NCBI GenBank assembly: GCA_019096065.1 | Contig: JAGUCH010000003.1 | Coordinates: forward strand, 5,828,001 to 5,892,000 | Source of the DNA: Paracyclopina nana | Lineage: Eukaryota > Arthropoda > Copepoda > Cyclopoida > Cyclopettidae | Length of the DNA stretch: 64,000 nt | Reading direction: 5' to 3' | The notes under the pieces: model-generated | What the model was told of the DNA's origin: nothing | The model's input: the letters and a program-made list of their open reading frames with translations, nothing else | Databases searched by the model: none | Made by a program: the position numbers and the translations under genes | In this document: positions 1-64,000 of the stretch, one piece after another | Numbering within the stretch: position 1 is the first letter of the stretch | How the letters are laid out: each line of letters begins with the position of its first letter

Positions 1-1
1 T

Positions 2-1978
2 TGCATTGTCAGATCCATGCTTTGCTCTCTTCTTGGCTACCCCGTGGAATTCGCTCATATTCATGCTCTCCAATTGGCTCAGAAAGGAAGTGTGACAGAA
101 AAGAAGATTGGCTATATGGGGTGCGTTTTGTTCCTGCAAGAGCACGATGACCTCATTTTACTACTTATCAACACCATAGTCAAAGATTTGCAAAGCTCCA
201 ACGTCGCAGAAACAAACATGGCACTAGTGGCAGCAGCATACTTGGTACCGAACGAAATGGCACCCATGATTGTGCCCATTTTGAAAGAGAGAACCACCCA
301 CTCGAAGGATTTCGTCAGGAAAAAAGCTCTCATCTGCCTTGAGCAAGTGGCCTTGAAAAATGCAGATACAGCCCAACAGGCCTTTGAGTCGGCTATTCAG
401 TGCTTGTCCGATAAAGATCCAGGGGTTGTGTCTACCTCTATTCAGGTGATAAGCACATTGTTGCATTCTTACCCTCTGATTGAAGCTGATGTCACGGACG
501 GAGTTTGTGCTGTTCAACGGCAAATTTTAGATGGTAAGCTGCCTCAAGAGTTCTTCTTTCATGGCACACCTGCCCCATGGACACAGATGAATATTCTAAA
601 GCTGCTAGCTCAAGTTGGTAATCAACCACCTCACCAGAATCGTGACACGATCATTGAGCTCGTAGTAAACACAATCGAGCAGCCCTTCTCTAATGACGAA
701 TCAGTAGGGCAAGCAGTCATCTATGAATGTATCATGACATTAGCTGTGCTTTTGCCAAAAGGAACGCAAGAAGGCTCGAGAGTTGTTAAGAGAATCATGA
801 GATATCTTGCGACGATGATTAACAGCGAGCATAGCAATAACAAGTATGTTGGATTGTCAGCCTTGCAGCTTCTACTGGCCAATCGCGAGCAGAGCATTCT
901 TGCTCATCTCTCCCCAAAAGAGAGATCGGTGGTCTTCCAAAGCTTGGATGATCCAGACGAGTCGATTCAAAGAAAATCCTTCGCCCTGCTCAATTCCTTA
1001 GCTACAGGGGACAATGTTGGTGATATTTGCGAAAAGCTCATTTCTCGCATCAAATCCATCCAAGACGAGTTTTCGAGGACTGATCTTATCAATAGGACCA
1101 TTCAATTGGTACAACGATTCTCTGACACAAAGTTTGAGTGGAGAACTTTCGTGTTATTGAGGTTGCTCCAAAGCTCCTCAAATAGTGGTCAAAAAGAAGC
1201 TTTGCTTGCCGCTATTCAGATGGGTTTTGGTGAAAAGCCTTTTTCGCCTGAAGTGAACAGTGTTGGCTCAAAGCTAAAAGCACTCCTTGCCAAGCCTGCA
1301 AGAGAACTCAATGCGCCGTGGTCTCTTCGCAAGCTGTACTTGTGGACAATTGCAAATTTCGTTGAGAATGAACTTGAAAGTTGCCAAAATATCATTGAGA
1401 CTGCAATTAAATCACAGCTAGAGGAAAATGTTGTGAGCTACACACTACAGCTACTGTTTGCAAAGCTGTCTCAAAAGGCATTTAAAAGGGACAACTCGCT
1501 TGCAAAGATACTGCGAGAATTTGTCGAACAATGCAAAAAGCTACCATCAATCTCGGTGCAAGATTCAGCCCACGAGTTGGCTATTTTAATCGACATAATT
1601 GACCAAGTTGATGACATATGGGCTGAGGAAGAGTTGCCAAACTCAAATGATTTTACTTTATCTTACCTTGATCATGTGGTAGTGCAAGCCTTGCAATATG
1701 GCTCACCCGCTTATGCATACAGCAAAAAGCAATTGCCAACTGCTTGCCCAGCAGCTGCTAGCCCCAGTCTGAGATTTACCCCTTATAACATTTTAGAGGA
1801 ATCATATCAAGTCAGTGAGGGCAAGTCGAGTGGAAGTGCAAAAGGTTCCGCAGTGCCAGAAGTTTGGACTTTGCAAGGACGAAAGGATAAAAAGGTGGAT
1901 GTAGAGAATGCCAATGCAACTTCTAATGATGAGACATTTGACGAGTCTGAAATACAAGATGTTACCCAGTGGCGGTAG
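2..1978 (+). CDS. AP4E1: AP-4 complex subunit epsilon, 5'-truncated by window
   Basis: Large adaptin of the AP-4 coat, which sorts cargo at the trans-Golgi network. The frame is open from base 2, and the residues upstream of the first Met (CIVRS) continue the family alignment, so the true start lies outside the window. The visible 658 residues are the alpha-solenoid trunk: the opening LLGYPVEFAHIHALQLAQ and the LLINTIVKDLQSSNVAE block are typical of epsilon/gamma adaptins and closest to AP4E1. The protein stops soon after the trunk with an acidic, low-complexity tail, so the C-terminal ear of vertebrate AP4E1 seems short or absent. The stop lies 19 nt from the stop of the convergent BAG2 gene, so the 3' UTRs must overlap. 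AP-4 is lost in several invertebrate lineages, so its presence is informative. Confidence 0.85.
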   Translation, partial: CIVRSMLCSLLGYPVEFAHIHALQLAQKGSVTEKKIGYMGCVLFLQEHDDLILLLINTIVKDLQSSNVAETNMALVAAAYLVPNEMAPMIVPILKERTTHSKDFVRKKALICLEQVALKNADTAQQAFESAIQCLSDKDPGVVSTSIQVISTLLHSYPLIEADVTDGVCAVQRQILDGKLPQEFFFHGTPAPWTQMNILKLLAQVGNQPPHQNRDTIIELVVNTIEQPFSNDESVGQAVIYECIMTLAVLLPKGTQEGSRVVKRIMRYLATMINSEHSNNKYVGLSALQLLLANREQSILAHLSPKERSVVFQSLDDPDESIQRKSFALLNSLATGDNVGDICEKLISRIKSIQDEFSRTDLINRTIQLVQRFSDTKFEWRTFVLLRLLQSSSNSGQKEALLAAIQMGFGEKPFSPEVNSVGSKLKALLAKPARELNAPWSLRKLYLWTIANFVENELESCQNIIETAIKSQLEENVVSYTLQLLFAKLSQKAFKRDNSLAKILREFVEQCKKLPSISVQDSAHELAILIDIIDQVDDIWAEEELPNSNDFTLSYLDHVVVQALQYGSPAYAYSKKQLPTACPAAASPSLRFTPYNILEESYQVSEGKSSGSAKGSAVPEVWTLQGRKDKKVDVENANATSNDETFDESEIQDVTQWR

Positions 1979-1997
1979 CATTCATCACGAGTTTATT

Positions 1998-2495
1998 CTA
2001 TTCTGCATCATTATCACGGAGAGCATCGATATTTTCAACGATAGTTGTAATTTTCTCTTTAACAGCCTTTTGATCATCCGAGGTGCAAGAAAGCAGCAAA
2101 GCCTCGAACTTGGAGCCAGTTCCGACAGAGCACGAGTTGAGATACAATTGAGCGAGATCCTTGGCTTCGGGGGAGTTTTCTTCTACTTTCAGGACTAGAT
2201 CTTCAATGTGCCCATTGATCTTTTGCAGAGCTTGTTTCTGTGACTCATTTCGACTAGTATTGACAGTGATGACAACGTTATCCATTCTTGCTTGGAGTCT
2301 TTCTATGGTCGCAGCTACTTCCAATCGGTCAACTTCACTCATTTTTTCGAGCTCAGATGAGGATTCCAAAAGAGTTTTTAGGGTGTTTCCGTAATTTAAC
2401 TGGTCTTCGCGAAGAGACAGAGCCTTTGCCCGATGGCTTTCAATCTTCTTCTCGATGTCGTCCAATATCTCATTGAACCTTTCTATTGCCTCCAT
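1998..2495 (-). CDS. BAG2: BAG2-like Hsp70 co-chaperone
   Basis: 165 aa, matching BAG2 in length and layout. BAG2 is a nucleotide-exchange factor for Hsp70 and an inhibitor of the CHIP ubiquitin ligase in the cytosol. Seen: an N-terminal coiled coil (FNEILDDIEKKIESHRAKAL), a central segment with TVNTSRNESQKQALQKIN, and a C-terminal BNB/BAG-like helix ending DQKAVKEKITTIVENIDAL. The start at 2495 is chosen because an AG preceded by an unbroken pyrimidine tract lies one base before the ATG; the longer open frame to 2540 would read through that tract. It is the last gene of the PRPF4-LRR-BAG2 cluster: only 20 nt separate the LRR stop (2516) from this ATG. Confidence 0.8.
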   Translation of the reverse strand: MEAIERFNEILDDIEKKIESHRAKALSLREDQLNYGNTLKTLLESSSELEKMSEVDRLEVAATIERLQARMDNVVITVNTSRNESQKQALQKINGHIEDLVLKVEENSPEAKDLAQLYLNSCSVGTGSKFEALLLSCTSDDQKAVKEKITTIVENIDALRDNDAE

Positions 2496-2515
2496 TCTGG
2501 AAAAAGGAAAAAAAA
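2496..2515 (-). promoter_or_regulatory. Intercistronic splice acceptor between LRR gene and BAG2
   Basis: On the minus strand the whole gap between the LRR stop codon and the BAG2 start is a pyrimidine run ending CCAG, followed by AATGG. There is no room for a poly(A) signal, promoter or 5' UTR. This is what a trans-splice acceptor in an operon looks like; cis-splicing from a distant upstream leader is the alternative. Confidence 0.6.
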
Positions 2516-4102
2516 TCAATGCATTACCATGTTCCGGCACACTAAATCAATATCATAATTATTCAACTGAAGAGTTTCACTTATGTATTGATAAGCATCA
2601 CTCTTAGGGTCCACATCCCACGATATAAGGTTCCCAAGCTTTTTAAGATATGGGCAAAAGTCAAGCATAAACTTAACAGTTTCCAAGGTGAGCGAAAGCA
2701 CTTTGCTCAAGTTGTTCAGTCCAGGCACCACAATCATAACTTTTTCTAAATGTCGCAAGTTGGCTTGAAGCACAAGATCACGAATAAAAGAGTCATCGAT
2801 TTGGGACGACCTCACAGCCAATATCAATTCACGTAAATGAGAGCAGTTCTTGAGCATGAAATGAAGCACATAAGAAGGCACGTTTGAAATTGACAGCTCT
2901 CCCTCTCCAACTCTGAAATAGAGAATTCCGAGTCTTTTGAAATGACCATGACACATCGACATGCCTGAAGGTAGCTCATGGTAACTGCCTCTAACGACAT
3001 TGAAATAGTTGCACCTCAGCCACAAGCTGTTCAAATTAGGACACTCTTTTCCCAGGCATTCAATGTGTAACATTGAAAGAGAGTAGCAAATCAATGCAAC
3101 TGAAGTCAATGTTAGTCCTCTTACTTTCAAAAAGTCCATAGTGTGCACGAAAGGGCTAGTAGGTTTACCCACGTTGAATAAAAATTCCACTGACACCAGG
3201 CTGTCCAATGATTTGAGAGCTGTCACGTCTTCATCTTGAACACGAACCTTTAGATGGGTCACGTTTGGGCAAAGTAGGCTGATGGCATTGGCAACAACTT
3301 CTTTGCATCTCAAACTTGAGAGGGAGGTTTTACGCATCTTCTCGCCAATGCAATTCAGATGCGTGAATTTAAGCGGAGCTGTAAAGTTTTCTTTTTTGAG
3401 CCTTGTCAGCACTCGCCCGATTTCTTTGTAACCAATTTCATTGAGATTTGGTAGTCGACTGACAAGCTGTTTCACTGTTTTGTCGCTGATTCCACAATCG
3501 AAAATATTAAGCGTCCTCAGATCAGGACAACCTGAGTGGTTATCAGATGGGATCAAGAAAACCAGGTTGTCGGACATCAATCCCGAAATGAAGGACAAGT
3601 CTAAGTACTTCAACAGTTGGCACTTTGTTCCTATCAGCTTCAGATGAGATGGAGAATCAAACGATGGTAAGCTCGTTTTGTAATTAGGAGATCTTAGGTT
3701 GAGATGCTCCAATGCAGGACACGTTTTGAGACAGTGTTCAAGAGCTTTGTTAAATTGCGCCTTGGTACTTGGGGTGACTGTTCCCAATGCCACCAAGCCA
3801 CTAAAATCCAAATGGGTGACAGCAGGTGACATCCAGTAGCTGTAGACTTTATACAACGAGGGCAGACAACCGTCACCAGTCTGCAAGATCAATTGTCTAT
3901 TCGATTTACAACACTTTACTTTGTCAATGTACATATCCACTGTTTTGACCATAATTTGGTGAAAAATGATGGTCGGTTGTTTATTGGCGAAATAGTCAGA
4001 GAACTGATCACTTTGGGCAGCACTAATGGCGACTAAAGCACCTTTGCCGATGGTCCGGCATGATTGCTCACGGAGCGATAAAGGCTCCTTGAAATTGGGC
4101 AT
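2516..4102 (-). CDS. Leucine-rich-repeat protein, possibly F-box/LRR-like
   Basis: 528 aa in one open frame. The middle and C-terminal parts contain degenerate cysteine-containing-type leucine-rich repeats (examples LKYLDLSFISGL, LRTLNIFDCGISDKTVKQL, LNSLWLRCNYFN, LRHLEKVMIVVPGL) like those of substrate-binding F-box/LRR proteins. I see no convincing F-box at the N terminus, so the SCF link is only a suggestion. The start at 4102 is chosen because a TTTTGCAG acceptor ends one base before this ATG. It is the middle gene of the cluster: 38 nt downstream of the PRPF4 stop and 20 nt upstream of BAG2. I cannot assign a specific orthologue. Confidence 0.6.
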   Translation of the reverse strand: MPNFKEPLSLREQSCRTIGKGALVAISAAQSDQFSDYFANKQPTIIFHQIMVKTVDMYIDKVKCCKSNRQLILQTGDGCLPSLYKVYSYWMSPAVTHLDFSGLVALGTVTPSTKAQFNKALEHCLKTCPALEHLNLRSPNYKTSLPSFDSPSHLKLIGTKCQLLKYLDLSFISGLMSDNLVFLIPSDNHSGCPDLRTLNIFDCGISDKTVKQLVSRLPNLNEIGYKEIGRVLTRLKKENFTAPLKFTHLNCIGEKMRKTSLSSLRCKEVVANAISLLCPNVTHLKVRVQDEDVTALKSLDSLVSVEFLFNVGKPTSPFVHTMDFLKVRGLTLTSVALICYSLSMLHIECLGKECPNLNSLWLRCNYFNVVRGSYHELPSGMSMCHGHFKRLGILYFRVGEGELSISNVPSYVLHFMLKNCSHLRELILAVRSSQIDDSFIRDLVLQANLRHLEKVMIVVPGLNNLSKVLSLTLETVKFMLDFCPYLKKLGNLISWDVDPKSDAYQYISETLQLNNYDIDLVCRNMVMH

Positions 4103-4140
4103 TCTGCAAAAGAAGGAAAATGATGGCCACAGTTCCACAA
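4103..4140 (-). promoter_or_regulatory. Intercistronic splice acceptor between PRPF4 and LRR gene
   Basis: The 38-nt gap between the PRPF4 stop (4141) and the LRR ATG (4102) ends, on the minus strand, in TTTTCCTTCTTTTGCAG followed by AATG. It has the same architecture as the gap before BAG2 and no AATAAA. Confidence 0.55.
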
Positions 4141-6900
4141 TCAAATTGACGACCAAAGCTTAAAAGTACGATCATATGAACAAGTAGCAACCCAACGACC
4201 ATCTGGGGATATGTCGCAGCCAAAAAGCCTCGAGTCATGTCCTTTTAGGGTGGCCAACGGTAGCCAAGTTTTAGAAGCCCATAACTTGGCGGTGCAGTCA
4301 TACGAGGAGGTGAGAACATAATCTCCGGAAGTTTTTTCGAAGACCACATTTGACACTACATTTGTGTGCGCTGGTATAGTATACTCAATACCACGTTTTC
4401 TTATGTCCCACACTTTACACGCATGGTCAAGGCTACCGGTAAAAATGTGGTAGCCATCCGGTGACCAATCTGCACTTATGATTCCCTTTAAGTGTCCCTC
4501 GAGAAACATAATGCATTGCCCGGTCCTCAGGTCCCAGACTCGACCAAACGAGTCCATGCCCCCACTGACGGCCAGTGAGCCATCATTTTGGAAGCCAATA
4601 CAATGCACTTCCTTGCTGTGACCTTCTTGATGCAGAACCTCTTCCACTTGCTCCAAATCCCACAACCTCCAAGAATTGTCGTACACACTGAAAGATATAA
4701 CACATGAATTCAGAACAGATAAAATGATTTGAGCGAAGCGAAGCGTTTAGGCATGGGAATATTCGTGAAGCAGCGAGCGAACGTGTACATCCAGCACTTT
4801 AGGGCTAAGGCAAATCACAAAAAAGAAAAGCGCTACGAGCTACCAATTCATAGGGAAAAAGATCCCTACATAGAAATTACTTTTTGGGGGGCATGGGTAA
4901 AGCGTTAAAACGATAAATCGATAAACAGCAAAATATTCGCACCTAATGCGCGAATTTTTGAGTTTTATTTTAACGGCCCATTTCTCGTTTTACCCCAAAG
5001 TAAGGGGTAAAACGATAAAATGATTTTTTTTCTAATCACACTAAACTTGAGAAGCATAAGCATATTATTTTGGACAATTTCTTTTATCGGAACTCATTTT
5101 AAATGTTTTTAATATGATCCACAGCACTAGTTCAAAGGAGTTTTGAAAAAAAAATTGGACTAGTTTAAAGGCTTATAACTCCAGAACCAAAAACATTTCA
5201 GCTTAATTTTAATTGTTGAAAAGCCAAGGGGTTGTAGCTTTCCAAATTGGTACTGAGCATTAGCTTAAAACTACATATCAGCATGCTTTGCTAGCTATCA
5301 TCTCTCTAAAATAATTTTCTTTTTTGAGCTTTGATTCGCTTTTTGCTTTATTAGTGAAAACAGTGCAAAAATTGCATCTTGTCACTGTGCCTATGCCCAG
5401 GATCCTGGGCATATAAAGAGTAACAATGGAGTTATGTTATAGCAAAGTGAGCTATAAGTGGCAAATGGCAAACTAATTTCAATTAGTGTAAGAATAATAT
5501 TTCCATTTTATCGTTTTACCCCAAAGTAAAACGAGAAATTGACCGTAAAAATAAAGTGCAAAATTTCACACCTTTGTGCGAATATTTATCGTTTTCTCGA
5601 TTTATCTCTTAACCCATTCCGCTGTTTTTGCGCCTTTTATTACTATGTACGTCGACCCCATTGTGCATTATGGACAAGTAACGAAGATGAACTTTTTTCG
5701 ATCCCACTGTGCATTTTGTGCTCCATTTTATAGTGATTTTTTTGCCAACTTACCCCACAGGACTAAATATGCTTCTCATAAAAGTTAACTTTTTTGTCTA
5801 TTCTACCCCACTGCGGATTCTATGCTTCTTTTAATAGTGATCTTTACCACCACAGTGCACTATGATATATGCTCAAATAATCCGTGCAAGCGGAGCACCT
5901 CTACCCTAGCTTTTGCCACCTATCTAGTAACAGTTTCGTAATATGCGTACCATGTAGCAAGGAACCTCCCAGATGGATGATATGCCAGTCTAGAAACCCG
6001 TTCATCGTGTCCCTGAACGTCAGCCAAAGGTTCTTCAGAGTCCATGCTCCAGAGCTTGACCGAGCCATCCTGGGCACACGAGGCTAAGCATGCCTCCGAT
6101 GGGCCGAGAGACAAGGTGGCTTCAGGGTGAAATGCTATGCACCCCACGTTAGCTGAGTGGCCTCGTAGGACCTTGAGCTCCTTGCAGTCTGGCACCGACC
6201 ACAATTTGCATAGACCCGACCAGGAGGCGGTAGCCAAAATTTGCGAGTTGGGGCTAAACGTGCACCAAGAGATTGGCCTTGTATCTGCAATTTGAGACGC
6301 CTCGACATCCAAGGCTTTAATCTTTTTCTGAATTTCTTGCTGTTTCGCCATTTTGGTGGCATCAGACACACCAGCCTCCGTTTTCAGCCTCCCTATCCTT
6401 TCCTTAGCTCTGGGAAAAGAGAACTCGGCAATCCATCGCCGTGCTACCCTGAGAGCGACGGGCCCCTCATGATACCACGTGGTTTCGTCGTGCTCCCGCT
6501 CCTCTCGGATACGGTCCTCATCCTCTTGCTTTTTCCTACGAATGGCATCCTCACCGAGCTGGGATAATAGGTCGCGAAGTCGACTGCGACGCTCAGCTGG
6601 TCCTTCGCCGAAAAGGCAAATGGGCTCGCCAAGTTGGCGCAAGTCTTTTTTCACCTCGCTATCGTCAGTTGATACGTTGATGAGACGTGCCCGCTTGCGC
6701 CGCTCGAACTCCTCGAGCATCTCCGTCCGGTTGTCAAGTGGATTGTCATCTTGCTCCAGGGGCAAGTATTCAGTAGAAACTTGTACACCAGACAATGCTG
6801 AAGAGTCGGCATGACTTTTACCCAGAGTCTCAGAGTTAGCATGAGATCCAAAGTGGACCACCTTGTTCCGGCGTACGTAATTAATTTCGTCGTCTTCCAT
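4141..6900 (-). CDS. PRPF4: U4/U6 small nuclear ribonucleoprotein Prp4
   Basis: Two exons, 6900..5951 and 4687..4141 (498 aa; vertebrate PRPF4 is slightly longer), separated by a 1263-bp GT-AG intron. Prp4 is a component of the U4/U6.U5 tri-snRNP and is needed for spliceosome assembly in the nucleus. Seen: the Prp4/SFM motif ([20 protein letters not shown], then [19 protein letters not shown]), followed by a WD40 propeller with repeats such as [52 protein letters not shown], and the terminal [10 protein letters not shown]. The start is set at the second Met of the open frame (MEDDEINYV); a Met ten codons upstream is possible. It is the first gene of the head-to-tail cluster with the LRR and BAG2 genes, and is divergent from TSC2. 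Confidence 0.92.
4893..5619. mobile_element. Foldback/MITE-like element in PRPF4 intron
   Basis: About 130 bp at 4893-5025 recurs, inverted and diverged, at 5504-5619. Shared landmarks in order are GGGTAA..ATAAATCGA, AATATTCGCAC, TTTTATTT..ACGG, TTTCTCGTTTTAC and GGGGTAAAACGATAAAATG. The middle has no coding capacity. This is the structure of a non-autonomous DNA transposon. I could not fix a target-site duplication, so the outer ends are approximate and the superfamily is unknown. Confidence 0.6.
5640..5880. repeat. Degenerate ~50-bp tandem repeat in PRPF4 intron
   Basis: Four to five diverged units of roughly 45-55 bp, each with a CCCCACTGTGCATTATG-like core followed by a TAGTGAT/CTTTTTT-like tail. 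The last unit (CACAGTGCACTATGATATATGC) runs up to about 80 nt from the PRPF4 5' splice site. Confidence 0.5.
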
Positions 6901-7335
6901 GTTGAAAAACGTTTCCTTTTCAACTTTCAAATGCAGCGGCCTAGTTTGTTTTGGTTTTATTAGAGGTCGAACGATTTACTATCAAATCAATAGAAGTAAT
7001 CCGGAGTTCGGGTAGTAAACTTTTCGTTTCAGCTCTAATTCATACTGAACCGAGTCATCTTTTTCTAGCCATCTAAGAAATGCTAGATTCATAACAATAT
7101 CTATGAATGGGCTCAAAATTGCGCTGCTTTGGAACAGAAGGTATATTTTTATTTTTTGATTCAATAACGTCATTAGCATTTCTAGACAGATATCTGGTGT
7201 AAACAATGGCTTCTGAAGGCTGATTGACAAGGCGACTTTTTCCAAACCGACGCATTAAAGGAAAACAAATGACTCCACTGCACTGTGAGGAGGAAAAACG
7301 AGGAAAAACGAGGAGAAATGAATTGATCGCCAGCG
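6901..7335. other. Divergent intergenic region PRPF4 / TSC2
   Basis: 435 bp between two divergent start codons, so it must hold both promoters and 5' UTRs. I see no clear TATA box. A short direct repeat GAGGAAAAACGAGG lies at about 7288-7313, near the TSC2 start. Confidence 0.5.
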
Positions 7336-10300
7336 ATGGCAAAGTCCAAAGCTGAAAAGTCTTTCCAGGAGAAACTCAAACAGTTTTTCAAGTAAGTTGC
7401 TTTAAGTCTTGGAGAACGTCATCTAATTTTACGTTCTTAGGGTCGGCGTTTCGAGGGGCCTCACCGTACCCACGCAAGATGTGGACTTCATCCTGGAGCC
7501 GGAAGTTCTCGCTGACCTCGGAAACGAGGCAGAGCTATCAACCAGGTTGAAGGCCATGTCTGAGCTGACTCCAACCGTTAAAACAAGGAGACTGCAAGAT
7601 CCTGCGGTGGAACTACTTTGGGTTAAAGTTCAAGACCTGGCCAAAGGCTGTGATGTCGAAGCTCGACACGAGACCTGGAAATTTCTTGAGGCTGTGATCC
7701 GAGGCCAATTTGACCAGATCGACTCTTTGAGACTACAATTTTTCAAGTTGGTCAAAGGACAGTTTGGTGACAGCAAGAAGCCTGCCAACTATGTCAAACA
7801 GCCGCCATCAGCTATTGATGCAGACTTGGATCATCGACTGCGTATTCTTGATGCGCTCACTAAAAACGGCAGAGATGTTCTTCCATTTGAATACGAAATT
7901 GGACCCCTCGTGCAGAAGCTATGGCCTCTCATTTTGGCAAACTACAGCAAAGAAATAGTCCAGACCTATTTACGCATCGTCATCAACCTCCTCAAGTTCA
8001 ACTCGACTTTCTTGGACTCTGATGTCGTCTGCTCCTTCATTGCAGCCTTCTCAAGGATCTGCGCCATTGGCAAGACCGAGGAGATTGAGCTCTGCTTGAA
8101 TTCTCTAGATGCCATAATTTGCTACAAGAACATCCCTAAGGAGGGTCTTTTGACTTTTATTTGCCTATTATGCCGAGTTGTCAACCTTGAGCAGCATTGC
8201 ACAGAAGCCTGGCGTATATCGCGCAACCTTCTAGGCACTCATCAAGGACATTCGGCCCTATACAGTCTCTGCCAGATCCTCCAAGCCCCCGATTTTAAAG
8301 GGGATGCTGCCTTGATCCGTGGCGCAGTCTTTTTTGTCGGCATGGGTCTTTGGGGGTCACAACGGGTCAAAGCTCTGGATGGCTACTCTGCCATGACGAT
8401 TTTACCCACTTTTCACAACGCTGCTGATTGTAGGCATCAACTTGTTCTCTACGAAGTGATTTTGCAAACAGAAAGGCTGGTAACCAAACACGCACACCGG
8501 CTGCGTGCTCCTGGATGCGATGCTGTCGTTGCCCTCACTGAACGTGTCGTTTTCCTTTCGACTGATTTCGTGGATGCCAAGCTAAAGCCTGAAATATTGG
8601 TGCATGTTCACAACATCATCACATACTTTGAGAATCTCTCGGCTAACGATAAGTACGTTCACTTGCTTAGCACTGCGCAACACTATGTGGCTTACGTATG
8701 TTTTAAACTTTAGGTACCTTGGTAGCAAGCACCGATTGTATGATCTGATCGATCAATGCTGCGGCGAACGACCTATCGAGTCTGTCATTGGTCTTATCAC
8801 CTATCGTATCAATGACATTTACACTACCAAACCAGGGTGGATCGGGGTGGTGGCTGACCTCATGGCTAAGTTCTACAAAAGTGATAAGCGTTCTGAAGTG
8901 AGAAAACAAGCTGTTCAAAGCCTGTTGCAGATCTATAAGTCGAACAAGCAGATTCACGAGGAGGAGATCCTCCGAAAGCTGATTTTACCTTCCATGAGTG
9001 CTCTTGACGAAGAAGCCGACGAATCTGTGAAACTAGAGGCCATCAAAGCCATCACATCAATCTGCATAGAGTGCTCTTCCAAAAAGAGCGTTGAGCTTCT
9101 CGACATTCTAGAAAAAGTCATCATGAAGCCTATTGATCACAAAGATGATCAACACAGTACTGCTCGGTTTGAGGATGTGCATCAAGCCGTCCTTGGCGTC
9201 ATTGCAATATTTTGTGCAAGATTGTGCCAACACCCTGCTTCCATCACCATTCGAGCTTACCACATTCTCGTGAAGCACATCGAAGTGTCATACAACCATT
9301 TGAGCATATTTGGCCAACTCGGACAAACCAGGAAGGCCATATTTCAACTGTTCATGCAATTGCGTGCCAACGAAAAGCTGCACCTTGGCGTGGAGCGTGG
9401 AAGAGGCCTGGCTGTTCACTATAGCCCTTACCTCATTTGTCGGTCCCACATTCTGAAGGACCAGCCCCCAGCGAATCCAGGGGCAAAATTAGGCAAAAAT
9501 GTGGTCTTCATTTCCCTGACAAAAGCATGCGTTATGGTGATCAAGAGTCTTTGCCAAGAGCGCGACTACAACGTTCTCAAGCTCGTTTTGGATGAGGTTC
9601 CGTTGGTGTTGCAAAACAAGGCCATTTTCAGCCTCTATGGCAGTGATATCAAGGCTTTCATCACACCTCTCATAGAGTTGACGAGTCAGAAATCGAGCTA
9701 CCCCGAGATCCTTTTCAACTTGCCCGAGGCTGACCAAGCAACTGGAAAGAGATATTCAAAGGGGGAATTCCAGAACAAGGTGTACACTGTGCTCGCTGCT
9801 ATTGCTCCCTACACCGAGTACCTCGAGAACTCGAAGAGCGCTTTCAGCCTGACAAAGGTTGCCAAGGATATCGTCATGGCCTTTCTCAGTGGCCTCTCGT
9901 ACAAGGAGTGTTCTCGAACCTGCATTGTAGCCTTGACTGCATGCAGCCTTGAGATGAAGAAGACCATGCACAACATGATTGAAAAAGTGCTGCTGGACTT
10001 TTCCAAAATAACAGCAACGAAGCATGTGGCGACTCCCATGCTCGAGTTCTTGTCCACGCTCATACGTCTGCCCGAGATATTTTGCAGCTTCACAGACAGA
10101 CATTACTTGTCAGTGTTCGCCATAGCTCTTCCCTTCACGAATCCGTACAAGTTCGATGCCTACACCGTGAGTCTGGCTCATCATGTCATCATCATGTGGT
10201 TCCTCAAGTGCAGGCTAGCCTTCAGGCAAAACTTCGTCACGTTCATCATCCAGGGGCTCAACTCGTTCGTGTTCAAGTCCATTAATGATGATGGAGGCTT

Positions 10301-12832
10301 GAGAAGAGGCTCGAATGCTGCCATGATTGCAGCGGTCAAGCCTCGCACAAAGAGCGGTGGAAGCGACATGATGTCCAGGCTCCGGAGCAACAGCCTCTCA
10401 GAGAATAGCCCCGAAAAAGCCAAAGTGAGGCATGCAACAGCAGCCATTGCTGCGTCAGGCGTTATGCAGCCTCTGAGCACCTACTCCGACCATGACAAAC
10501 TCGACAAAATGATGAACTTTCACGGGGAGCTGAGTGAAACTTGCGTTGACATTCTGGCCACCTACATGTTTGCGAACGTAGCCGTCAAGCCCAAACGCAT
10601 GCCAACGGCGGAATTCTTGCTGAAAAATGGCCAAAAGTTATCCTGGGTTATTGGAACAAAAATCGTTACAGTGACGACAAGTACTTGTGATCAAACAACG
10701 AACAGAGGTGCTTTGTGCGATCGTTGCTATTTGGTGTGCACGCAAGGCAAAAGTGAAACATCAGGTGTGCGCCACAAGTCTTCAGAAGTCATTGGCAACA
10801 ATCCTGCGGAGCAAGCTAGCGGCGAGTCTGATGTCACCAGGAGAAGGCACATGTCGGACGCTCCAATTGGGAGCCCCATCAAGGGTCCTCCGGTGGGCTT
10901 ATTGGCCCGCAGAGATTCTGGCGAAAAAGTTCAGGAACTGTCTCAGCCACCGAAAGGCCAAGATATGTCACAGCTGGAGGCTCTGTTAGACATGCAGGAA
11001 AATGAAAAGAAGGTATCCGAGCTGTGCTCCTGTTGGTGCAACGGTTGGGCGGAAATCCACGTGAGGCGTCCGAGCGGAGATGTGTCGTGGATGATGAGGA
11101 CTCAAAACGCCTCTTTAACTAGTGAAAGCCACGCAGAGTTTCCATTGACCGATCTGACATCTCTCTTCCATCCTGATAAGGAACAGCCTTCCCAAGGACT
11201 TCTTGGTGCGAATGAGACCACGTCAATCTTTGCTCGCGGTCGCACAGCCTCTGATAGCTCCAACTCGGCTCCTTCATCCCCTGTGAAAGAAATCAAGCGG
11301 CCAGAATTTGGAGAGCTTTCTCCTAGCCACGACTCTACTAAGAGTCCTCTGTCCAAGACCCTTTCCTCCCCTGATAGCGGCAACAAGGGCAGCGATCCGA
11401 ACAGCAATAAGCAGAGCTATGATCCTATCCCTGAGGTTGAGGATGAAGAAGAACGTCAGCACGATTCACTTCGTCGTCGAACCAGCCTTCAAACGTCTCA
11501 CTCATCCCTTGCATCTGGTGCAGAAGAAAGTGTTGCTGACGTTCCTCCTGGATATGCTCTCGCTACTCCGCCTAGAACTCCTCACTTGCCGCCCAATCTC
11601 CTTAACAAGACTCCAAGGAATCGTGTTGAGGCTCTCCAAGCTGGGAGCTACGGGTCGTCGGGTGATATGCGAAATCGGGCTCACACCATTTCAGGACCCA
11701 GCCCTCGTAGATCTGGAGACAAGCCGTTCTTTAACCCTTCATCGTCAGGGGGCTTCCCATCCAGGTCTTCTGAGCCTTCTTCTGGTACTTCGTCTAAAAT
11801 GGACCGAGTCACGGGAATTTCTCCGCAATTTGTATTCCTCGCTTTGTACAACTCGAAGTGCCTGGATGCGGGACAAGAGAAACCAATGCTCATCAACTTG
11901 TCCAACAAAAGCATCGAGTCGAGCCTCAAGAGTCTTGACCTCATTCACCCGTAAGTTGCAAAGGAATTTAGTGAATTACCACGTTTCAATTAATATTTTT
12001 GGTTCAGACACGAGACGCACAAAATCGGCGTTTTGTATGTTGGACCTGGTCAGTCCGACAACGAAACTGGGATTTTGGCTAATCAATTTGGGTCACTGAG
12101 GTACACGAACTTCCTACATGGTCTCGGGTCTCTCATTTGCCTCAAAGACGTCGACCCCAAAGTGACTTTTCTCGGCGGCCTCAATCATGAGGAGGGTGAT
12201 GGGGATTTTGCATACATGTGGGAGGACGATGTCATGCAAGTCATTTACCATGTTGCCACTCTTATGCCCAATCACCCTGAGAAGGATCCGAATTTCAACA
12301 AGAAGAAGCGTCACATTGGTAACAATTTTGTGGCCATTGTCTACAACAATGCTGGCGACAACCAAGTTTACAAAATTGGAACTGTAAGGGGTCAGTTCAT
12401 ATATGCTTGCGTGGTCATCACACCTCTTGAGCAAGGTTCTAACCGGGTAGAAATACAATGCAGACCTGAGCTGGACGAGCCATTGGAGCATATCAAGGTA
12501 CATTTTTAGAAAGAAAATGTCTTCTTTTTCTTTTTAGTAATTAAGCGTCTTTCCCGCAGGATGCGAAAATCGTCAGCGATCGGAATCTTGCTGTTCTAGT
12601 GAGGCAAGTTGCTCTTCATTGCAACTTGGCTGCTCAAATTCAGCGGTCTGTTTCAACAGGACGTGAGCCATATGCCTCCAACTGGTTAGAGAGGCTAAGA
12701 GCCATCAAGCGAATCCGAGATAAAGTAACAAATGAAGCTGAATCTTGTCAAGATTCAAAAGCTGCCGACAGCCACAAGCCAAACAATGCAGCAGCCTATG
12801 ATTTCACAAAATCGGTGCTTCGAAAAAATTAA
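7336..12832 (+). CDS. TSC2: Tuberin, Rheb GTPase-activating protein
   Basis: Five exons: 7336..7391, 7441..8652, 8714..11950, 12008..12497, 12560..12832 (introns 49, 61, 57 and 62 bp), giving 1755 aa, close to vertebrate tuberin. With TSC1, tuberin turns off Rheb and so restrains mTORC1. Seen: the N-terminal HEAT-like region with LLGTHQGHSALYSLCQIL and GAVFFVGMGLWG; the tuberin domain with LAHHVIIMWFLKCRLAFR; a long Ser-rich linker; and the RapGAP-type catalytic domain starting HKIGVLYVGPGQSDN. It includes the KKRHIGNNFVAIVYN helix whose Asn (first N of GNN) corresponds to the family's catalytic asparagine thumb. The C terminus keeps the DRNLAVLVRQVALHCNLAAQ block. All junctions preserve frame and match the family without gaps. 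Confidence 0.95.
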
Positions 12833-13212
12833 GTTTATCAATTATTTCATTTCAATTGAATGTTTCAATGAAATTTGCTTCGAAACTTACTTTCACTACT
12901 TTCATTGTTGCACCATCATGTAGGCTGGACCTTTCCTTATAGTGAAAATATAAGCAAGCTAGGAGTTCAACACAAGCACCTGTTATAGGTTATCATTGAA
13001 AATAACCAAACTGGTTGTCTACAAAAGTTAACACATTGACTTGGCAAAGGACCTAATATTTTCAACACCCAAGAATTATATATTTTCTGAAAGCGTGTGT
13101 CCCAACTCCCAAGGCCGGGTACTTTTGGCGAAAAAATAAAAATCCTGGCCAAGCGCTTCCAATAACATAAATTTTTTAAAAACATTTTGCGCAAAAACGG
13201 TTCATTTTTTAA

Positions 13213-13337
13213 GGATAATTAGCTTTAATGACCCCCCCACACACACTAAAATTCATAAATAAAGCTTATGCTAATTCATGATAATTAGCTTCAATGACCC
13301 CCACTAAAATTCAAAAATAAATCTTATGTTAATTCAT
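13213..13337. repeat. Tandem duplication, ~60-bp unit
   Basis: Copy 1 at 13213-13279 and copy 2 at 13280-13337 share GATAATTAGCTT..AATGACCCC, CACTAAAATTCA..AATAAA and CTTATG.TAATTCAT. They differ by a CA-rich insertion and a few substitutions. Confidence 0.7.
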
Positions 13338-14384
13338 AAAAAATCGCTAGAATGAACATGAACGGTGATAACGCCATGCTAAAAGTTGATTACTACCAAC
13401 TTGATTAATTTTTCATTATAATTTTGGTAGCAAATATCTCAATTTGAGTGCATTTCACAGACTTGCTTATGGAAAAAATGTTTTATCTCCTTTTTCCAGA
13501 GGGGGTCATTGCTATTGATAATCTCAAAAAATAATAAACTGTAAGTGCTAGACGTTGTTGAAAATTTTATGTCATGGGAAGCCATAGATTTTTAAATTAC
13601 CACCAAATGAAGTGGTAACCTTTCAGAAAATATATTTTACGAATTAATTAATTTAAGAATAATTTTTTTGGTGTTGTAAAGTGTTTGGGTTAGCACCTTC
13701 TTCAAGTCAATGTGTTATTAAGTGACTACCACCAAATAATAAAAAACCATTAGCGGAAAAGCATATCTTTAGAAAAGCGGTTTAAAAAAAAGAAAGCTGC
13801 CTTAAAAATTCGAATGATTTGCTCTTTGTTTTATATTTTCAGAGGTTTCTGCCAAAGCTTTTACATTCTCACGATTTTCTTGTACATGGGTACAAGAGGC
13901 AGAAAATTTCCTAGAGCTATGCAATATTGAAACTTTTTTTCTGTGCTGGTTGTTTTGAGTGGCTCTTTGCAGCTAGCATGTGGTGATTCAGAAAAGTGGG
14001 AGCTCATACAAATACTTATTTTTTACTTGTAGTCAAAAGCGTTATTTTTTGACAATCTTGAACTTTTTCTCATAAACTGCTGCTAAGCATATCGCTTTAG
14101 CCTTAAATTCGGAGACTGATTTTCCATTTCTTCTCTTAAGGGTGTTGCTAGCAATTGTAGACTGAAAGTTTTCAGTCTTGCTCATTATGATTAAAATGTA
14201 GACGAATCATGCAACAACCGAATAATTTTGATTCAATCAACTCTCTTATCGATAATTGAGGTACATAAGGCATATAAGGTTAACGCCAATGCGTACGTCA
14301 AAGCTTTCTAAAAAGCTTTTGTTATTTACAGTAGATTTACATTCGGGTATCCTTAAGAAGCTGTCTAATTATTTTATTGGTTCC

Positions 14385-14885
14385 TGGAAAGGTTTTAACC
14401 TATTTCTCAACCAACTTAATATTATACATTTTCTGAAAGCTATTGATAAGGGGATTCCAAAGGTGTTAACTATTTCCATCAATTACCCCCACTAAAATCG
14501 GAAAATGAAAATATTATATTTTATGAGCATTTTTTTATATCTGCCATGGTTTCAAAGTTACTGCACTTTGCTAAATGACAGCCCTTTTTCAGCTTCCAAA
14601 TGATGGAAATATCATAAGTACATTGTAACTTTAAAATGAAGTCCAAATTCAATTTAGTATTAAATATATAATGTTTATTTTCCAATTTTAGAGGTGGTAA
14701 TTGAAGCGCATTTTTGCTGTACCATGTAAAATGAGAGCGCTTGCGGTTTTTTAAACTTGAATGTTATGGGAAGCTACGACAGGGGATTTTAGGGTTTACA
14801 CCATTGGAATCCCCTTATCAATGGCTTTCAGAAAATTTGTAATGTAAAGTTGGTTGAGACAGTTTAGGTTGAAACATCACCAGTA
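14385..14885. repeat. Large inverted repeat (foldback element remnant)
   Basis: The left arm, about 14385-14530 (TCTCAACCAACTT, TTTTCTGAAAGC, ATTGATAAGGGGATTCCAA, CAATTACC, AATTGGAAAAT-like), recurs inverted at about 14680-14885. The arms are roughly 145-200 bp at an estimated 80% similarity around a spacer of about 150 bp. No coding sequence. It is probably a MITE; the exact ends are uncertain. Confidence 0.6.
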
Positions 14886-14986
14886 ACACTGTATACCAAA
14901 CTTGTACCAAAAGCATGGATGGCTAATTTTTATATCTCGTTAGAAAAATTTTTCGAATTTGTGCAGAATGCACGAAACGTTGCATC

Positions 14987-15186
14987 TGTAGGGGTTCGAA
15001 CACTCTGAGACCTACGCGTTACACCTTACTAACTTATAGCTTATAAGACTCCATCTTAGTTGGAAGGATATATGTCGTCGAGCTGTTTGCTCGCGCATAG
15101 TCGTTTATTTACTGCTGTACAATTGTAGTGCTACCGCACGAGAAGGAGGCGAGAGCGCAGGTACGCAGGCTCGGGATCCTGCTACA
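14987..15186 (-). repeat. 3' LTR (right LTR of minus-strand element)
   Basis: 200 bp, begins TGTAGGGGTT and ends CTGCTACA. It is identical by eye to 24961-25160. The element's polypurine tract abuts its inner edge. Confidence 0.95.
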
Positions 15187-15197
15187 ATTTCCCCCTA
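15187..15197 (-). other. Polypurine tract
   Basis: Read on the minus strand this is AGGGGGAAATT, directly next to the LTR, the standard priming site for plus-strand DNA synthesis. The stop codon of the last env-like frame (15195-15197) overlaps it. Confidence 0.8.
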
Positions 15198-17653
15198 TTG
15201 AAGCGTGGCCGTGTCCTCACGGCGCAATGCTGGCACCCTATGTCGGGGGGATCCCGTGGCCGGAAGTACAGGGGAGATAGGTGGACCGGCGGTCGCTCCT
15301 CCTTCCATCGGTGACTTCAGGGGCGTCGAGGTCGCGGAGGCCACAGTATTGGGCGCCGGGGCCGAGGGGAGCACAGCCATAATGTAGTTATGCATGGTCT
15401 CGTTCTGCCTCGCCAGCGCGTCGACCTGTGCCTGTAGGTTCCGGTAGAGGCCGTCTTGTTCTTTAAATAGAGCCTCCTTCATGCGTTGGCGGAATCCAGA
15501 CCGGCGGGGTCCATCGGTTTCTCCTGGTTCTGCGACCCCGTACTTAGGGGGTGCCTCGTCGTCATCTTCTTCGTCTCCGTCGCTGAGGGCGGCCAGTGGG
15601 TACGCCTCGGGTCCTTCCTGGTTCCGAGGTCGGCGCCTGCCGCGTGTCGGGGGTTGATCCTCGTCATTGTCGTCCCCGCCAGGGAACAGGATCTGGTCGT
15701 GCCCAAGGTTGGTAAGCATCCGCCACGGCATTTCGACCATAAGGAAGGCTGTATGCCACAGAGCCAAGAACATCCACCAACCCAGTCCGCGCCGTCGGTA
15801 CAGGATGATCATCCGGATGACGGCTCCGAGGATCAACTTGATCAGGCCGATGGTGATGAGAGCCCCGGTGAAGTAGGAATAATACTTCCCTACTGAGCTG
15901 AAGAAAGGAATAATTGCGCTGCCGACATGATCCACCATTTGATCAATGTCTTCCTGTGTCCATAGCGTAGTCGACCTGCTGCCCGTGATAAGCGAGTTGT
16001 GGAGCACGTTACTAGTGATAGTGTTCACCACGGCCTCCCGACTGCTAAACAAGTGGAGGTAGAGGATATGGTTGGCCCGCTGTTCCGCCGAGAACACTCC
16101 ACCCCTAGTCCTCGACTGATGTCGTAGTGTCCGCTCCGGGGAGCCGCGTCCGACATGGGGTTGAGTTGCGTAGGGGCAATACAGGCGTGGATCTGGGGGT
16201 GGCACACATCCACTGATTGTGGATCTTCCATTTAATCGGGGTGATGGAATCGCATGGGACCACGCTGGGCCGGTCAGTCAGCACAAAGGAGAGAGGGTCC
16301 GCAAATCGTGTCTCGTTGTTCACCAGCACGGAATCTCCTGTGTGCAGTTCGCAATAGACCTGGTGACGGCTTGCACCGGGTAGCAGGAGGTAACATAAGC
16401 TACAGCCCCGGCACGGGTGACTAGATGGCCGGGTCCGTGGCTATCAAGGGTGGCGTACGATGAGGAGCCGGAAGCCATACTCTGAAGCTTGGAGTGCAGG
16501 ATCGATCGTTCGTTCTTGCAGATAAGTTCTTGGAGGAACTTGAATCTGTCCTGGATATGCAGCGCATGCTGCGAATGCACGAATGCCAGCTGTGTCTGTA
16601 TATTCGCACCGTCCATGTCCTCCGGGTGAAGGTACTTGGCTTGGAGGGGTCCATCCCCGGGTCCCACGATCAAGACAGCGAAGTCGCGGAGCTGAGTGGT
16701 GAACAGCCGCCGCTGGCACATGGACTGCACGCCCTTGAGGACGAATCCCGCGAACCGCGATTCTTCTTCGTGGGCGAGGAGGAGCAGGTCTCCTAGGTGA
16801 CCCGCGTTGCCGCTGAAGCTGGACGAGTTGCGGTGAGGGTACAGAACGGCCGGCCCCTTGTATACTTCGCTCAGTTCATCTTCGCAGCGGGGGGTCTTGC
16901 GCTTAGGCCACACAATGGTGCCTTCGGCGTCGTCCTGCACGATCAAGTCCTGGAAGTTGGCTGTAAGGTGGTTGGAGAAGACCACCCGCCCATTGGCCGT
17001 GTTTAGCTTCCTCAGATCGGTTCCACCAACGCGTGGATCGTGGTGGTTTCATACGATTTGTAGAATGTCACGCCACCACTGGTGAAAGTAGTCGTCGTGC
17101 ACTTGTGGTCCTTATCGAGCCCACCCTTGGAGAAGTACGACAGGGACACGGGGGTATTGAGCGTGACTTGGACCTTCTTATCCTCCACCAGCAGGAAGCG
17201 TTTCTCGGCGGCGTCTCGACAGGCTTGCGGCGTTACCAGGTAGGGCCTATTTACATCCGTCATTTGACTCCCATAACTGATGCTATCGTATCCACAGCGG
17301 GTAACTTCCCGCGATATGTGCACTCGGCACCGGTATGCCTTGACGGAGAGGGTCGAGGCCGTCTGCAGTACCTGAATCGTGATATTAACCGGCGACTGGT
17401 AAGAGCTGCGAATATCTTCACAGAGTTCAGGCTGGCTCAGGTCGATAGCTTCGTGCATGGCATCTGGATGCGCGCAGTCATAGGTGGTGAACGAGGTCAC
17501 CTTGGCGTCTGGGGTGTACAAATCGGCTGGTCGTGGTGACTGCCCCGGGAAGGCTGCTGCTTGGGCCACCTCGTTGAGGAGGATCCAGTAGCTGTATCCA
17601 AAGAAGACGAGGAGCATCAGCGTGGGACTGCACAAACAATGACCTGGATGCAT
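15195..17653 (-). pseudogene. Envelope glycoprotein-like gene, broken by frameshifts
   Basis: Open frames at 17653..17012, 16985..16320 and 16205..15195, plus a short bridging frame within 16329..16105, together cover what looks like one class-III-like fusion glycoprotein gene of roughly 800 codons. Seen: an N-terminal hydrophobic signal segment; a cysteine-rich ectodomain with TTYDCAHP and CGYDSISYGS motifs, which remind me of chuvirus-type glycoproteins captured by invertebrate retrotransposons; and in the last piece a membrane anchor (GALITIGLIKLILGAVI) and a second hydrophobic stretch, then an acidic cytoplasmic tail. At least three frame changes, near 17010, 16325 and 16195, interrupt it; the one near 16195 lies in a run of five Cs. 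Because gag and pol are intact and the LTRs identical, these could be real recent lesions or assembly indels. Confidence 0.6.
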
Positions 17654-17973
17654 GGTGGACGTAGTACGTAGTGATGAGCTAGTGTACACTTTATAAACAC
17701 TTTATAAATTCCCTTCGCTAGGAGGTAGTTGGTTATTAACTCAGACTGCAAGAGAGAAGGTAAATGATTATTATACGCTTGTTTGTCTTGTTAGTGTTTG
17801 CGCCCGAATGTCATGGTTTATATAGCATGAGCATGTGTTAATAATGCAGTTATGATACATATGTGATATGAAATATGGCATAAATGTGGCATAAATGTGT
17901 GTGCACCCCCCCCAACTTTGTCATGAGGGAGCAATATTGGTGCGTACTATAGTCTTTTTACACTTGGTTTGTA
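17654..17973. other. pol-env spacer of the LTR element
   Basis: About 320 bp of AT-richer non-coding sequence between the pol stop and the first env-like Met, with a duplicated TGGCATAAATGTG and a run of Cs. A splice acceptor for a subgenomic env message would be expected here. I cannot assign it. Confidence 0.5.
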
Positions 17974-20900
17974 TTAGTCCTGGAACACGTCGTCGCACGT
18001 TTCTGCGGTAGCTGCTGACGGTGCCGACGATGATGTTGAGTGAGAGGCCTCTTTGATTGGTGACGGAATGGTCGGTCGAAGAGGTAGTGGCCGCGGTTCT
18101 AGCGGTGGGAGCAGATACCTAGTTGCTTGATGCACGGTTGGCGGGTTGGCCTGCAAATGCTGCAGTGGCAACGTATCCTCGTCGGTCGTGCTTTTCCTGT
18201 CACCGCTGCGTGTTTTGGATCTAGACCGTTTGGTGACCGCCTCTGGTCCGCCTAAGAATCGCTCGGTGTCAGCCTGCAACATTTCTGCATTTGATCGTCG
18301 TTTCCTTTTCACCACTGTGCTAGTGCGTCTGGGCTCGTCTTCGTCTGTTGGAGGGCTTGGCAGTCGCGGAGTATTCTGTGGAGACTCATCATCCGGTGAG
18401 GATGGGCGTTCATCCGGATCGGATGGATACCGGGTGCAGTCATATTCAGGTATCGTGGGGTCGTCGTTGAAGGCCGGGATTGGGTCATCTCGGGCTTCTG
18501 GGAACCCATATTCTCTGTCCGTCGGGGCCACCGCATATTCATAAGGCACAGCGAGGTCATTAGCGGGCTCTGCCGCGACTTCATGTTGTGGGTCCGCGAG
18601 GAATTCGGCGGATTCGTCGCCTAACATGGACAGATCCAGATCCTCGGCCGGTGGTGCAGTAGACACGTTGCCTTGATCTTGGTCAGGTGGGATGTACAAC
18701 TTAAGGCGGTCTACCGAGACGACCTGGTTTCGAGCTCGAGCCCAAGACGGGTCTGGTGCTATTTCGTAAGTGAGCTCGTTCACTCGTTTTTCGATTGTCC
18801 AAGGTCCCGTCCAGAAGGTTTGTAGCTTTTTGGAGATGCGTGGAATAACCTTCGGGGTGAACAGCCACACTTTCTGTCCCACTATGAACGCACGCTTGTC
18901 CATGTGGTAGGCCCGTCGTTGTCGCTCGATCGAGTTTGAGATGTTTTTCCGTGCCCATTCGTGCGCCAGTTGTATTCGCTCCTTCAGCTGCTTGGCGAAT
19001 CGGCCTGCTTGCGTGGCCTTTGCTACAGCCGGCTGCGGGTCCCCAAAGATCAAGTCCAGGTTGGTCGACGGTTGGCGACCGAAAACCATTTCATATGGTG
19101 CCATGCCCGTGGAGCGGTTTTTGGTGGTACGGAGGACGAAGAGGGCGAAGGGAACGACCTCGGCCCAGTCCGCGTATCGACCCTTGACCATCTTCCTGAT
19201 GAGCTCGTTGAGATCCCGATGCGCCCGCTCGACCGGGTTGCTGCGCGGGTTGTATGAAGGAGTAGTGGTGGCTTGTATCCCAAGGGCCGCGCATACTTCC
19301 CGCATGAGATGGGCCGTGAAATGAGTCCCTTGATCGGTGTGTAGTCTCTCTGGAAGGCCAAATCTAGGGATGATTTCGGTCGTCAAAAACCGCACGGCTG
19401 TTTCAGCATCATTGGAACCGCACGGGAAAGCTTCGATCCATTTGGTGAAGACGCACTTAGCAGTGAACAAGTAGCGGTGACGGTTCGACGAAGGCTGGAA
19501 CGGCCCTATGTAGTCGAGGCTCAAGATCTGGAACGGGTAGCCCGCGTAATGCGATTTGAGGGTGTGCAATTGATTTTTCTGGCCCGGCTTGGACCGCTGG
19601 CAAAGAAGGCAGGACTTGACGACTTCATCGGCCAGACGTGTCATGCCTGGGAAGTAGAAGTGCTGAGCTGCCCTGTGGACCACGGAGTCGCGCCCTTGGT
19701 GTCCCATGGTGTCGTGTACGTGGCGGAGGCTGGCTTCCTGCCACTGGCGGGGCACCACCAGTCGCGAGGTTTGCCTCTTCCGATCCAGCAAGCGAAGAGC
19801 ACCTTGCCGATCCATGGTCATGGAACTTAGTTGTTCCAGTAGCACGCGACCTCGAGGCGATGCGGCGTTGAGGTTCTCCTGCGAGGGCGATTGTTTCAGT
19901 CGGACTAGCTGTCTCAAAAGGACCAGGTCGTCGTCCTCCTCCTGGGCCGCAGCCCACGCTTCCGGCTTCGTGGGAATCAGCTTGAGATTAGCCACCCGGA
20001 AAAAGTCATCATCAGAGACGTCTGAGCTGATATGGTCACCCCGCTGTGCCAGGTGGGGCGCTCGGCTGAGGGAATCTGCGTTGCCGTGCTTCACTCCTGC
20101 CCGGTGCACCACTTCGAAGTCGTAGTTGGAGATGGTGTCGAGCCATCGGCCCAGCATTCCCGTGGGCGCTTCCATGGAGCGGATCCAGAGGAGGGCCCGA
20201 TGGTCAGTGCGCAGGATGAAACGGCGGTGTTGCAGGTAATACTTGAATTGCTTGATGAAAATTATTACGGCCACCAGCTCGCCCTGATTAGCGGAATAGT
20301 TGCTTTGAGCGGCGTTCAGCTTCTTGGCGCCGTATAAGATGACTCTTTCCTTGCGATCTTGGACTTGGGAAAGGACCCCCCCAACAGCCCTGTTTTCTTG
20401 TGAGAAATCCGTGTCCAGGATGAAGGGGTTAGGCGAGGAAAAGTCCGGATAGGCCAGTACAGGCGCAGAGGTCAGCCTCTTCTTGAGCTCGTCGAAAGCG
20501 GCCCGGAACTCCGGGCTGGGTTGGAAAACATGGTTGTCGCTGGTGCCGTCGTCCTTGGAGAGCTTGTCCGACAGGGGCGCCGCGACATGTTGGTATCTCT
20601 CAATGAAGGATCGGTAATAATTGGCCTTGCCAAGGAAGATACGCAGCTGCTTCCTGGTGTTAGGCAAGGGCCATTCACGGATGAGGTCAATGTAGGCTGG
20701 CATGACCTCGAGGCCCTGAGGAGTGACAACATGCCCCAAGTATGTCACTCTGGATTGGAACAGGTGACATTTGGACGGCTTCAGCAGAAGTCCTGCTTTC
20801 TCGTGGGCCTGCAGCACCAGGCGCAAGTTGCGGAGGTGGGACTCGAAGTCGGTTGAATGGACTAAGCAATCGTCGAGGTATGGCAGGGCAACGTCCCATG

Positions 20901-22323
20901 ATATGCCCTCCAGAACCATCCTATTGAGGCGGCTGTATGTCTTGGGCGCATTGGTGAGGCCGAAGGGCATCTTGAGGAAGGCGTATGAGCCGTCTCCTGT
21001 GGAAAAGGTGGTCTTCTCCACGTCCTCTGCCCGAATGGGGACCACGTTAAAGGCACCCACCGCGTCCAACGTTGAAAATACTGTGGAGCGGGCCAGTCGG
21101 CTGAGGTTGTCCCTGACGTCTCCGATGGGGTGTGAGTCGACTACAGTGGCCTTGTTGAGTTCCCTATAATCTACGCACCATTGCAGCGTGCCATCCTTCT
21201 TGCGGACGGGAACGAGAGGCGCGGACCACGGCGAAGTGATGGGCGTGATGACTTCTTCATCCAACCACTTCTGGATCTGTTCCTTCAGGGACGCCTCGAG
21301 GTTCGGATTGATGGGTCGTCGACGGATGTTGATGGGCTTTGTCCCCGGCTTGAGGTCTATGGCGTGCTCGACCAGCGTGGTCTGCCCCGTGCGGCCGTCG
21401 AATGAAAAGGCTCCGACGTGGGCCGCGAGCAGGGTGGCGGCTTGAGCCAGCCGCTTGGGGTTCTCCTTGAGCATGTCGTTCTCGTTCAGCTTGAAGGTGT
21501 CAATGATAAGGTTGGCTTGCTCGTAACGGCGCTTGGCATCGGACTCCGACTGCTTTCGGCTGGTACTGCGGGTGGTGACCGGCGTGCGCACCGCGTGCAC
21601 CGAGGGAGTAGCCTCGGTTCCACTGGGGCCCTCGTTTTCTTCGTAGACACGGAGGGTGCCGTAGGTCACTCCGCCCTTAAGGCGGAGCGGGTGATCCAGG
21701 GGGTTCAGCACCCCAACTGCCAGGCTGCCGCCGGCCCGTGGCTGGACTAATGCAATGTTCCAGGGCGCCAGCTGCGTCTGCGCGGCAAACTGGGGCTCTG
21801 CCTCGAGGGCAGCGGCCCGCGTGGACCCGTGGGGCCAGTGAGGGGCAACGGCGGCCACCAGGGTGACAGTGCGGGCTGGAATATTGACGGGCCGCAGAAT
21901 CCGGATTTCGTACTCTTCCTGATCCTCAGCAGGTTGGAGGGCGCCCACCAGCGGGATCTGCTTCCCGTGCACGCGCAGGGTCCCTTGGGAGTGGAGCTGG
22001 TCGATGCGGTGGTGGCTCAAGAAGGGCCCTGACAAGTTGAAATCCATGGAGAGGTTCCGTACCACTGCGGGTCGGATAGAGAAGGAGTGAGGGTGATTAC
22101 CCAGCTGCACTCGCAGTGGCTGCCGTAACTCCCCCAGGACCTGGAGGCGTTGCTGTGCGTGGGCGGTGCCCACCGCGGGCATGTCGAGCATGGGCCGGAG
22201 ACCGTGTGGAAGAACTCCAAGTCGGCGGGCAAAATTCTCGGAGATGCACGTGCGCCAGCTGTTGCCGCTATCGACCAGGGCCCGGGCTTTGATCTTGCCG
22301 ATGCGGATCGGGACTTGGGCCAT
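17974..22323 (-). CDS. pol: Pol polyprotein (protease, RT, RNase H, integrase)
   Basis: 1449 aa, intact. Aspartic protease with DSGNS at residues 18-22; reverse transcriptase with the YLDD box at 482-485 and the upstream LKMPFGLTNAP; RNase H with ILDTDFSQEN and LRTDHRALLWI; integrase with an HHCC zinc finger (H..H..CLLC) and catalytic D937, D997 and about E1032; then a GPW/chromo-linker region (FWTGPWTIEKRV). A disordered acidic/proline-rich tail of about 250 residues ends the protein, long for the family. The frame is -1 relative to gag and stays open upstream of the first Met towards the gag end, so expression by -1 frameshifting is likely. Domain order RT-RH-IN defines it as Ty3/Gypsy. Confidence 0.95.
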   Translation of the reverse strand: MAQVPIRIGKIKARALVDSGNSWRTCISENFARRLGVLPHGLRPMLDMPAVGTAHAQQRLQVLGELRQPLRVQLGNHPHSFSIRPAVVRNLSMDFNLSGPFLSHHRIDQLHSQGTLRVHGKQIPLVGALQPAEDQEEYEIRILRPVNIPARTVTLVAAVAPHWPHGSTRAAALEAEPQFAAQTQLAPWNIALVQPRAGGSLAVGVLNPLDHPLRLKGGVTYGTLRVYEENEGPSGTEATPSVHAVRTPVTTRSTSRKQSESDAKRRYEQANLIIDTFKLNENDMLKENPKRLAQAATLLAAHVGAFSFDGRTGQTTLVEHAIDLKPGTKPINIRRRPINPNLEASLKEQIQKWLDEEVITPITSPWSAPLVPVRKKDGTLQWCVDYRELNKATVVDSHPIGDVRDNLSRLARSTVFSTLDAVGAFNVVPIRAEDVEKTTFSTGDGSYAFLKMPFGLTNAPKTYSRLNRMVLEGISWDVALPYLDDCLVHSTDFESHLRNLRLVLQAHEKAGLLLKPSKCHLFQSRVTYLGHVVTPQGLEVMPAYIDLIREWPLPNTRKQLRIFLGKANYYRSFIERYQHVAAPLSDKLSKDDGTSDNHVFQPSPEFRAAFDELKKRLTSAPVLAYPDFSSPNPFILDTDFSQENRAVGGVLSQVQDRKERVILYGAKKLNAAQSNYSANQGELVAVIIFIKQFKYYLQHRRFILRTDHRALLWIRSMEAPTGMLGRWLDTISNYDFEVVHRAGVKHGNADSLSRAPHLAQRGDHISSDVSDDDFFRVANLKLIPTKPEAWAAAQEEDDDLVLLRQLVRLKQSPSQENLNAASPRGRVLLEQLSSMTMDRQGALRLLDRKRQTSRLVVPRQWQEASLRHVHDTMGHQGRDSVVHRAAQHFYFPGMTRLADEVVKSCLLCQRSKPGQKNQLHTLKSHYAGYPFQILSLDYIGPFQPSSNRHRYLFTAKCVFTKWIEAFPCGSNDAETAVRFLTTEIIPRFGLPERLHTDQGTHFTAHLMREVCAALGIQATTTPSYNPRSNPVERAHRDLNELIRKMVKGRYADWAEVVPFALFVLRTTKNRSTGMAPYEMVFGRQPSTNLDLIFGDPQPAVAKATQAGRFAKQLKERIQLAHEWARKNISNSIERQRRAYHMDKRAFIVGQKVWLFTPKVIPRISKKLQTFWTGPWTIEKRVNELTYEIAPDPSWARARNQVVSVDRLKLYIPPDQDQGNVSTAPPAEDLDLSMLGDESAEFLADPQHEVAAEPANDLAVPYEYAVAPTDREYGFPEARDDPIPAFNDDPTIPEYDCTRYPSDPDERPSSPDDESPQNTPRLPSPPTDEDEPRRTSTVVKRKRRSNAEMLQADTERFLGGPEAVTKRSRSKTRSGDRKSTTDEDTLPLQHLQANPPTVHQATRYLLPPLEPRPLPLRPTIPSPIKEASHSTSSSAPSAATAETCDDVFQD

Positions 22324-22397
22324 GAATTGTTGATGGCTGGCGATGTGGTTGAGAGCTGCTAATATGGAGGAAGGTGAGGGGACCCGGCTGGAGCTCT

Positions 22398-23762
22398 CTA
22401 CAACCGGGTCGAGTCGTTTCCCGGTGCCGCATCATCCGAGGCCTCGGATTCGGGTTCTTCCTTGGGCTTGGCCTCGTAGATTTCATTGACTCGAGACCTT
22501 TTGTTGGTCTTGCCCGACGAGCCTTGCCGATCGGAGGTCCTTTTCTGGTCGGAGGCGCGCCTTCGTCCTCGACCTCGGGAACTCTGTCCTCGAGCCGCCT
22601 GGTCCTTGTTGAGGGAAGCTGCGTGAGCCCACTTGTCGATCTTGGAGTCGTAGCGGCCATTACGCTTGTCGGAGTCGAGGGTCCTGCATTCGCTCTTGCG
22701 ATGACCCTTACGCTCGCAGTAGAAGCATACGATCGTGGAGTCGTCGCCGGCTCCGGGGATCATGGCGGCGACGCGGCCCTTACCTTGCCCCAACGACAAC
22801 CAACATTCAGCTTGACTGGCAGCTTCCAAGGCGTCGGCCATGGTGGTGAATTTGTGCCCGGCGATGCCCATGACCACATCCTTGCGGTGGAGCTTGGTCA
22901 CAAACATACGGATCAAGTCGGGGTAGGTCTCGACCTCCTTGGCCAGCTCAGGCTTGGCGCGGACGAAGATGCTGCGCAGTCTAGCGTGCCATTGGGGAAT
23001 CCCTTCATCAGAGCGCTGATGGGCCGTTTCGAGGGCTATACGGGCCACCTGGGACGACGTAGCGGTGACGGAGAACCTCTCATAGGCGTCGAGCAGGTGC
23101 TTGAGGGTGAAGCTTTCGTCCGTCAGGAGCAGATCTACCTCATTGATAGTACGAAGTGCCGCGCCCACCATGGCATGCTTAACCTCCAGTTTCTTAGTGG
23201 CCTCGGTGTCCTTGGACCCCAAGAAGGTGGCCTCCACATGAAGGCGGAAGGTGAGCCACTTGTCAGCTTCCGTGTCCTCGAACTTTTCGAGTTTGCGCTT
23301 GCGCCCGGAACGAGCAGCGGCGTTTTCAGCCTCGAGACGGCGGGTGTTGATCTCCAGGAGCCGTAGCTCGGCCTCCTGTTTGCGGGCCTGTGCATCCGCC
23401 TGCCGCTGGGCCTCCATGGACTTCAGGAATTGCAGCAGCATCGACTGCGACAGCCCCTCAGTGTCGGGGTTGGCGCCAGCCGGGTCGGTCTCAGTTGGTT
23501 GGTTTGGCGGATCCGCCCTAGCCCCGGACCCGGGGCGAGGCCTGGCCCCAGTGGCGGCGGCCGATCCTTGGTTCCGCGGAAACCCAAGAGGGTCTAGGCC
23601 AGGACGGCTCCCGGCGGCGGCCCCGTGGGCCCCGAGGGTGCTTAAATCGGCTTCGAAACGTTGTTGGAGCCCGGCGGGGTGTGGCCCCAACTCGTGGCTG
23701 TCTGGGGACGCCCCGAGCTCCTCGTTTGCGGAGGTGTGCGGAGGAGATCGTTCGACAGGCAT
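22398..23762 (-). CDS. gag: Gag polyprotein with CCHC zinc knuckle
   Basis: 454 aa, intact; capsid/nucleocapsid of the LTR element. Seen: a Pro/Gly-rich N terminus, a helical coiled segment (QADAQARKQEAELRLLEINT), a Ty3-type capsid core, and the nucleocapsid knuckle CFYCERKGHRKSEC (C-X2-C-X4-H-X4-C) followed by a basic RS/RG-rich tail. The stop at 22398 lies 75 nt before the first Met of pol, which is in the -1 frame. Confidence 0.9.
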   Translation of the reverse strand: MPVERSPPHTSANEELGASPDSHELGPHPAGLQQRFEADLSTLGAHGAAAGSRPGLDPLGFPRNQGSAAATGARPRPGSGARADPPNQPTETDPAGANPDTEGLSQSMLLQFLKSMEAQRQADAQARKQEAELRLLEINTRRLEAENAAARSGRKRKLEKFEDTEADKWLTFRLHVEATFLGSKDTEATKKLEVKHAMVGAALRTINEVDLLLTDESFTLKHLLDAYERFSVTATSSQVARIALETAHQRSDEGIPQWHARLRSIFVRAKPELAKEVETYPDLIRMFVTKLHRKDVVMGIAGHKFTTMADALEAASQAECWLSLGQGKGRVAAMIPGAGDDSTIVCFYCERKGHRKSECRTLDSDKRNGRYDSKIDKWAHAASLNKDQAARGQSSRGRGRRRASDQKRTSDRQGSSGKTNKRSRVNEIYEAKPKEEPESEASDDAAPGNDSTRL

Positions 23763-24960
23763 GATGAGCGAGCGACGGCTGCATAAGTGAAAGAGGTTGA
23801 TTTCAATGCCCTAGCGTAGCAAATAGAGGAATAATTACCAAGAATGGCGTAAAAAGCGCGAGAGCAGGGTGTAGCAACTTGGAGCAAATCCAAAGAACTG
23901 TGACTTTTCCCCTGGTACTCGATCTTTATAGCCTCTCTTGTCCCCTATGCAGCGGCCGCTCACCCGCAGCATCCGTTGTAATTCTCCGACCCTCGGGGAT
24001 CGTTTTAGCGTAGCAATTTAGAATTGTTTGTGCGATCCGGTCCCCGATAGGAGATGTTTTACGATCGTTAACAAGAAGGTTGTTTGGAGCGAATGCTGCG
24101 CATTTGAGCATGATGGCTTTTAGTGCGTTGACAGACAATCCGCTAATTGCTCTGCACATGTGAAGCGCAACATGCAGCCCCCATAAAGGGGCCAGTTTAT
24201 GGCTTGCTTGTACTGCTCTCTTGCTTTGATGCAGGATGGCCAATGCTTCTCTATTCACCACGGCAATTACGCGTGGAATGCATTGGAGCAGAGCAGCATT
24301 TAGTGCCTTGGATTGCAGTGATTTGGTCTCTGCCCTGAGGGGGGTTGTGACCCGCCCGGGCGGCCGGAGGCCGCGGCCTCGGGCCAATGATCGTGCATGA
24401 GCGTGGCCGACCGGCAGTTCGCTGCGCGGTATTCGAATTAAGTTGGGAGCATGAATGAGCGATATATTGATCAACTTAGTCACATTTGGTTTATTGGCAT
24501 TCGCGATGCGTGTACAGTGACCGATTATTACTAGTGGCTTGTTACATCCTTCTGCAGAGTGATGCGGCGCCGACTAAGTAGCGCGCTTCCGGTGGTCCGG
24601 GGTAGATGGCCTCTTCTCAAGGGCACCCCGGCCTCGACGCGGAAACGGTCCTGGTGTTTGGAACCAGGGGGCACAGCATCCGCACTCGGTGTCTCGGGGG
24701 ACGACGCGGGTGGCGGGATCTGCTGCCCAGGTTGCTCCCTCTCGTGAGCTTTTGGTAGCCTCAGCCACCGTAGCCTCAGCGAGGGTGAGGTTGATGTTCG
24801 TGGCATACTTTCAGCCGGAACGCACTAATATTGTTGCTTCCTATTCCCGGTCTTATTTGGTCGTTGTCGGAAACAACGACTTCCCCAGGGATGGAGGCGG
24901 GAGCGAAGGTGTCGCGTGTTTTGCGGTACTCGAAGAGTTGTCCTACCGACCGCGCCAATT
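23763..24960 (-). other. 5' leader of the LTR element with primer-binding site
   Basis: 1.2 kb between LTR and gag. The primer-binding site starts three bases inside the LTR edge, at about 24957..24940: on the minus strand it reads TGGCGCGGTCGGTAGGA, beginning with the TGG expected from a tRNA CCA end. The tRNA identity is not assigned. An open frame at 24483..23926 crosses the leader but looks like nothing known. The region should contain the packaging signal and splice donor. Confidence 0.6.
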
Positions 24961-25160
24961 TGTAGGGGTTCGAACACTCTGAGACCTACGCGTTACACCT
25001 TACTAACTTATAGCTTATAAGACTCCATCTTAGTTGGAAGGATATATGTCGTCGAGCTGTTTGCTCGCGCATAGTCGTTTATTTACTGCTGTACAATTGT
25101 AGTGCTACCGCACGAGAAGGAGGCGAGAGCGCAGGTACGCAGGCTCGGGATCCTGCTACA
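24961..25160 (-). repeat. 5' LTR of the minus-strand element
   Basis: 200 bp, identical by eye to 14987-15186; TGTA...TACA ends; followed by the target duplication CATC. It should carry the element promoter. Confidence 0.95.
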
Positions 25161-25393
25161 CATCCGTTGCCATAATTTCTTTATGTAATATCTTTATTTA
25201 GTACTGAAGCAGCTTTCGCCAGCATCCTCCTATTTTAATTACATCGCCATTTTAAGCCATAACTTGAAGCTATCCATGGTTCCACATTATGTTAGGATCT
25301 ACAGGTAAACGTGGCGGCGTTACCGGCACTGTTGGAAGGTTAGTTGAAATTGTCATACAGTGCAGCTGATCATACTCTGTATACCTGACTACC

Positions 25394-26211
25394 ATGGAGC
25401 ATTGGGTGATAATCATTTTTGGGTCTTTAGGGGGTCTTGCTATGACCTTCGCAGTGTTCTACTTTTGCTTCGATGCCTTGTTTCAAAAGCTAAATCGTGG
25501 AGACGAGCGCACCTCAAATAGCGCAATCCCTCAACGATACGCGAAAGCATCCAAAACACTTCTCCCCGAAGTTGAACGGTTCGTTCACGAGGAATTTGAT
25601 AGCCCAAATCACGATGTCGTGGTCTTGGTCGTGTCCTCTCAAGACAGGTGCGTGGGCATTGCCGTCTTTCTGCAAGAATGCAAAGTGGAATACTTTGTGG
25701 AGAGCTTCCCCGCATGTTGCTTGAAAGAGGGCGATTTAAAGACCCGAGCGGGCCTCACTGCTGTCTCTTACTGGGGCGTCAAATGCACAATGGCCTCCAA
25801 TGCTACGCTGCTCGTCGACGATAGGCCCTTTGTAGCAAGTGCCAACTCAAAAGGCTCTTTTATATCCGACAAATTGGCCGTCTACGAAAATCAGTACGAT
25901 TTCAAACTCGCCTGTCAGTGGATCGACAATTTCATTTGTGAAACGGTAATTTGGCGAGTTTTTTTATTCTTGCAAGTGTACTTTAAAAAATCAATTATTT
26001 CCAGTCCGCAAATGAGGAGTTATGGGAAGGTTTGATATCAAGCGGACGCAACTTGCTGAGAAATGTCGACGATGAAAGCTGCTGGCAAGACTTTCCTTGC
26101 GAGGAATGGGAACGAACTCGAGTCCGTGTGAATGGAGACCATTTCCACCAATTGCCACACGCTGGCTTGGCTGTGGATAATGAGGAGCCTCTTATCCTGC
26201 TCGATGCGTAG
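25394..26211 (+). CDS. Unknown protein with N-terminal membrane anchor
   Basis: Two exons, 25394..25945 and 26005..26211, 59-bp intron, 252 aa. Residues 5-28 (VIIIFGSLGGLAMTFAVFYF) form one hydrophobic helix directly after the start, so a membrane-anchored or signal-anchored protein is likely. The remainder is a soluble domain with VEYFVESFPACCLKEGDL, TAVSYWGVKCTMA and a Trp/Asp/Glu-rich C terminus (ESCWQDFPCEEWERTRVRV). I do not recognise the family. The splice junction keeps the reading frame and removes an in-frame stop. It is upstream of, and on the same strand as, the lectin gene, which has its own TATA box, so the two are probably separate units. Confidence 0.6.
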
Positions 26212-26246
26212 CAGCTTACCTGTTATTTTACGGAAAGGCCACCGCA

Positions 26247-26254
26247 TATATAAG
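26247..26254 (+). promoter_or_regulatory. TATA box of the lectin gene
   Basis: TATATAAG within GCATATATAAGCTGCC, 83 nt upstream of the ATG at 26337. A start site about 30 bp downstream leaves a 5' UTR of about 55 nt. Confidence 0.6.
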
Positions 26255-26336
26255 CTGCCAAATCAAGCTGCATGCTTGCATGCATTCCAGAACGTTCTAG
26301 ATAAGCCTCATGTATCAGTTGTGACTCGTTTCGAGC

Positions 26337-27127
26337 ATGAACAATTCCTTTTTGGTGCTATTGCTTCTGGTATGGCTGACAATTTGTGATGCGTTCACCA
26401 TCTCGCAGATTTACGGAGAAGAACTACTGCAATGGCACATCTATGTGTCTGGCCCGTACGGTAGCAGAAGCTACCAAAATGGTGAGTTCTTCACCGACTT
26501 CACGCAGAGCCTCAATGGAAGGTCAGTGCAACCCAATCATTGGCCTGACGGCATCAACCTGAGGTCAGGAAATAGCATCGATGCCATCCAAGTGTTCTAT
26601 GGAAACTACAAGGGCAGGCTGCACGGGTGGGACGAGGGTGGAAAATTGAATAAAATTCGCCTCTATGACGGGGACAAAATTGTGCAAGTGTCAGGACGCA
26701 GTGGCATCGGCCCAGGCGCTACTGTAGATCAGCTAACCTTCCATACACAAAAGTAAAAAAAGAGTTACGAAATGTTTCAAGCGGTTTAACGACAAGAATC
26801 CCTAGGGGCCTCAAGTTTGGTCCATACGGAGGAAATGGGGGCCATCCTTTCACTGCCAAGCCACCCAAACCCGAATGCTACTTGGCGTGGATCTCAGGGC
26901 AGGCTCATGTAAAAGTAGATGCCTTAGCCTTCCATTGGAGGTGTCCAGTGCTCTGGGGCGACAGACAAAAGCAATCATTATACGAGGACCATTATACCGA
27001 AGACGGGAAAATGGCTACAGCGTCAGCCTCCAGCTTTTCTGATACCTCGACAACTATATTAGCGCTTCTACTAGTCAAAATTAATGCAGCTCTACTCAGT
27101 TCTGCTCCGATGCATTTAACTCAATAG
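26337..27127 (+). CDS. Secreted jacalin-like lectin
   Basis: Two exons, 26337..26752 and 26797..27127 (44-bp intron), 248 aa. Residues 1-19 (NSFLVLLLLVWLTICDA) are a signal peptide. The remainder fits one jacalin-fold (beta-prism) domain: IDAIQVFYGNYKGRLHGW, IRLYDGDKIVQVSGRSG, VDQLTFHTQK, FGPYGGNGGHPF and VDALAFHWRCP. In jacalin-family lectins the GG loop (FGPYGGNGG) and the late loop bind sugar. The C terminus after an SSFSDTSTT spacer is hydrophobic (ILALLLVKINAALLS), compatible with GPI anchoring. Possible roles are surface glycan binding or immunity; function is not shown. An AATAAA at 27155-27160 lies next to the eIF3g stop. Confidence 0.75.
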
Positions 27128-27168
27128 CATAGTAGAGTAGACAGTATATGATATAATAAAGAACTATT

Positions 27169-28119
27169 TTACGACCCAGATGGTTTAGCCCACTCAACAT
27201 TCAGGATCAAGTGATCATAGCCAAAGCCATTAAGCGTGGCAATAGCCTTGGCTGCGTCGTCCTTCTTGTAGTAGTGAACAAAGGCAAATCCCTTGCATTG
27301 CCCAGTGATTTTATCCTTGGAAAGGTAAATTCGAGCAATGTGACCAAAGGGCTTGAAGAGTTCTTGCAGGTCAGCTTCTTGGGTGCTTTCGGAAAGATTG
27401 GAAACCCGAATCGCGGCAGTATCTTCGTCTGCAAAAAGAAAGTAAGACATTGAACAATAATGAATGAAGCTACGAAAGGACTCCTTACTTCTTCGCCTGT
27501 CATTCATGGACTCTCCAAGCCTGGCTCCATCGCGGCGTCCAGGAGGGACATACGCCTTCGGGCCACCACCTCCCGGTGCGGAAGAGGCAGCAGCCGCACC
27601 CACAGACGATGGAGGGGCTGCTGTGGTAGGTGATCCCTTTTCGTCTTCACCCAAACCACCAGGCAGATCCTTGAGGAGCCCAATTTTGTCCTTGTACGGA
27701 CACATGGACGTCCAATGGTCCTCTTTGCAAATACGACATCTAACAACGCCACCCATGCTAGTTTCCATTAACCGGTCTAGTGCCGTCTTGTCCTCATCTT
27801 TCTCGTGTTCCTCCTTGTTATGAATGAAGTTCATGAAGATCTCATCAGTAACGATGGTGGTGGCTGGATCGGGGCCTGGCCTGTCATTGCGGGACATGCC
27901 GAATTTGGGCAAAGCCTTCCTTTGAGCCACAGACTTGGGAACTTGTTTCTTGATGATCTCAAACGTTCGCACAATCTTGATTTTTTTGCCTTCATCGTTG
28001 ATAGAGTACTCTGTGAGAATCTTTTTGTCGCCGATGATCTTTTCTGTTGGCACTGGAAGCGTCGTGGAGTCTCCCTCCTCGACCTCATCGGCCCAACTTG
28101 ATTGAACAGCGGTGCTCAT
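27169..28119 (-). CDS. EIF3G: Translation initiation factor eIF3 subunit G
   Basis: Two exons, 28119..27489 and 27428..27169 (60-bp intron that happens to be open in frame), 296 aa. eIF3g is an RNA-binding subunit of the eIF3 complex in 43S scanning. Seen: the N-terminal SSWADEVEE signature, the TEYSINDEGKKIKIVRTFEI block, the zinc-knuckle-like CRICKEDHWTSMCPYK, a Gly/Pro linker, and a C-terminal RRM with IRVSNLSEST (RNP2) and KGFAFVHYYKKDDAAKAI (RNP1). The start is set at MSTAVQSSW because the preceding 21 codons do not resemble the family. Its stop is 41 bp from the convergent lectin gene. Confidence 0.93.
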   Translation of the reverse strand: MSTAVQSSWADEVEEGDSTTLPVPTEKIIGDKKILTEYSINDEGKKIKIVRTFEIIKKQVPKSVAQRKALPKFGMSRNDRPGPDPATTIVTDEIFMNFIHNKEEHEKDEDKTALDRLMETSMGGVVRCRICKEDHWTSMCPYKDKIGLLKDLPGGLGEDEKGSPTTAAPPSSVGAAAASSAPGGGGPKAYVPPGRRDGARLGESMNDRRRSKESFRSFIHYCSMSYFLFADEDTAAIRVSNLSESTQEADLQELFKPFGHIARIYLSKDKITGQCKGFAFVHYYKKDDAAKAIATLNGFGYDHLILNVEWAKPSGS

Positions 28120-28516
28120 TCTCAAAAATTCGGCAAAGCCACGTTGTTTACGAGCGGAATGAGAATGAAAGTTAAGGCTCAACAGATTTTGTTGAAAATC
28201 GTCATGTAGTTACTAATAAAGCCAAAGTCTCTATTAAAAGCTGATCTGAGAAGACGACAGCACTTATTTGGCGAAAAAAGTAGCCCAAACAGCCGAAAAT
28301 TTGATGAAATTAAAAGAACATTTTGAAATCTGCTTTTCCAAAATCTAATGACTCAGTACAAATATTCATTTTTTACAAAATTGCAAGGCAACCAGTTTTT
28401 ATTGAAGTTTCATAAGATATTATTAAATTAAAAATCAAATGAGCATCAAGCTTTACTACATGTTTACGTCAAGATTCTAACTATCAACTTTGAAGTCTGT
28501 TTCATCAGATTGAAGA
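28120..28516. other. Divergent intergenic region eIF3g / ALG2
   Basis: 397 bp between divergent start codons, AT-rich, no TATA box seen. TTTCATCAG, 8 nt before the ALG2 ATG, could be a splice acceptor, but this is weak. Confidence 0.4.
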
Positions 28517-29701
28517 ATGGTGCGAGTAGTTTTTCTACATCCAGACCTTGGTATCGGGGGTGCCGAAAGATTAGTCGTTGACGCTGGCTTGGCTCTCAAG
28601 CTGAAAAGCCACGATGTGACATTAGTGACAGCTCACCATGACGCGTCGCATTGCTTCTCCGAAACCCGAGATGGCACGTTGGCTGTGATACCTGTTGGCG
28701 ACTGGCTGCCAAGATCGATCTTGGGCAAATTCTCCGCTTTTTGCACAACTGTCAGAATGATTTATGCCGCCTTCTACATCACTCTGTTCAGTGGGCTTAA
28801 CCCCGAAGTTATAATTGTTGATCAAGTGTCCAACTCTATCCCTTTCTTGAAACTCACTTCAAAGGCTAAGATCATATTTTATTGCCACTTCCCAGATCAG
28901 TTGCTGACACAACGAAGGACATTTTGGAAAAGAGCTTATAGGAAAGTGATGGACTCGATGGAGGAATTCACTACTGGAATGGCTGATCTTATACTCGTGA
29001 ATAGTGCCTTCACCGGTGGCGTGTTTCGTGATACCTTTCGTTCTCTGGCCAATGTCACACCATCTGTTCTCTACCCCTCGCTGAATACGGACATGTTTGA
29101 CCGCTTGAAAGCTCAAGACATCGCCACAGACGATTGTTTCACATTCTTATCTATCAACCGATATGAAAGGAAGAAGAATATTGGGCTTGCACTCGAGGCC
29201 TTTGCAATCTTACGCGATAATACAAGCGCAAACATTAGACTGATTGTGGCAGGGGGCTACGATCCAAGAGTCTTGGAGAATGTTGAGCATTTCAAAGAGC
29301 TAGAAGAACTAGCTGACAAGTTGAATATTGCATCGTTGGTTGAATTTTTAAAGTCACCCTCTGACGAGAAAAAAGTGGCCTTGCTGCAATCAGCTCATTG
29401 CTTAATTTACACTCCATCAGGGGAACACTTTGGAATCGTGCCACTTGAAGCTATGTACAACCAGTTGCCTGTTATAGCAGTAAACGATGGAGGCCCTACT
29501 GAAACGGTTGTGGATGGAGAAACTGGGTATTTACGAAAGCCATGTAGCGAAGATTTTTCGGAGGCCATGGAGAGGATGCTACAAGGAGGCAAAGAGCTTA
29601 AATTAAGACTCGGACTCGGCGGAAAGAAGCGTGTATTGAAAGACTTTTCCTTTCCTGCCTTCACTGAAAATCTCGACGGATACGTAAAAAGTGTTCTTTG
29701 A
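28517..29701 (+). CDS. ALG2: Alpha-1,3/1,6-mannosyltransferase ALG2
   Basis: 394 aa in one exon, similar in length to other ALG2 proteins. It adds the second and third mannoses to the dolichol-linked oligosaccharide on the cytosolic face of the ER. Seen: the N-terminal VVFLHPDLGIGGAERLVVDA (GT-B donor/acceptor loop), FYCHFPDQLLTQR, INRYERKKNIGLALEAF, and the family GT4 motif EHFGIVPLEAMYNQLPVIA with its conserved Glu residues. A hydrophobic segment follows residue 75 (YAAFYITLFSGLNPEVIIV), a membrane-association patch known in ALG2. Confidence 0.95.
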   Translation: MVRVVFLHPDLGIGGAERLVVDAGLALKLKSHDVTLVTAHHDASHCFSETRDGTLAVIPVGDWLPRSILGKFSAFCTTVRMIYAAFYITLFSGLNPEVIIVDQVSNSIPFLKLTSKAKIIFYCHFPDQLLTQRRTFWKRAYRKVMDSMEEFTTGMADLILVNSAFTGGVFRDTFRSLANVTPSVLYPSLNTDMFDRLKAQDIATDDCFTFLSINRYERKKNIGLALEAFAILRDNTSANIRLIVAGGYDPRVLENVEHFKELEELADKLNIASLVEFLKSPSDEKKVALLQSAHCLIYTPSGEHFGIVPLEAMYNQLPVIAVNDGGPTETVVDGETGYLRKPCSEDFSEAMERMLQGGKELKLRLGLGGKKRVLKDFSFPAFTENLDGYVKSVL

Positions 29702-31649
29702 GCAATTGCACAGCACGAGTATAATCCTGAAGCGAATCTACATGCAAATTTTTGGTTACAAAATATGTAGATATTCACCAATATACTGGCCTGGCTGAGG
29801 ACGAGAATAATAGCCACACAATAACGCGATTACATTAGTGTTGGGAAAATGGGCGCCTTTTTGAAGACCTATCCCATTACCAATATCATTTCCATTATTG
29901 AAAGTGACTCGGGATATTTTTTCTTTACCAGAAATTCTCCCTAATTCGCCAAAATAACTCTCAGTGAAGTCTAGTGTTTAAGTGAGGCTCATTCGTATAA
30001 TCAACATAGAGCTTCCGTAATTGTTAACTGCCATGCCACCTAAGTAAAATCGAAAACACCAATTCTTCATTTCATTTTCGATTTCTTTACATAGGTGGTA
30101 GATGAAACGAAGAAGTGCTAAAACGTTACATTTTTAAGAAAACCTGGGAAAATTTCTGGTTGGGTTATTATCCTAAACTTACTTTCTCAAGCTCTAACTT
30201 GGCTTGCAGTTCAGGTTAAAACACCTTTTACAGATTATTGATATATCGAATAATCATATAGTTTCACTTCCTGACGTTGCTCATGTAACAATGCCTATGT
30301 GTAGCACTATTCTATACCTTTTTTTAATTGCGGAAAAGTTAGAATGACCGTGGCAACTAGGTGCGAAAAGAGGGGAAAGCATTCCAACTTTACGTAATTA
30401 TTGGAATGATCAGGATTGGCGCAAGGGATTTTAAAGACCCAATGTCCACTTACCAAAGTAAGCATTTTTTTTAAGTGTTCAATTGCTGAGAGATATTTGG
30501 CTTTTAGCGTTGTCATAAAGAAAGCTCGCTAAAAAGATGCATCATCACTCTTTTTTTCTCCTATCAAGCGCATAATTTTTTGACAAAAATAGACACAATG
30601 TATAGTGTTACAAATATTTCAGTCTAATTTTTCTAATTTTTCTCTTTGAATACTTTTATCAGCTCATTTTCTAAAATGTTTTCCAATTGCCACAATTAAC
30701 TAAAACAGAAAGTGCATTTTTTAAATGTAATTTTAAGCGTTTTGTTTCTTTCTATGGTATTTTAAATTACTTTTATTTTTCATTCTACTCCCAGTTTTTT
30801 TAACATTATTATCATCATTTAGATAAGTACTATCTATTTTACAAAAATGTAATTTCCATTTATGGAATTTATGGCCACACATGATTCCGTCAGTGCCATT
30901 AATTTCAGCTCCTTCTTAAACGGTCTTTTATGAATATAAAACGTCATATTAGTAGCCAAAATATATGAAATATGTAACCAAAGTTTCTACTTTTTTAGAA
31001 AGTGATTTCAACGAGCGGCACCACTCATTTTCACCTGATGTGACTAAATAAAGCGTATATAAAAGTGCTCATAGAATGGATCTGATATGACCAGAACGCT
31101 ACAATGCGATGCAATGATTTTCATGCAAAAACCGTGCACTTGACATGATGCCCTTCTTACATCCGTGACATTGCCATTATTTCACGCTCATGTTACGGCG
31201 CGTTCACATGCACATCATTGACAAGAGCGAAAAACGAAAATTTGCCCTTCGGCTTAGTAAAAGCGAGATCTAGCGAGCGGAAGATGATGGCAGTAACAGC
31301 AATGATGATGATGATGCTGTGCGCTCGGTAAATCTCACTCTCAAGATCGCACAGTGTGCGCATAATGACTCCAATATTGTTGACTCCTTTCGCGAAAATA
31401 TCCCGGAGCCAAATACCCCTTTAGGGCATGCTATGATGTCGGCATGCAGATACTGGAGTTGCGCATTTTTGCCACCCCACTGCCCCTGAGTGCAGCATAG
31501 TTTCAGCAGAGTAGCAGTAGTGCAGAGCAAAGGTGATCACAGAAAGAAGGTTTTGGGCACTGATCTGCGCGTTTGCCTTCCTACGTTCCGTGCTGCAGCC
31601 AGGTAGAAGCGATATCTTCTAGTTACGGTAAAACTTCTTGGCAGACATC
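29702..31649. other. Intergenic region without genes
   Basis: 1.95 kb, AT-rich. No coding sequence supported. A TATA-box candidate at 31056 suggests that the downstream end holds the promoter of the ankyrin-BTB gene. Confidence 0.6.
31056..31065 (+). promoter_or_regulatory. Candidate TATA box upstream of ankyrin-BTB gene
   Basis: TATATAAAAG, 585 bp upstream of the first coding ATG. This would give a long 5' UTR; no alternative gene start lies between. Confidence 0.35.
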
Positions 31650-34600
31650 ATGGAAGGGAACGATGCGGTGCCCAAAAGGGGACCTTCTTCACCCAAGATC
31701 ATCGTTGACACCAACCTCACCATGCAAAATTCGGGTGCAATCCGGCCAACACCTTTGAAGCCCACATCAGGTGGCAAGTCCATCGCTCTGAGCGTGGAGC
31801 CAATCAAACAGGTGCAGGTAAGATAGCTGCTGAAATCAATTGACAATATGGTTGACAATTATATGTCTAATTTAGGTTGTCCAGTCCGAGAACAGGTCAA
31901 AGTCCCATAGCCCCATTGGCAGCCTCTTTGCCGTCAAGGCCAAAGTTACCGCAAGTAGCCATATTAGTAAGAAAGCCCAAGAGGACACTGACGTACCAGA
32001 GCGTGATACCAATCCTGGTGGCCAACTAGTGACCAATGTGGTTGTTGGTGAGGACTCCGGCTATCAAATCCTCTCCTCCAAAGATGAAGAGGCGGAGAGA
32101 GAAAAGCCGCGCAAAGTCATCTCCACCAAACTGCACTCCTCCAGGATGCCCAAAGCCAAGAAGTCGCACATCAGCAAAGTCATCCATGACCATAGAAAGG
32201 ATGATCTGAGTCAGAGCCTCGAAAAGGCCAAAAAGCTTCTAGACGTGAAGGCTGCTATCGAGAAACTGAGGCTGCGAGGGAACATGGACTCGGATGAAGA
32301 AGATTCGGACGAGTTGTCATCAGTGACCTCATCTGGTTCATCAACAGGGTCCAGTGATTCCGACATTGCCATAGCTCCAGTCACGCCATCGACGGCTGCT
32401 GCCAATAAGTCAGCACCCGTCAATGACCACTGCAAGCCTTGCAAAGTTCCTCCTGCTGCTGCACAACCTCAACAGCACCAGCAACAACAGCCTCACCATC
32501 CTCAGGTGACCTCATCAGCCGATGAGTTTGTATGGATCGACTCTTACAACAGATTGGTTGAACTGCAAAAGTTGCCATGGACTCACACTGACCTATGCAA
32601 GGCCATTTGCCAGAGGACTAGCCTTCAGGAGAGTGAGGTCATTGGAGCAGACCTGCTTTCGAGGCTGTCATATTACTTGCAGAGGGCTCTTGTACGAATC
32701 TCAAGGGAAGCTCAAAGGCTGTCTAAATCCATAGGCAAATGCGGCCGGCACGAAATATCAACAGCCATAAAAGTGGTCTTATCACCAACACGTAAATATC
32801 TCTTTGAAATCTTGGTGTTCTGTGCATATTTTATGAAGTTTTTCATATTCTTGTAGTGGCAACATTGGCGGTAAAAGCCTGCCTAAGAGCTGCTGCAATG
32901 TTCAGCATCTCCAGTGAGGACACCAGGCAAACTAAGTCCTCAAGGGCAGGGTTGCTTTTGCACGTTGGCAAAATGCATCGATGGATGACTCTGGTCAAAG
33001 TAGGCAAATTCGTTCACGAAATGGCGGCGATTTATCTGACGGCAGGGATGGAAACAATTATGGAGGACCTTATTGGCAAATGCTTGGAGGCCGCTGGCAC
33101 GGCCTCAAGAATCAACTCTTCCAACCTAGAACAAACAGTGGCCGCCGATAGCGACTACTGGGGCCTATTTCAGCCCTATAGCCACTTGTCTTCCTGTCGA
33201 ACTGCACATGGACTAGATATGCCCAGAGGTCTGTTGGACTACTCGAACGAGGCCAGAGGACACCCTGCGTCACAGGCAAATGGTAAAACACTTGGCCAGG
33301 TTCTTCTGACCACTTGCGTTGGATCTGTTGAAGAATTGGAAGAAATGGTATCAATGATAGGGCCTGTCTTGAAGAAGACCTGGCAATCGGTGGGCTCCTC
33401 AAATGCGAGCTCTTCCTTCAGCTCTTCAAGCGGTGGCTCCATAAGATCCAACTCCAAAGGCATCTTTGGCACAAAGCCCAATCTTTTATGGAATGCCGAG
33501 GCGTTGAGGACCTTGTACCATTTCGTTAGGTGCTCTCAGTTGGAGTACGTGGGGCAGGAAGGTCGCCTTCCCATCCAGGTGAGTGAAAAATGGCTTAGAT
33601 TAGTCCTAAAAATGATTCATGCAAACCGCTTCTTTCTCATCTGCAGGAGTTGATATATGAGAGGCCCTATATGGTTTTGCCTCCTTTGGTGGAGTGGTGC
33701 AGAGTTGCAATCGCGTTTGCCGAACACCGCAACTCCACCCATTTGGATCATGATGATGTCTTGCAAGCTGCACGCATCCTGCTCCCGGGCATGGACTGCC
33801 CAGTGAGGCCATTGGAGAATCCCCCGCTCAGCCTCAGCACTTCCATGAGCATCATGATGGACGAGCTGGAATATGTGAACCACGTGAAGAAGGAAATGGC
33901 TTTGCACATGCTGCAGACAGGCCGAAGAGATTTGGTGCCTCATGCCCTGCAAATGCTGCCAGGAAATGAGAAGGTCAACACCACCAACAACGCTGGCCTC
34001 ACTCCGCTTCAAATGGCAAGCCTCCGGGGTGATACCAACGTGGTACGTGCACTAATTGCATCATCTTGTAAGCCACTTTAGTATAGAAAGTTACTACATA
34101 TTTGTAGGTGAGGCTGCTTCTCGATACTGGTGCCAATACGGATGGTAGGAGCATGGTGGGTGAAAACAAGAACTGGACCGCCCTGAACTATGCTGTCATC
34201 AACGGGCATCATCGGTGTGCCAAGCTCCTTCTAGATAGGGGAGCGCATGTTGAAGGGGGAGCACTAATCGACGAGATCCAAGCCACTGAAACGCCTCTTC
34301 AGCTAGCAGCAGCCACTGGAAGTGTGCGTATGGTGGAGTTGCTTTTGGCCAGTGGAGCTTCTGCCTTCCGCTCCACCACTGAAAATCATCATGGGTTCGC
34401 TTCCACAACCGCGAACAGCGGAGGCTGCTATTCTGCTGTATCTGTAGCTGCCACCCATGGGCACAAAAAAGTGCTCAATCTGCTCGTGTCGCATGCTTTG
34501 ACTTCCAATCCTACGGAGGCCAGTGCTGCAGCTTCCTCACCGTTTGACCAAGTCTTGAGTCTGGAGGAGATCCTAGCCGAAGGTGCAAGCAGCAGCCATC

Positions 34601-35635
34601 ATGGAGGCAGAGATGAAAGGGCAAACACGACCAGACTGGTAAAGAGCCAGGTACAAATTGACATCATTGCACGACTGCTTTTCATGATAATTGACTTTTT
34701 GATGAGCATAGGTGAAAAAGTTGCAAGAGGCCATGTACCATGCCAGTGAGGCCACCAATTTGGAGCTGACCTTGGACTTGAGAAACTTGGGCGTGCCCTG
34801 GACAATGCACACGTGGATGCAAAGCTTGACCACTGCCAACGAAACAGGTCTGGTTTCAGTCATCAACGAGCTCCTTCAAGATTTCACCTCAAGCTGGCCG
34901 GAAGAGAACAGTCCTTACTTCGTTGACGTGGGGCTCCCATTGCTCTTCAACATACTGAAAACGTGCAAAACGGAAGGGACCGTGCTGCTATTGGCAGACA
35001 TCATTTGCGCCTGCTTTGGCAGGGAGCTCATTGAGCCCATAGAAGCTCCCAAAGTGGGCGAGCTAGGTCAGCCCCGGATCGACCCAAAGTTCATCAACAA
35101 TCCTGAGCTGAGTGATGTTTCGTTTCGCGTGGAAGGACGTCTGTTCTATGCCCACAAGCTGGTTTTAGTGACAGCCTCATCAAGGTTCCAATCGATGCTG
35201 AACTCGCGATTTTGCGAAGGAAATCCCCCAGTGCTGCAGATCAATGACATCCGTTACGACATCTTCCAGTTGGTCATGACCTATTTGTACCAGGGTGGAT
35301 CGCAGAGCTTGCACGTGGAAGCCAGCGACGTGCTTGAGCTGATGGCAGCGGCCAACTTTTTCCAGCTTCCAGGCTTGCTGAGGTATTGTGAGCATCGCTG
35401 CTCAAAACTTGTGGACTTGGACAACATTGTCAGCTACTACATACATGCCAAAGTCTACTCGGCCGTTCACCTTTTGGAGTTTTGCGAGGGCTTCCTCATG
35501 CAAAACATGGTTGCTCTATTGACCTATGATGACTCTGTCAAGAGGCTACTCTTTGGCAAAAAACTGCAAAACCATGATGTGCTATCCGGATTGTTAACAA
35601 CTTTGCAAGTGAGATTGCAAAAAAAGAGCGAATAA
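31650..35635 (+). CDS. Ankyrin-repeat and BTB domain protein (ABTB2/ABTB3 type)
   Basis: Six exons: 31650..31817, 31876..32791, 32857..33578, 33647..34042, 34108..34650, 34712..35635 (introns 58-68 bp), 1222 aa. Seen: a Ser-rich, poly-Gln-containing N terminus; a histone-fold-like region around LQESEVIGADLLSRLSYYLQ and GRHEISTAIKVVLSPT, as in BPOZ-2/BTBD11; ankyrin repeats from NAGLTPLQMASLRGDTNVV through NWTALNYAVINGHHRCAKLL and ETPLQLAAATGSVRMVELLL; and a C-terminal BTB domain (NPELSDVSFRVEGRLFYAHKLVLVTASS). BTB proteins of this type are linked to CUL3 ubiquitin ligases and, for BTBD11, synaptic scaffolds. It is orthologous to the common ancestor of ABTB2 and ABTB3. The long disordered N terminus is lineage-specific. 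Confidence 0.9.
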
Positions 35636-36061
35636 ATATTATTGTCTTCTAGTAGGAGTAACGATAGAGCATATATCATGGACTAAAATTCAGGACAACA
35701 CCCCCTGAAATAGGCAACAAGCTTGCAGTTCATGTCATGGCAGGCATAAGATAGTTTGTGAAGCATTACAGCATTGTGAAAGAGATTAAAAAACTGTTGT
35801 ATTGACCAAATCTACTACTGCCTACAAAATGGTAAAGTGAAACACATTACATCTTATCATAACGAATAGGGTAGAAATAAAGGTATCCTTAAGCTGCACT
35901 CAAGAGTGGCTTTCTATCTTTGACTATGCTTTCCCAAAGTTCTTTTATTTTGTTACATTTAGAGTCTCTTATATTGATTGTTTTATTAGTTAGTAGCCTA
36001 CTTTGGCCTACCTCCTTCCCGTCTCGGCCTGCTCCATCATAGCAAAACGTTAAACGAATAA
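35636..36061. other. Short intergenic region
   Basis: 426 bp, nothing recognised; it follows the ankyrin-BTB stop and should hold its 3' UTR. Confidence 0.4.
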
Positions 36062-36534
36062 ATGTACCGTACTGCGAAAGTAACTGTCTTCGAGAGGAGA
36101 TCTATTTTCCCCATATATAAAATGGATGCTCGTGATGTGGAGACATACAGGTCTGGAAATCCTGTTCATTACGGATGTTCATTATCGGCAATGAGCTATA
36201 TGACCTTTGCGCTAATCGGGGTGTACACCATCATCAACGTTAACAACGTAAGCAAAAGATTTTAACGAAGAAATTCAAACATTTTCAAAAATTCAGGTGG
36301 ACATTTCTGTAGAATATCAACAACAATAACAACAACGATCGCAACAACAATAACAACAACGACAACGAAAATATCAATATGAACCGCAAAAAGAAGAGGT
36401 TACGCAGCATTGACCCAACACGTGACGATTTGGAGGCCGTTGCCGCTCTCATAGAGAAACCTCTTTCGGACTTCAACATTGCCCATATGCTCATGGACCA
36501 ATTATTGCAAGGAACAGAGCCCTTCTTCGCGTGA
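36062..36534 (+). CDS. Small two-exon gene of unknown function
   Basis: Exons 36062..36247 and 36313..36534 joined by a 65-bp GT-AG intron give 135 aa; a second in-frame Met at 36122 would give 115 aa. The first exon ends in a hydrophobic stretch (MSYMTFALIGVYTIINV), possibly one membrane helix. The second exon starts with an Asn-rich low-complexity run, then a basic patch (NRKKKRLR) and a compact acidic helix region (DPTRDDLEAVAALIEKPL). Using the upstream CAG at 36296 instead would stop after ten codons; the acceptor at 36312 keeps a 73-codon frame to the stop. No family recognised. Start and existence are both uncertain. Confidence 0.4.
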
Positions 36535-36714
36535 ATCAATTTTTAATTAGCTGCCAAAAATTCACTTACCAAAACTGTGGCCGATGTCGCTCATTTCGGG
36601 GAAGTGATGGATGTTTGCATGCTACAACGCAAGCAAAAATCTGACTACCGGAAAAAAATAAAAATCCAATTCATTACTGAGACTCTGAGATAGTGATTAG
36701 TAATGGGTTCAAAC

Positions 36715-37196
36715 TAGTGATGGAACGAGTTTCAGCTTGGCTTGAAAGCTTGAAGCTGAAACCCAGCTTGAGCTACATAAGCAAAAAGCTTGGGATCGCT
36801 CGAACCAAATTTTGAAAAGCTTGAAAAAGCTTGAAACCCAAAAACGCAAAGCTTGAAAAAGCTTGACACCCAAAAAAAAACTTAATTCATTTTTAATCTA
36901 AACAAAAAGGGCTGATTTTAAAATTAACTAATACTTGGGGGAGAACTTAAATCTAAGTTAAAGCTATATCTGTCATTATTTGCGCTTTTTGGGTAATTTT
37001 GTCAAATCTGGTGACTAATCGCCATTTTTTATGTTAAAATTCTAAAAAAGTGAAAAGCTTGAAAAAAGCTTGAAATGTGAAATTTTGAGCTTGAAAAAGC
37101 TTGATAATAATTTTCAAAAGCTTGGGATCGCTCGAACACTTTTCAAAAAGCTTGAAGCTTGATCAAGCTGAAAATTTCCGGCTCGTTCCATCACTA
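36715..37196. mobile_element. hAT-like MITE with 8-bp target duplication
   Basis: 482 bp. It has terminal inverted repeats TAGTGATGGAACGAG / CTCGTTCCATCACTA, flanked by a perfect 8-bp duplication GTTCAAAC (36707-36714 and 37197-37204). The interior consists largely of iterated AAAGCTTGAAAAAGCTTGA motifs and a GGGATCGCTCGAAC motif seen twice; no transposase. Terminal sequence and duplication length fit the hAT superfamily. Confidence 0.85.
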
Positions 37197-37642
37197 GTTC
37201 AAACTTTAGCCCGAATTGAAAGCTCGAACCATTTCTTCGGCTCTCATAGCATAACGAAAAAATAAAAAGCTGGAACATGCGTGATTTTTAAAAATGGAAA
37301 TTTTAAGTTCGATTTTCCCTTGACAATAGGATAATTGATCGACCAATGATGCAATATTACATTTTCTAGTCTGCTTTCTTATTTCTTGCTCTGTTTTTTG
37401 CACCTGTAAGCAAAGTTTCATAAGCTTGTAAATGTATCGCGAGGCTTCATGAAGGCCCTTTCATAGCAAAAAGTTCGGCATGTTCGAACACTAATTAGTC
37501 GGAAAGACTCTGCCTCGACCCATCGGTGGTTAACTGACACAAATCCTAGCGCGCCTGAGCCCTCAAACTGAGCACACACCCTTGTACCTAGTACCTTGAC
37601 CTCTCCATTCCTCATGGAAAAAAACTCTTTAACACTGCGTAC

Positions 37643-38061
37643 CAGGGTGACCAGATGTGGCTATTTTTATCCAAAGTGGCTATTTTTGATCCATGTGTGA
37701 CTACGGGCAATTTTTTAAGCCCGAAAATTTGATATTTTTTCTCAATAAACGCTTGAAAATCATCACAAAAGAAAGAGAAAAAATTAATTTTGCAAAATAT
37801 GGCTGACTTAGCTTTGTTATCTATCTTTTGCCACCAAAATAAGATGAAAATCCATAGTTTTATCCTTGATTTCATCCTAAGAAATCCCAAAAATTGGATC
37901 AAAATTTCATATTACTTGTTATTTTTGTTAAAATTCCTAAGAATCTGGCTATTTTTGCCAATTTGTGACTATTTTGAGTCATTTTCAGAGATAGCCAATC
38001 AAACGTGGCTATTTTATGAAGAAATCTGGCTACAGCCCGCTCAAATTTTCTGGTCACCCTG
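37643..38061. mobile_element. hAT-like MITE, older copy
   Basis: 419 bp with perfect terminal inverted repeats CAGGGTGACCAGA / TCTGGTCACCCTG. The flanking octamers CTGCGTAC and CTGAGAAC match at six of eight positions, as expected for a decayed 8-bp duplication. The interior repeats GTGGCTATTTTT-like words. It sits directly upstream of the zinc-finger gene's first exon. Confidence 0.7.
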
Positions 38062-38151
38062 CTGAGAACATAGGCTCAGCTGTTGCTGTTTGTTGTTGCT
38101 GCTTCATGCTTAGGCTCAGAGCTCATCAGTCATCTCGTCATAATTTCGAAA

Positions 38152-41100
38152 ATGGAGCCCGTTTCGGACACACAGTTGCAAAATGAGCCTCACCCAGACC
38201 TGAATTACAAGGCCGACAGTAGCCGTGGTTCATCTAGACAAGGAAAAACGTAAGTTTTAGCGACGTCAGAAACAACGACAATGTCCTAAGAATAAGTGGA
38301 GACTTAAATAATAAGCATCAAGAGAAGCGCGAATGCATGGGGGAAACCTTACCTGGTCCTACTAGAACGGATCGTCCCTGGAACAAGTCATGACGGATCG
38401 TCCTTGGTGCTATAAAACGCATCGTACCTGGTACTACTGCCAGAATGCATCGTACTTGGTGCTACTGAGTACTGATTCAGAAACCGGGTCGTATATGGCA
38501 CTGCTAAAGTTACAGATTTTTTTCTTGAGCAAAATATCTATAAGTGATGATTCCTTATAAGATTGGCTGTCACAACAACAACACTTGGGACCTTTCCATG
38601 TGTTTGTACAAAAAATAAAACTCAAAATCGGTTTTTGATGGTACAAAAAATTGGTCTTTGGCAAATAGCAAGAGAAGTAAACAAATAAGTAAACATCCAG
38701 TACGCAAAAAGTAAACAAAAAACGTAAATAAACAATGAAAACGGTCTTGCAAAAACGGTTTTGTTTGGTACATTTTTTTGTACCTCAAAACCAAAAGTGA
38801 GCACATGGAAAGGACCTTAGTTGACTAACCAAGCAAGGTTTACCAAAGAAGACTTGCCAAGCAAAACTTATCAAGCAATACAAACCAAGCCAGATTTACA
38901 AAGCAAAACTTTTCAAGTAAGACTTACTTAGCATGATTTTGCTAACAATAATATGCCAAGCTTGGTTCACTAAGAAATCTCTACCAAACAGGACTTGGCT
39001 GTTCAAGCAAGGCTTCTTGGCAGTTCAATCAAGACCTGGTTGACAATGCAAGACTGAGCTATCCAATTAAAACTGGACTCCGATCTTGGTATTTAAGGAA
39101 AAGACTGTTAACTTTTGTTTGCTCTTATAATAGTTCCAAGTACTGTGCATTTAGCCAATAGTACCAGGCACGATGCGTTTTGTAGCACCAGGGACGATAC
39201 GTCATGGGAGTGGCTCCAAGGACAATGCATTTTTTGGACCAAGTACTGTGTGTTCTGATAGTACCAGGCACGATCCGTAGTAGTACCAAGTAATGGACCC
39301 CTTAGGGCTTAAGGGGGTGCTTAAGGTGGGTGCCATTACCTGGTACTACAACAGATCGTGCCTAGTACTACCAGAACGCGTCATACTTGGTAATACAAAG
39401 CGCATCGTAACTGGTACTACCGGCAAACTGCACCGAACCTGGAACAAAGACTAGGGCAAGCAAAAGTGAATAGCCTTTTCATTGACTCTAACAATATCAG
39501 AGTCTAGTCTTGCTTGGTCTTTGTATAGCTAAGCTAGCATTGTCATACAGGTCTTGCTTGATTTGACAAGCCTTGATAGATCGGCTAAGTCGAGTTTGAC
39601 AGGGTTTTCTCTGTGACCCAAGCTTGGAAGTACTACTATTTGCAAAATCTAAAGATCTCCATCGCCAAATGGCAAGACCAGAAAGGGTCAATTTCTCAGC
39701 AAGCGCGTGTGCGCATTCCTATGTAGCATGGGTAAAAGTATCAAAGGCAATGTAACAAACAACTTTTTTACCGGCAACTGTTGCTTTTTCTTAATTAAAT
39801 TAGTTAATAATAGTAAACAACCTAATCATTCTATTAAATTATGTTCACCCCAATTAAAAATGATGCTCTGTCATGGTATTTGGGGTTAAAAGTGATGTTA
39901 ATGGGGCGAGATTGACTTAGACTGACGAGTGACGATTTGACCCATAACCACTTTGTAGTGATAGAGATAGAATGATAATAAACTTCAGCTGCAATAGCTA
40001 CAGCTTGTAGAAGTATCAGATGATTACACAGTTTACAAGGTAAGTCATCCTTTTGTAAGTCTTGCTTGGGAAGTTTTGCTTGGGAAGTTATGCTTGGCAA
40101 GTCTTACTTGGTCACTGTCACCCAATTGTAGTAGTGACAGCCAAGATATTTTGCACATGAAAAAACTCTCGCAGTTGTACGATGCGTGGTGGTTGTACTG
40201 ATAAGGTTCTCCGTTTTTTGCACGTCCATTTTAAAATATTTGTTCAAAAAAGCTATACACTTCATAGAATTTATCTTGTGTATCATTGATATTAATAATA
40301 ACTTGTACACTGACCTGTGCTAATTTAAGGGAGTTGTTGTATGTAATTTACACCACTCGTGTTCCAAGCCGAAAATCGTTTACACCAACTGTCAAAAGTG
40401 TCAATTAGTGGCTGCACTGGCTGCACTGGCTGGCCTTAATGAGGGCCTAAGTAGGTCAAGTGCCTGATTCATCCAAGGTGCATGGAAAAAGGTGATTTCA
40501 TGGCTCTCCCAAGGTGTCATAATGACACCTTGACCAACTCAAGGTGCTTTTCTGTAGGGTGACTCCTTTTCTGCTATTTTCAAGGTATGCAGAAAGTGCT
40601 TTTTTCGGTGCAAGTGAAGATGGTGGTTATAATGATTATGCTCAGAATAAAGTATGGCACATCAATGAATTCGTCTCAAGCAGCTCAACATTTTTTATTT
40701 TATGAAAAAAATGGCTCAAGTTACTCGTTTAGAAATTAATTTTTTCACATATTCTGTTTGACTGCTGTAATTGTTGAGCAGTGCGTACCGTCATTTTTAG
40801 GGCCAATTGCATTTTTGATTGACAAAATTTCCCGAATGGTATATCGATGGAGCAATTTCAAGGACAAACTCCTTCATTTCTGTAGTGTGAATATTGCTTT
40901 CTGTTTGTAGAATTCAGTTTCAAATTAATTTTCCGTGTTTCATCTCAATTTTGCATAAATCGAGCTTAATTGATCTGTTATTCTTCTTAAGTGTGATGCG
41001 GATGGCGATGCAGCATTTTTAAGGCCAATTGCATTTTTTTGATTGATAAAATTTCCCGGTTTTCTATAACAATGGAGCAATTTCAAGGACAAATTCCTTC

Positions 41101-44100
41101 ATTCTGTAGTGTGAATATTGCTTTCTGTTTGTAGTATTCAGTTTCAAATTGATTTTCCATGTTTCTTCTCAATTTTGTAAAAATTGAGCTAAATTGATCT
41201 GTTCTCCTTCGTAAGTGTAATGAGCATTGCAATGCAGCAATTTTAGGGCAAAATTGGATCGTGCTTGATAGAATCCTCCACTTTTTTGATCAATGGAGTA
41301 AGTTCAAGGACAATTTCCTTCATTCTACAGCTTTAATATTGTTTTCAGTTAGCTTTTTTTTAGGATGAACATCATTTTGTCTGTTTGCTTTCAATTTTTC
41401 TGTTGGTCAATTCTATGGTTCTTCTATCATCGAGGGTCATTAAAAAGCAATTAGGAACACACATTTGTCACTGTGCAGAAGAAAATGGATTGTGCCTTCA
41501 CAATCAATTTGTTGCCTCTGTGTTAAGCTTAGATAATCAATTTTCCATCTATGAATGCACTGAGACATTAAATAAATTCAATCTTTCATCATTCATCACC
41601 ATATTAGGAAAAAAGGGGGGCATTATATGATAAACACTTTTGTTACTTTTGCACAAGGCAAAAATATAGGTCGTGTATACGCTCCTTTTACCAAAAATAA
41701 AAAAGGTGTTGAATTGTAAGAATGGATGGGTTATTTCACTCGAAAAAAATGAATTATCTAATTAGCCATCCCCTCAAGTGAAAAATGAATTATTGACGAT
41801 TACCAATTGCTATGGAAATGATCCATCAAACTTGTAATTGAATCACTGAATTGGAGCTGGTCAGGATCGAAAAAGAGGGACGCTGAATCTTATTTTTCAA
41901 CTAATTTCCACAACAAGAAAAAGACGAATTTTTGTTAAGATATCATGAGCATTTATTTTTTGTCACAAACCATAGTTAACATTTATTTTTTTCTATCATA
42001 CTTCATGAAAAAACAGCCTTGAAGAGAGGCTGAAAAACTGAAATCTTGGTTCTAATATTTACTTTTTTTTTTTCGCAAGGCTTTCACAATTTCGGCTTTA
42101 AATTATTGGGGGACAAGCCTTTTTTTTAAGGCTTGTATTAGCTCATACTTTTTTGGTGGCCTGTTGAGGATTGCGGCTGTGGCTTCTTGATTAGGCTTCA
42201 CAGTTTTCTGGCAGGCAATGGCAGAAAAAAGAAGTTCTGGATACGATAAGTAAAATCCATAGGGTAGCGGAAAGGAGGCTTCAACAGACTCGATGACAAA
42301 GTCATTGTCTTTGTGTCAAAGCCAATGAGGAATTCAGCAATTTTGGCCAGACCAAAAGCTCCACACCGGCTCCAGGGGATTGAGCGAGCATGTCATGTGG
42401 CAGAAATTCTTCCTAAAATTGTAGGGGCAAGTGTGATGAGTGCCAACTAAGTAGTACAGCTGGATCTCCTTGAGTATTTTTTTGCCTGCTGAAGGCCCTA
42501 CTGTCTTGATGATCTTGGCGGCGTTCTTCATGCTGGTGCAGATGTTGATGCAGGTCTCCACACGGCCGCACAGAGCCTTGGCCAAGGACATCGTTTCGGA
42601 GGCTGTAAAGCTTGTGGCCAATGGGGCCGGCCTCTTCTTGCTCCTTCTGGAGGACAGGGGCTCTTCTGGAGACAATGTTTTGGCTGGTCCTGGTTCGTAG
42701 CAGTTCAAATACTTATTTGCTTGTTCTGGATAATCTGGATCTCTACCAGCTGTGCTTGAGCAGGTCTGGTGAACAAAAAGGGTCGCATCTATGTCAGGAT
42801 TGACATTTTTCTCAGGGTTTGATTTCGTCGTCATCAGTGGAGGAAATTGGCGGCCATTAACCACACAGATGGCCAAACGGACGTCCAGCAAAAGCATCAG
42901 TAGGAATGAAAGAGTACGCAACTGTGGCTAATTGACCTGGCTTTTACGGTTGTTGCAGGCCATGAGGACAAAGTCTGTTAAAAAAAAAGAAAATATTCAT
43001 CTTTCATAAAATGCGATGGAAAAAAAACATATTTCACCTTTTTTTTTTACCTAAAACTCAGTGAGGACCTCTGAAAGTGGCACAGCCTCGGGTGCAGCCT
43101 CCACCGGAAAATTGGCAGCCTCATTGACTAAAAAGAGGTCAGCCTCGACGCCAACATTGGCCTCAATGTCCACTGCAATGTCATTTTGATTTTGCCGTTG
43201 CTGTTGCTGCTGCAATTGTTGCTGTTGATGCTGGACTTGACGACGTTGCCAAAAGCGACGACGATGTCGACGGCGTTGCCCTCCACCTTGTTGGCCATGC
43301 CCTCCTAGCTGATGTTGTTGTTGTTCTCTCTGCTGCTGTGGCTCTTGCTGTTGTTGTTGTCTTTGGAGGTCGTCTTCACGAACCATTCTGTATCCTCGTC
43401 TTCGCTGATAAAAGTCGTACAGACCATAAACTAGAACAAGGCCTGAATAAATGTTGTCAAAAATGCTTTGAACGCCTGCAAAAAAGGAAAAAAAGATAAA
43501 TAGGCCTTCTAATTTTACCAATTTTTGGCGACAAATACGTGTGATGATGATGTCAAGGCCAAGTCAAGCGGTTTTGACGAGGCTCGTTTTCGCGGAAAAA
43601 AATGTAAACAAAAACAAGCTGGCGCAGACACTGGGCTGTTGCCAACCAATTTTATAGCAGCTGAAGAAATTACCTTGGCGAAAACTGAGGCGAGAAATTG
43701 CTTCAAAAAGGGTCCTATGGTCGGGATAGTTGTCTTGCTGCTGATTTTCCTCGTCAATTTGTACATAATTTTCAGCTCCGGCCATTTTGAAAGAGCTGAA
43801 AAAAAGTCGTCAAAAATTGGGCTGCATTCAGCGAGTTTTTTTCTTAAAAAAAAAAAATGCTGGCACAGTGTGTCGACGCAATGGCAGAAAAAAACGGCCC
43901 CAAAAGCAAAAATTGAATGCAAAATTATGGTAGTTGGCATTTGCACTACTAAAATAATCTCTATTTTTTTCTCAAATCAAAAGAAAAAATGACAATGGCT
44001 AATTAATTATAGTAGTTTGTAAAATAATGTGTTCTTACCACTTTGAAGACCACTTGTTGAATAGAAATCTTTATCTTGGGCAGCTTAAAAGGTAAACAGT

Positions 44101-47100
44101 TTTTTGCACTGAGATTGCCTTTACCTGAGCAAAATCCATCTTTTTTTCTCAGCTCAACTACACGACGGTGGATTCTCAAGAATGAGATAGGACAGCTTTT
44201 TTTTTCACGTACATTTGTTTGTGCATCAGCAGCATCCATCAGGTGCTTAAAGAGTGAAAAAAATGAGGTCTTTTTAAGGACAATATTCCATGGAAAAAAG
44301 ATCCTCGTCAACCGTATATTCATCATTCATTTTGGCAGCAGCAGCAGAAAGTTCGGTACTTTGTGCGGAAATTAATTATTAATCACCAAGTGGAACGATA
44401 CAAACAATGACACCGGTCATCGCGCGTGTCTAATAGGGGTATATATATCCAAAGGAAAGGGGTTCCCTTCACTTCACAGTCTTTTCCAACATTGAGGAAA
44501 CCTCATTTCGGCCATCGTACTACCATCATCATTGCAAAGCAGTAAGTTGCTTCTTTCTGAAACTGTCTTTGCATTGTCGACAAGATCAACTACAACCAGG
44601 ATGAAGAGAACTCGACACTCCATGTCCAAGGAAGAAGGTAAGCATCATCAATAAGTGTTTTTTGTGAGTGTCAAGATGATGAAATTAGAGTCTCGACCAC
44701 CATTTATCATTTTTTTTTGTTTATTTTGTTCTTTCCCCTTTTTTTTCCAGTGGAATCCTCCTCTTCCTCCGTTGCTGCTGCAATCCCACCAATGTCGCCC
44801 AAAAATGGTCTAGATATGCTTGTGAAAGCAGCTCTTGAGGCAGGGGAGGAGGTGCCCAATAATGTGCAGCCAACTCCAGCCTCTGCCACTGATGCATGGG
44901 AGGCTGTGGCAACCTCCATTCCTGCTACAGCATCACATGGATTTCTATCATCGTCGTCATCGATGGTGGCCCCTCGTTTCATGGCTGGCAAGGTGGACTT
45001 TGTTGGGCCGAATTTTTTTGAAGTGCTGGTGGGCAGTAAAGCACATCTGAGGCTCAGTGAAAAGCCCATGAAGGGGAAATATTTCATTTCTCTGCTTCAT
45101 GACAATCCTTTCACGGAGGCAGCCCGAGATCCAATCATTTGCAAAGGGTGGAATCACAATTCCTCCTATCTATGGCCACTCAAGGTGGAGCCAATCAAGG
45201 GGGCTATTGTGCTTTACAAGGTGCATCATATGGCCATGTTCCAATGCTCCACGTTTGGGGTGTATGTGGAGTTTTTGGAGCCGCAACAAGATATTTCGGT
45301 CACCTTCAATGTCACCTCGAACAATCATAGGGGAGCTTTCAAGTTGTGGCTGATGCGGAGGGAAGGCACTCTGCAGCAGGAGGGTACCATCGCCAACCAT
45401 TTGATGGACCTTAAAGTTGTGGACCGTTTGAGCCGAGATAACCTCGCCTTTGCCAGAGTGAAAGCCACCTTTGACGGGGTTTTGGCCAATTTTGGCCTCA
45501 TGAGCGATCGGGACAAGCTCTACGTCACCCTGGTGGCCAAACGTCTGGCCGAGAAAAAAGCCCAATGATGATGATGATGAGGAGTGTTGTCAAACTAAAA
45601 AATTTTTTCTTCACCATTGTCAAAAAATTGAATAATGACATCAGCAGCAGCTCACACCATTTCATCTCTTTCTCTCTCTCTCTCAAAGCACATTCCTCAT
45701 TATGGTTCATTTTGTTTTGCAGAACTCCAACTCAACCTAAGCAGCAGCAGCAACATGGATAATAACAACAACAACAATTACGATGGGGAGCACCAAGAGG
45801 AAAACAACTCGGAGGCCTCAAGGGAGGAGAACCCGGCGGCGCCCGCGGCGGCCCGCGCAGAACCGAGCGGCGCACCCGGCGGCGGCAGCGGCGGCGTGCC
45901 CGGCGGCGGCATCGCGCCCGGCAGCAGCAGGCCCGCGGCGGCGGCAGCGGCGGGCGAGGACACAGGCTTTGAAGCCCAGGCAGCGAGGGCAGAGGCCTCG
46001 GCCCATGAAAAAGAGGAAGACAACCCCCAAGAGCGGGCCATCAAGGAGCTCCTGGATGGGCTCTATCCGCCGGCAAATACTGAGCCTGAAGCAGAATGGT
46101 CTGCTTTAGCCAAGAGGAGGAAAACATTGGAAGCCTACCCGTTGCCACCCAAGGGCCCAAGCTTGGCCCCCTCGCCCATGGGTGCCAAGGGCAGGAACAT
46201 TTTTCTTCACCACCAGGAAGTCATGTGCCCAGTGCGAGGCAGCAAGTGCAAGCATCCCCTCATTGGCCAAGCGTCAGGGTGTAGATATTTGGAGGAGGCG
46301 ACCCTGTACTGCAACGACTTGTACCATCGTGTCATTGCACGGCCTCGGGGCCTGGGCTTCAGCGTGTCCAACTCCACCTTTGTGACGGCGGAAACCCACT
46401 TGTTTTTGGCCCGCGATTTGGGGCCCAAGAAGCAAGAGTATGCCATCCTTGGCAAGAAAAACACAGGCTTCTCCATCCAAGTCATGAACGAGGAAATCCC
46501 CCTGCTGATCGAAGCCCTCGCCCACATTTACAGAGGTAAGATGATGATGATGATGAACCGTCGCGCACACACATGCTTATTCTTTGTTTTGCATAACTGC
46601 TTTTTTATTTTCCAAAACATTCAGCAATAAAGTCATGCATATTAAACAAGCAATCCAAATGATTTTAGCAGCAGTAGTATCGTCTGAGCTGTCGCCAAAA
46701 GCGCCAAAGCATACAGCATAAAACATCTGTATTTTTTCCTGCAGCAGCGCACTATGATGTGATCTTTCTTAACTTCCTCCTCCTCCTCTTTTCCAGGCGA
46801 GCCACTGATGCTTTGAAGGACCCCCAACTCTTGTTCAAGCATTTTGTTGGCCCATTTATCTGCCATCACCACCAACGTGCACCTAGCTCACACCCCACAC
46901 ACCGACACATCCAATCGCAAGCAGGCACATTCAAAGTTATCGTTCCCGACGAAGCTTTTTCTTAGGACATGCCCAAGTGGCACCTCTGCCCCAGATGCAA
47001 GTTATTCAAGGGCCAGAACTTTGCCTCCCTCAGGGAGCACCTAGAAAGTTGCCCGAACCGACCTCAACGCGGCGAAATTTCAGCCTCTGCCTATGCTTGC

Positions 47101-48506
47101 CCTCATTGCACCTCAACATTCACGCGTCAAGCGACGCTTCGTTCTCACCTTCAACAGCACCTTCCACGTAAACACTATTATTGCCACAATTGCCAAAGCC
47201 CATTCAAATCCTCCACGGCTCTCTATGTTCATGAGCAAAAGTGCAGGCCCTCCTTTGAAGTCAACTACCAGTGGAGGCCGGTCAAAAATCGGTTCAAAAA
47301 TATTGAGAGGACTTTCCAGCTACTCCTACCGAGTGTGGCTTTCACCGATCTCAAGGGGGACCGACGTTTTGCCGAGGCAATTCGCAGCCTTTTTGCGCCC
47401 CACTTCAATGCCATATTTGCGCTCATTTTTACGGCTCACATGAGCCGCGAGGACATTTCACTCCAATTCCCAGTGCGTCTTGCAAGACGAAGAATCACTC
47501 CAGCCTCTAATCTATCCGACATCACAGAGGCCTGCCTGGATGAAGCACAGACTCGTATTGAAGGTCTCACTTCCTTGGAGGGCTCAGCCTGGCTGTTCCT
47601 TGGCCTTGTTAATGTGGTACTCGAATCCTACCTTAGCCCAGGGCAGCAATTGCCGGATGCTTGATGTTGTGCCACTTCACAGCCACTGCCAAAAAGAACA
47701 GCAAAATAACAACAAAACTTGATGTGACAAAAAAAAGAAAAGCCGATGGCCCCCCCCCAAAAAAATTTGATGTTTATTGTAGGGCAGCAATTGATTGAGT
47801 GATAAATCATGATCATTATTACTCCCATTTTATTCACAAGCAAATTTCAAAACTGCACCCCAGCACACTTTATTTAAATCACATTTTTTTTTTGTCTTCA
47901 TTCCAGAGAGAGGGAGTGAGAGAGAGAGAGTGAGAGAGGGATGACTTTGATCACCATTCCATTGCCATGGCCAACAAAAGAAGAAGCAGTGAGGTCGGCT
48001 CAAGAACTGAAAACCAGCTTTGCCAAGGCCCACTCTAGGTGAGAAAAAAATATCAACTTCATTTGCAAAGCCATCCATGTCCATGTTTTTCCAACATCTT
48101 TTTTTCATTGCTTTCAGCTTGCAGTTGCTGCTTGAGTACTCTGCTCCCTATCCGGAGGAAATTTTGGTAGCCACCAAAGCGGCAATGGTGGAGGTGGATG
48201 ACCAATTTTTTTACTTTGAGCAGAAATTCAAGTGCCACCTGTACAAAAGTGCAAGAAGTTTGTCCACCCTCGATGGATATCAGTGTGTGAAAAACTATTA
48301 CAAAGAGCTCTATAACCTGTGGCATGAACTCATTCTTGTGACAAGAGAGACAAAAAGATTGCGCCAACTTCAGAACGAGGAGGATGCCAGCAATCACTTG
48401 AGCAAGCTTTTACGTGCCAGCATGAGCCTCAAAAGTGATTTTCGTCAATTCTTCATTTATGTCACAGCTCACTATAGCATCAACCACAGAAACTTTGTTG
48501 TTGTGC

Positions 48507-48538
<32 letters not shown>

Positions 48539-50633
48539 TCTGCGACTGAAAATGACTCTGATGCCATTGTTGAAACAGATGAGGAACCTACTGAGACTAC
48601 CAACTCCTCATCCTCCAAAGAAGAGTAATTGTAAAGAAAGCCTTTAATGTGTGCAGAAAAAGGGGTCATTACGCTTAGCATCATCAATATTCATTTTCTT
48701 TTTAAGCCTCACTTCTCACCAATTTCTTTTTTTTCTTTGCAGGTAAGCCAGCCAGCGAGGAATCCATCAGCTTGATAAATAAAACAGCAGTTGGTGTTAG
48801 AGATAGGCTGCTGCAACGATAATGCCCTTTATCGAGATTTTTGGCCCAAGCCTTGAAGAAATCCATGCCATTTTGGCTCGTCTCGACAGAGTGATTAGCA
48901 ATGTACTGGATGGGGCTGAAACTATCCGAAGACCAGAACCTTGGCGAGATACATTCTGGCTTAAAATTGAGAGTTGCCAATATGGACTGAGCTCATTGTG
49001 CCAACTCAAATTTGCTCACTGGCTTCTCTTGGAGTCCATTCAGCTTTTTAGCCCCATACTTCAAGAAATGCCCAATGCATACATCCCATTCCAACATCGC
49101 TTCAGTGCCATTCATCTTTTCCATGAGCTGAAGGATATTGTGGGTGAAGCTTACCACAGCCTCACTGAAATGCAAGGACTGCTCGATCCGTTCAAACGGG
49201 AGGAGATCAAGAAATGCTGCTGCAATGCAGCAAACCATTGTCAAAACTTTAAAATAAAATCGGCAAATTGGGCTCGTTTCATTGACAGTAGCCTGTCTAA
49301 CCCATTTGTCGTGCAACGCTACTACGAAGATATCTTAGACTAACTGCATTTTCCCCCTCTTACAGATGCAGTCTGTTGTTAACTACCAGCGCTTGAATGG
49401 AGAGGTTATAGAAGAGTTCTTCTCAGTGGTGGGCTACCATTTGGTGGAAGGCAAGTGGCATGTGGATGAGGCATACTTCAGCATGCTTAACATCAATGAA
49501 AGGGACAAAATGAAAGCTTTGCAGGTGAGCAATAAAAGAACACATTTTTTTTTCACTCTGAAAAAATAAACACCTCAATATATTTGTGACCAACCACTAA
49601 GCTCTCTCTCTCTCTCTCTTTGCTTGCTTCAGGAAGTTCATGGGGTGGTCTTCCACGTCATTGCAATCAAGGCTAGACTGGGGGCCATTCAACATGCAGT
49701 CAGAAGATTTCTGGAAGCATACGACCCCAATGCAATCTTACTTGCACCGACCATATCACCCTCCAATCCAAACCTTATGAAGAAAACCTTGTTCAGCCCT
49801 TTTGCGTTTGCAAGGGAGGCCATTCTGCCAATATCCATAAGCAATGTTGCAGCCTTTGCTGTTGTCACAATGGGAAATCTGGGTGGAGATCAGCTCATTC
49901 ATTCCTTGTGGCTGATTCGAAAAAACATTACCACCATCAAGCTGTCATTGGACACCCTTGATGACCTGATCCCCCAAGGACAAATGGCCTTTGCAGCTCC
50001 AGTTTCCTTGTCCATCATATGTAGGCTGAAAGAAGTGCAATTGGATGATGGCTATGAGGAGGAGGATAATCAAGGATCGCTCCATGATGAAGATGATGAT
50101 GATGAAGCATAGTTTTTTTCACCAAGAAAAAAAGAAAATCTTTTGCTCTCTTCTCTTTTACCTCTTGATGTTTCGATGTTTATTATGTCTCACAATTTTA
50201 CTAGAATCAAAACTTTCTGCTTTTTGCATTGTTTAATGAATTGATGATGAAGATGATGGCACCTTGAAATGCACACACCTCAATTTCTACAGCCATATTT
50301 TATAGTCAGAATTTTGATTCCTCCTCTTCAGCTTGCTGGATTTATCATTGCTGAAAGCTCTTGCATCGTACCAATCTTGAATAGTTTTTGGAGCAACGGG
50401 TTTAATCTTTTCAGTAGCTGCTCGCTTCACACCACCTCCAAGTCCATGAATGTTCCGCAGGTGGCGCTTAAGGGACGTAGCTCGAGTAAATTCGGTGCCG
50501 CATAAATTACACGCAACATTTTTGAGAGGAACAGGAACCTCCATAGGCTCTACCAATTGGTCCTGCATCAATGGGGGCTCTGATACAGTCAAGGTTGCTG
50601 GTGGTGTATTTTTCTCTACAGCAATCTCAGGTT

Positions 50634-50665
<32 letters not shown>

Positions 50666-53600
50666 GTTGCTTCCTGAGGCCCTACCAATCTGCTATCATC
50701 TTCATTATTTGCTTGAGGAGGCGACTCTGGTGATGGTGGAGGCTGGGATACAGAAGCCTCAGATGGTTCATCAATTTGATTTTGATATGGAGTCACTTCA
50801 GGGGGCTCAGTGTACATCAAGTCAGATGCAGCCCCCATTTCATTCAAGCGCTGCATTTCACGCTCCTCCTCAATTTTCATTTCTTCCTGCAATTTTCTAA
50901 TAAATCTATTGTAAACTGGCAGCGTTACCATGGCCATTGTTTGCACAGAGCTTTTGAAGCTTTTTCTCTTCATGTTTCTTTACAATGTTCTCTAAATGAG
51001 GCAAGCAAGTTTTCAGGACAGCAGCTAGCTCTTTTTCTCTCTTTAAAAGTCGGCTTCTTTTGCTTTTCAAAGGTTGATTTTTGTTCATCAGAAAATCAAA
51101 GTCCTTTTTATTCTCCAAGTAGCACTTTTTTAATTTTGCCTTTTTTCCCACAGGCATTGGCAATTTTGAATAGTTTATGTTAAACACTGCCTCACACAAC
51201 TTATCAACAGCATCTTCATTGACTCTCAAAAGGATCTCTTTCCTGTCCTCAGGCTTTGCATTACAAACCGCCTTCATGAAGGCTAATGGACAATCTTTCC
51301 TCATCTTTTAGTCACCTAGTTTTTTTTATGCATCCAACTTTTCTTAGGCGCTAGATGACAAAGGGATAAAAACGAGCATGGGAGCTTCCTCATCAAAAAT
51401 TCTGCTTCTGAGCCGCACCGTGTCACTTTGCCAGTTAGTGAAGTCAATCAGTAGATAACTGTATGGAGCTCGTGTGGCTTTTTGAAATGCTTCTACAAAA
51501 AAGCTAGAGCTGTATGCCCCAATCTGAGATCCCAAAGTTGCAATTTGCCTCGTGTCCCGGACATTCTTAAACAACACCAAATATTGAGTATTCAGGGAAA
51601 TTGTTCGCATCGAGCGAGATTTATAAAACAGGGATTGAGTGACCAATATAACAGACACTTTTTGGTGGTGCACAGTTTGGGCAAATAAAAGCTCCAAAGA
51701 GTTGCCATCTAGAGCTGTGAGAGAGTCATCCAACAAAAATATGCTGCCTCTTGCATCAGCCTCGCGTAAATTCCTGGCCATCTCTTTCAGTTCCATTTGG
51801 TCTGGAATGCCTCTCACAGCTTTTGTCAAGATTCCTTTGCGTAACATAACGTCATACAAAGGCTGCTGTTCTTGATAAAACAGCACTATTTGATTGGGGG
51901 CATCTTTGATTAGCTTGTCTTTGTGCTCAAGGAATCTTTTACAAAATGTAGTCTTCCCAGTTTGCGAACTCCCCACCACCAACATTGAAAAGGGGTGATG
52001 CAGTGTTAAATCAAACATTTTTTTTTTTGGTCAATTTCTTTCTTCTTATCTTGATTGGTTTATTTTTTAAGGCAGGTGAGCTGTGACCTTTCTTGCAGAG
52101 TCAATAGTAAAGCTAGCTTCATACACAGCATATACAAACATGACCAGAGAAGCTTCTAAGGATTGGCTGAAACTCACTGTAATGTCTAGAGATCCCTGCA
52201 GAGGTTTTGCAGGCAAGGATGAGTTGTATCCAACCACATCTAAACAGTAGAAATTGCATGAGGATTTGTAGGCATCATAGGGAATTGAAACTTTGCTGTC
52301 TTCAAGTCCCAAAGTTCGTAGAAAATGTAGATACCAATGGAGATATTTGTTGTTAGCATAATCTAAGGGCTGACTTACTGGGTGAATGATTTCGCCACTT
52401 CGTCTGAAATACAAGTCCTTAATGTGATTGCTGCTGAATATGTACGGGTTGTTGGAGGTTCCTGATAGATTGGATGCTTTTGTGAAAGCCACGAGCAATA
52501 ATCTGGGTAGCTCTCCAACAACTACAGATTGGAAAGTCATTGTAGACACAGCAGATGGCACTGTGATGTTGGAAATTTTAGCCATTGGAAAGTCATAGAC
52601 AGCCGAACTTTTCAACAATCTTTGATGGTGTTTATCAATCAACCTAGACTCCAAAGTCACATACTTTACAGCCAATTTCAGCCTGGTTAGCCTAATCTGT
52701 AAATTGTAAGCTGTGTCTGTCCATTCCGATATGATGGAAAAATCATCAGAATTTCGATGTAGGGTAAAACGAAGAGAGACCCCATTCAAAAGCAGCTTTG
52801 GTGTACGCAAACAGTCCAAGTGAAGTGGACATTCAAAATCAACCTCCTTTGAAGTGGAGATCAATTTAGCTCTATTGTTATAGCCCCAGTTACCATCCGC
52901 TACTTTGTTGCCATCTTCTTTCCCCACTGTATCTGTGCTCCAGCAAGAGGAGACCTTCAGAATACCCTCCTTCATTTCTTTAGAATAGCTGAGGAGAGCC
53001 TCAATGTAGGCCTTTTGCATGTATGAAAAACTGCCATTGTCAGTCACTGGAACGCCATTCATCTCCAATGTTATAAGGCGCCATAATGAAGATGGGCAAT
53101 AATTCACAATGCTCACATCATCGACAGCTCCTAGATTTTCCTCAGTGTTATCCTTTGTTTTAATTTTAATCACTTTAAAGCTTCCAATTAATCTTGTCTC
53201 TGACAGATGAATATAGTCATTGTTGGGTGGTATCTTAAACTCTTGAACAGTTGATCCCTGCAAAGGAGCCAAGGTGTCATAGTACACAGTTCGGCCGTTG
53301 ATTACACCATCCAAGCTTTGATGGGGCTCAAAAATGTCTAGAGGTGACAGGTTGCCTACCTCCAGTGACATAGCTTATAAAAGCGGTCCCTTGGGACTAC
53401 CTTGAGATTTAGTTCGATGGAAAGTGTCACGGAGGCAGTCAGACTTCAATCCACTTTACCACTCGTTGAACTTAAAAATATCAAACTCAGCGTAAAAATA
53501 CGTCCAACTCTGCTGAAAACTATTGAAGGGCGGTGCACTCAAAAAGGGGTTCGATTTGAGAATTTTCACAACTTTTTACAATGCTACTGTCAAGGTTCCC

Positions 53601-56600
53601 TGCGTATTAGTTTCTTTAGGTTGGGCAAATCATCAAAGCAGCATTGTAATATTACTGGCTGCAAAACCAAGCCTGATGTTGAGCTTGCATTGACCTTGAT
53701 ACAAGCTCTCAGTAACTCTTGCATTTTCAGAGTCATTGTAGACAACATTACAGCAGTGTCAAGCCTAGAAAAGGCATATTCAATTTCTCACCTGCTCCCA
53801 GCATTGCGTGAGTTTCAAACAAGGCTAAACGCCGAATTATTTGCTGGTTTGTACATCAAAGTTCCATCACCCCAAGGAGAAGTCTTGGCAATTTATTACG
53901 AAAGTGGAAAAGTGGTGATTTTAAAAAGCACCAGCATCCAAGCTTGCCAATGGACGATCAAACTTTTGAATGCGAGTGCATCTACCTAGAGGACTCCCTT
54001 GGTGAATTTGCTTTTTGCAGAAACTGCCTCACCTCCTCAAGCCGTTGGGCCAACCAAAATGAGGAAGACTTGCTTGATCTACTCGAAAGGCTGCATCTGC
54101 CCTCAGCCTGCATCGATAGATTTTGCCAGCTGAAACACAGTGCCGCCACAAAAATGCCAACTGGACCCCATCATGAAGCTCTCCTCAATGCAATTTGCTT
54201 ATATGAACTGTGCAAAATTGAGAGGGTGCCCAGAACAATCAAAGAAATTGCAAATGTCAGTGGGTTTAGTAAAAGGCAATTAGCCAAAGCACTAAAGCAA
54301 CTTTTCCCAGGGTCAGAACCTATTCACCCTAGTTATTTGGCCAGTAGATTTGGGGCAAACTGTGGCTTGAATCGCAAAGAGTGCTTGCAAGTTGAAAATC
54401 GTATTTTAGCATTACACCCTAATGGATACTCTTCGCATTGTCCCTCTACTTGGGTAGCAGCCTTTATTCTAGTCATAGCTCAAGAATGCTCCTTAGAAAT
54501 CAACATGAAAAATGTATGTGACAACTGTGGTGTCAGCGAGGATACAGTGAAAAAGTTTCTGGAAAAACATGAAATATTTTTGGACTTTGAGCTATTTAAA
54601 GGGAGGAGCACCAGGCAAATATGCAGGAGAAGAAGGAGAGAAGGAGGAGCAGCAGCAGCAGCAGCAGCAGCAAATGCCAGGACCCTCAAAAGAAAAGAAA
54701 AAAAGAAATCTAGCTGATACGCTGAGCGAAGACACGAAGCTAAGAAAAGGGCCTAAACGAAAAAGAAGCAGCATTATCAGCGAAACCCCCATTCTTGAGC
54801 TTCAAAATGCCTAGGCTTAAAAAAGAAATACAACTTCTGAGGGCTAAATATACTATACCGGGGCATCCACTGGCCTTTGCTGGGATTGACAAAATCTTCA
54901 GTTATTTCAATGGCAAACTATCCAGGGAGGAAATTGAAGATTATTTGAAAGCAGTTGATGTTTTTACTGTGCACAGACAACCACGAGCCAGTAAGAACTT
55001 CAACCCAACATATAACTACCACAAACGTGAGCATCTCCAGGCCGATTTATGCTCCTTCTGGAATCAAGAAAAATTCAACCACGGTTTCCGATACCAATTG
55101 GTCATAGTTGATGTTTTCACCAGATTTGCTTGGGTTTGCCCACTAAAAACAAAAACTGCCAAAGAAACTTTGGCAGCATTCACAAAAGTTTTTGACAAAG
55201 AAATACTGGAAGCCAAGATACTGACTGTGGATAGCGGAACTGAGTTTCTGAATGCCTCTTTTCGAGCTTGGTTGGAATCAAAGTCAATTCAGCTGCGCAT
55301 CCCGAGAGCCCTTGGGAAAGCTGGCTATGCTGAAGCATTCATTAAAACTCTTAAGTCCCTCATTTCCCGATACTGCACTGAGTATGGAACCAAGTCATTT
55401 GTTGGAGCACTCCCCCAGCTTGTCAAAAGCTACAATCACAGATTCCATCGAGGTATTCAAACCACCCCAGCAAAGGCAGAACGTGATCCCAATGTTCAGT
55501 TGAAAATCAGAGAGCTCAATTTACTTAGATACGGCTCCATCAAGAAGAAAAAGCCCACTTTTTGGGTCGACCAGGTTGTACGTATCAGTAAAGATTTGGG
55601 CAAATTTGCTCGTTCATTCAATGCCCGCTTCACTAATGAACTTTTTATTATCAAAAAAGTAATCGATCATATGCCAATTCCTCTCTATATCATCACAGAC
55701 CTCAAAGGAAATGTTATTGAGGGGAAGTTTAGAAGCTCGGAGCTTACAGCCATGAAACTTTCGCTGCAGATCCACATTGATAAAATCCTAAGCAAAGAGG
55801 GTGACTTTTGGACAGTTACTTTCCAAGGAGGGCCCAAGAACTTCAAGGTAAAACTACACGTTCGCAACTTTTGTAAGTGATTGGACAAGCAAAATAATAC
55901 AAGCAATAAAGTTAAGAATAATAATTCAAAAAACCTGGCAATGATCTTACACTTGTTGTCGCAGCCTGGTTCCCCTCATATAGTGAGCGTAAATGTGCCA
56001 TTGTGGGGTCAACAAAAGTTGGAGTGCGCAGTTCTATCAGCCAGCTTCTCACAGCGATTTATAAATTCTTCTGTTCCTTTTGACGAAGACCTACCCAGCA
56101 TTGCCATCCTAGACTCTGGCCTTTCCTTGCCACAAAACACTCCATTTGGAGTTTTTCTGCCTCACGCAACAATGACCGTTTTTCAACTCACCTTTTTGTT
56201 TTCAAACAGCCACACAAACCCCACCAAGCTTAAAATGACTTATGATCCGAAAACTGATGCCATTCACCTTTTGTATCCCAAAAATAGCGGAAGCACGCCG
56301 GAATACCCCATACTTTGGATTCATGATGGCCTATTTCGATTTCTTTGGAAAGATAAGCAACCATCTCAGTTACCATCCTATGAATCAACAATTGGAGTGA
56401 AAAAAGAAAGATACCACCTTTTGGATATCTCTCAGTGGGGAACAAAATCTCCAACCCATGTCTCTATAACAAGCTCAAGCAACCTGTCGGATTATTTACC
56501 CAGCAACTATCAACCTATTATCTACTTGAGTTGCGATGAATTGATGAGCCCCCCTTTTGTTGGCAAACCCATTATTGGCTCATTTGGCGTAGCCTCACCT

Positions 56601-59600
56601 CAAAAGACTGGATACATTGAAAGTCGTTGCAAGAATCCTCTCTTTTACCCCCTTGCTAGAAACCATTTGACCAATCTTACAATTCGACTGTTGGATGCTA
56701 ACAGTAACCCCATCAAGCTATTGCCTGATCATAACAGCCAAACAGTTGTGCAAGTTCATCTTCGTCCAATAATGGAAGAGAAGCGGGAATCAAAGTTTGC
56801 TGTGTTTGTTGACTCAAAAGGCCAAAAGAAAAATTGCATTGCTCTGGCCTTTGATTCTCGTCTCAGTGAAGGCAATTGGAGTGTTGCGCTATCTAGCTGC
56901 ATGTTCAGCCCTCGATTTACAAACTGCCTCTGCAAAGATGAGCGTGAGATTAAAGTTTCTAAAACTCAGCATGACAGACCACCAGAAATTTTCTCAATCA
57001 TATTGCCATCTGGAGTTTTAAGATTAGAAGAAATCACAAATGCATTTATGCTTCAAAGTAACTACAGAATGAAAGCCGAGCTTGAATCAACTCATGGTTG
57101 TCTAACTATCACAAACTCTAAAGGAACCTCACTCAAGTTGTCTATGCATAAAAAATTAGCCTCTTATTTGGGGGCTAGGGTCAATGATGACAGCGATGAA
57201 ATTATTCATCTGGAGTCCAAAGGAGGAAACATTGTATTTCCAAAGCCCATCAACTTACCAACTCCTCACAACATAGCTATACTCTGCGATGCCATCCCCC
57301 CTCAGTATGTTGGAAACTTTTCATCTCCCATTCTTGGCATCATCCCTCTCCCAACTTCTAGCTTGGGTGGCTATTTTACCTACGAACCGCCAACCCTAAA
57401 CTTTTTACCTTTACTTACATCTAATGTGAGAAATATCAATTTTGAAGCCAGAGATCTTAATGGTGAGCTGATTCCTTTTGATGAAGAAGATCCCAATGAA
57501 TCAGTTGTGCTAAGCCTCATCTTCAAAAGAACACATTGAAAATTGTAGTTTCATTGAGTTACTCAGTGGTTGCATTTTTTCTTAGCCTTAAATGAAATCA
57601 ATAAAAAACAAACCTCTAGTTATTATGCTTTTCCAGCCAACTCTGCAGCATCAGCTCTTGCTCATTTTTAGACAAACCCAAACACCTCCGGCATTCTCCT
57701 CCAAATATTTCAATCTCAGGTGAGCCTAAAGGGCAGCTATGGTTTGCGCATGAAAACCAATGTCTCTTCATGTCCGTTACAGTCAAGCTTTTTTTGTTCA
57801 TTTCCACAGTGGACAAGGCAAAGTTTTTCATGCGTATTGTATGAAAAGATGAGTAACGATGCTTTTTCCCCCTATACACTGCCATGTAATCGTCAAAAGT
57901 AAACTGTCGATCAACGGCTCTTCTTGGAACTCCCTTGCATCGCTTGTGTACTTCAATTTGATCGGGTGATCCAACTGTACCGATCTTCAATGCATAGGAT
58001 TTTGGTCTCAAAGCCAGGCACTCAAGTATCTCCTGAGGTCCATTGACCTCAAGTTTCCACAGGTGTGGGAAATTTTTTCTTCCTGCATGGTACATGGGGT
58101 CATCTTCCGGAAAATTAGAAGTATCCAGCAAATGGTCCAATTTTTTTAGGTCTTCCCTCAAATTGTTCGTTTGGCAATGAAGTATCAACGAGTCTGTGTC
58201 TGTATAAGCAACTGACAAGCCCCTGGTCCAAATAGGAGTAAATTCGTGATACAAATCCCAATAGAGCTTATCTTTTGCCAGCTCTAGTATGGCAAATGCA
58301 ACATAAATTGCTTTATTTAGGTAAACTCTCTCGGGTTGCAGGTAAATGAAGGCTAAATCTCTGCCCAGAGTTTTCATCCCCTTGAAATTTGGCTGTAGCA
58401 TCAGTTTTTGTGCATGAGATTCACTAGTGGTTGGTCTCAGCTCTATATAGTTTCTAATCTGCTCATTTGTTTTTCCATAAATCGAATTTGGAACAAGTTT
58501 CAGCATATTGCTCTCAAATTTAGTTGCTGCTTTTGACCTGCGACCTAAAAAGTCCATCATAAAATCCTGAGCAAATGGGCGCTGATCAAATTCCAAGATA
58601 GCATGAATTTTTATCAATTTCATTCCCAGGGCAAGTGAGGTTTTAAGAGTTGCTGCATGGACCAAATAATTTTTTCTTGGATAAAATGTGGCAGTTAAAA
58701 GTTTTTGTTTAAACTTTTCTTTACCCTCATAGGTCTTCATCAAATCCCTAGTAAATTGAGAAACCATATCTTGGTCAACAGTAATTGTCTCAGGACACAG
58801 TGGAAAATCACTTGTTCTAAGGCATGCCTCTTTGGAATAATGCAAATCAACTAAAAGGAAATAGCCCTTCCCTTCCCGCATGGGGTCCACATCATAGAGA
58901 TTAAATTGACTGATTTCCTCTTTTGACATCCACCTGAATCCTCCCATCGGAAGAGATAAGCAAAAACATGAACAGTACAGGCTATTACAATCCAAGTAAA
59001 GCACACAGGAGTCTGTTGATTTTTCTACATGATGAATCATGGCAGTGCAGAGTCCACCTCTAATTTGTGACTCAAAAAGCTTGTATGTACCCAAGTCGGT
59101 CAATAATTCCAACTCCACTCCAGCTAGCTTTAAAAATCCATCCCATGCTAAAGCTGGAAGTCCTACATAGCGAGTACTTTCTAGGCCCAAAGTGGACATC
59201 ATCTGAGCTCTGTATACTTGCATAACTTCAGCTAACAACAAAGTGTCCAAATGCATGTACACAATCATGTAGTCCAACATGCTTTTACAGCCCAAAAGCT
59301 CATACAGCTCTCGTCCTTTTTCATGTTCCTCCGTTGTTGCAGTAAAGTCTCCAGTAAGGTCGCTGTAAAAGTATTTTCGGTCAGGAAATGTCTTCCATGA
59401 TTCAAGTGATTCCAAACTTGTCACCAGTTGGTACGGAAAAGGGGCTTTGATTAGCAGCCTTTCTAGACGATTTAAGTCAAAATTACCATCACGACCTTTG
59501 CAGATGTCAGACTGACAAAGAAGCGGATAAGAATGATTGCTAACTTCCAATGTTTTTGACAAGTTGGCCAAGCTAGCATTGAGATGGTGGACGCTGTCAA

Positions 59601-62600
59601 TGCAAATAAAACTATTGAATTGTAAGGAACGAAGCTTTTCCATGTTTCTTGGTAAAGCCTGGATTCGACTGACTGAACAATTTTGAATGCCCTTCAGAAT
59701 GAAAGCCACATCATAAAGAAACAAGTTGTGCATTACAACCACAATTTTTTGGGCAGAGTCTCTGACTAGAATATTGCACCTGTGGTGGCTAGGTCCAATG
59801 AAGGCCCCAGTCAAATGGTCATGATGAACAACAATACGTTGATAGCCTTCTGGCAGTTGGTGCTGAGCACCTTGCCTCACATCATACTTGGGTGAAAACT
59901 TTTCATGGCATAAACAGCATTCATTGTTCTCATTGTAAGCTCTCCATTCTGCATATCCCATCTGCACCGGTTTCACTTTTGACATTTTTTCCAACAGCAG
60001 AGGCTCCAAGTCTAGCAAGGCTTTTACAAACTTTTCACCAGCTTTCCCCTTGTCACATGTCTCCCAAGCCTCATGAATGAGATGATTCTCATGATCAATG
60101 ACAACAAATGAATAAGAAATTGCTTCATGGATATGTGTTTCAAGAGTGTAAGGTGACTCTGAATACGTTGTGCATTTGCACTTTGCTCCTATTGCTGCAT
60201 TGTCTTCCACACAAGTTGGGCAGGGCTCCTGTGCAGGAAGCAAAGCTGACTCAAAATCTCCATAAATGACAAAGGGGGACTGGATTTGACGTTCAATGTT
60301 CTTAAACTTCAAAGTCGGAGGAGTACCATCCATATTTCTTTCTGGCATTACTTCCTCTGGGCAAAAAGTTGGGAAAGTCCCATCAATTCTATGCGAATAA
60401 ACATTACAAGCCCGTTGATGACTATCCAATTTTGTGATAGATACAAACAATTTCAAGCATCTCTCACATAATTTTCGCCTCGTATTTCTAGATTCACCTA
60501 GCTTTGATGAGCCTCTATAGGGTGCTAAAAATTTGTCTAGGTTCAAAATCAACAAATATCGCCACTGAGTCACCCCCCCAGCGTAGGGTATCCTCAGTAT
60601 AGGCACTATGTGAGTAGGTCTACTCTCAGCTGGAGCCTGAAGAGCTGTCACCAAAGTTGTCACAGCATTGTTATTTTCCAGCTGGAACAAATGGATACCA
60701 AAATCAAACCTTGGGCCGTTGGTGTGGACAAATGTCTCAACAAATTTGAGCTCATCTTCCTCAAATGAAGGTGAAAAAATGTCTGGTGAAATGTCCAAAA
60801 AACAAGCAATGGCATGGCAAAGAGTTTCTCTCTCTCCAACATCAAAATATTTTAAATGTTTCACTCTTGGTATCCTCATTGTAACTGCTAAAAAAACCTA
60901 TCCATTAAAATAAATTTAGGTCAAAGAAAGTCTTCGTTGAACAAGAAACTAGGTCAGAAAGATAAAAACATAAAGAAAAAATTGACCTATTTTTGCCAGT
61001 AATTTATTTGTATGAAAGAAAAATAGGTCAAAGAAAAAAAAAGGCTCATTGCTCAAAAAAGATAATGAGAATCTAGGTCGGCATAATTAGAAAGACCTGA
61101 TAGGGCATTGAGTGAGGAACCAAACATGGCTTCTGGAAACAACTATTTTGAGCTTCTTCGAAATATTTATGAAGTAGAATCCTTCAAAATTCTGGTTCTC
61201 ATGGAACACTTCTTTGAACCAAGGCAAAAACAATCAAGGCTCACCCTTCGATTATTAGCAAACTATCTCATGTTTTTGGCTCAGCAATTATGCTATGCCA
61301 TAGACTCTTTTGGACAATGTTATCCCTCTGATAACTTTTGTGAAACAAAGTTTGTGAGTGACACTCGAAAATTCTCATTCATCCTTCGAGAAACCTTTAA
61401 GACTGGCTTTGAAAGCCAGGATGAATTTGATGGTAAAGGTCTAGAAATCCAAACAAAAATCAAGTGGATGCTGCTTCATAAGAAGAAAAGGTTGAAAGAA
61501 CAAAACTTGGCAGTAGACTTTTGGTTACCAAAGCAATTCAACCCAACTTTGAGAGGATTTATTCCAGTCATAGATGTTTGTGGTGGATGCAAGTGGACCA
61601 AAAGAATCTTACTCTCCAATCAATTGAACCAATACACAGTTTTCCCTCAGCCACCTCATCAAGGAATTGAAGAACACCTTGTAACAATTGCTTTTCAAGC
61701 TCAAAAAGCACTACACCATATGAAATCTCTCCTCCCCGCCCAAGGATATTCACCAAGTTTAAGGTCAACTGGATGCTATCTCATTCTCTGCTTGCAGCAC
61801 TTTGAATGCCTGCTAATGCATCACGATCGTTGGAATGCGTTGGATTATGTGCAATCTACCACTCATCAAGCCATAATTGCATTGGAAACAATGAAATTTC
61901 AAACAGAGCTAGGTAACTTGCTACGAATGGAGTGCCTGATTCAATCATTGAAACCTTTCTTAATGTTTGCACCTAAACTCCAACCAATTTTCTTGGACTA
62001 CATTTGCCCAGCGCGAAATCCTGCAGAAATTCCCTTATTTCATGTACTGATTAAATACAAGTAAAAATAAAAAAATAAGTCAAGTTTGTTTCTACATCAT
62101 TGGACTGGATTTTTTTATTTCAATTTAAGAGAAATAGGCTCTCACAGCCCCAATAATATCTCTCCTACAAAGTGGGCATTTCAACAAGGAGGTTCCGCAG
62201 CCTATACAGGTCATTGCATGGCGGCAAGGCAAGAATACAACAGTTATTTCATTAGTGAAACAGACTTTACATGCAAGGGACATGGCCACCTCTTTAGGTT
62301 CAGTTTTCTCATAATTAGTAATGTTTTTGGCCCTTGGAACAACTGGTGCATTCACTTTTGCAGCTTGAAGTTTTATAAAATCTTCCCCTTTCACCAGAAG
62401 AATGAATGGACATGATTGAAACCATTTTGCATGCTGTTCAAAAGGACAATCCGCTGGCAACCATTTGTGAAGTGCTCCATGACAGCTGAAGCAAAATACA
62501 ATGTCACCTCTTCCAGAATAAAAAAATCCAGCTTCTGCTAATTCATGTGGACGTTGAGTTATGCTCAAAGGCCAGTCACGATAAGACGCAATTCTTCTTT

Positions 62601-63721
62601 GCAAAGTTGCAAACTTTTCATTTATAGGGAAAGTATAAAGCACAATTCCATTGAAATTGCTCATGGTTTTATTTTTACCTAACCACTTTTCTGGGAGACA
62701 GTCAAAGGGAAACTGGTGCTTCACACACCTCTTTTGTGCAGAAAAAGCCCACCCTCTCTCAGCACTATTTATGAGTTATTATCTACAATGAATGATTGAA
62801 AGCACCTCATTCACTTGCACCATAGAAGACTTTCTGCATACATTGAAAAAAGCAGAAAAAAGGAGTCACCTTGCCAAGAAGCACCTTGAGTTGTATCAAG
62901 GTGTAATTATGACACCTTGAGTGAGCTATTAAATCACCTTTTTTCATGCACCTTGGATGAATCAGGCACTTGACCTAATTAGGCCTTCATTTAGGCTAGC
63001 CAGTGCGGCACCAGTTGACACTTATGACATTTGGTGTAAACGATTTTTGGGGTTGGAACATGAGTGGTGTAAATTACATACAACAGGGAGTTAATATGAT
63101 CCTCCTTTTACTAGGCTCGATGGTATAAGAAATAAGTGCGGACGTAAAGCCAATCATAGGTGCCCACAGTGCCCATTCAAGACTAAATTTCGGAGTTCAA
63201 TCAAAATTCATTGCCAGAGAGCTCATGTAAAGAAATTGCCGAAACTTAGCAGATCTGCCATGATGCCACAGAAATCGTTGGTGTGCGACTTGTGTGACTT
63301 TTCAACAGATCACCAAATTGCATTAAAAAGGCATCTGACCGTGGAGCATGTGTTAAAGAAAAGGTGTGGCTTTTGTGACTTTTCGAGCAATAGCAAAATT
63401 GCATTGATAAATCACATTGGTTTCATGCATGATTGTGAGGCCATCAAGTGCTGCAACAAGATATTTAAAAATCGTATATGCTATGCCAGTCATTGTTCGC
63501 GCACGCACAAGACCTCGAGGCGCTCAATCTTTGAGGAAACTAGCGTTGGCAACATGGAGCCATCTGGAGATATTGCCCCACCTCTCTCACCAACTTGCAC
63601 CATTGTCGTATCTGAGCAAAATGTGGATCCCACGACCAATTCATCGGCAAAACTCTCCGAAAAAAATGTTCCCTTGAGGGAAATCATTTTGGAGGAAGGC
63701 TCCGGCTCAATCTGCTCGTAG
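38152..63721 (+). CDS. C2H2 zinc-finger protein with a Polinton in its intron
   Basis: Exon 1 38152..38249 and exon 2 63115..63721, 234 aa. Exon 1 starts ATGGAGCCC and ends with a good donor (AAC/GTAAGT) in phase 2; exon 2 begins after TTTTACTAG in the matching phase. Three Cys2-His2 fingers (CPQCPFKTKF..H..H, CDLCDFSTDH..H..H, CGFCDFSSNS..H..H) and a fourth degenerate CC..H..H unit are followed by a Ser/Pro/Thr-rich acidic tail. This suggests a nuclear DNA-binding protein. The intron of 24865 bp consists mainly of the Polinton and short repeats; without the Polinton it is about 2.1 kb. Joining these two exons is an inference from phase, strand and lack of other partners. Confidence 0.55.
38330..39440. 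repeat. Interspersed short repeats in direct and inverted orientation
   Basis: A word of about 25 bp resembling CGGATCGTCCTGGTACTACTAGAACG recurs at least eight times: forward at about 38345-38490 and 39340-39430, inverted at about 39150-39290. Between them lie many AAGCAAGACTTGCCAAGCAA-type words (38826-39080). No coding sequence. Confidence 0.55.
39500..40115. repeat. Short-word repeats before the Polinton
   Basis: Words like AAGTCTTGCTTGG recur at 39505-39580 and in series at about 40045-40112 (AAGTCTTGCTTGGGAAGTTTTGCTTGGGAAGTT). They are inverted relative to the AAGCAAGACTT words at 38826-39080. No gene. Confidence 0.45.
40335..40620 (+). repeat. Left terminal inverted repeat of Polinton
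   Basis: About 285 bp matching the inverted right end. It contains the perfect palindrome CAAGGTGTCAT-A-ATGACACCTTG (40510-40532), several AAGGTG words and a TAGGTCAAG word (40452-40460) that recurs near the PolB gene. The two repeats are roughly 85-90% similar by eye, lower than usual for a fresh insertion. Confidence 0.9.
40795..41350. repeat. ~220-bp subterminal tandem repeat
   Basis: Two and a half copies starting at about 40795, 41016 and 41241. Each carries TTTTTAGGGCCAATTGCATTTT, AATGGAGCAATTTCAAGGACAA, TCCTTCATTCTGTAGTGTGAATATTG and CAGTTTCAAATT words. There is none at the right end, so it is an asymmetric subterminal array. Confidence 0.75.
41351..42333. other. Polinton left arm, non-coding
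   Basis: About 1 kb without a supportable gene; an 81-codon frame at 41385-41630 looks random. It should contain the 3' end of the first minus-strand gene. Confidence 0.5.
42334..42897 (-). CDS. Secreted NPC1 N-terminal-domain-like protein
   Basis: 187 aa from the first ATG; the frame is open eight codons further to an AG, so an upstream exon is possible. Residues 1-14 (MLLLDVRLAICVVNG) with the open codons upstream look like a signal peptide. The mature part is rich in cysteines. Two blocks resemble the N-terminal sterol-binding domain of Niemann-Pick C1: NCYEPGPAKTLSPEE (NPC1 has NCEYSGPPKPLPKD) and CPYNFRKNFCHMTCS (NPC1 has CFYNLLNLFCELTCS), in the same order and similar spacing around ALCGRVETC. 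It lacks the transmembrane part of NPC1, so a soluble sterol-binding or decoy-type role is conceivable, but this is inference. It lies at the left end of the Polinton. Confidence 0.55.
   Translation of the reverse strand: MLLLDVRLAICVVNGRQFPPLMTTKSNPEKNVNPDIDATLFVHQTCSSTAGRDPDYPEQANKYLNCYEPGPAKTLSPEEPLSSRRSKKRPAPLATSFTASETMSLAKALCGRVETCINICTSMKNAAKIIKTVGPSAGKKILKEIQLYYLVGTHHTCPYNFRKNFCHMTCSLNPLEPVWSFWSGQNC
43051..43785 (-). CDS. Gln-rich Polinton protein with hydrophobic segment
   Basis: Exons 43785..43674 and 43475..43051 joined across a GT-AG intron with a strong TTTTTTTGCAG acceptor, 178 aa. The N terminus is acidic/polar (MAGAENYVQIDEENQQQD), then SIFDNIYSGLVLVYGLYDFY could be one short membrane helix, then a long Gln/Arg-rich low-complexity stretch and an acidic C terminus. 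No known family. The intron removes the frame conflict seen between the two exons; splicing in phase supports the model. Confidence 0.5.
44003..44326 (-). CDS. Possible small Polinton ORF
   Basis: 107 codons from ATG ATG; basic, no recognised domain. It is divergent from the TATA promoter at 44440. Could equally be a leader exon of the minus-strand genes. Weak support. Confidence 0.2.
   Translation of the reverse strand: MMNIRLTRIFFPWNIVLKKTSFFSLFKHLMDAADAQTNVREKKSCPISFLRIHRRVVELRKKDGFCSGKGNLSAKNCLPFKLPKIKISIQQVVFKVVRTHYFTNYYN
44440..44448 (+). promoter_or_regulatory. TATA box of the plus-strand accessory array
   Basis: TATATATAT within TAGGGGTATATATATCC, followed about 30 bp later by CTTCACTTCACAGTC, a plausible initiator. 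A strong donor GTAAGT occurs at 44542, so a short leader exon of about 44470-44541 is likely. Confidence 0.6.
44601..45568 (+). CDS. Unknown Polinton protein (284 aa)
   Basis: Exons 44601..44637 and 44751..45568 with a 113-bp intron ending in an 11-base pyrimidine run plus AG. A Ser/Ala/Thr-rich N terminus of about 90 residues is followed by a folded domain from VDFVGPNFFEVLVGSKAHLR to LYVTLVAKRLAEKK, with alternating hydrophobic strands (VYVEFLEPQQDISVTFNV, FKLWLMRREGT) suggesting a beta-rich fold. Not recognised. It is the first gene downstream of the TATA box in the array. Confidence 0.6.
45755..46816 (+). CDS. Unknown Polinton protein, possible PC4-like domain
   Basis: Exons 45755..46535 and 46797..46816; 266 aa. 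The N terminus is disordered: Asn-rich, then a GC-rich Ala/Gly/Pro stretch (codons at about 45830-45960, base composition quite unlike the neighbours). The C-terminal 110 residues are folded; the last part (THLFLARDLGPKKQEYAILG, then KNTGFSIQVMNEEIPLLIEA) resembles the strand-strand-helix end of the PC4/Sub1 single-stranded-DNA-binding transcription cofactor, a weak match by eye. A splice acceptor (TTTTGTTTTGCAG) ends at 45722, 32 nt before the ATG. The intron contains AATAAA at 46626, so an unspliced shorter 3' end is possible. Confidence 0.5.
46969..47664 (+). CDS. Zinc-finger protein of the Polinton
   Basis: 231 aa. Three fingers in the first 95 residues: CPRCKLFKGQNF..H..C, CPHCTSTFTRQATLRSHLQQH (classical C2H2) and CHNCQSPFKSSTALYVHEQKC (C2HC). 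The C-terminal 130 residues form a helical domain (FRNIERTFQLLL-like, LFAPHFNAIFALIF) with no recognised relative. An acceptor TTTTTCTTAG ends at 46965, three nt before the ATG. Confidence 0.65.
   Translation: MPKWHLCPRCKLFKGQNFASLREHLESCPNRPQRGEISASAYACPHCTSTFTRQATLRSHLQQHLPRKHYYCHNCQSPFKSSTALYVHEQKCRPSFEVNYQWRPVKNRFKNIERTFQLLLPSVAFTDLKGDRRFAEAIRSLFAPHFNAIFALIFTAHMSREDISLQFPVRLARRRITPASNLSDITEACLDEAQTRIEGLTSLEGSAWLFLGLVNVVLESYLSPGQQLPDA
47941..48628 (+). CDS. Helical Polinton protein with poly-Ser tail
   Basis: Exons 47941..48038 and 48118..48628, 202 aa. Helical throughout (KEEAVRSAQELKTSFAKAHS, LYNLWHELILVTRETKRLRQ), then a run of eleven serines and an acidic, Thr/Ser-rich C terminus. It is preceded by an acceptor CATTCCAG (ends 47906) and a purine-rich GA-repeat 5' UTR. 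No family recognised. It may belong with the next two genes, which are also all-helical and of similar size. Confidence 0.55.
48822..49343 (+). CDS. Helical Polinton protein (173 aa)
   Basis: One exon. All-helical, with IFGPSLEEIHAILARLDRVI, LCQLKFAHWLLLESIQLFSP, LFHELKDIVGEAYHSLTEMQ and a Cys-rich KKCCCNAANHC. An acceptor TTTCTTTGCAG ends at 48742, 79 nt upstream. Stop at 49343 lies 22 nt before the ATG of the next gene. No family recognised. Confidence 0.55.
   Translation: MPFIEIFGPSLEEIHAILARLDRVISNVLDGAETIRRPEPWRDTFWLKIESCQYGLSSLCQLKFAHWLLLESIQLFSPILQEMPNAYIPFQHRFSAIHLFHELKDIVGEAYHSLTEMQGLLDPFKREEIKKCCCNAANHCQNFKIKSANWARFIDSSLSNPFVVQRYYEDILD
49366..50112 (+). CDS. Helical Polinton protein with acidic tail (212 aa)
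   Basis: Exons 49366..49524 and 49633..50112. The acceptor CCCCCTCTTACAG abuts the ATG, and only 22 nt separate it from the previous stop, the same architecture as the host PRPF4-LRR-BAG2 gaps. The protein is helical (EVIEEFFSVVGYHLVEGKWH, LGAIQHAVRRFLEAYDPNAI) with a C-terminal acidic run (DEDDDDEA). No family recognised. Confidence 0.55.
50287..50937 (-). CDS. Polinton protein with C-terminal C2H2 finger
   Basis: 216 aa from MAMVTLPVY (a Met 12 codons upstream is possible). An N-terminal helix (VYNRFIRKLQEEMKIEEERE) resembles the short helical opening of a conserved Polinton gene found beside the small basic protein. A Pro/Glu/Ala-rich linker with a poly-Ala run follows, then one finger CNLCGTEFTRATSLKRHLRNIH and a C-terminal WYDARAFSNDKSSKLKRR. 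It overlaps the end of the upstream gene by about 30 nt in another frame, as in compact virus genomes. Confidence 0.6.
50906..51304 (-). CDS. Small basic Polinton protein
   Basis: 132 aa, Lys-rich. The layout (DRKEILLRVNEDAVDKLCEA, then LKKCYLENKKDFDFLMN, then LLKREKELAAVLKTCLPHLE) recalls the conserved small basic protein of animal Polintons/adintoviruses that ends in a GGFL..LL..VLP-like segment, thought to be a core or adenovirus pVII/pX-like factor. The match is by pattern and only moderate. It lies between the ATPase and the finger protein on the same strand. Confidence 0.55.
   Translation of the reverse strand: MRKDCPLAFMKAVCNAKPEDRKEILLRVNEDAVDKLCEAVFNINYSKLPMPVGKKAKLKKCYLENKKDFDFLMNKNQPLKSKRSRLLKREKELAAVLKTCLPHLENIVKKHEEKKLQKLCANNGHGNAASLQ
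51344..52018 (-). CDS. DNA-packaging ATPase (FtsK/HerA, A32-like)
   Basis: 224 aa. Walker A GSSQTGKTTF at residues 16-25 and Walker B IFLLDD at 93-98, followed by the sensor-like VSVILVTQSLFYKS. This is the packaging ATPase of Polintons and related viruses, which pumps DNA into capsids. A GGTCAA word lies in the 20 nt upstream. It sits directly downstream of the capsid gene on the same strand (48-nt gap). Confidence 0.85.
   Translation of the reverse strand: MFDLTLHHPFSMLVVGSSQTGKTTFCKRFLEHKDKLIKDAPNQIVLFYQEQQPLYDVMLRKGILTKAVRGIPDQMELKEMARNLREADARGSIFLLDDSLTALDGNSLELLFAQTVHHQKVSVILVTQSLFYKSRSMRTISLNTQYLVLFKNVRDTRQIATLGSQIGAYSSSFFVEAFQKATRAPYSYLLIDFTNWQSDTVRLRSRIFDEEAPMLVFIPLSSSA
52067..53371 (-). 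CDS. Major capsid protein (double jelly-roll, hexon-like), probable
   Basis: 434 aa. It has the pattern of the Polinton/adintovirus hexon family, often annotated in animal genomes as F54H12.2-like: an early YYDTLAPLQGSTVQEFKIPP block; ETRLIGSFKVIKI; SLWRLITLEMNGVPVTDN followed by YMQKAYIEALLSYSKEMKEG; a later LRTPKLLLNGVSLRFTLHR; then VVVGELPRLLLVAFTKASN and NPYIFSSNHIKDLYFRRSGE. Position next to the ATPase fits. The start at 53371 lies 45 bp from the divergent TBP-like gene with a TATA sequence in between. Confidence 0.75.
   Translation of the reverse strand: MSLEVGNLSPLDIFEPHQSLDGVINGRTVYYDTLAPLQGSTVQEFKIPPNNDYIHLSETRLIGSFKVIKIKTKDNTEENLGAVDDVSIVNYCPSSLWRLITLEMNGVPVTDNGSFSYMQKAYIEALLSYSKEMKEGILKVSSCWSTDTVGKEDGNKVADGNWGYNNRAKLISTSKEVDFECPLHLDCLRTPKLLLNGVSLRFTLHRNSDDFSIISEWTDTAYNLQIRLTRLKLAVKYVTLESRLIDKHHQRLLKSSAVYDFPMAKISNITVPSAVSTMTFQSVVVGELPRLLLVAFTKASNLSGTSNNPYIFSSNHIKDLYFRRSGEIIHPVSQPLDYANNKYLHWYLHFLRTLGLEDSKVSIPYDAYKSSCNFYCLDVVGYNSSLPAKPLQGSLDITVSFSQSLEASLVMFVYAVYEASFTIDSARKVTAHLP
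53372..53416. promoter_or_regulatory. Bidirectional TATA promoter between capsid and TBP-like genes
   Basis: Only 45 bp separate two divergent ATGs. It contains GCTTATAAAAGC (53373-53384), which reads TATAAAAG on plus and TTTATAAG on minus, and an inverted repeat GTCCC-TT-GGGAC (53386-53397) beside it. The arrangement suggests an autoregulated promoter for the capsid and TBP/TFIIB genes. Confidence 0.5.
53417..53989 (+). CDS. TATA-binding-protein-like factor of the Polinton
   Basis: 190 aa, the size of a TBP core. The two-fold repeat of TBP is visible. Repeat 1: LVELKNIKLSVKIRPTLLKT, then GSLRISFFRLGKSSKQHCNI and TGCKTKPDVELALTLIQAL. Repeat 2: FRVIVDNITAVSSL, then FQTRLNAELFAGLYIKV, YYESGKVVILKSTS and ACQWTIKLL. 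ELFAGLYIKV and SGKVVILKSTS correspond to the strongly conserved ELFPGLIYRM and SGKVVLTGAK of eukaryotic TBP. Phenylalanines that kink DNA are only partly conserved (RISFFRLGK). It overlaps the TFIIB-like start by 40 nt. Recognised by pattern; a structure prediction would settle it. Confidence 0.7.
   Translation: MESVTEAVRLQSTLPLVELKNIKLSVKIRPTLLKTIEGRCTQKGVRFENFHNFLQCYCQGSLRISFFRLGKSSKQHCNITGCKTKPDVELALTLIQALSNSCIFRVIVDNITAVSSLEKAYSISHLLPALREFQTRLNAELFAGLYIKVPSPQGEVLAIYYESGKVVILKSTSIQACQWTIKLLNASAST
53950..54717 (+). CDS. TFIIB-like transcription initiation factor of the Polinton
   Basis: 255 aa. Zn-ribbon-like N terminus: CEC at 8-10 and CRNC at 23-26. Cyclin repeat 1: ALLNAICLYELCKIERVPRT, IKEIANVSGFSKRQLAKALK (TFIIB has ..CLYIACRQEGVPRTFKEIC..VS..SKKEIGRCFK). 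Repeat 2: CPSTWVAAFILVIAQECSLE, NMKNVCDNCGVSEDTVKKFL (TFIIB has SP..VAAAAIYMASQ, ..EIGDIAGVADVTIR). A poly-Ala and Lys/Arg-rich tail ends it. The ATG lies inside the TBP-like gene, so the two are translationally or transcriptionally coupled. Together they form a minimal promoter-recognition pair for RNA polymerase II. Confidence 0.72.
   Translation: MDDQTFECECIYLEDSLGEFAFCRNCLTSSSRWANQNEEDLLDLLERLHLPSACIDRFCQLKHSAATKMPTGPHHEALLNAICLYELCKIERVPRTIKEIANVSGFSKRQLAKALKQLFPGSEPIHPSYLASRFGANCGLNRKECLQVENRILALHPNGYSSHCPSTWVAAFILVIAQECSLEINMKNVCDNCGVSEDTVKKFLEKHEIFLDFELFKGRSTRQICRRRRREGGAAAAAAAANARTLKRKEKKKSS
54807..55880 (+). CDS. Retrovirus-like integrase of the Polinton
   Basis: 357 aa. Catalytic triad D80 (LQADLCSF), D142 (LTVDSGTEF) and E176 (KAGYAEAFIKTLK) in an rve-type core. 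A C-terminal chromo/SH3-like part follows (VDQVVRISKDLGKFARSFNA, FIIKKVI). This is the enzyme that makes the 6-bp target duplication. It starts 89 nt after the TFIIB-like stop and lies on the same strand as the penton gene. Confidence 0.9.
   Translation: MPRLKKEIQLLRAKYTIPGHPLAFAGIDKIFSYFNGKLSREEIEDYLKAVDVFTVHRQPRASKNFNPTYNYHKREHLQADLCSFWNQEKFNHGFRYQLVIVDVFTRFAWVCPLKTKTAKETLAAFTKVFDKEILEAKILTVDSGTEFLNASFRAWLESKSIQLRIPRALGKAGYAEAFIKTLKSLISRYCTEYGTKSFVGALPQLVKSYNHRFHRGIQTTPAKAERDPNVQLKIRELNLLRYGSIKKKKPTFWVDQVVRISKDLGKFARSFNARFTNELFIIKKVIDHMPIPLYIITDLKGNVIEGKFRSSELTAMKLSLQIHIDKILSKEGDFWTVTFQGGPKNFKVKLHVRNFCK
55941..57539 (+). CDS. Penton-like minor capsid protein with duplicated module
   Basis: 532 aa. 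Its C terminus (LTSNVRNINFEARDLNGELI, VVLSLIFKRTH) has the form of Polinton/adintovirus penton proteins, which end in an interface strand of the type 'IxIxLxDxxGxxIxF...VxLxFR'. An equivalent block occurs in the middle (RNHLTNLTIRLLDANSNPIK, VVQVHLRPI at about residues 250-276), so the protein seems to contain two copies of a jelly-roll-like module of about 265 residues. An AATAAA follows at about 57600. The start at 55941 is the first ATG; the frame is open upstream to the integrase stop. Confidence 0.65.
   Translation: MILHLLSQPGSPHIVSVNVPLWGQQKLECAVLSASFSQRFINSSVPFDEDLPSIAILDSGLSLPQNTPFGVFLPHATMTVFQLTFLFSNSHTNPTKLKMTYDPKTDAIHLLYPKNSGSTPEYPILWIHDGLFRFLWKDKQPSQLPSYESTIGVKKERYHLLDISQWGTKSPTHVSITSSSNLSDYLPSNYQPIIYLSCDELMSPPFVGKPIIGSFGVASPQKTGYIESRCKNPLFYPLARNHLTNLTIRLLDANSNPIKLLPDHNSQTVVQVHLRPIMEEKRESKFAVFVDSKGQKKNCIALAFDSRLSEGNWSVALSSCMFSPRFTNCLCKDEREIKVSKTQHDRPPEIFSIILPSGVLRLEEITNAFMLQSNYRMKAELESTHGCLTITNSKGTSLKLSMHKKLASYLGARVNDDSDEIIHLESKGGNIVFPKPINLPTPHNIAILCDAIPPQYVGNFSSPILGIIPLPTSSLGGYFTYEPPTLNFLPLLTSNVRNINFEARDLNGELIPFDEEDPNESVVLSLIFKRTH
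57616..60879 (-). CDS. Protein-primed family B DNA polymerase
   Basis: 1087 aa. A CERCLKLFVSITKLDSHQRAC finger near residue 138 and an HNH-like HHDHLTGAFIGPSHHRCN block typical of Polinton PolB; exonuclease motifs DFES (in YGDFESALLP) and HNLFLYD; polymerase motifs A (D630, DCNSLY), B (KLVPNSIYGKT, N798-S799) and C (DTDS, D894/D896). The DCNSLYC in motif A departs from the usual DxxSLYP by C for P. It replicates the linear element by protein priming. It is divergent from the 61126 gene. Confidence 0.93.
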   Translation of the reverse strand: MRIPRVKHLKYFDVGERETLCHAIACFLDISPDIFSPSFEEDELKFVETFVHTNGPRFDFGIHLFQLENNNAVTTLVTALQAPAESRPTHIVPILRIPYAGGVTQWRYLLILNLDKFLAPYRGSSKLGESRNTRRKLCERCLKLFVSITKLDSHQRACNVYSHRIDGTFPTFCPEEVMPERNMDGTPPTLKFKNIERQIQSPFVIYGDFESALLPAQEPCPTCVEDNAAIGAKCKCTTYSESPYTLETHIHEAISYSFVVIDHENHLIHEAWETCDKGKAGEKFVKALLDLEPLLLEKMSKVKPVQMGYAEWRAYNENNECCLCHEKFSPKYDVRQGAQHQLPEGYQRIVVHHDHLTGAFIGPSHHRCNILVRDSAQKIVVVMHNLFLYDVAFILKGIQNCSVSRIQALPRNMEKLRSLQFNSFICIDSVHHLNASLANLSKTLEVSNHSYPLLCQSDICKGRDGNFDLNRLERLLIKAPFPYQLVTSLESLESWKTFPDRKYFYSDLTGDFTATTEEHEKGRELYELLGCKSMLDYMIVYMHLDTLLLAEVMQVYRAQMMSTLGLESTRYVGLPALAWDGFLKLAGVELELLTDLGTYKLFESQIRGGLCTAMIHHVEKSTDSCVLYLDCNSLYCSCFCLSLPMGGFRWMSKEEISQFNLYDVDPMREGKGYFLLVDLHYSKEACLRTSDFPLCPETITVDQDMVSQFTRDLMKTYEGKEKFKQKLLTATFYPRKNYLVHAATLKTSLALGMKLIKIHAILEFDQRPFAQDFMMDFLGRRSKAATKFESNMLKLVPNSIYGKTNEQIRNYIELRPTTSESHAQKLMLQPNFKGMKTLGRDLAFIYLQPERVYLNKAIYVAFAILELAKDKLYWDLYHEFTPIWTRGLSVAYTDTDSLILHCQTNNLREDLKKLDHLLDTSNFPEDDPMYHAGRKNFPHLWKLEVNGPQEILECLALRPKSYALKIGTVGSPDQIEVHKRCKGVPRRAVDRQFTFDDYMAVYRGKKHRYSSFHTIRMKNFALSTVEMNKKSLTVTDMKRHWFSCANHSCPLGSPEIEIFGGECRRCLGLSKNEQELMLQSWLEKHNN
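60880..61125. promoter_or_regulatory. Divergent promoter with TAGGTCA repeats
   Basis: 246 bp between divergent starts of PolB and the next gene. TAGGTCAAAG at 60917 and 61024, TAGGTCAG at 60950, TTGACCTA at 60982, TAGGTCGG at 61074 and AAGACCTGA at 61092: six copies of one hexamer core in about 180 bp, in both orientations. The same word lies in both terminal repeats. Confidence 0.55.
61126..62064 (+). CDS. Unknown Polinton protein (312 aa)
   Basis: Helical (LRLLANYLMFLAQQLCYAID, RSTGCYLILCLQHFECLLMH), one central segment VIDVCGGCKW with a CxxC. No family recognised and no His/Asp/Cys pattern of an adenain protease seen. It could be distantly related to the helical accessory proteins at 48-50 kb, which I cannot establish by eye. 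Confidence 0.55.
   Translation: MASGNNYFELLRNIYEVESFKILVLMEHFFEPRQKQSRLTLRLLANYLMFLAQQLCYAIDSFGQCYPSDNFCETKFVSDTRKFSFILRETFKTGFESQDEFDGKGLEIQTKIKWMLLHKKKRLKEQNLAVDFWLPKQFNPTLRGFIPVIDVCGGCKWTKRILLSNQLNQYTVFPQPPHQGIEEHLVTIAFQAQKALHHMKSLLPAQGYSPSLRSTGCYLILCLQHFECLLMHHDRWNALDYVQSTTHQAIIALETMKFQTELGNLLRMECLIQSLKPFLMFAPKLQPIFLDYICPARNPAEIPLFHVLIKYK
62125..62664 (-). CDS. Inhibitor-of-apoptosis protein (BIR-RING)
   Basis: 179 aa. BIR domain at residues 22-88 with zinc ligands C58, C61, H78 and C85 (FCFSCHGALHKWLPADCPFE, H, C). C-terminal RING at 130-170 with C132, C135, C147, H149, C153, C156, C163, C166 (CKVCFTNEI, CRHAMTCIGC, CPLCRRD). One BIR plus RING is the layout of baculovirus-type IAPs and of ubiquitin-ligase IAPs that block caspases. 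It lies at the right end next to the terminal repeat. A start 20 codons further upstream is possible. Probably captured from a host and used to keep infected cells alive. Confidence 0.9.
   Translation of the reverse strand: MSNFNGIVLYTFPINEKFATLQRRIASYRDWPLSITQRPHELAEAGFFYSGRGDIVFCFSCHGALHKWLPADCPFEQHAKWFQSCPFILLVKGEDFIKLQAAKVNAPVVPRAKNITNYEKTEPKEVAMSLACKVCFTNEITVVFLPCRHAMTCIGCGTSLLKCPLCRRDIIGAVRAYFS
62810..63085 (-). repeat. Right terminal inverted repeat of Polinton
   Basis: 276 bp, inverted copy of 40335-40620. It keeps the palindrome CAAGGTGTAAT-T-ATGACACCTTG (62898-62920) and the TTGACCTAA word (62970-62978). Confidence 0.9.
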
Positions 63722-64000
63722 ATTGGTAGCATCAACGTCATTTGAGGATATTCAGAATATTCGAGGTCGCGCATTAGAAGAAAAGAACAATCTACAATAG
63801 CTGGATAGCACAAATGAAAATTAAGTACAATAGAAACAGGAAATCAGCTTTCAACAGTGGAAAGCTTTAGCATTGGCTAAGTGAGTATTTAATGGAAGCC
63901 CCACGCGCGTAAATGGCAAGAAAAGTGCACAAAAGCGAATAGCATAAATCAGTGCTTCATGATTTTCAGCTAGTATAACAAAGTGTATTTCAGTACTTAA
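63722..64000. other. 3' flank of the zinc-finger gene
   Basis: 279 bp, no gene seen. Confidence 0.4.

Follow-up and report, generated by a model that had tools for sequence, protein, structure and literature searches.

Does a small integrating element in an animal genome encode the core of its own transcription pre-initiation complex? Two overlapping genes in a 64,000-nt stretch of the Paracyclopina nana genome (contig JAGUCH010000003.1; hereafter the window) raise this question, as a preliminary description had read them as genes for TBP and TFIIB inside a Polinton.

The element and its genes

The placement inside a Polinton was borne out by terminal repeats, a 6-bp target duplication, a family B DNA polymerase and an rve integrase, all present in an element of 22.8 kb. 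The TBP and TFIIB genes are placed between the capsid gene and the integrase gene, and the features are as follows.

40329..40334, no strand: target-site duplication GGGAGT, left copy, 6 bp
40335..40637, plus strand: left terminal inverted repeat, 303 nt, 83% identity to the right repeat over 307 columns
51344..52018, minus strand: putative packaging ATPase (AAA_22 E 2.6e-5, Pox_A32 E 0.0044; both under the cut-off)
52067..53371, minus strand: putative major capsid protein, 434 aa, divergent from the TBP gene; assigned by position
53376..53382, plus strand: TATA box TATAAAA, 41 nt 5′ of the TBP start codon
53417..53989, plus strand: TBP homologue, 190 aa, two-fold saddle (Pfam, profile, predicted structure)
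53950..54717, plus strand: TFIIB-family protein, 255 aa, with ribbon-like cysteines, short linker, two cyclin repeats and basic tail
54807..55880, plus strand: rve (retroviral-type) integrase (PF00665 E 3.7e-11)
55941..57539, plus strand: conserved 532-aa protein, possibly penton or minor capsid protein; persists in a capsid-less derivative
57616..60879, minus strand: family B DNA polymerase (DNA_pol_B_2, PF03175, E 1.3e-21)
62125..62664, minus strand: IAP-like protein (BIR and RING)
62791..63085, minus strand: right terminal inverted repeat, pairing with the left repeat
63086..63091, no strand: target-site duplication GGGAGT, right copy, 6 bp

The 434-aa ORF is presumably the capsid protein, a name given for its resemblance to such proteins and for its position, and a similar resemblance makes the 532-aa protein a possible penton or minor capsid protein. 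Neither sequence had a Pfam or PDB match, and neither of their profiles matched the PDB. An adenovirus-type maturation protease gave no Pfam match among 19 scanned element ORFs, a search that a divergent protease would escape. Terminal repeats, a 6-bp duplication, PolB, an rve integrase and a putative ATPase and capsid are likewise features of Polinton/Maverick elements as described in the available text of PMC8097293, which lists PW and PZ as uncharacterised proteins of vertebrate Mavericks; in contrast to the TBP and TFIIB of the window element, the terms 'TATA' and 'TFIIB' do not occur in its main text. Within the accessible portions of the openly licensed literature no animal Polinton is described with a TBP-TFIIB pair, which agrees with the earlier statement that none was known.

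Identity of the two proteins

The TBP gene runs from an ATG at 53417 to a stop at 53989, exactly as first described. Its 190-aa product matched PF00352 (TBP) with an E value of 6.3e-6, exceeding the curated cut-off, and the NCBIfam TBP model over residues 16–182, i.e., both halves, with an E value of 1.2e-5 and 24.8 bits against a model cut-off of 181. A PDB search with this single sequence found no TBP. A profile built from 7 relatives matched 35 TBP sequences (best E 2.2e-15), 34 of them in two stretches, and five of the seven relatives reached the Pfam TBP family individually. Structure prediction had been proposed as the check, and the model of the 190-aa protein contained the saddle; in an earlier model from a 3-sequence alignment (pLDDT 64.7), the best 38 fold matches were all TBP-containing chains. 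TBP identity and the two-fold repeat are thus upheld by Pfam, the seven-relative profile and the predicted saddle. Viral proteins contributed 46 fold matches of the TBP model at E ≤ 0.001. The named ones were mostly proteins of large DNA viruses, which have 6–15% identity to the element TBP and several of which are called TBP.

TBP possesses four DNA-intercalating phenylalanines. Three of these positions are aromatic in all seven aligned Polinton TBPs and the fourth in none of them, at a point where the alignment is possibly off by one. One TFIIB-contact glutamate is retained. Two further TFIIB-contact positions are changed: at one, N or Q replaces the host E in 7/7, and at the other the host L persists in 2/7.

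The second gene, from an ATG at 53950 to a stop at 54717 (255 aa), and its 40-nt overlap with the first (53950–53989) also lie exactly where they had been placed. Its product matched PF00382 with an E value of 4.8e-10 and, taken alone, human TFIIB over residues 104–287 (E 8.9e-11); a 6-member profile covered residues 97–287 of human TFIIB, i.e., both cyclin repeats, with an E value of 6e-25, and three of the six members reached Pfam TFIIB individually. These matches establish, at the level of sequence, the proposed TFIIB identity with two cyclin repeats. Of the suggested Zn-ribbon-like cysteines, a ribbon-like C-x-C-x12-C-x2-C is present by eye, but PF08271 (TFIIB zinc ribbon), found in 2/6 members, did not match the window protein. 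The subfamily D counterpart reads, again by eye, C-x-H-x13-C-x2-C, and MAFFT aligns only two cysteines in register. The gap between ribbon and cyclin core, judged by eye, is about 10–15 residues in subfamilies A and B and in the window protein (after CRNC), and the linker is longer in subfamilies C, D, and F. The window protein does not show the B-reader/B-linker expected of a full TFIIB and was therefore classed as a member of the TFIIB family in which the linker is shortened. As the A/B linker is too short for a B-reader, initiation with these proteins cannot be wholly canonical.

Conservation and origin of the gene pair

Matches to the window capsid protein defined 14 loci in the genome, and the pair was present at all of them, broken copies included; as the loci were picked by this match, the count is valid for this clade only. 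In 4 of the 14 loci, one or both genes are broken. The genes are adjacent in six Polinton subfamilies of this one genome, which supports well the view that they form a single functional unit, although subfamily F lacks the overlap, its first TFIIB ATG lying 10 nt past the TBP stop. The dN/dS values range from 0.06 to 0.22; subfamily A versus B is saturated, and the two members of the close C pair L013/L015 (TBP dN 0.002, dS 0; TFIIB dN 0, dS 0.016) are too similar to give a ratio. Chance ORFs or one freak insertion are ruled out by homology, by structure and by the occurrence at 14 loci. The two neighbouring genes encode homologues of TBP, here also by fold prediction, and of TFIIB, and they have been kept by selection.

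The search for the pair in other Polintons, suggested at the outset, thus succeeded in six subfamilies but failed in a second Polinton lineage of the same genome, whose capsid the window protein did not match. The integrase of this lineage occurs at 7 places, with zero TBP or TFIIB matches within 30 kb. One of these places, C4:2796001-2822000, reached an E value of 5.4e-16 with the capsid profile and at best 0.087 with the TBP and 0.48 with the TFIIB profile; genes there are spread across several reading frames, through either decay or introns, and a decayed pair could therefore escape. The second lineage rules out universality of the pair, which is dispensable for a Polinton as such and serves as a marker that separates two Polinton lineages within one genome. 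Three further integrase-bearing loci (one read over 20 kb) had no capsid, TBP or TFIIB match.

The contig also carries a canonical TBP gene, at a distance of about 0.77 Mb from the element, and another gene encodes a TBP-like factor. TBP-like factors are known only from metazoans, and from both genes together we infer an animal host. Related TBP-like proteins were found in metagenomes: 51 in total (P0001, P0002, and 49 more), on contigs of up to 35.8 kb, with the fold family and signature residues in common with the element TBP; the contigs of P0015, P0022, P0036, P0041, and P0042 measure 18–36 kb. For the TBP tree, each subfamily supplied one Polinton locus and subfamily C two (7 of the 14), and 50 of the 51 metagenomic proteins were included, with the 119-aa P0051 left out. 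The tree was midpoint-rooted for drawing only, and the program warned that long branches meet (F with A/B; C with D/E) and that sequence composition is uneven. Judged by the sequences in this tree, the element TBP is not a recently captured host TBP.

Scans of IMG/VR and phage records for the context of the metagenomic proteins gave zero matches, and no relatives were found in IMG/VR by TBP, TFIIB, capsid or integrase profiles or by P0001/P0002; one of the profile scans covered at least 400 stretches. The TFIIB profile found none among 7998 protein-database candidates, a negative that says little, given that human TFIIB reaches 91 bits with this profile. The sole match in a prokaryote genome, L067, looks like an ordinary archaeal TBP and not a relative.

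A possible role in transcription and its alternatives

Possession of its own TBP and TFIIB suggests that the element steers the host transcription machinery onto its genes. The scanned element ORFs yielded no RNA polymerase gene, and host RNA polymerase II is therefore the enzyme that we propose; this Polinton clade probably encodes a private pre-initiation complex core, a TBP plus a TFIIB-family protein, serving it. The TBP-TFIIB genes would first be activated by host TBP through an ordinary TATA box. The element TBP would then bind element promoters, the element TFIIB would dock on it, and the pair would recruit polymerase II to the element genes, with the capsid and replication set probably transcribed later. 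Expression might thereby be possible where host factors would fail, in a programme separated from that of the host.

That the pair recognises the element's own promoters, as first proposed, is the best reading of the sequence. A TATA-like match precedes only the TBP gene among 19 element ORFs (ATG-started, at least 120 aa, 150 nt upstream), with about 1.1 expected by chance across the 19 regions. The MCP-TBP divergent regions of subfamilies B and C show no TATAAAA, and there is thus no sign that the box is conserved. Among the 100-nt stretches upstream of 17 ORFs, no shared 6-mer or 8-mer (one mismatch) beat random element pieces (best 8-mer p 2.3e-5 vs. a null 5% point of 5.6e-6). For the proposed early-to-late switch, the lone TATA box at the TBP gene is a weak hint.

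Alternatively, the element could be virophage-like, the pair recruiting not host polymerase II but the RNA polymerase that a large DNA virus brings along in a co-infection. Many large DNA viruses carry their own polymerase, and the named viral fold matches, mostly such viruses' proteins and several called TBP, would fit. So would the precedent of virophages, which, according to the available text of PMC11464507, have regulatory elements in common with giant viruses, in whose factories they are active. However, the element copies reside in nuclear DNA, and an identity of 3549 bp between two copies on different contigs fits ordinary recent mobility, which makes a helper virus unlikely. We consider it just as improbable that the pair is a decoy competing for polymerase II, TFIIA or TAFs and so disturbing host transcription. 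The B-reader-less TFIIB of subfamilies A and B, to judge from its short linker, could hold the polymerase without productive initiation, but a decoy needs neither both partners nor DNA-intercalating aromatics together with a retained TFIIB-contact glutamate, and no capsid locus of the clade (0/14) lacks the pair. A use as DNA-bending proteins in replication, packaging or integration-site choice appears more remote still: the genes sit between capsid and integrase, and a fold alone proves no function, yet it is difficult to see why a cyclin-repeat TFIIB should be retained beside TBP other than for transcription, and the three integrase loci without the pair counter a need in integration. Least credible is an ordinary capture of host TBP/TFIIB genes or relics without a role, which the broken copies would fit but which is largely refuted by the dN/dS values and the distance from host TBP in the tree, which covers TBPs, besides the conservation in six subfamilies.

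For many eukaryotic DNA viruses, Polintons are under discussion as ancestors or relatives. To our knowledge, viral TBP/TFIIB pairs have otherwise been described only for large viruses with their own polymerase. Examples, from the accessible parts of the sources, are poxvirus VITF-3 and VETF-l/Rap94, a TBP/TFIIB-like pair (PMC12917281), and the TBP and TFIIB encoded by megavirus (PMC11464507). Large DNA viruses resemble the element in encoding such a pair but differ in their own multi-subunit RNA polymerase and far larger genomes, whereas no polymerase was found in the 22.8 kb of the element. The presence of such a pair in an integrating element of 23 kb, without a detected polymerase, would imply that privatisation can begin with promoter choice. 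We tentatively extend the host-polymerase reading, with slightly more doubt than confidence, to an ancient and widespread family of small DNA viruses and Polintons that live in the nucleus, in which a private pair makes host polymerase II element-specific and reads promoters that the host ignores; it would be a minimal form of the large-virus pre-initiation complex and possibly the source of theirs. Whether viral TBP/TFIIB is older than viral polymerases, and how an endogenous element escapes host transcription control, become testable questions, and the two proteins might be developed into a tool for orthogonal polymerase II promoters.

The late promoters served by herpesvirus vTBPs are of the TATT type, and in this the element differs, with TATTWAA in 0/17 of the 100-nt regions upstream of its ORFs. 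We also know of no TFIIB encoded by herpesviruses. The likeness lies in a viral TBP mimic working with host polymerase II in the nucleus, as we propose for the element; such late-gene vTBPs of beta- and gammaherpesviruses include KSHV ORF24 and EBV BcRF1 (PMC13345323, available text), and the fold matches of the element TBP include a BcRF1 homologue (E 3.5e-4).

The element and its TFIIB-family protein

The element, carried on a contig of 11.6 Mb (genome assembly: 92 Mb in 10 contigs), is a Polinton, as established by its terminal repeats, the length of the flanking duplication, the polymerase and the integrase. The inverted terminal repeats are 303 nt long (83% identity across 307 columns), a perfect 6-bp duplication, GGGAGT, flanks both ends, and the ORFs include a family B DNA polymerase and an rve integrase. 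A P-loop ATPase is probable (matches below cut-offs). A 434-aa protein, for which searches of Pfam and PDB gave no match, is taken by us, from its resemblance, to be the major capsid protein. Further products are a 532-aa protein, zinc-finger proteins and an IAP-like BIR-RING protein, the last a possible block on cell death.

Features of the element and its flanks (window positions)
14984-25160, retroelement with reverse transcriptase and integrase, flanked by two 203-bp direct repeats
40335-63085, Polinton element, 22,751 bp
40878-41252, direct repeat pair, 151 nt, 87%, just within the left terminal repeat
46969-47664 (+) and 50287-50973 (-), two C2H2-type zinc-finger proteins, below Pfam cut-offs
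52067-53371 (-), 434-aa putative major capsid protein
53417-53989 (+), TBP gene
53950-54717 (+), TFIIB gene
55941-57539 (+), 532-aa protein
62125-62664 (-), IAP-like BIR-RING gene adjoining the right terminal repeat, with a BIR match at E 1.1e-20

Genes in the flanks, one of them for a tuberin-domain protein, point to an animal as host, as do the host's canonical TBP gene and its TBP-like factor. The retroelement is probably a recent LTR insertion, since its direct repeats are 100% identical.

Queried alone, the ORF at 53950-54717 matched human TFIIB with E 8.9e-11, and a profile of six family members did so with E 6e-25, spanning both cyclin repeats, which bears out the two predicted repeats of the preliminary description. 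Pfam TFIIB was reached by three of the six members, each queried singly. As to the Zn-ribbon-like cysteines proposed earlier, the N terminus reads, by eye, C-x-C-x12-C-x2-C (C-x-H-x13-C-x2-C in the subfamily D counterpart); the Pfam ribbon was reached in two of six members, the window's protein not among them, and the four cysteines were not all in register in a MAFFT alignment. In the window's protein and in subfamily B the core begins almost directly after the ribbon, so that B-reader and B-linker would not fit; in a host TFIIB piece the ribbon is followed by a long stretch. Because of the ribbon results and this missing room, we class the predicted 255-aa product as a TFIIB-family protein.

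Distribution of the pair in the genome

Genome searches, whose counts are lower bounds, gave at least 11 matches to the window's TBP, at least 10 to its TFIIB (one being host TFIIB), at least 14 to the capsid protein and at least 31 to the integrase. Pfam TBP gave at least 15, five of them within two host genes; the canonical host TBP gene lies on the same contig, ~0.77 Mb from the element, and the second host gene of this kind is a TBP-like factor. The preliminary description had proposed a search of other Polintons for the pair: at all 14 capsid loci, TBP adjoins the capsid gene and TFIIB adjoins TBP. These loci fall into six subfamilies of our own naming (A, the window's element, 1; B, 3; C, 3; D, 2; E, 3; F, 2), the TFIIBs of the E copies and of one F copy being detected using D and F proteins as queries. 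The overlap of the two genes recurs in A to E, judged from first ATGs, but in F they lie 10 nt apart.

At 10 of the 14 loci the reading frames of both genes are intact; at the other four, all E copies and one of F, at least one is broken. Identity to the window's TBP falls to about 25%. For both genes dN/dS is 0.17-0.22 between diverged C copies, and for TBP 0.06 between D and E, where dS is near saturation; two close C copies are too similar for the ratio, and A versus B is saturated. Of the B copies, two that lie on different contigs agree at every position of 3549 bp, and the third has 99.86% identity; therefore the clade has moved recently, or else the assembly contains a duplicate. Decayed F-type pieces were found as well, of TBP on contigs C9 (C9:908521) and C3 (C3:9002223) and of TFIIB, together with an integrase, at locus L066.

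In the genome searches, none of the capsid, TBP and TFIIB queries hit three loci that carry an integrase at each end, in opposite orientation.

Double-integrase, palindrome-like Polinton derivatives (contig:positions)
C7:4631835/4648250
C9:2262687/2279113
C3:1719000/1735967 (pieces L064 and L065)

One such locus, read over 20 kb in two pieces, holds genes for integrase, polymerase, the 532-aa protein, zinc-finger proteins and a pair of IAPs, but capsid, ATPase, TBP and TFIIB were all without match there. As these four genes adjoin one another, a single deletion may explain their joint loss; the derivatives are perhaps satellites of subfamily B. The two IAP genes of a capsid-less relative lie at 919-1509 and 1736-2272 of L064, and a capsid-less derivative also has relatives of the element's C2H2-type proteins. 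Another Polinton lineage, distant from the first and divergent in polymerase, capsid and integrase, occupies C4:2796001-2822000 (pieces L068-L070 and L055) and six more places; polymerase matches lie near its seven integrases, the one copy examined closely has a capsid match, and neither TBP nor TFIIB was found at the seven places. The pair is thus a mark of one lineage, and not every Polinton needs it.

Relatives and possible function

Using a profile of the window's TBP and its relatives, a database search retrieved two metagenomic TBP-like proteins, and 49 more once these were added, mostly of 165-190 aa on contigs of up to 35.8 kb; no relatives were found in IMG/VR and phage records. In a tree of 59 Polinton, metagenomic and host sequences, whose midpoint root serves display only and in which long branches meet, the TBPs of the Polintons fall into a single group (99/92). 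About 3 changes per column separate these and the metagenomic proteins from the host's TBP and TBP-like factor.

Among the literature matches listed for Polintons with TFIIB, TBP or TATA and for virophages with both, no Polinton is described with the pair, in agreement with the earlier claim. TATA and TFIIB are absent from the main text of PMC8097293, PMC11071308 and PMC11071296, PMC8363768 contains neither TATA nor "transcription factor", and PMC12220804 has no TFIIB or TBP, TATA there being an author's name. Poxviruses (PMC12917281) and megaviruses (PMC11464507) are described as having such pairs alongside their own polymerase, whereas a scan of 20 ORFs of the window's element detected no gene for an RNA polymerase. 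To the extent of these sources, an arrangement already known from both virus groups therefore takes a new form here, as a private TBP-TFIIB pair in a clade of Polintons.

Because the scanned ORFs gave no polymerase gene and the element resides in nuclear DNA, host Pol II would be the natural partner with which the pair works. Of the residues by which cellular TBP intercalates into DNA, the Polinton TBPs keep three of four, and they keep one TFIIB-touching glutamate, which argues, at the level of sequence, for binding of TBP and TFIIB to DNA and to each other. Neither the remaining intercalating residue nor two further TFIIB contacts are conserved. A canonical TATA box lies 41 nt upstream of the TBP start codon and none within 150 nt upstream of the other 18 ATG-started element ORFs (>= 120 aa), one match being the number expected by chance. 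None was seen for the TBP gene in the subfamily B and C regions, nor was a common motif found in the other upstream regions of the element. The position of the box is compatible with a cascade: host TBP would switch on the TBP-TFIIB genes, and the pair would then switch on the remaining genes of the element. The short linker of the predicted TFIIB suggests that Pol II could be recruited without the canonical B-reader step.
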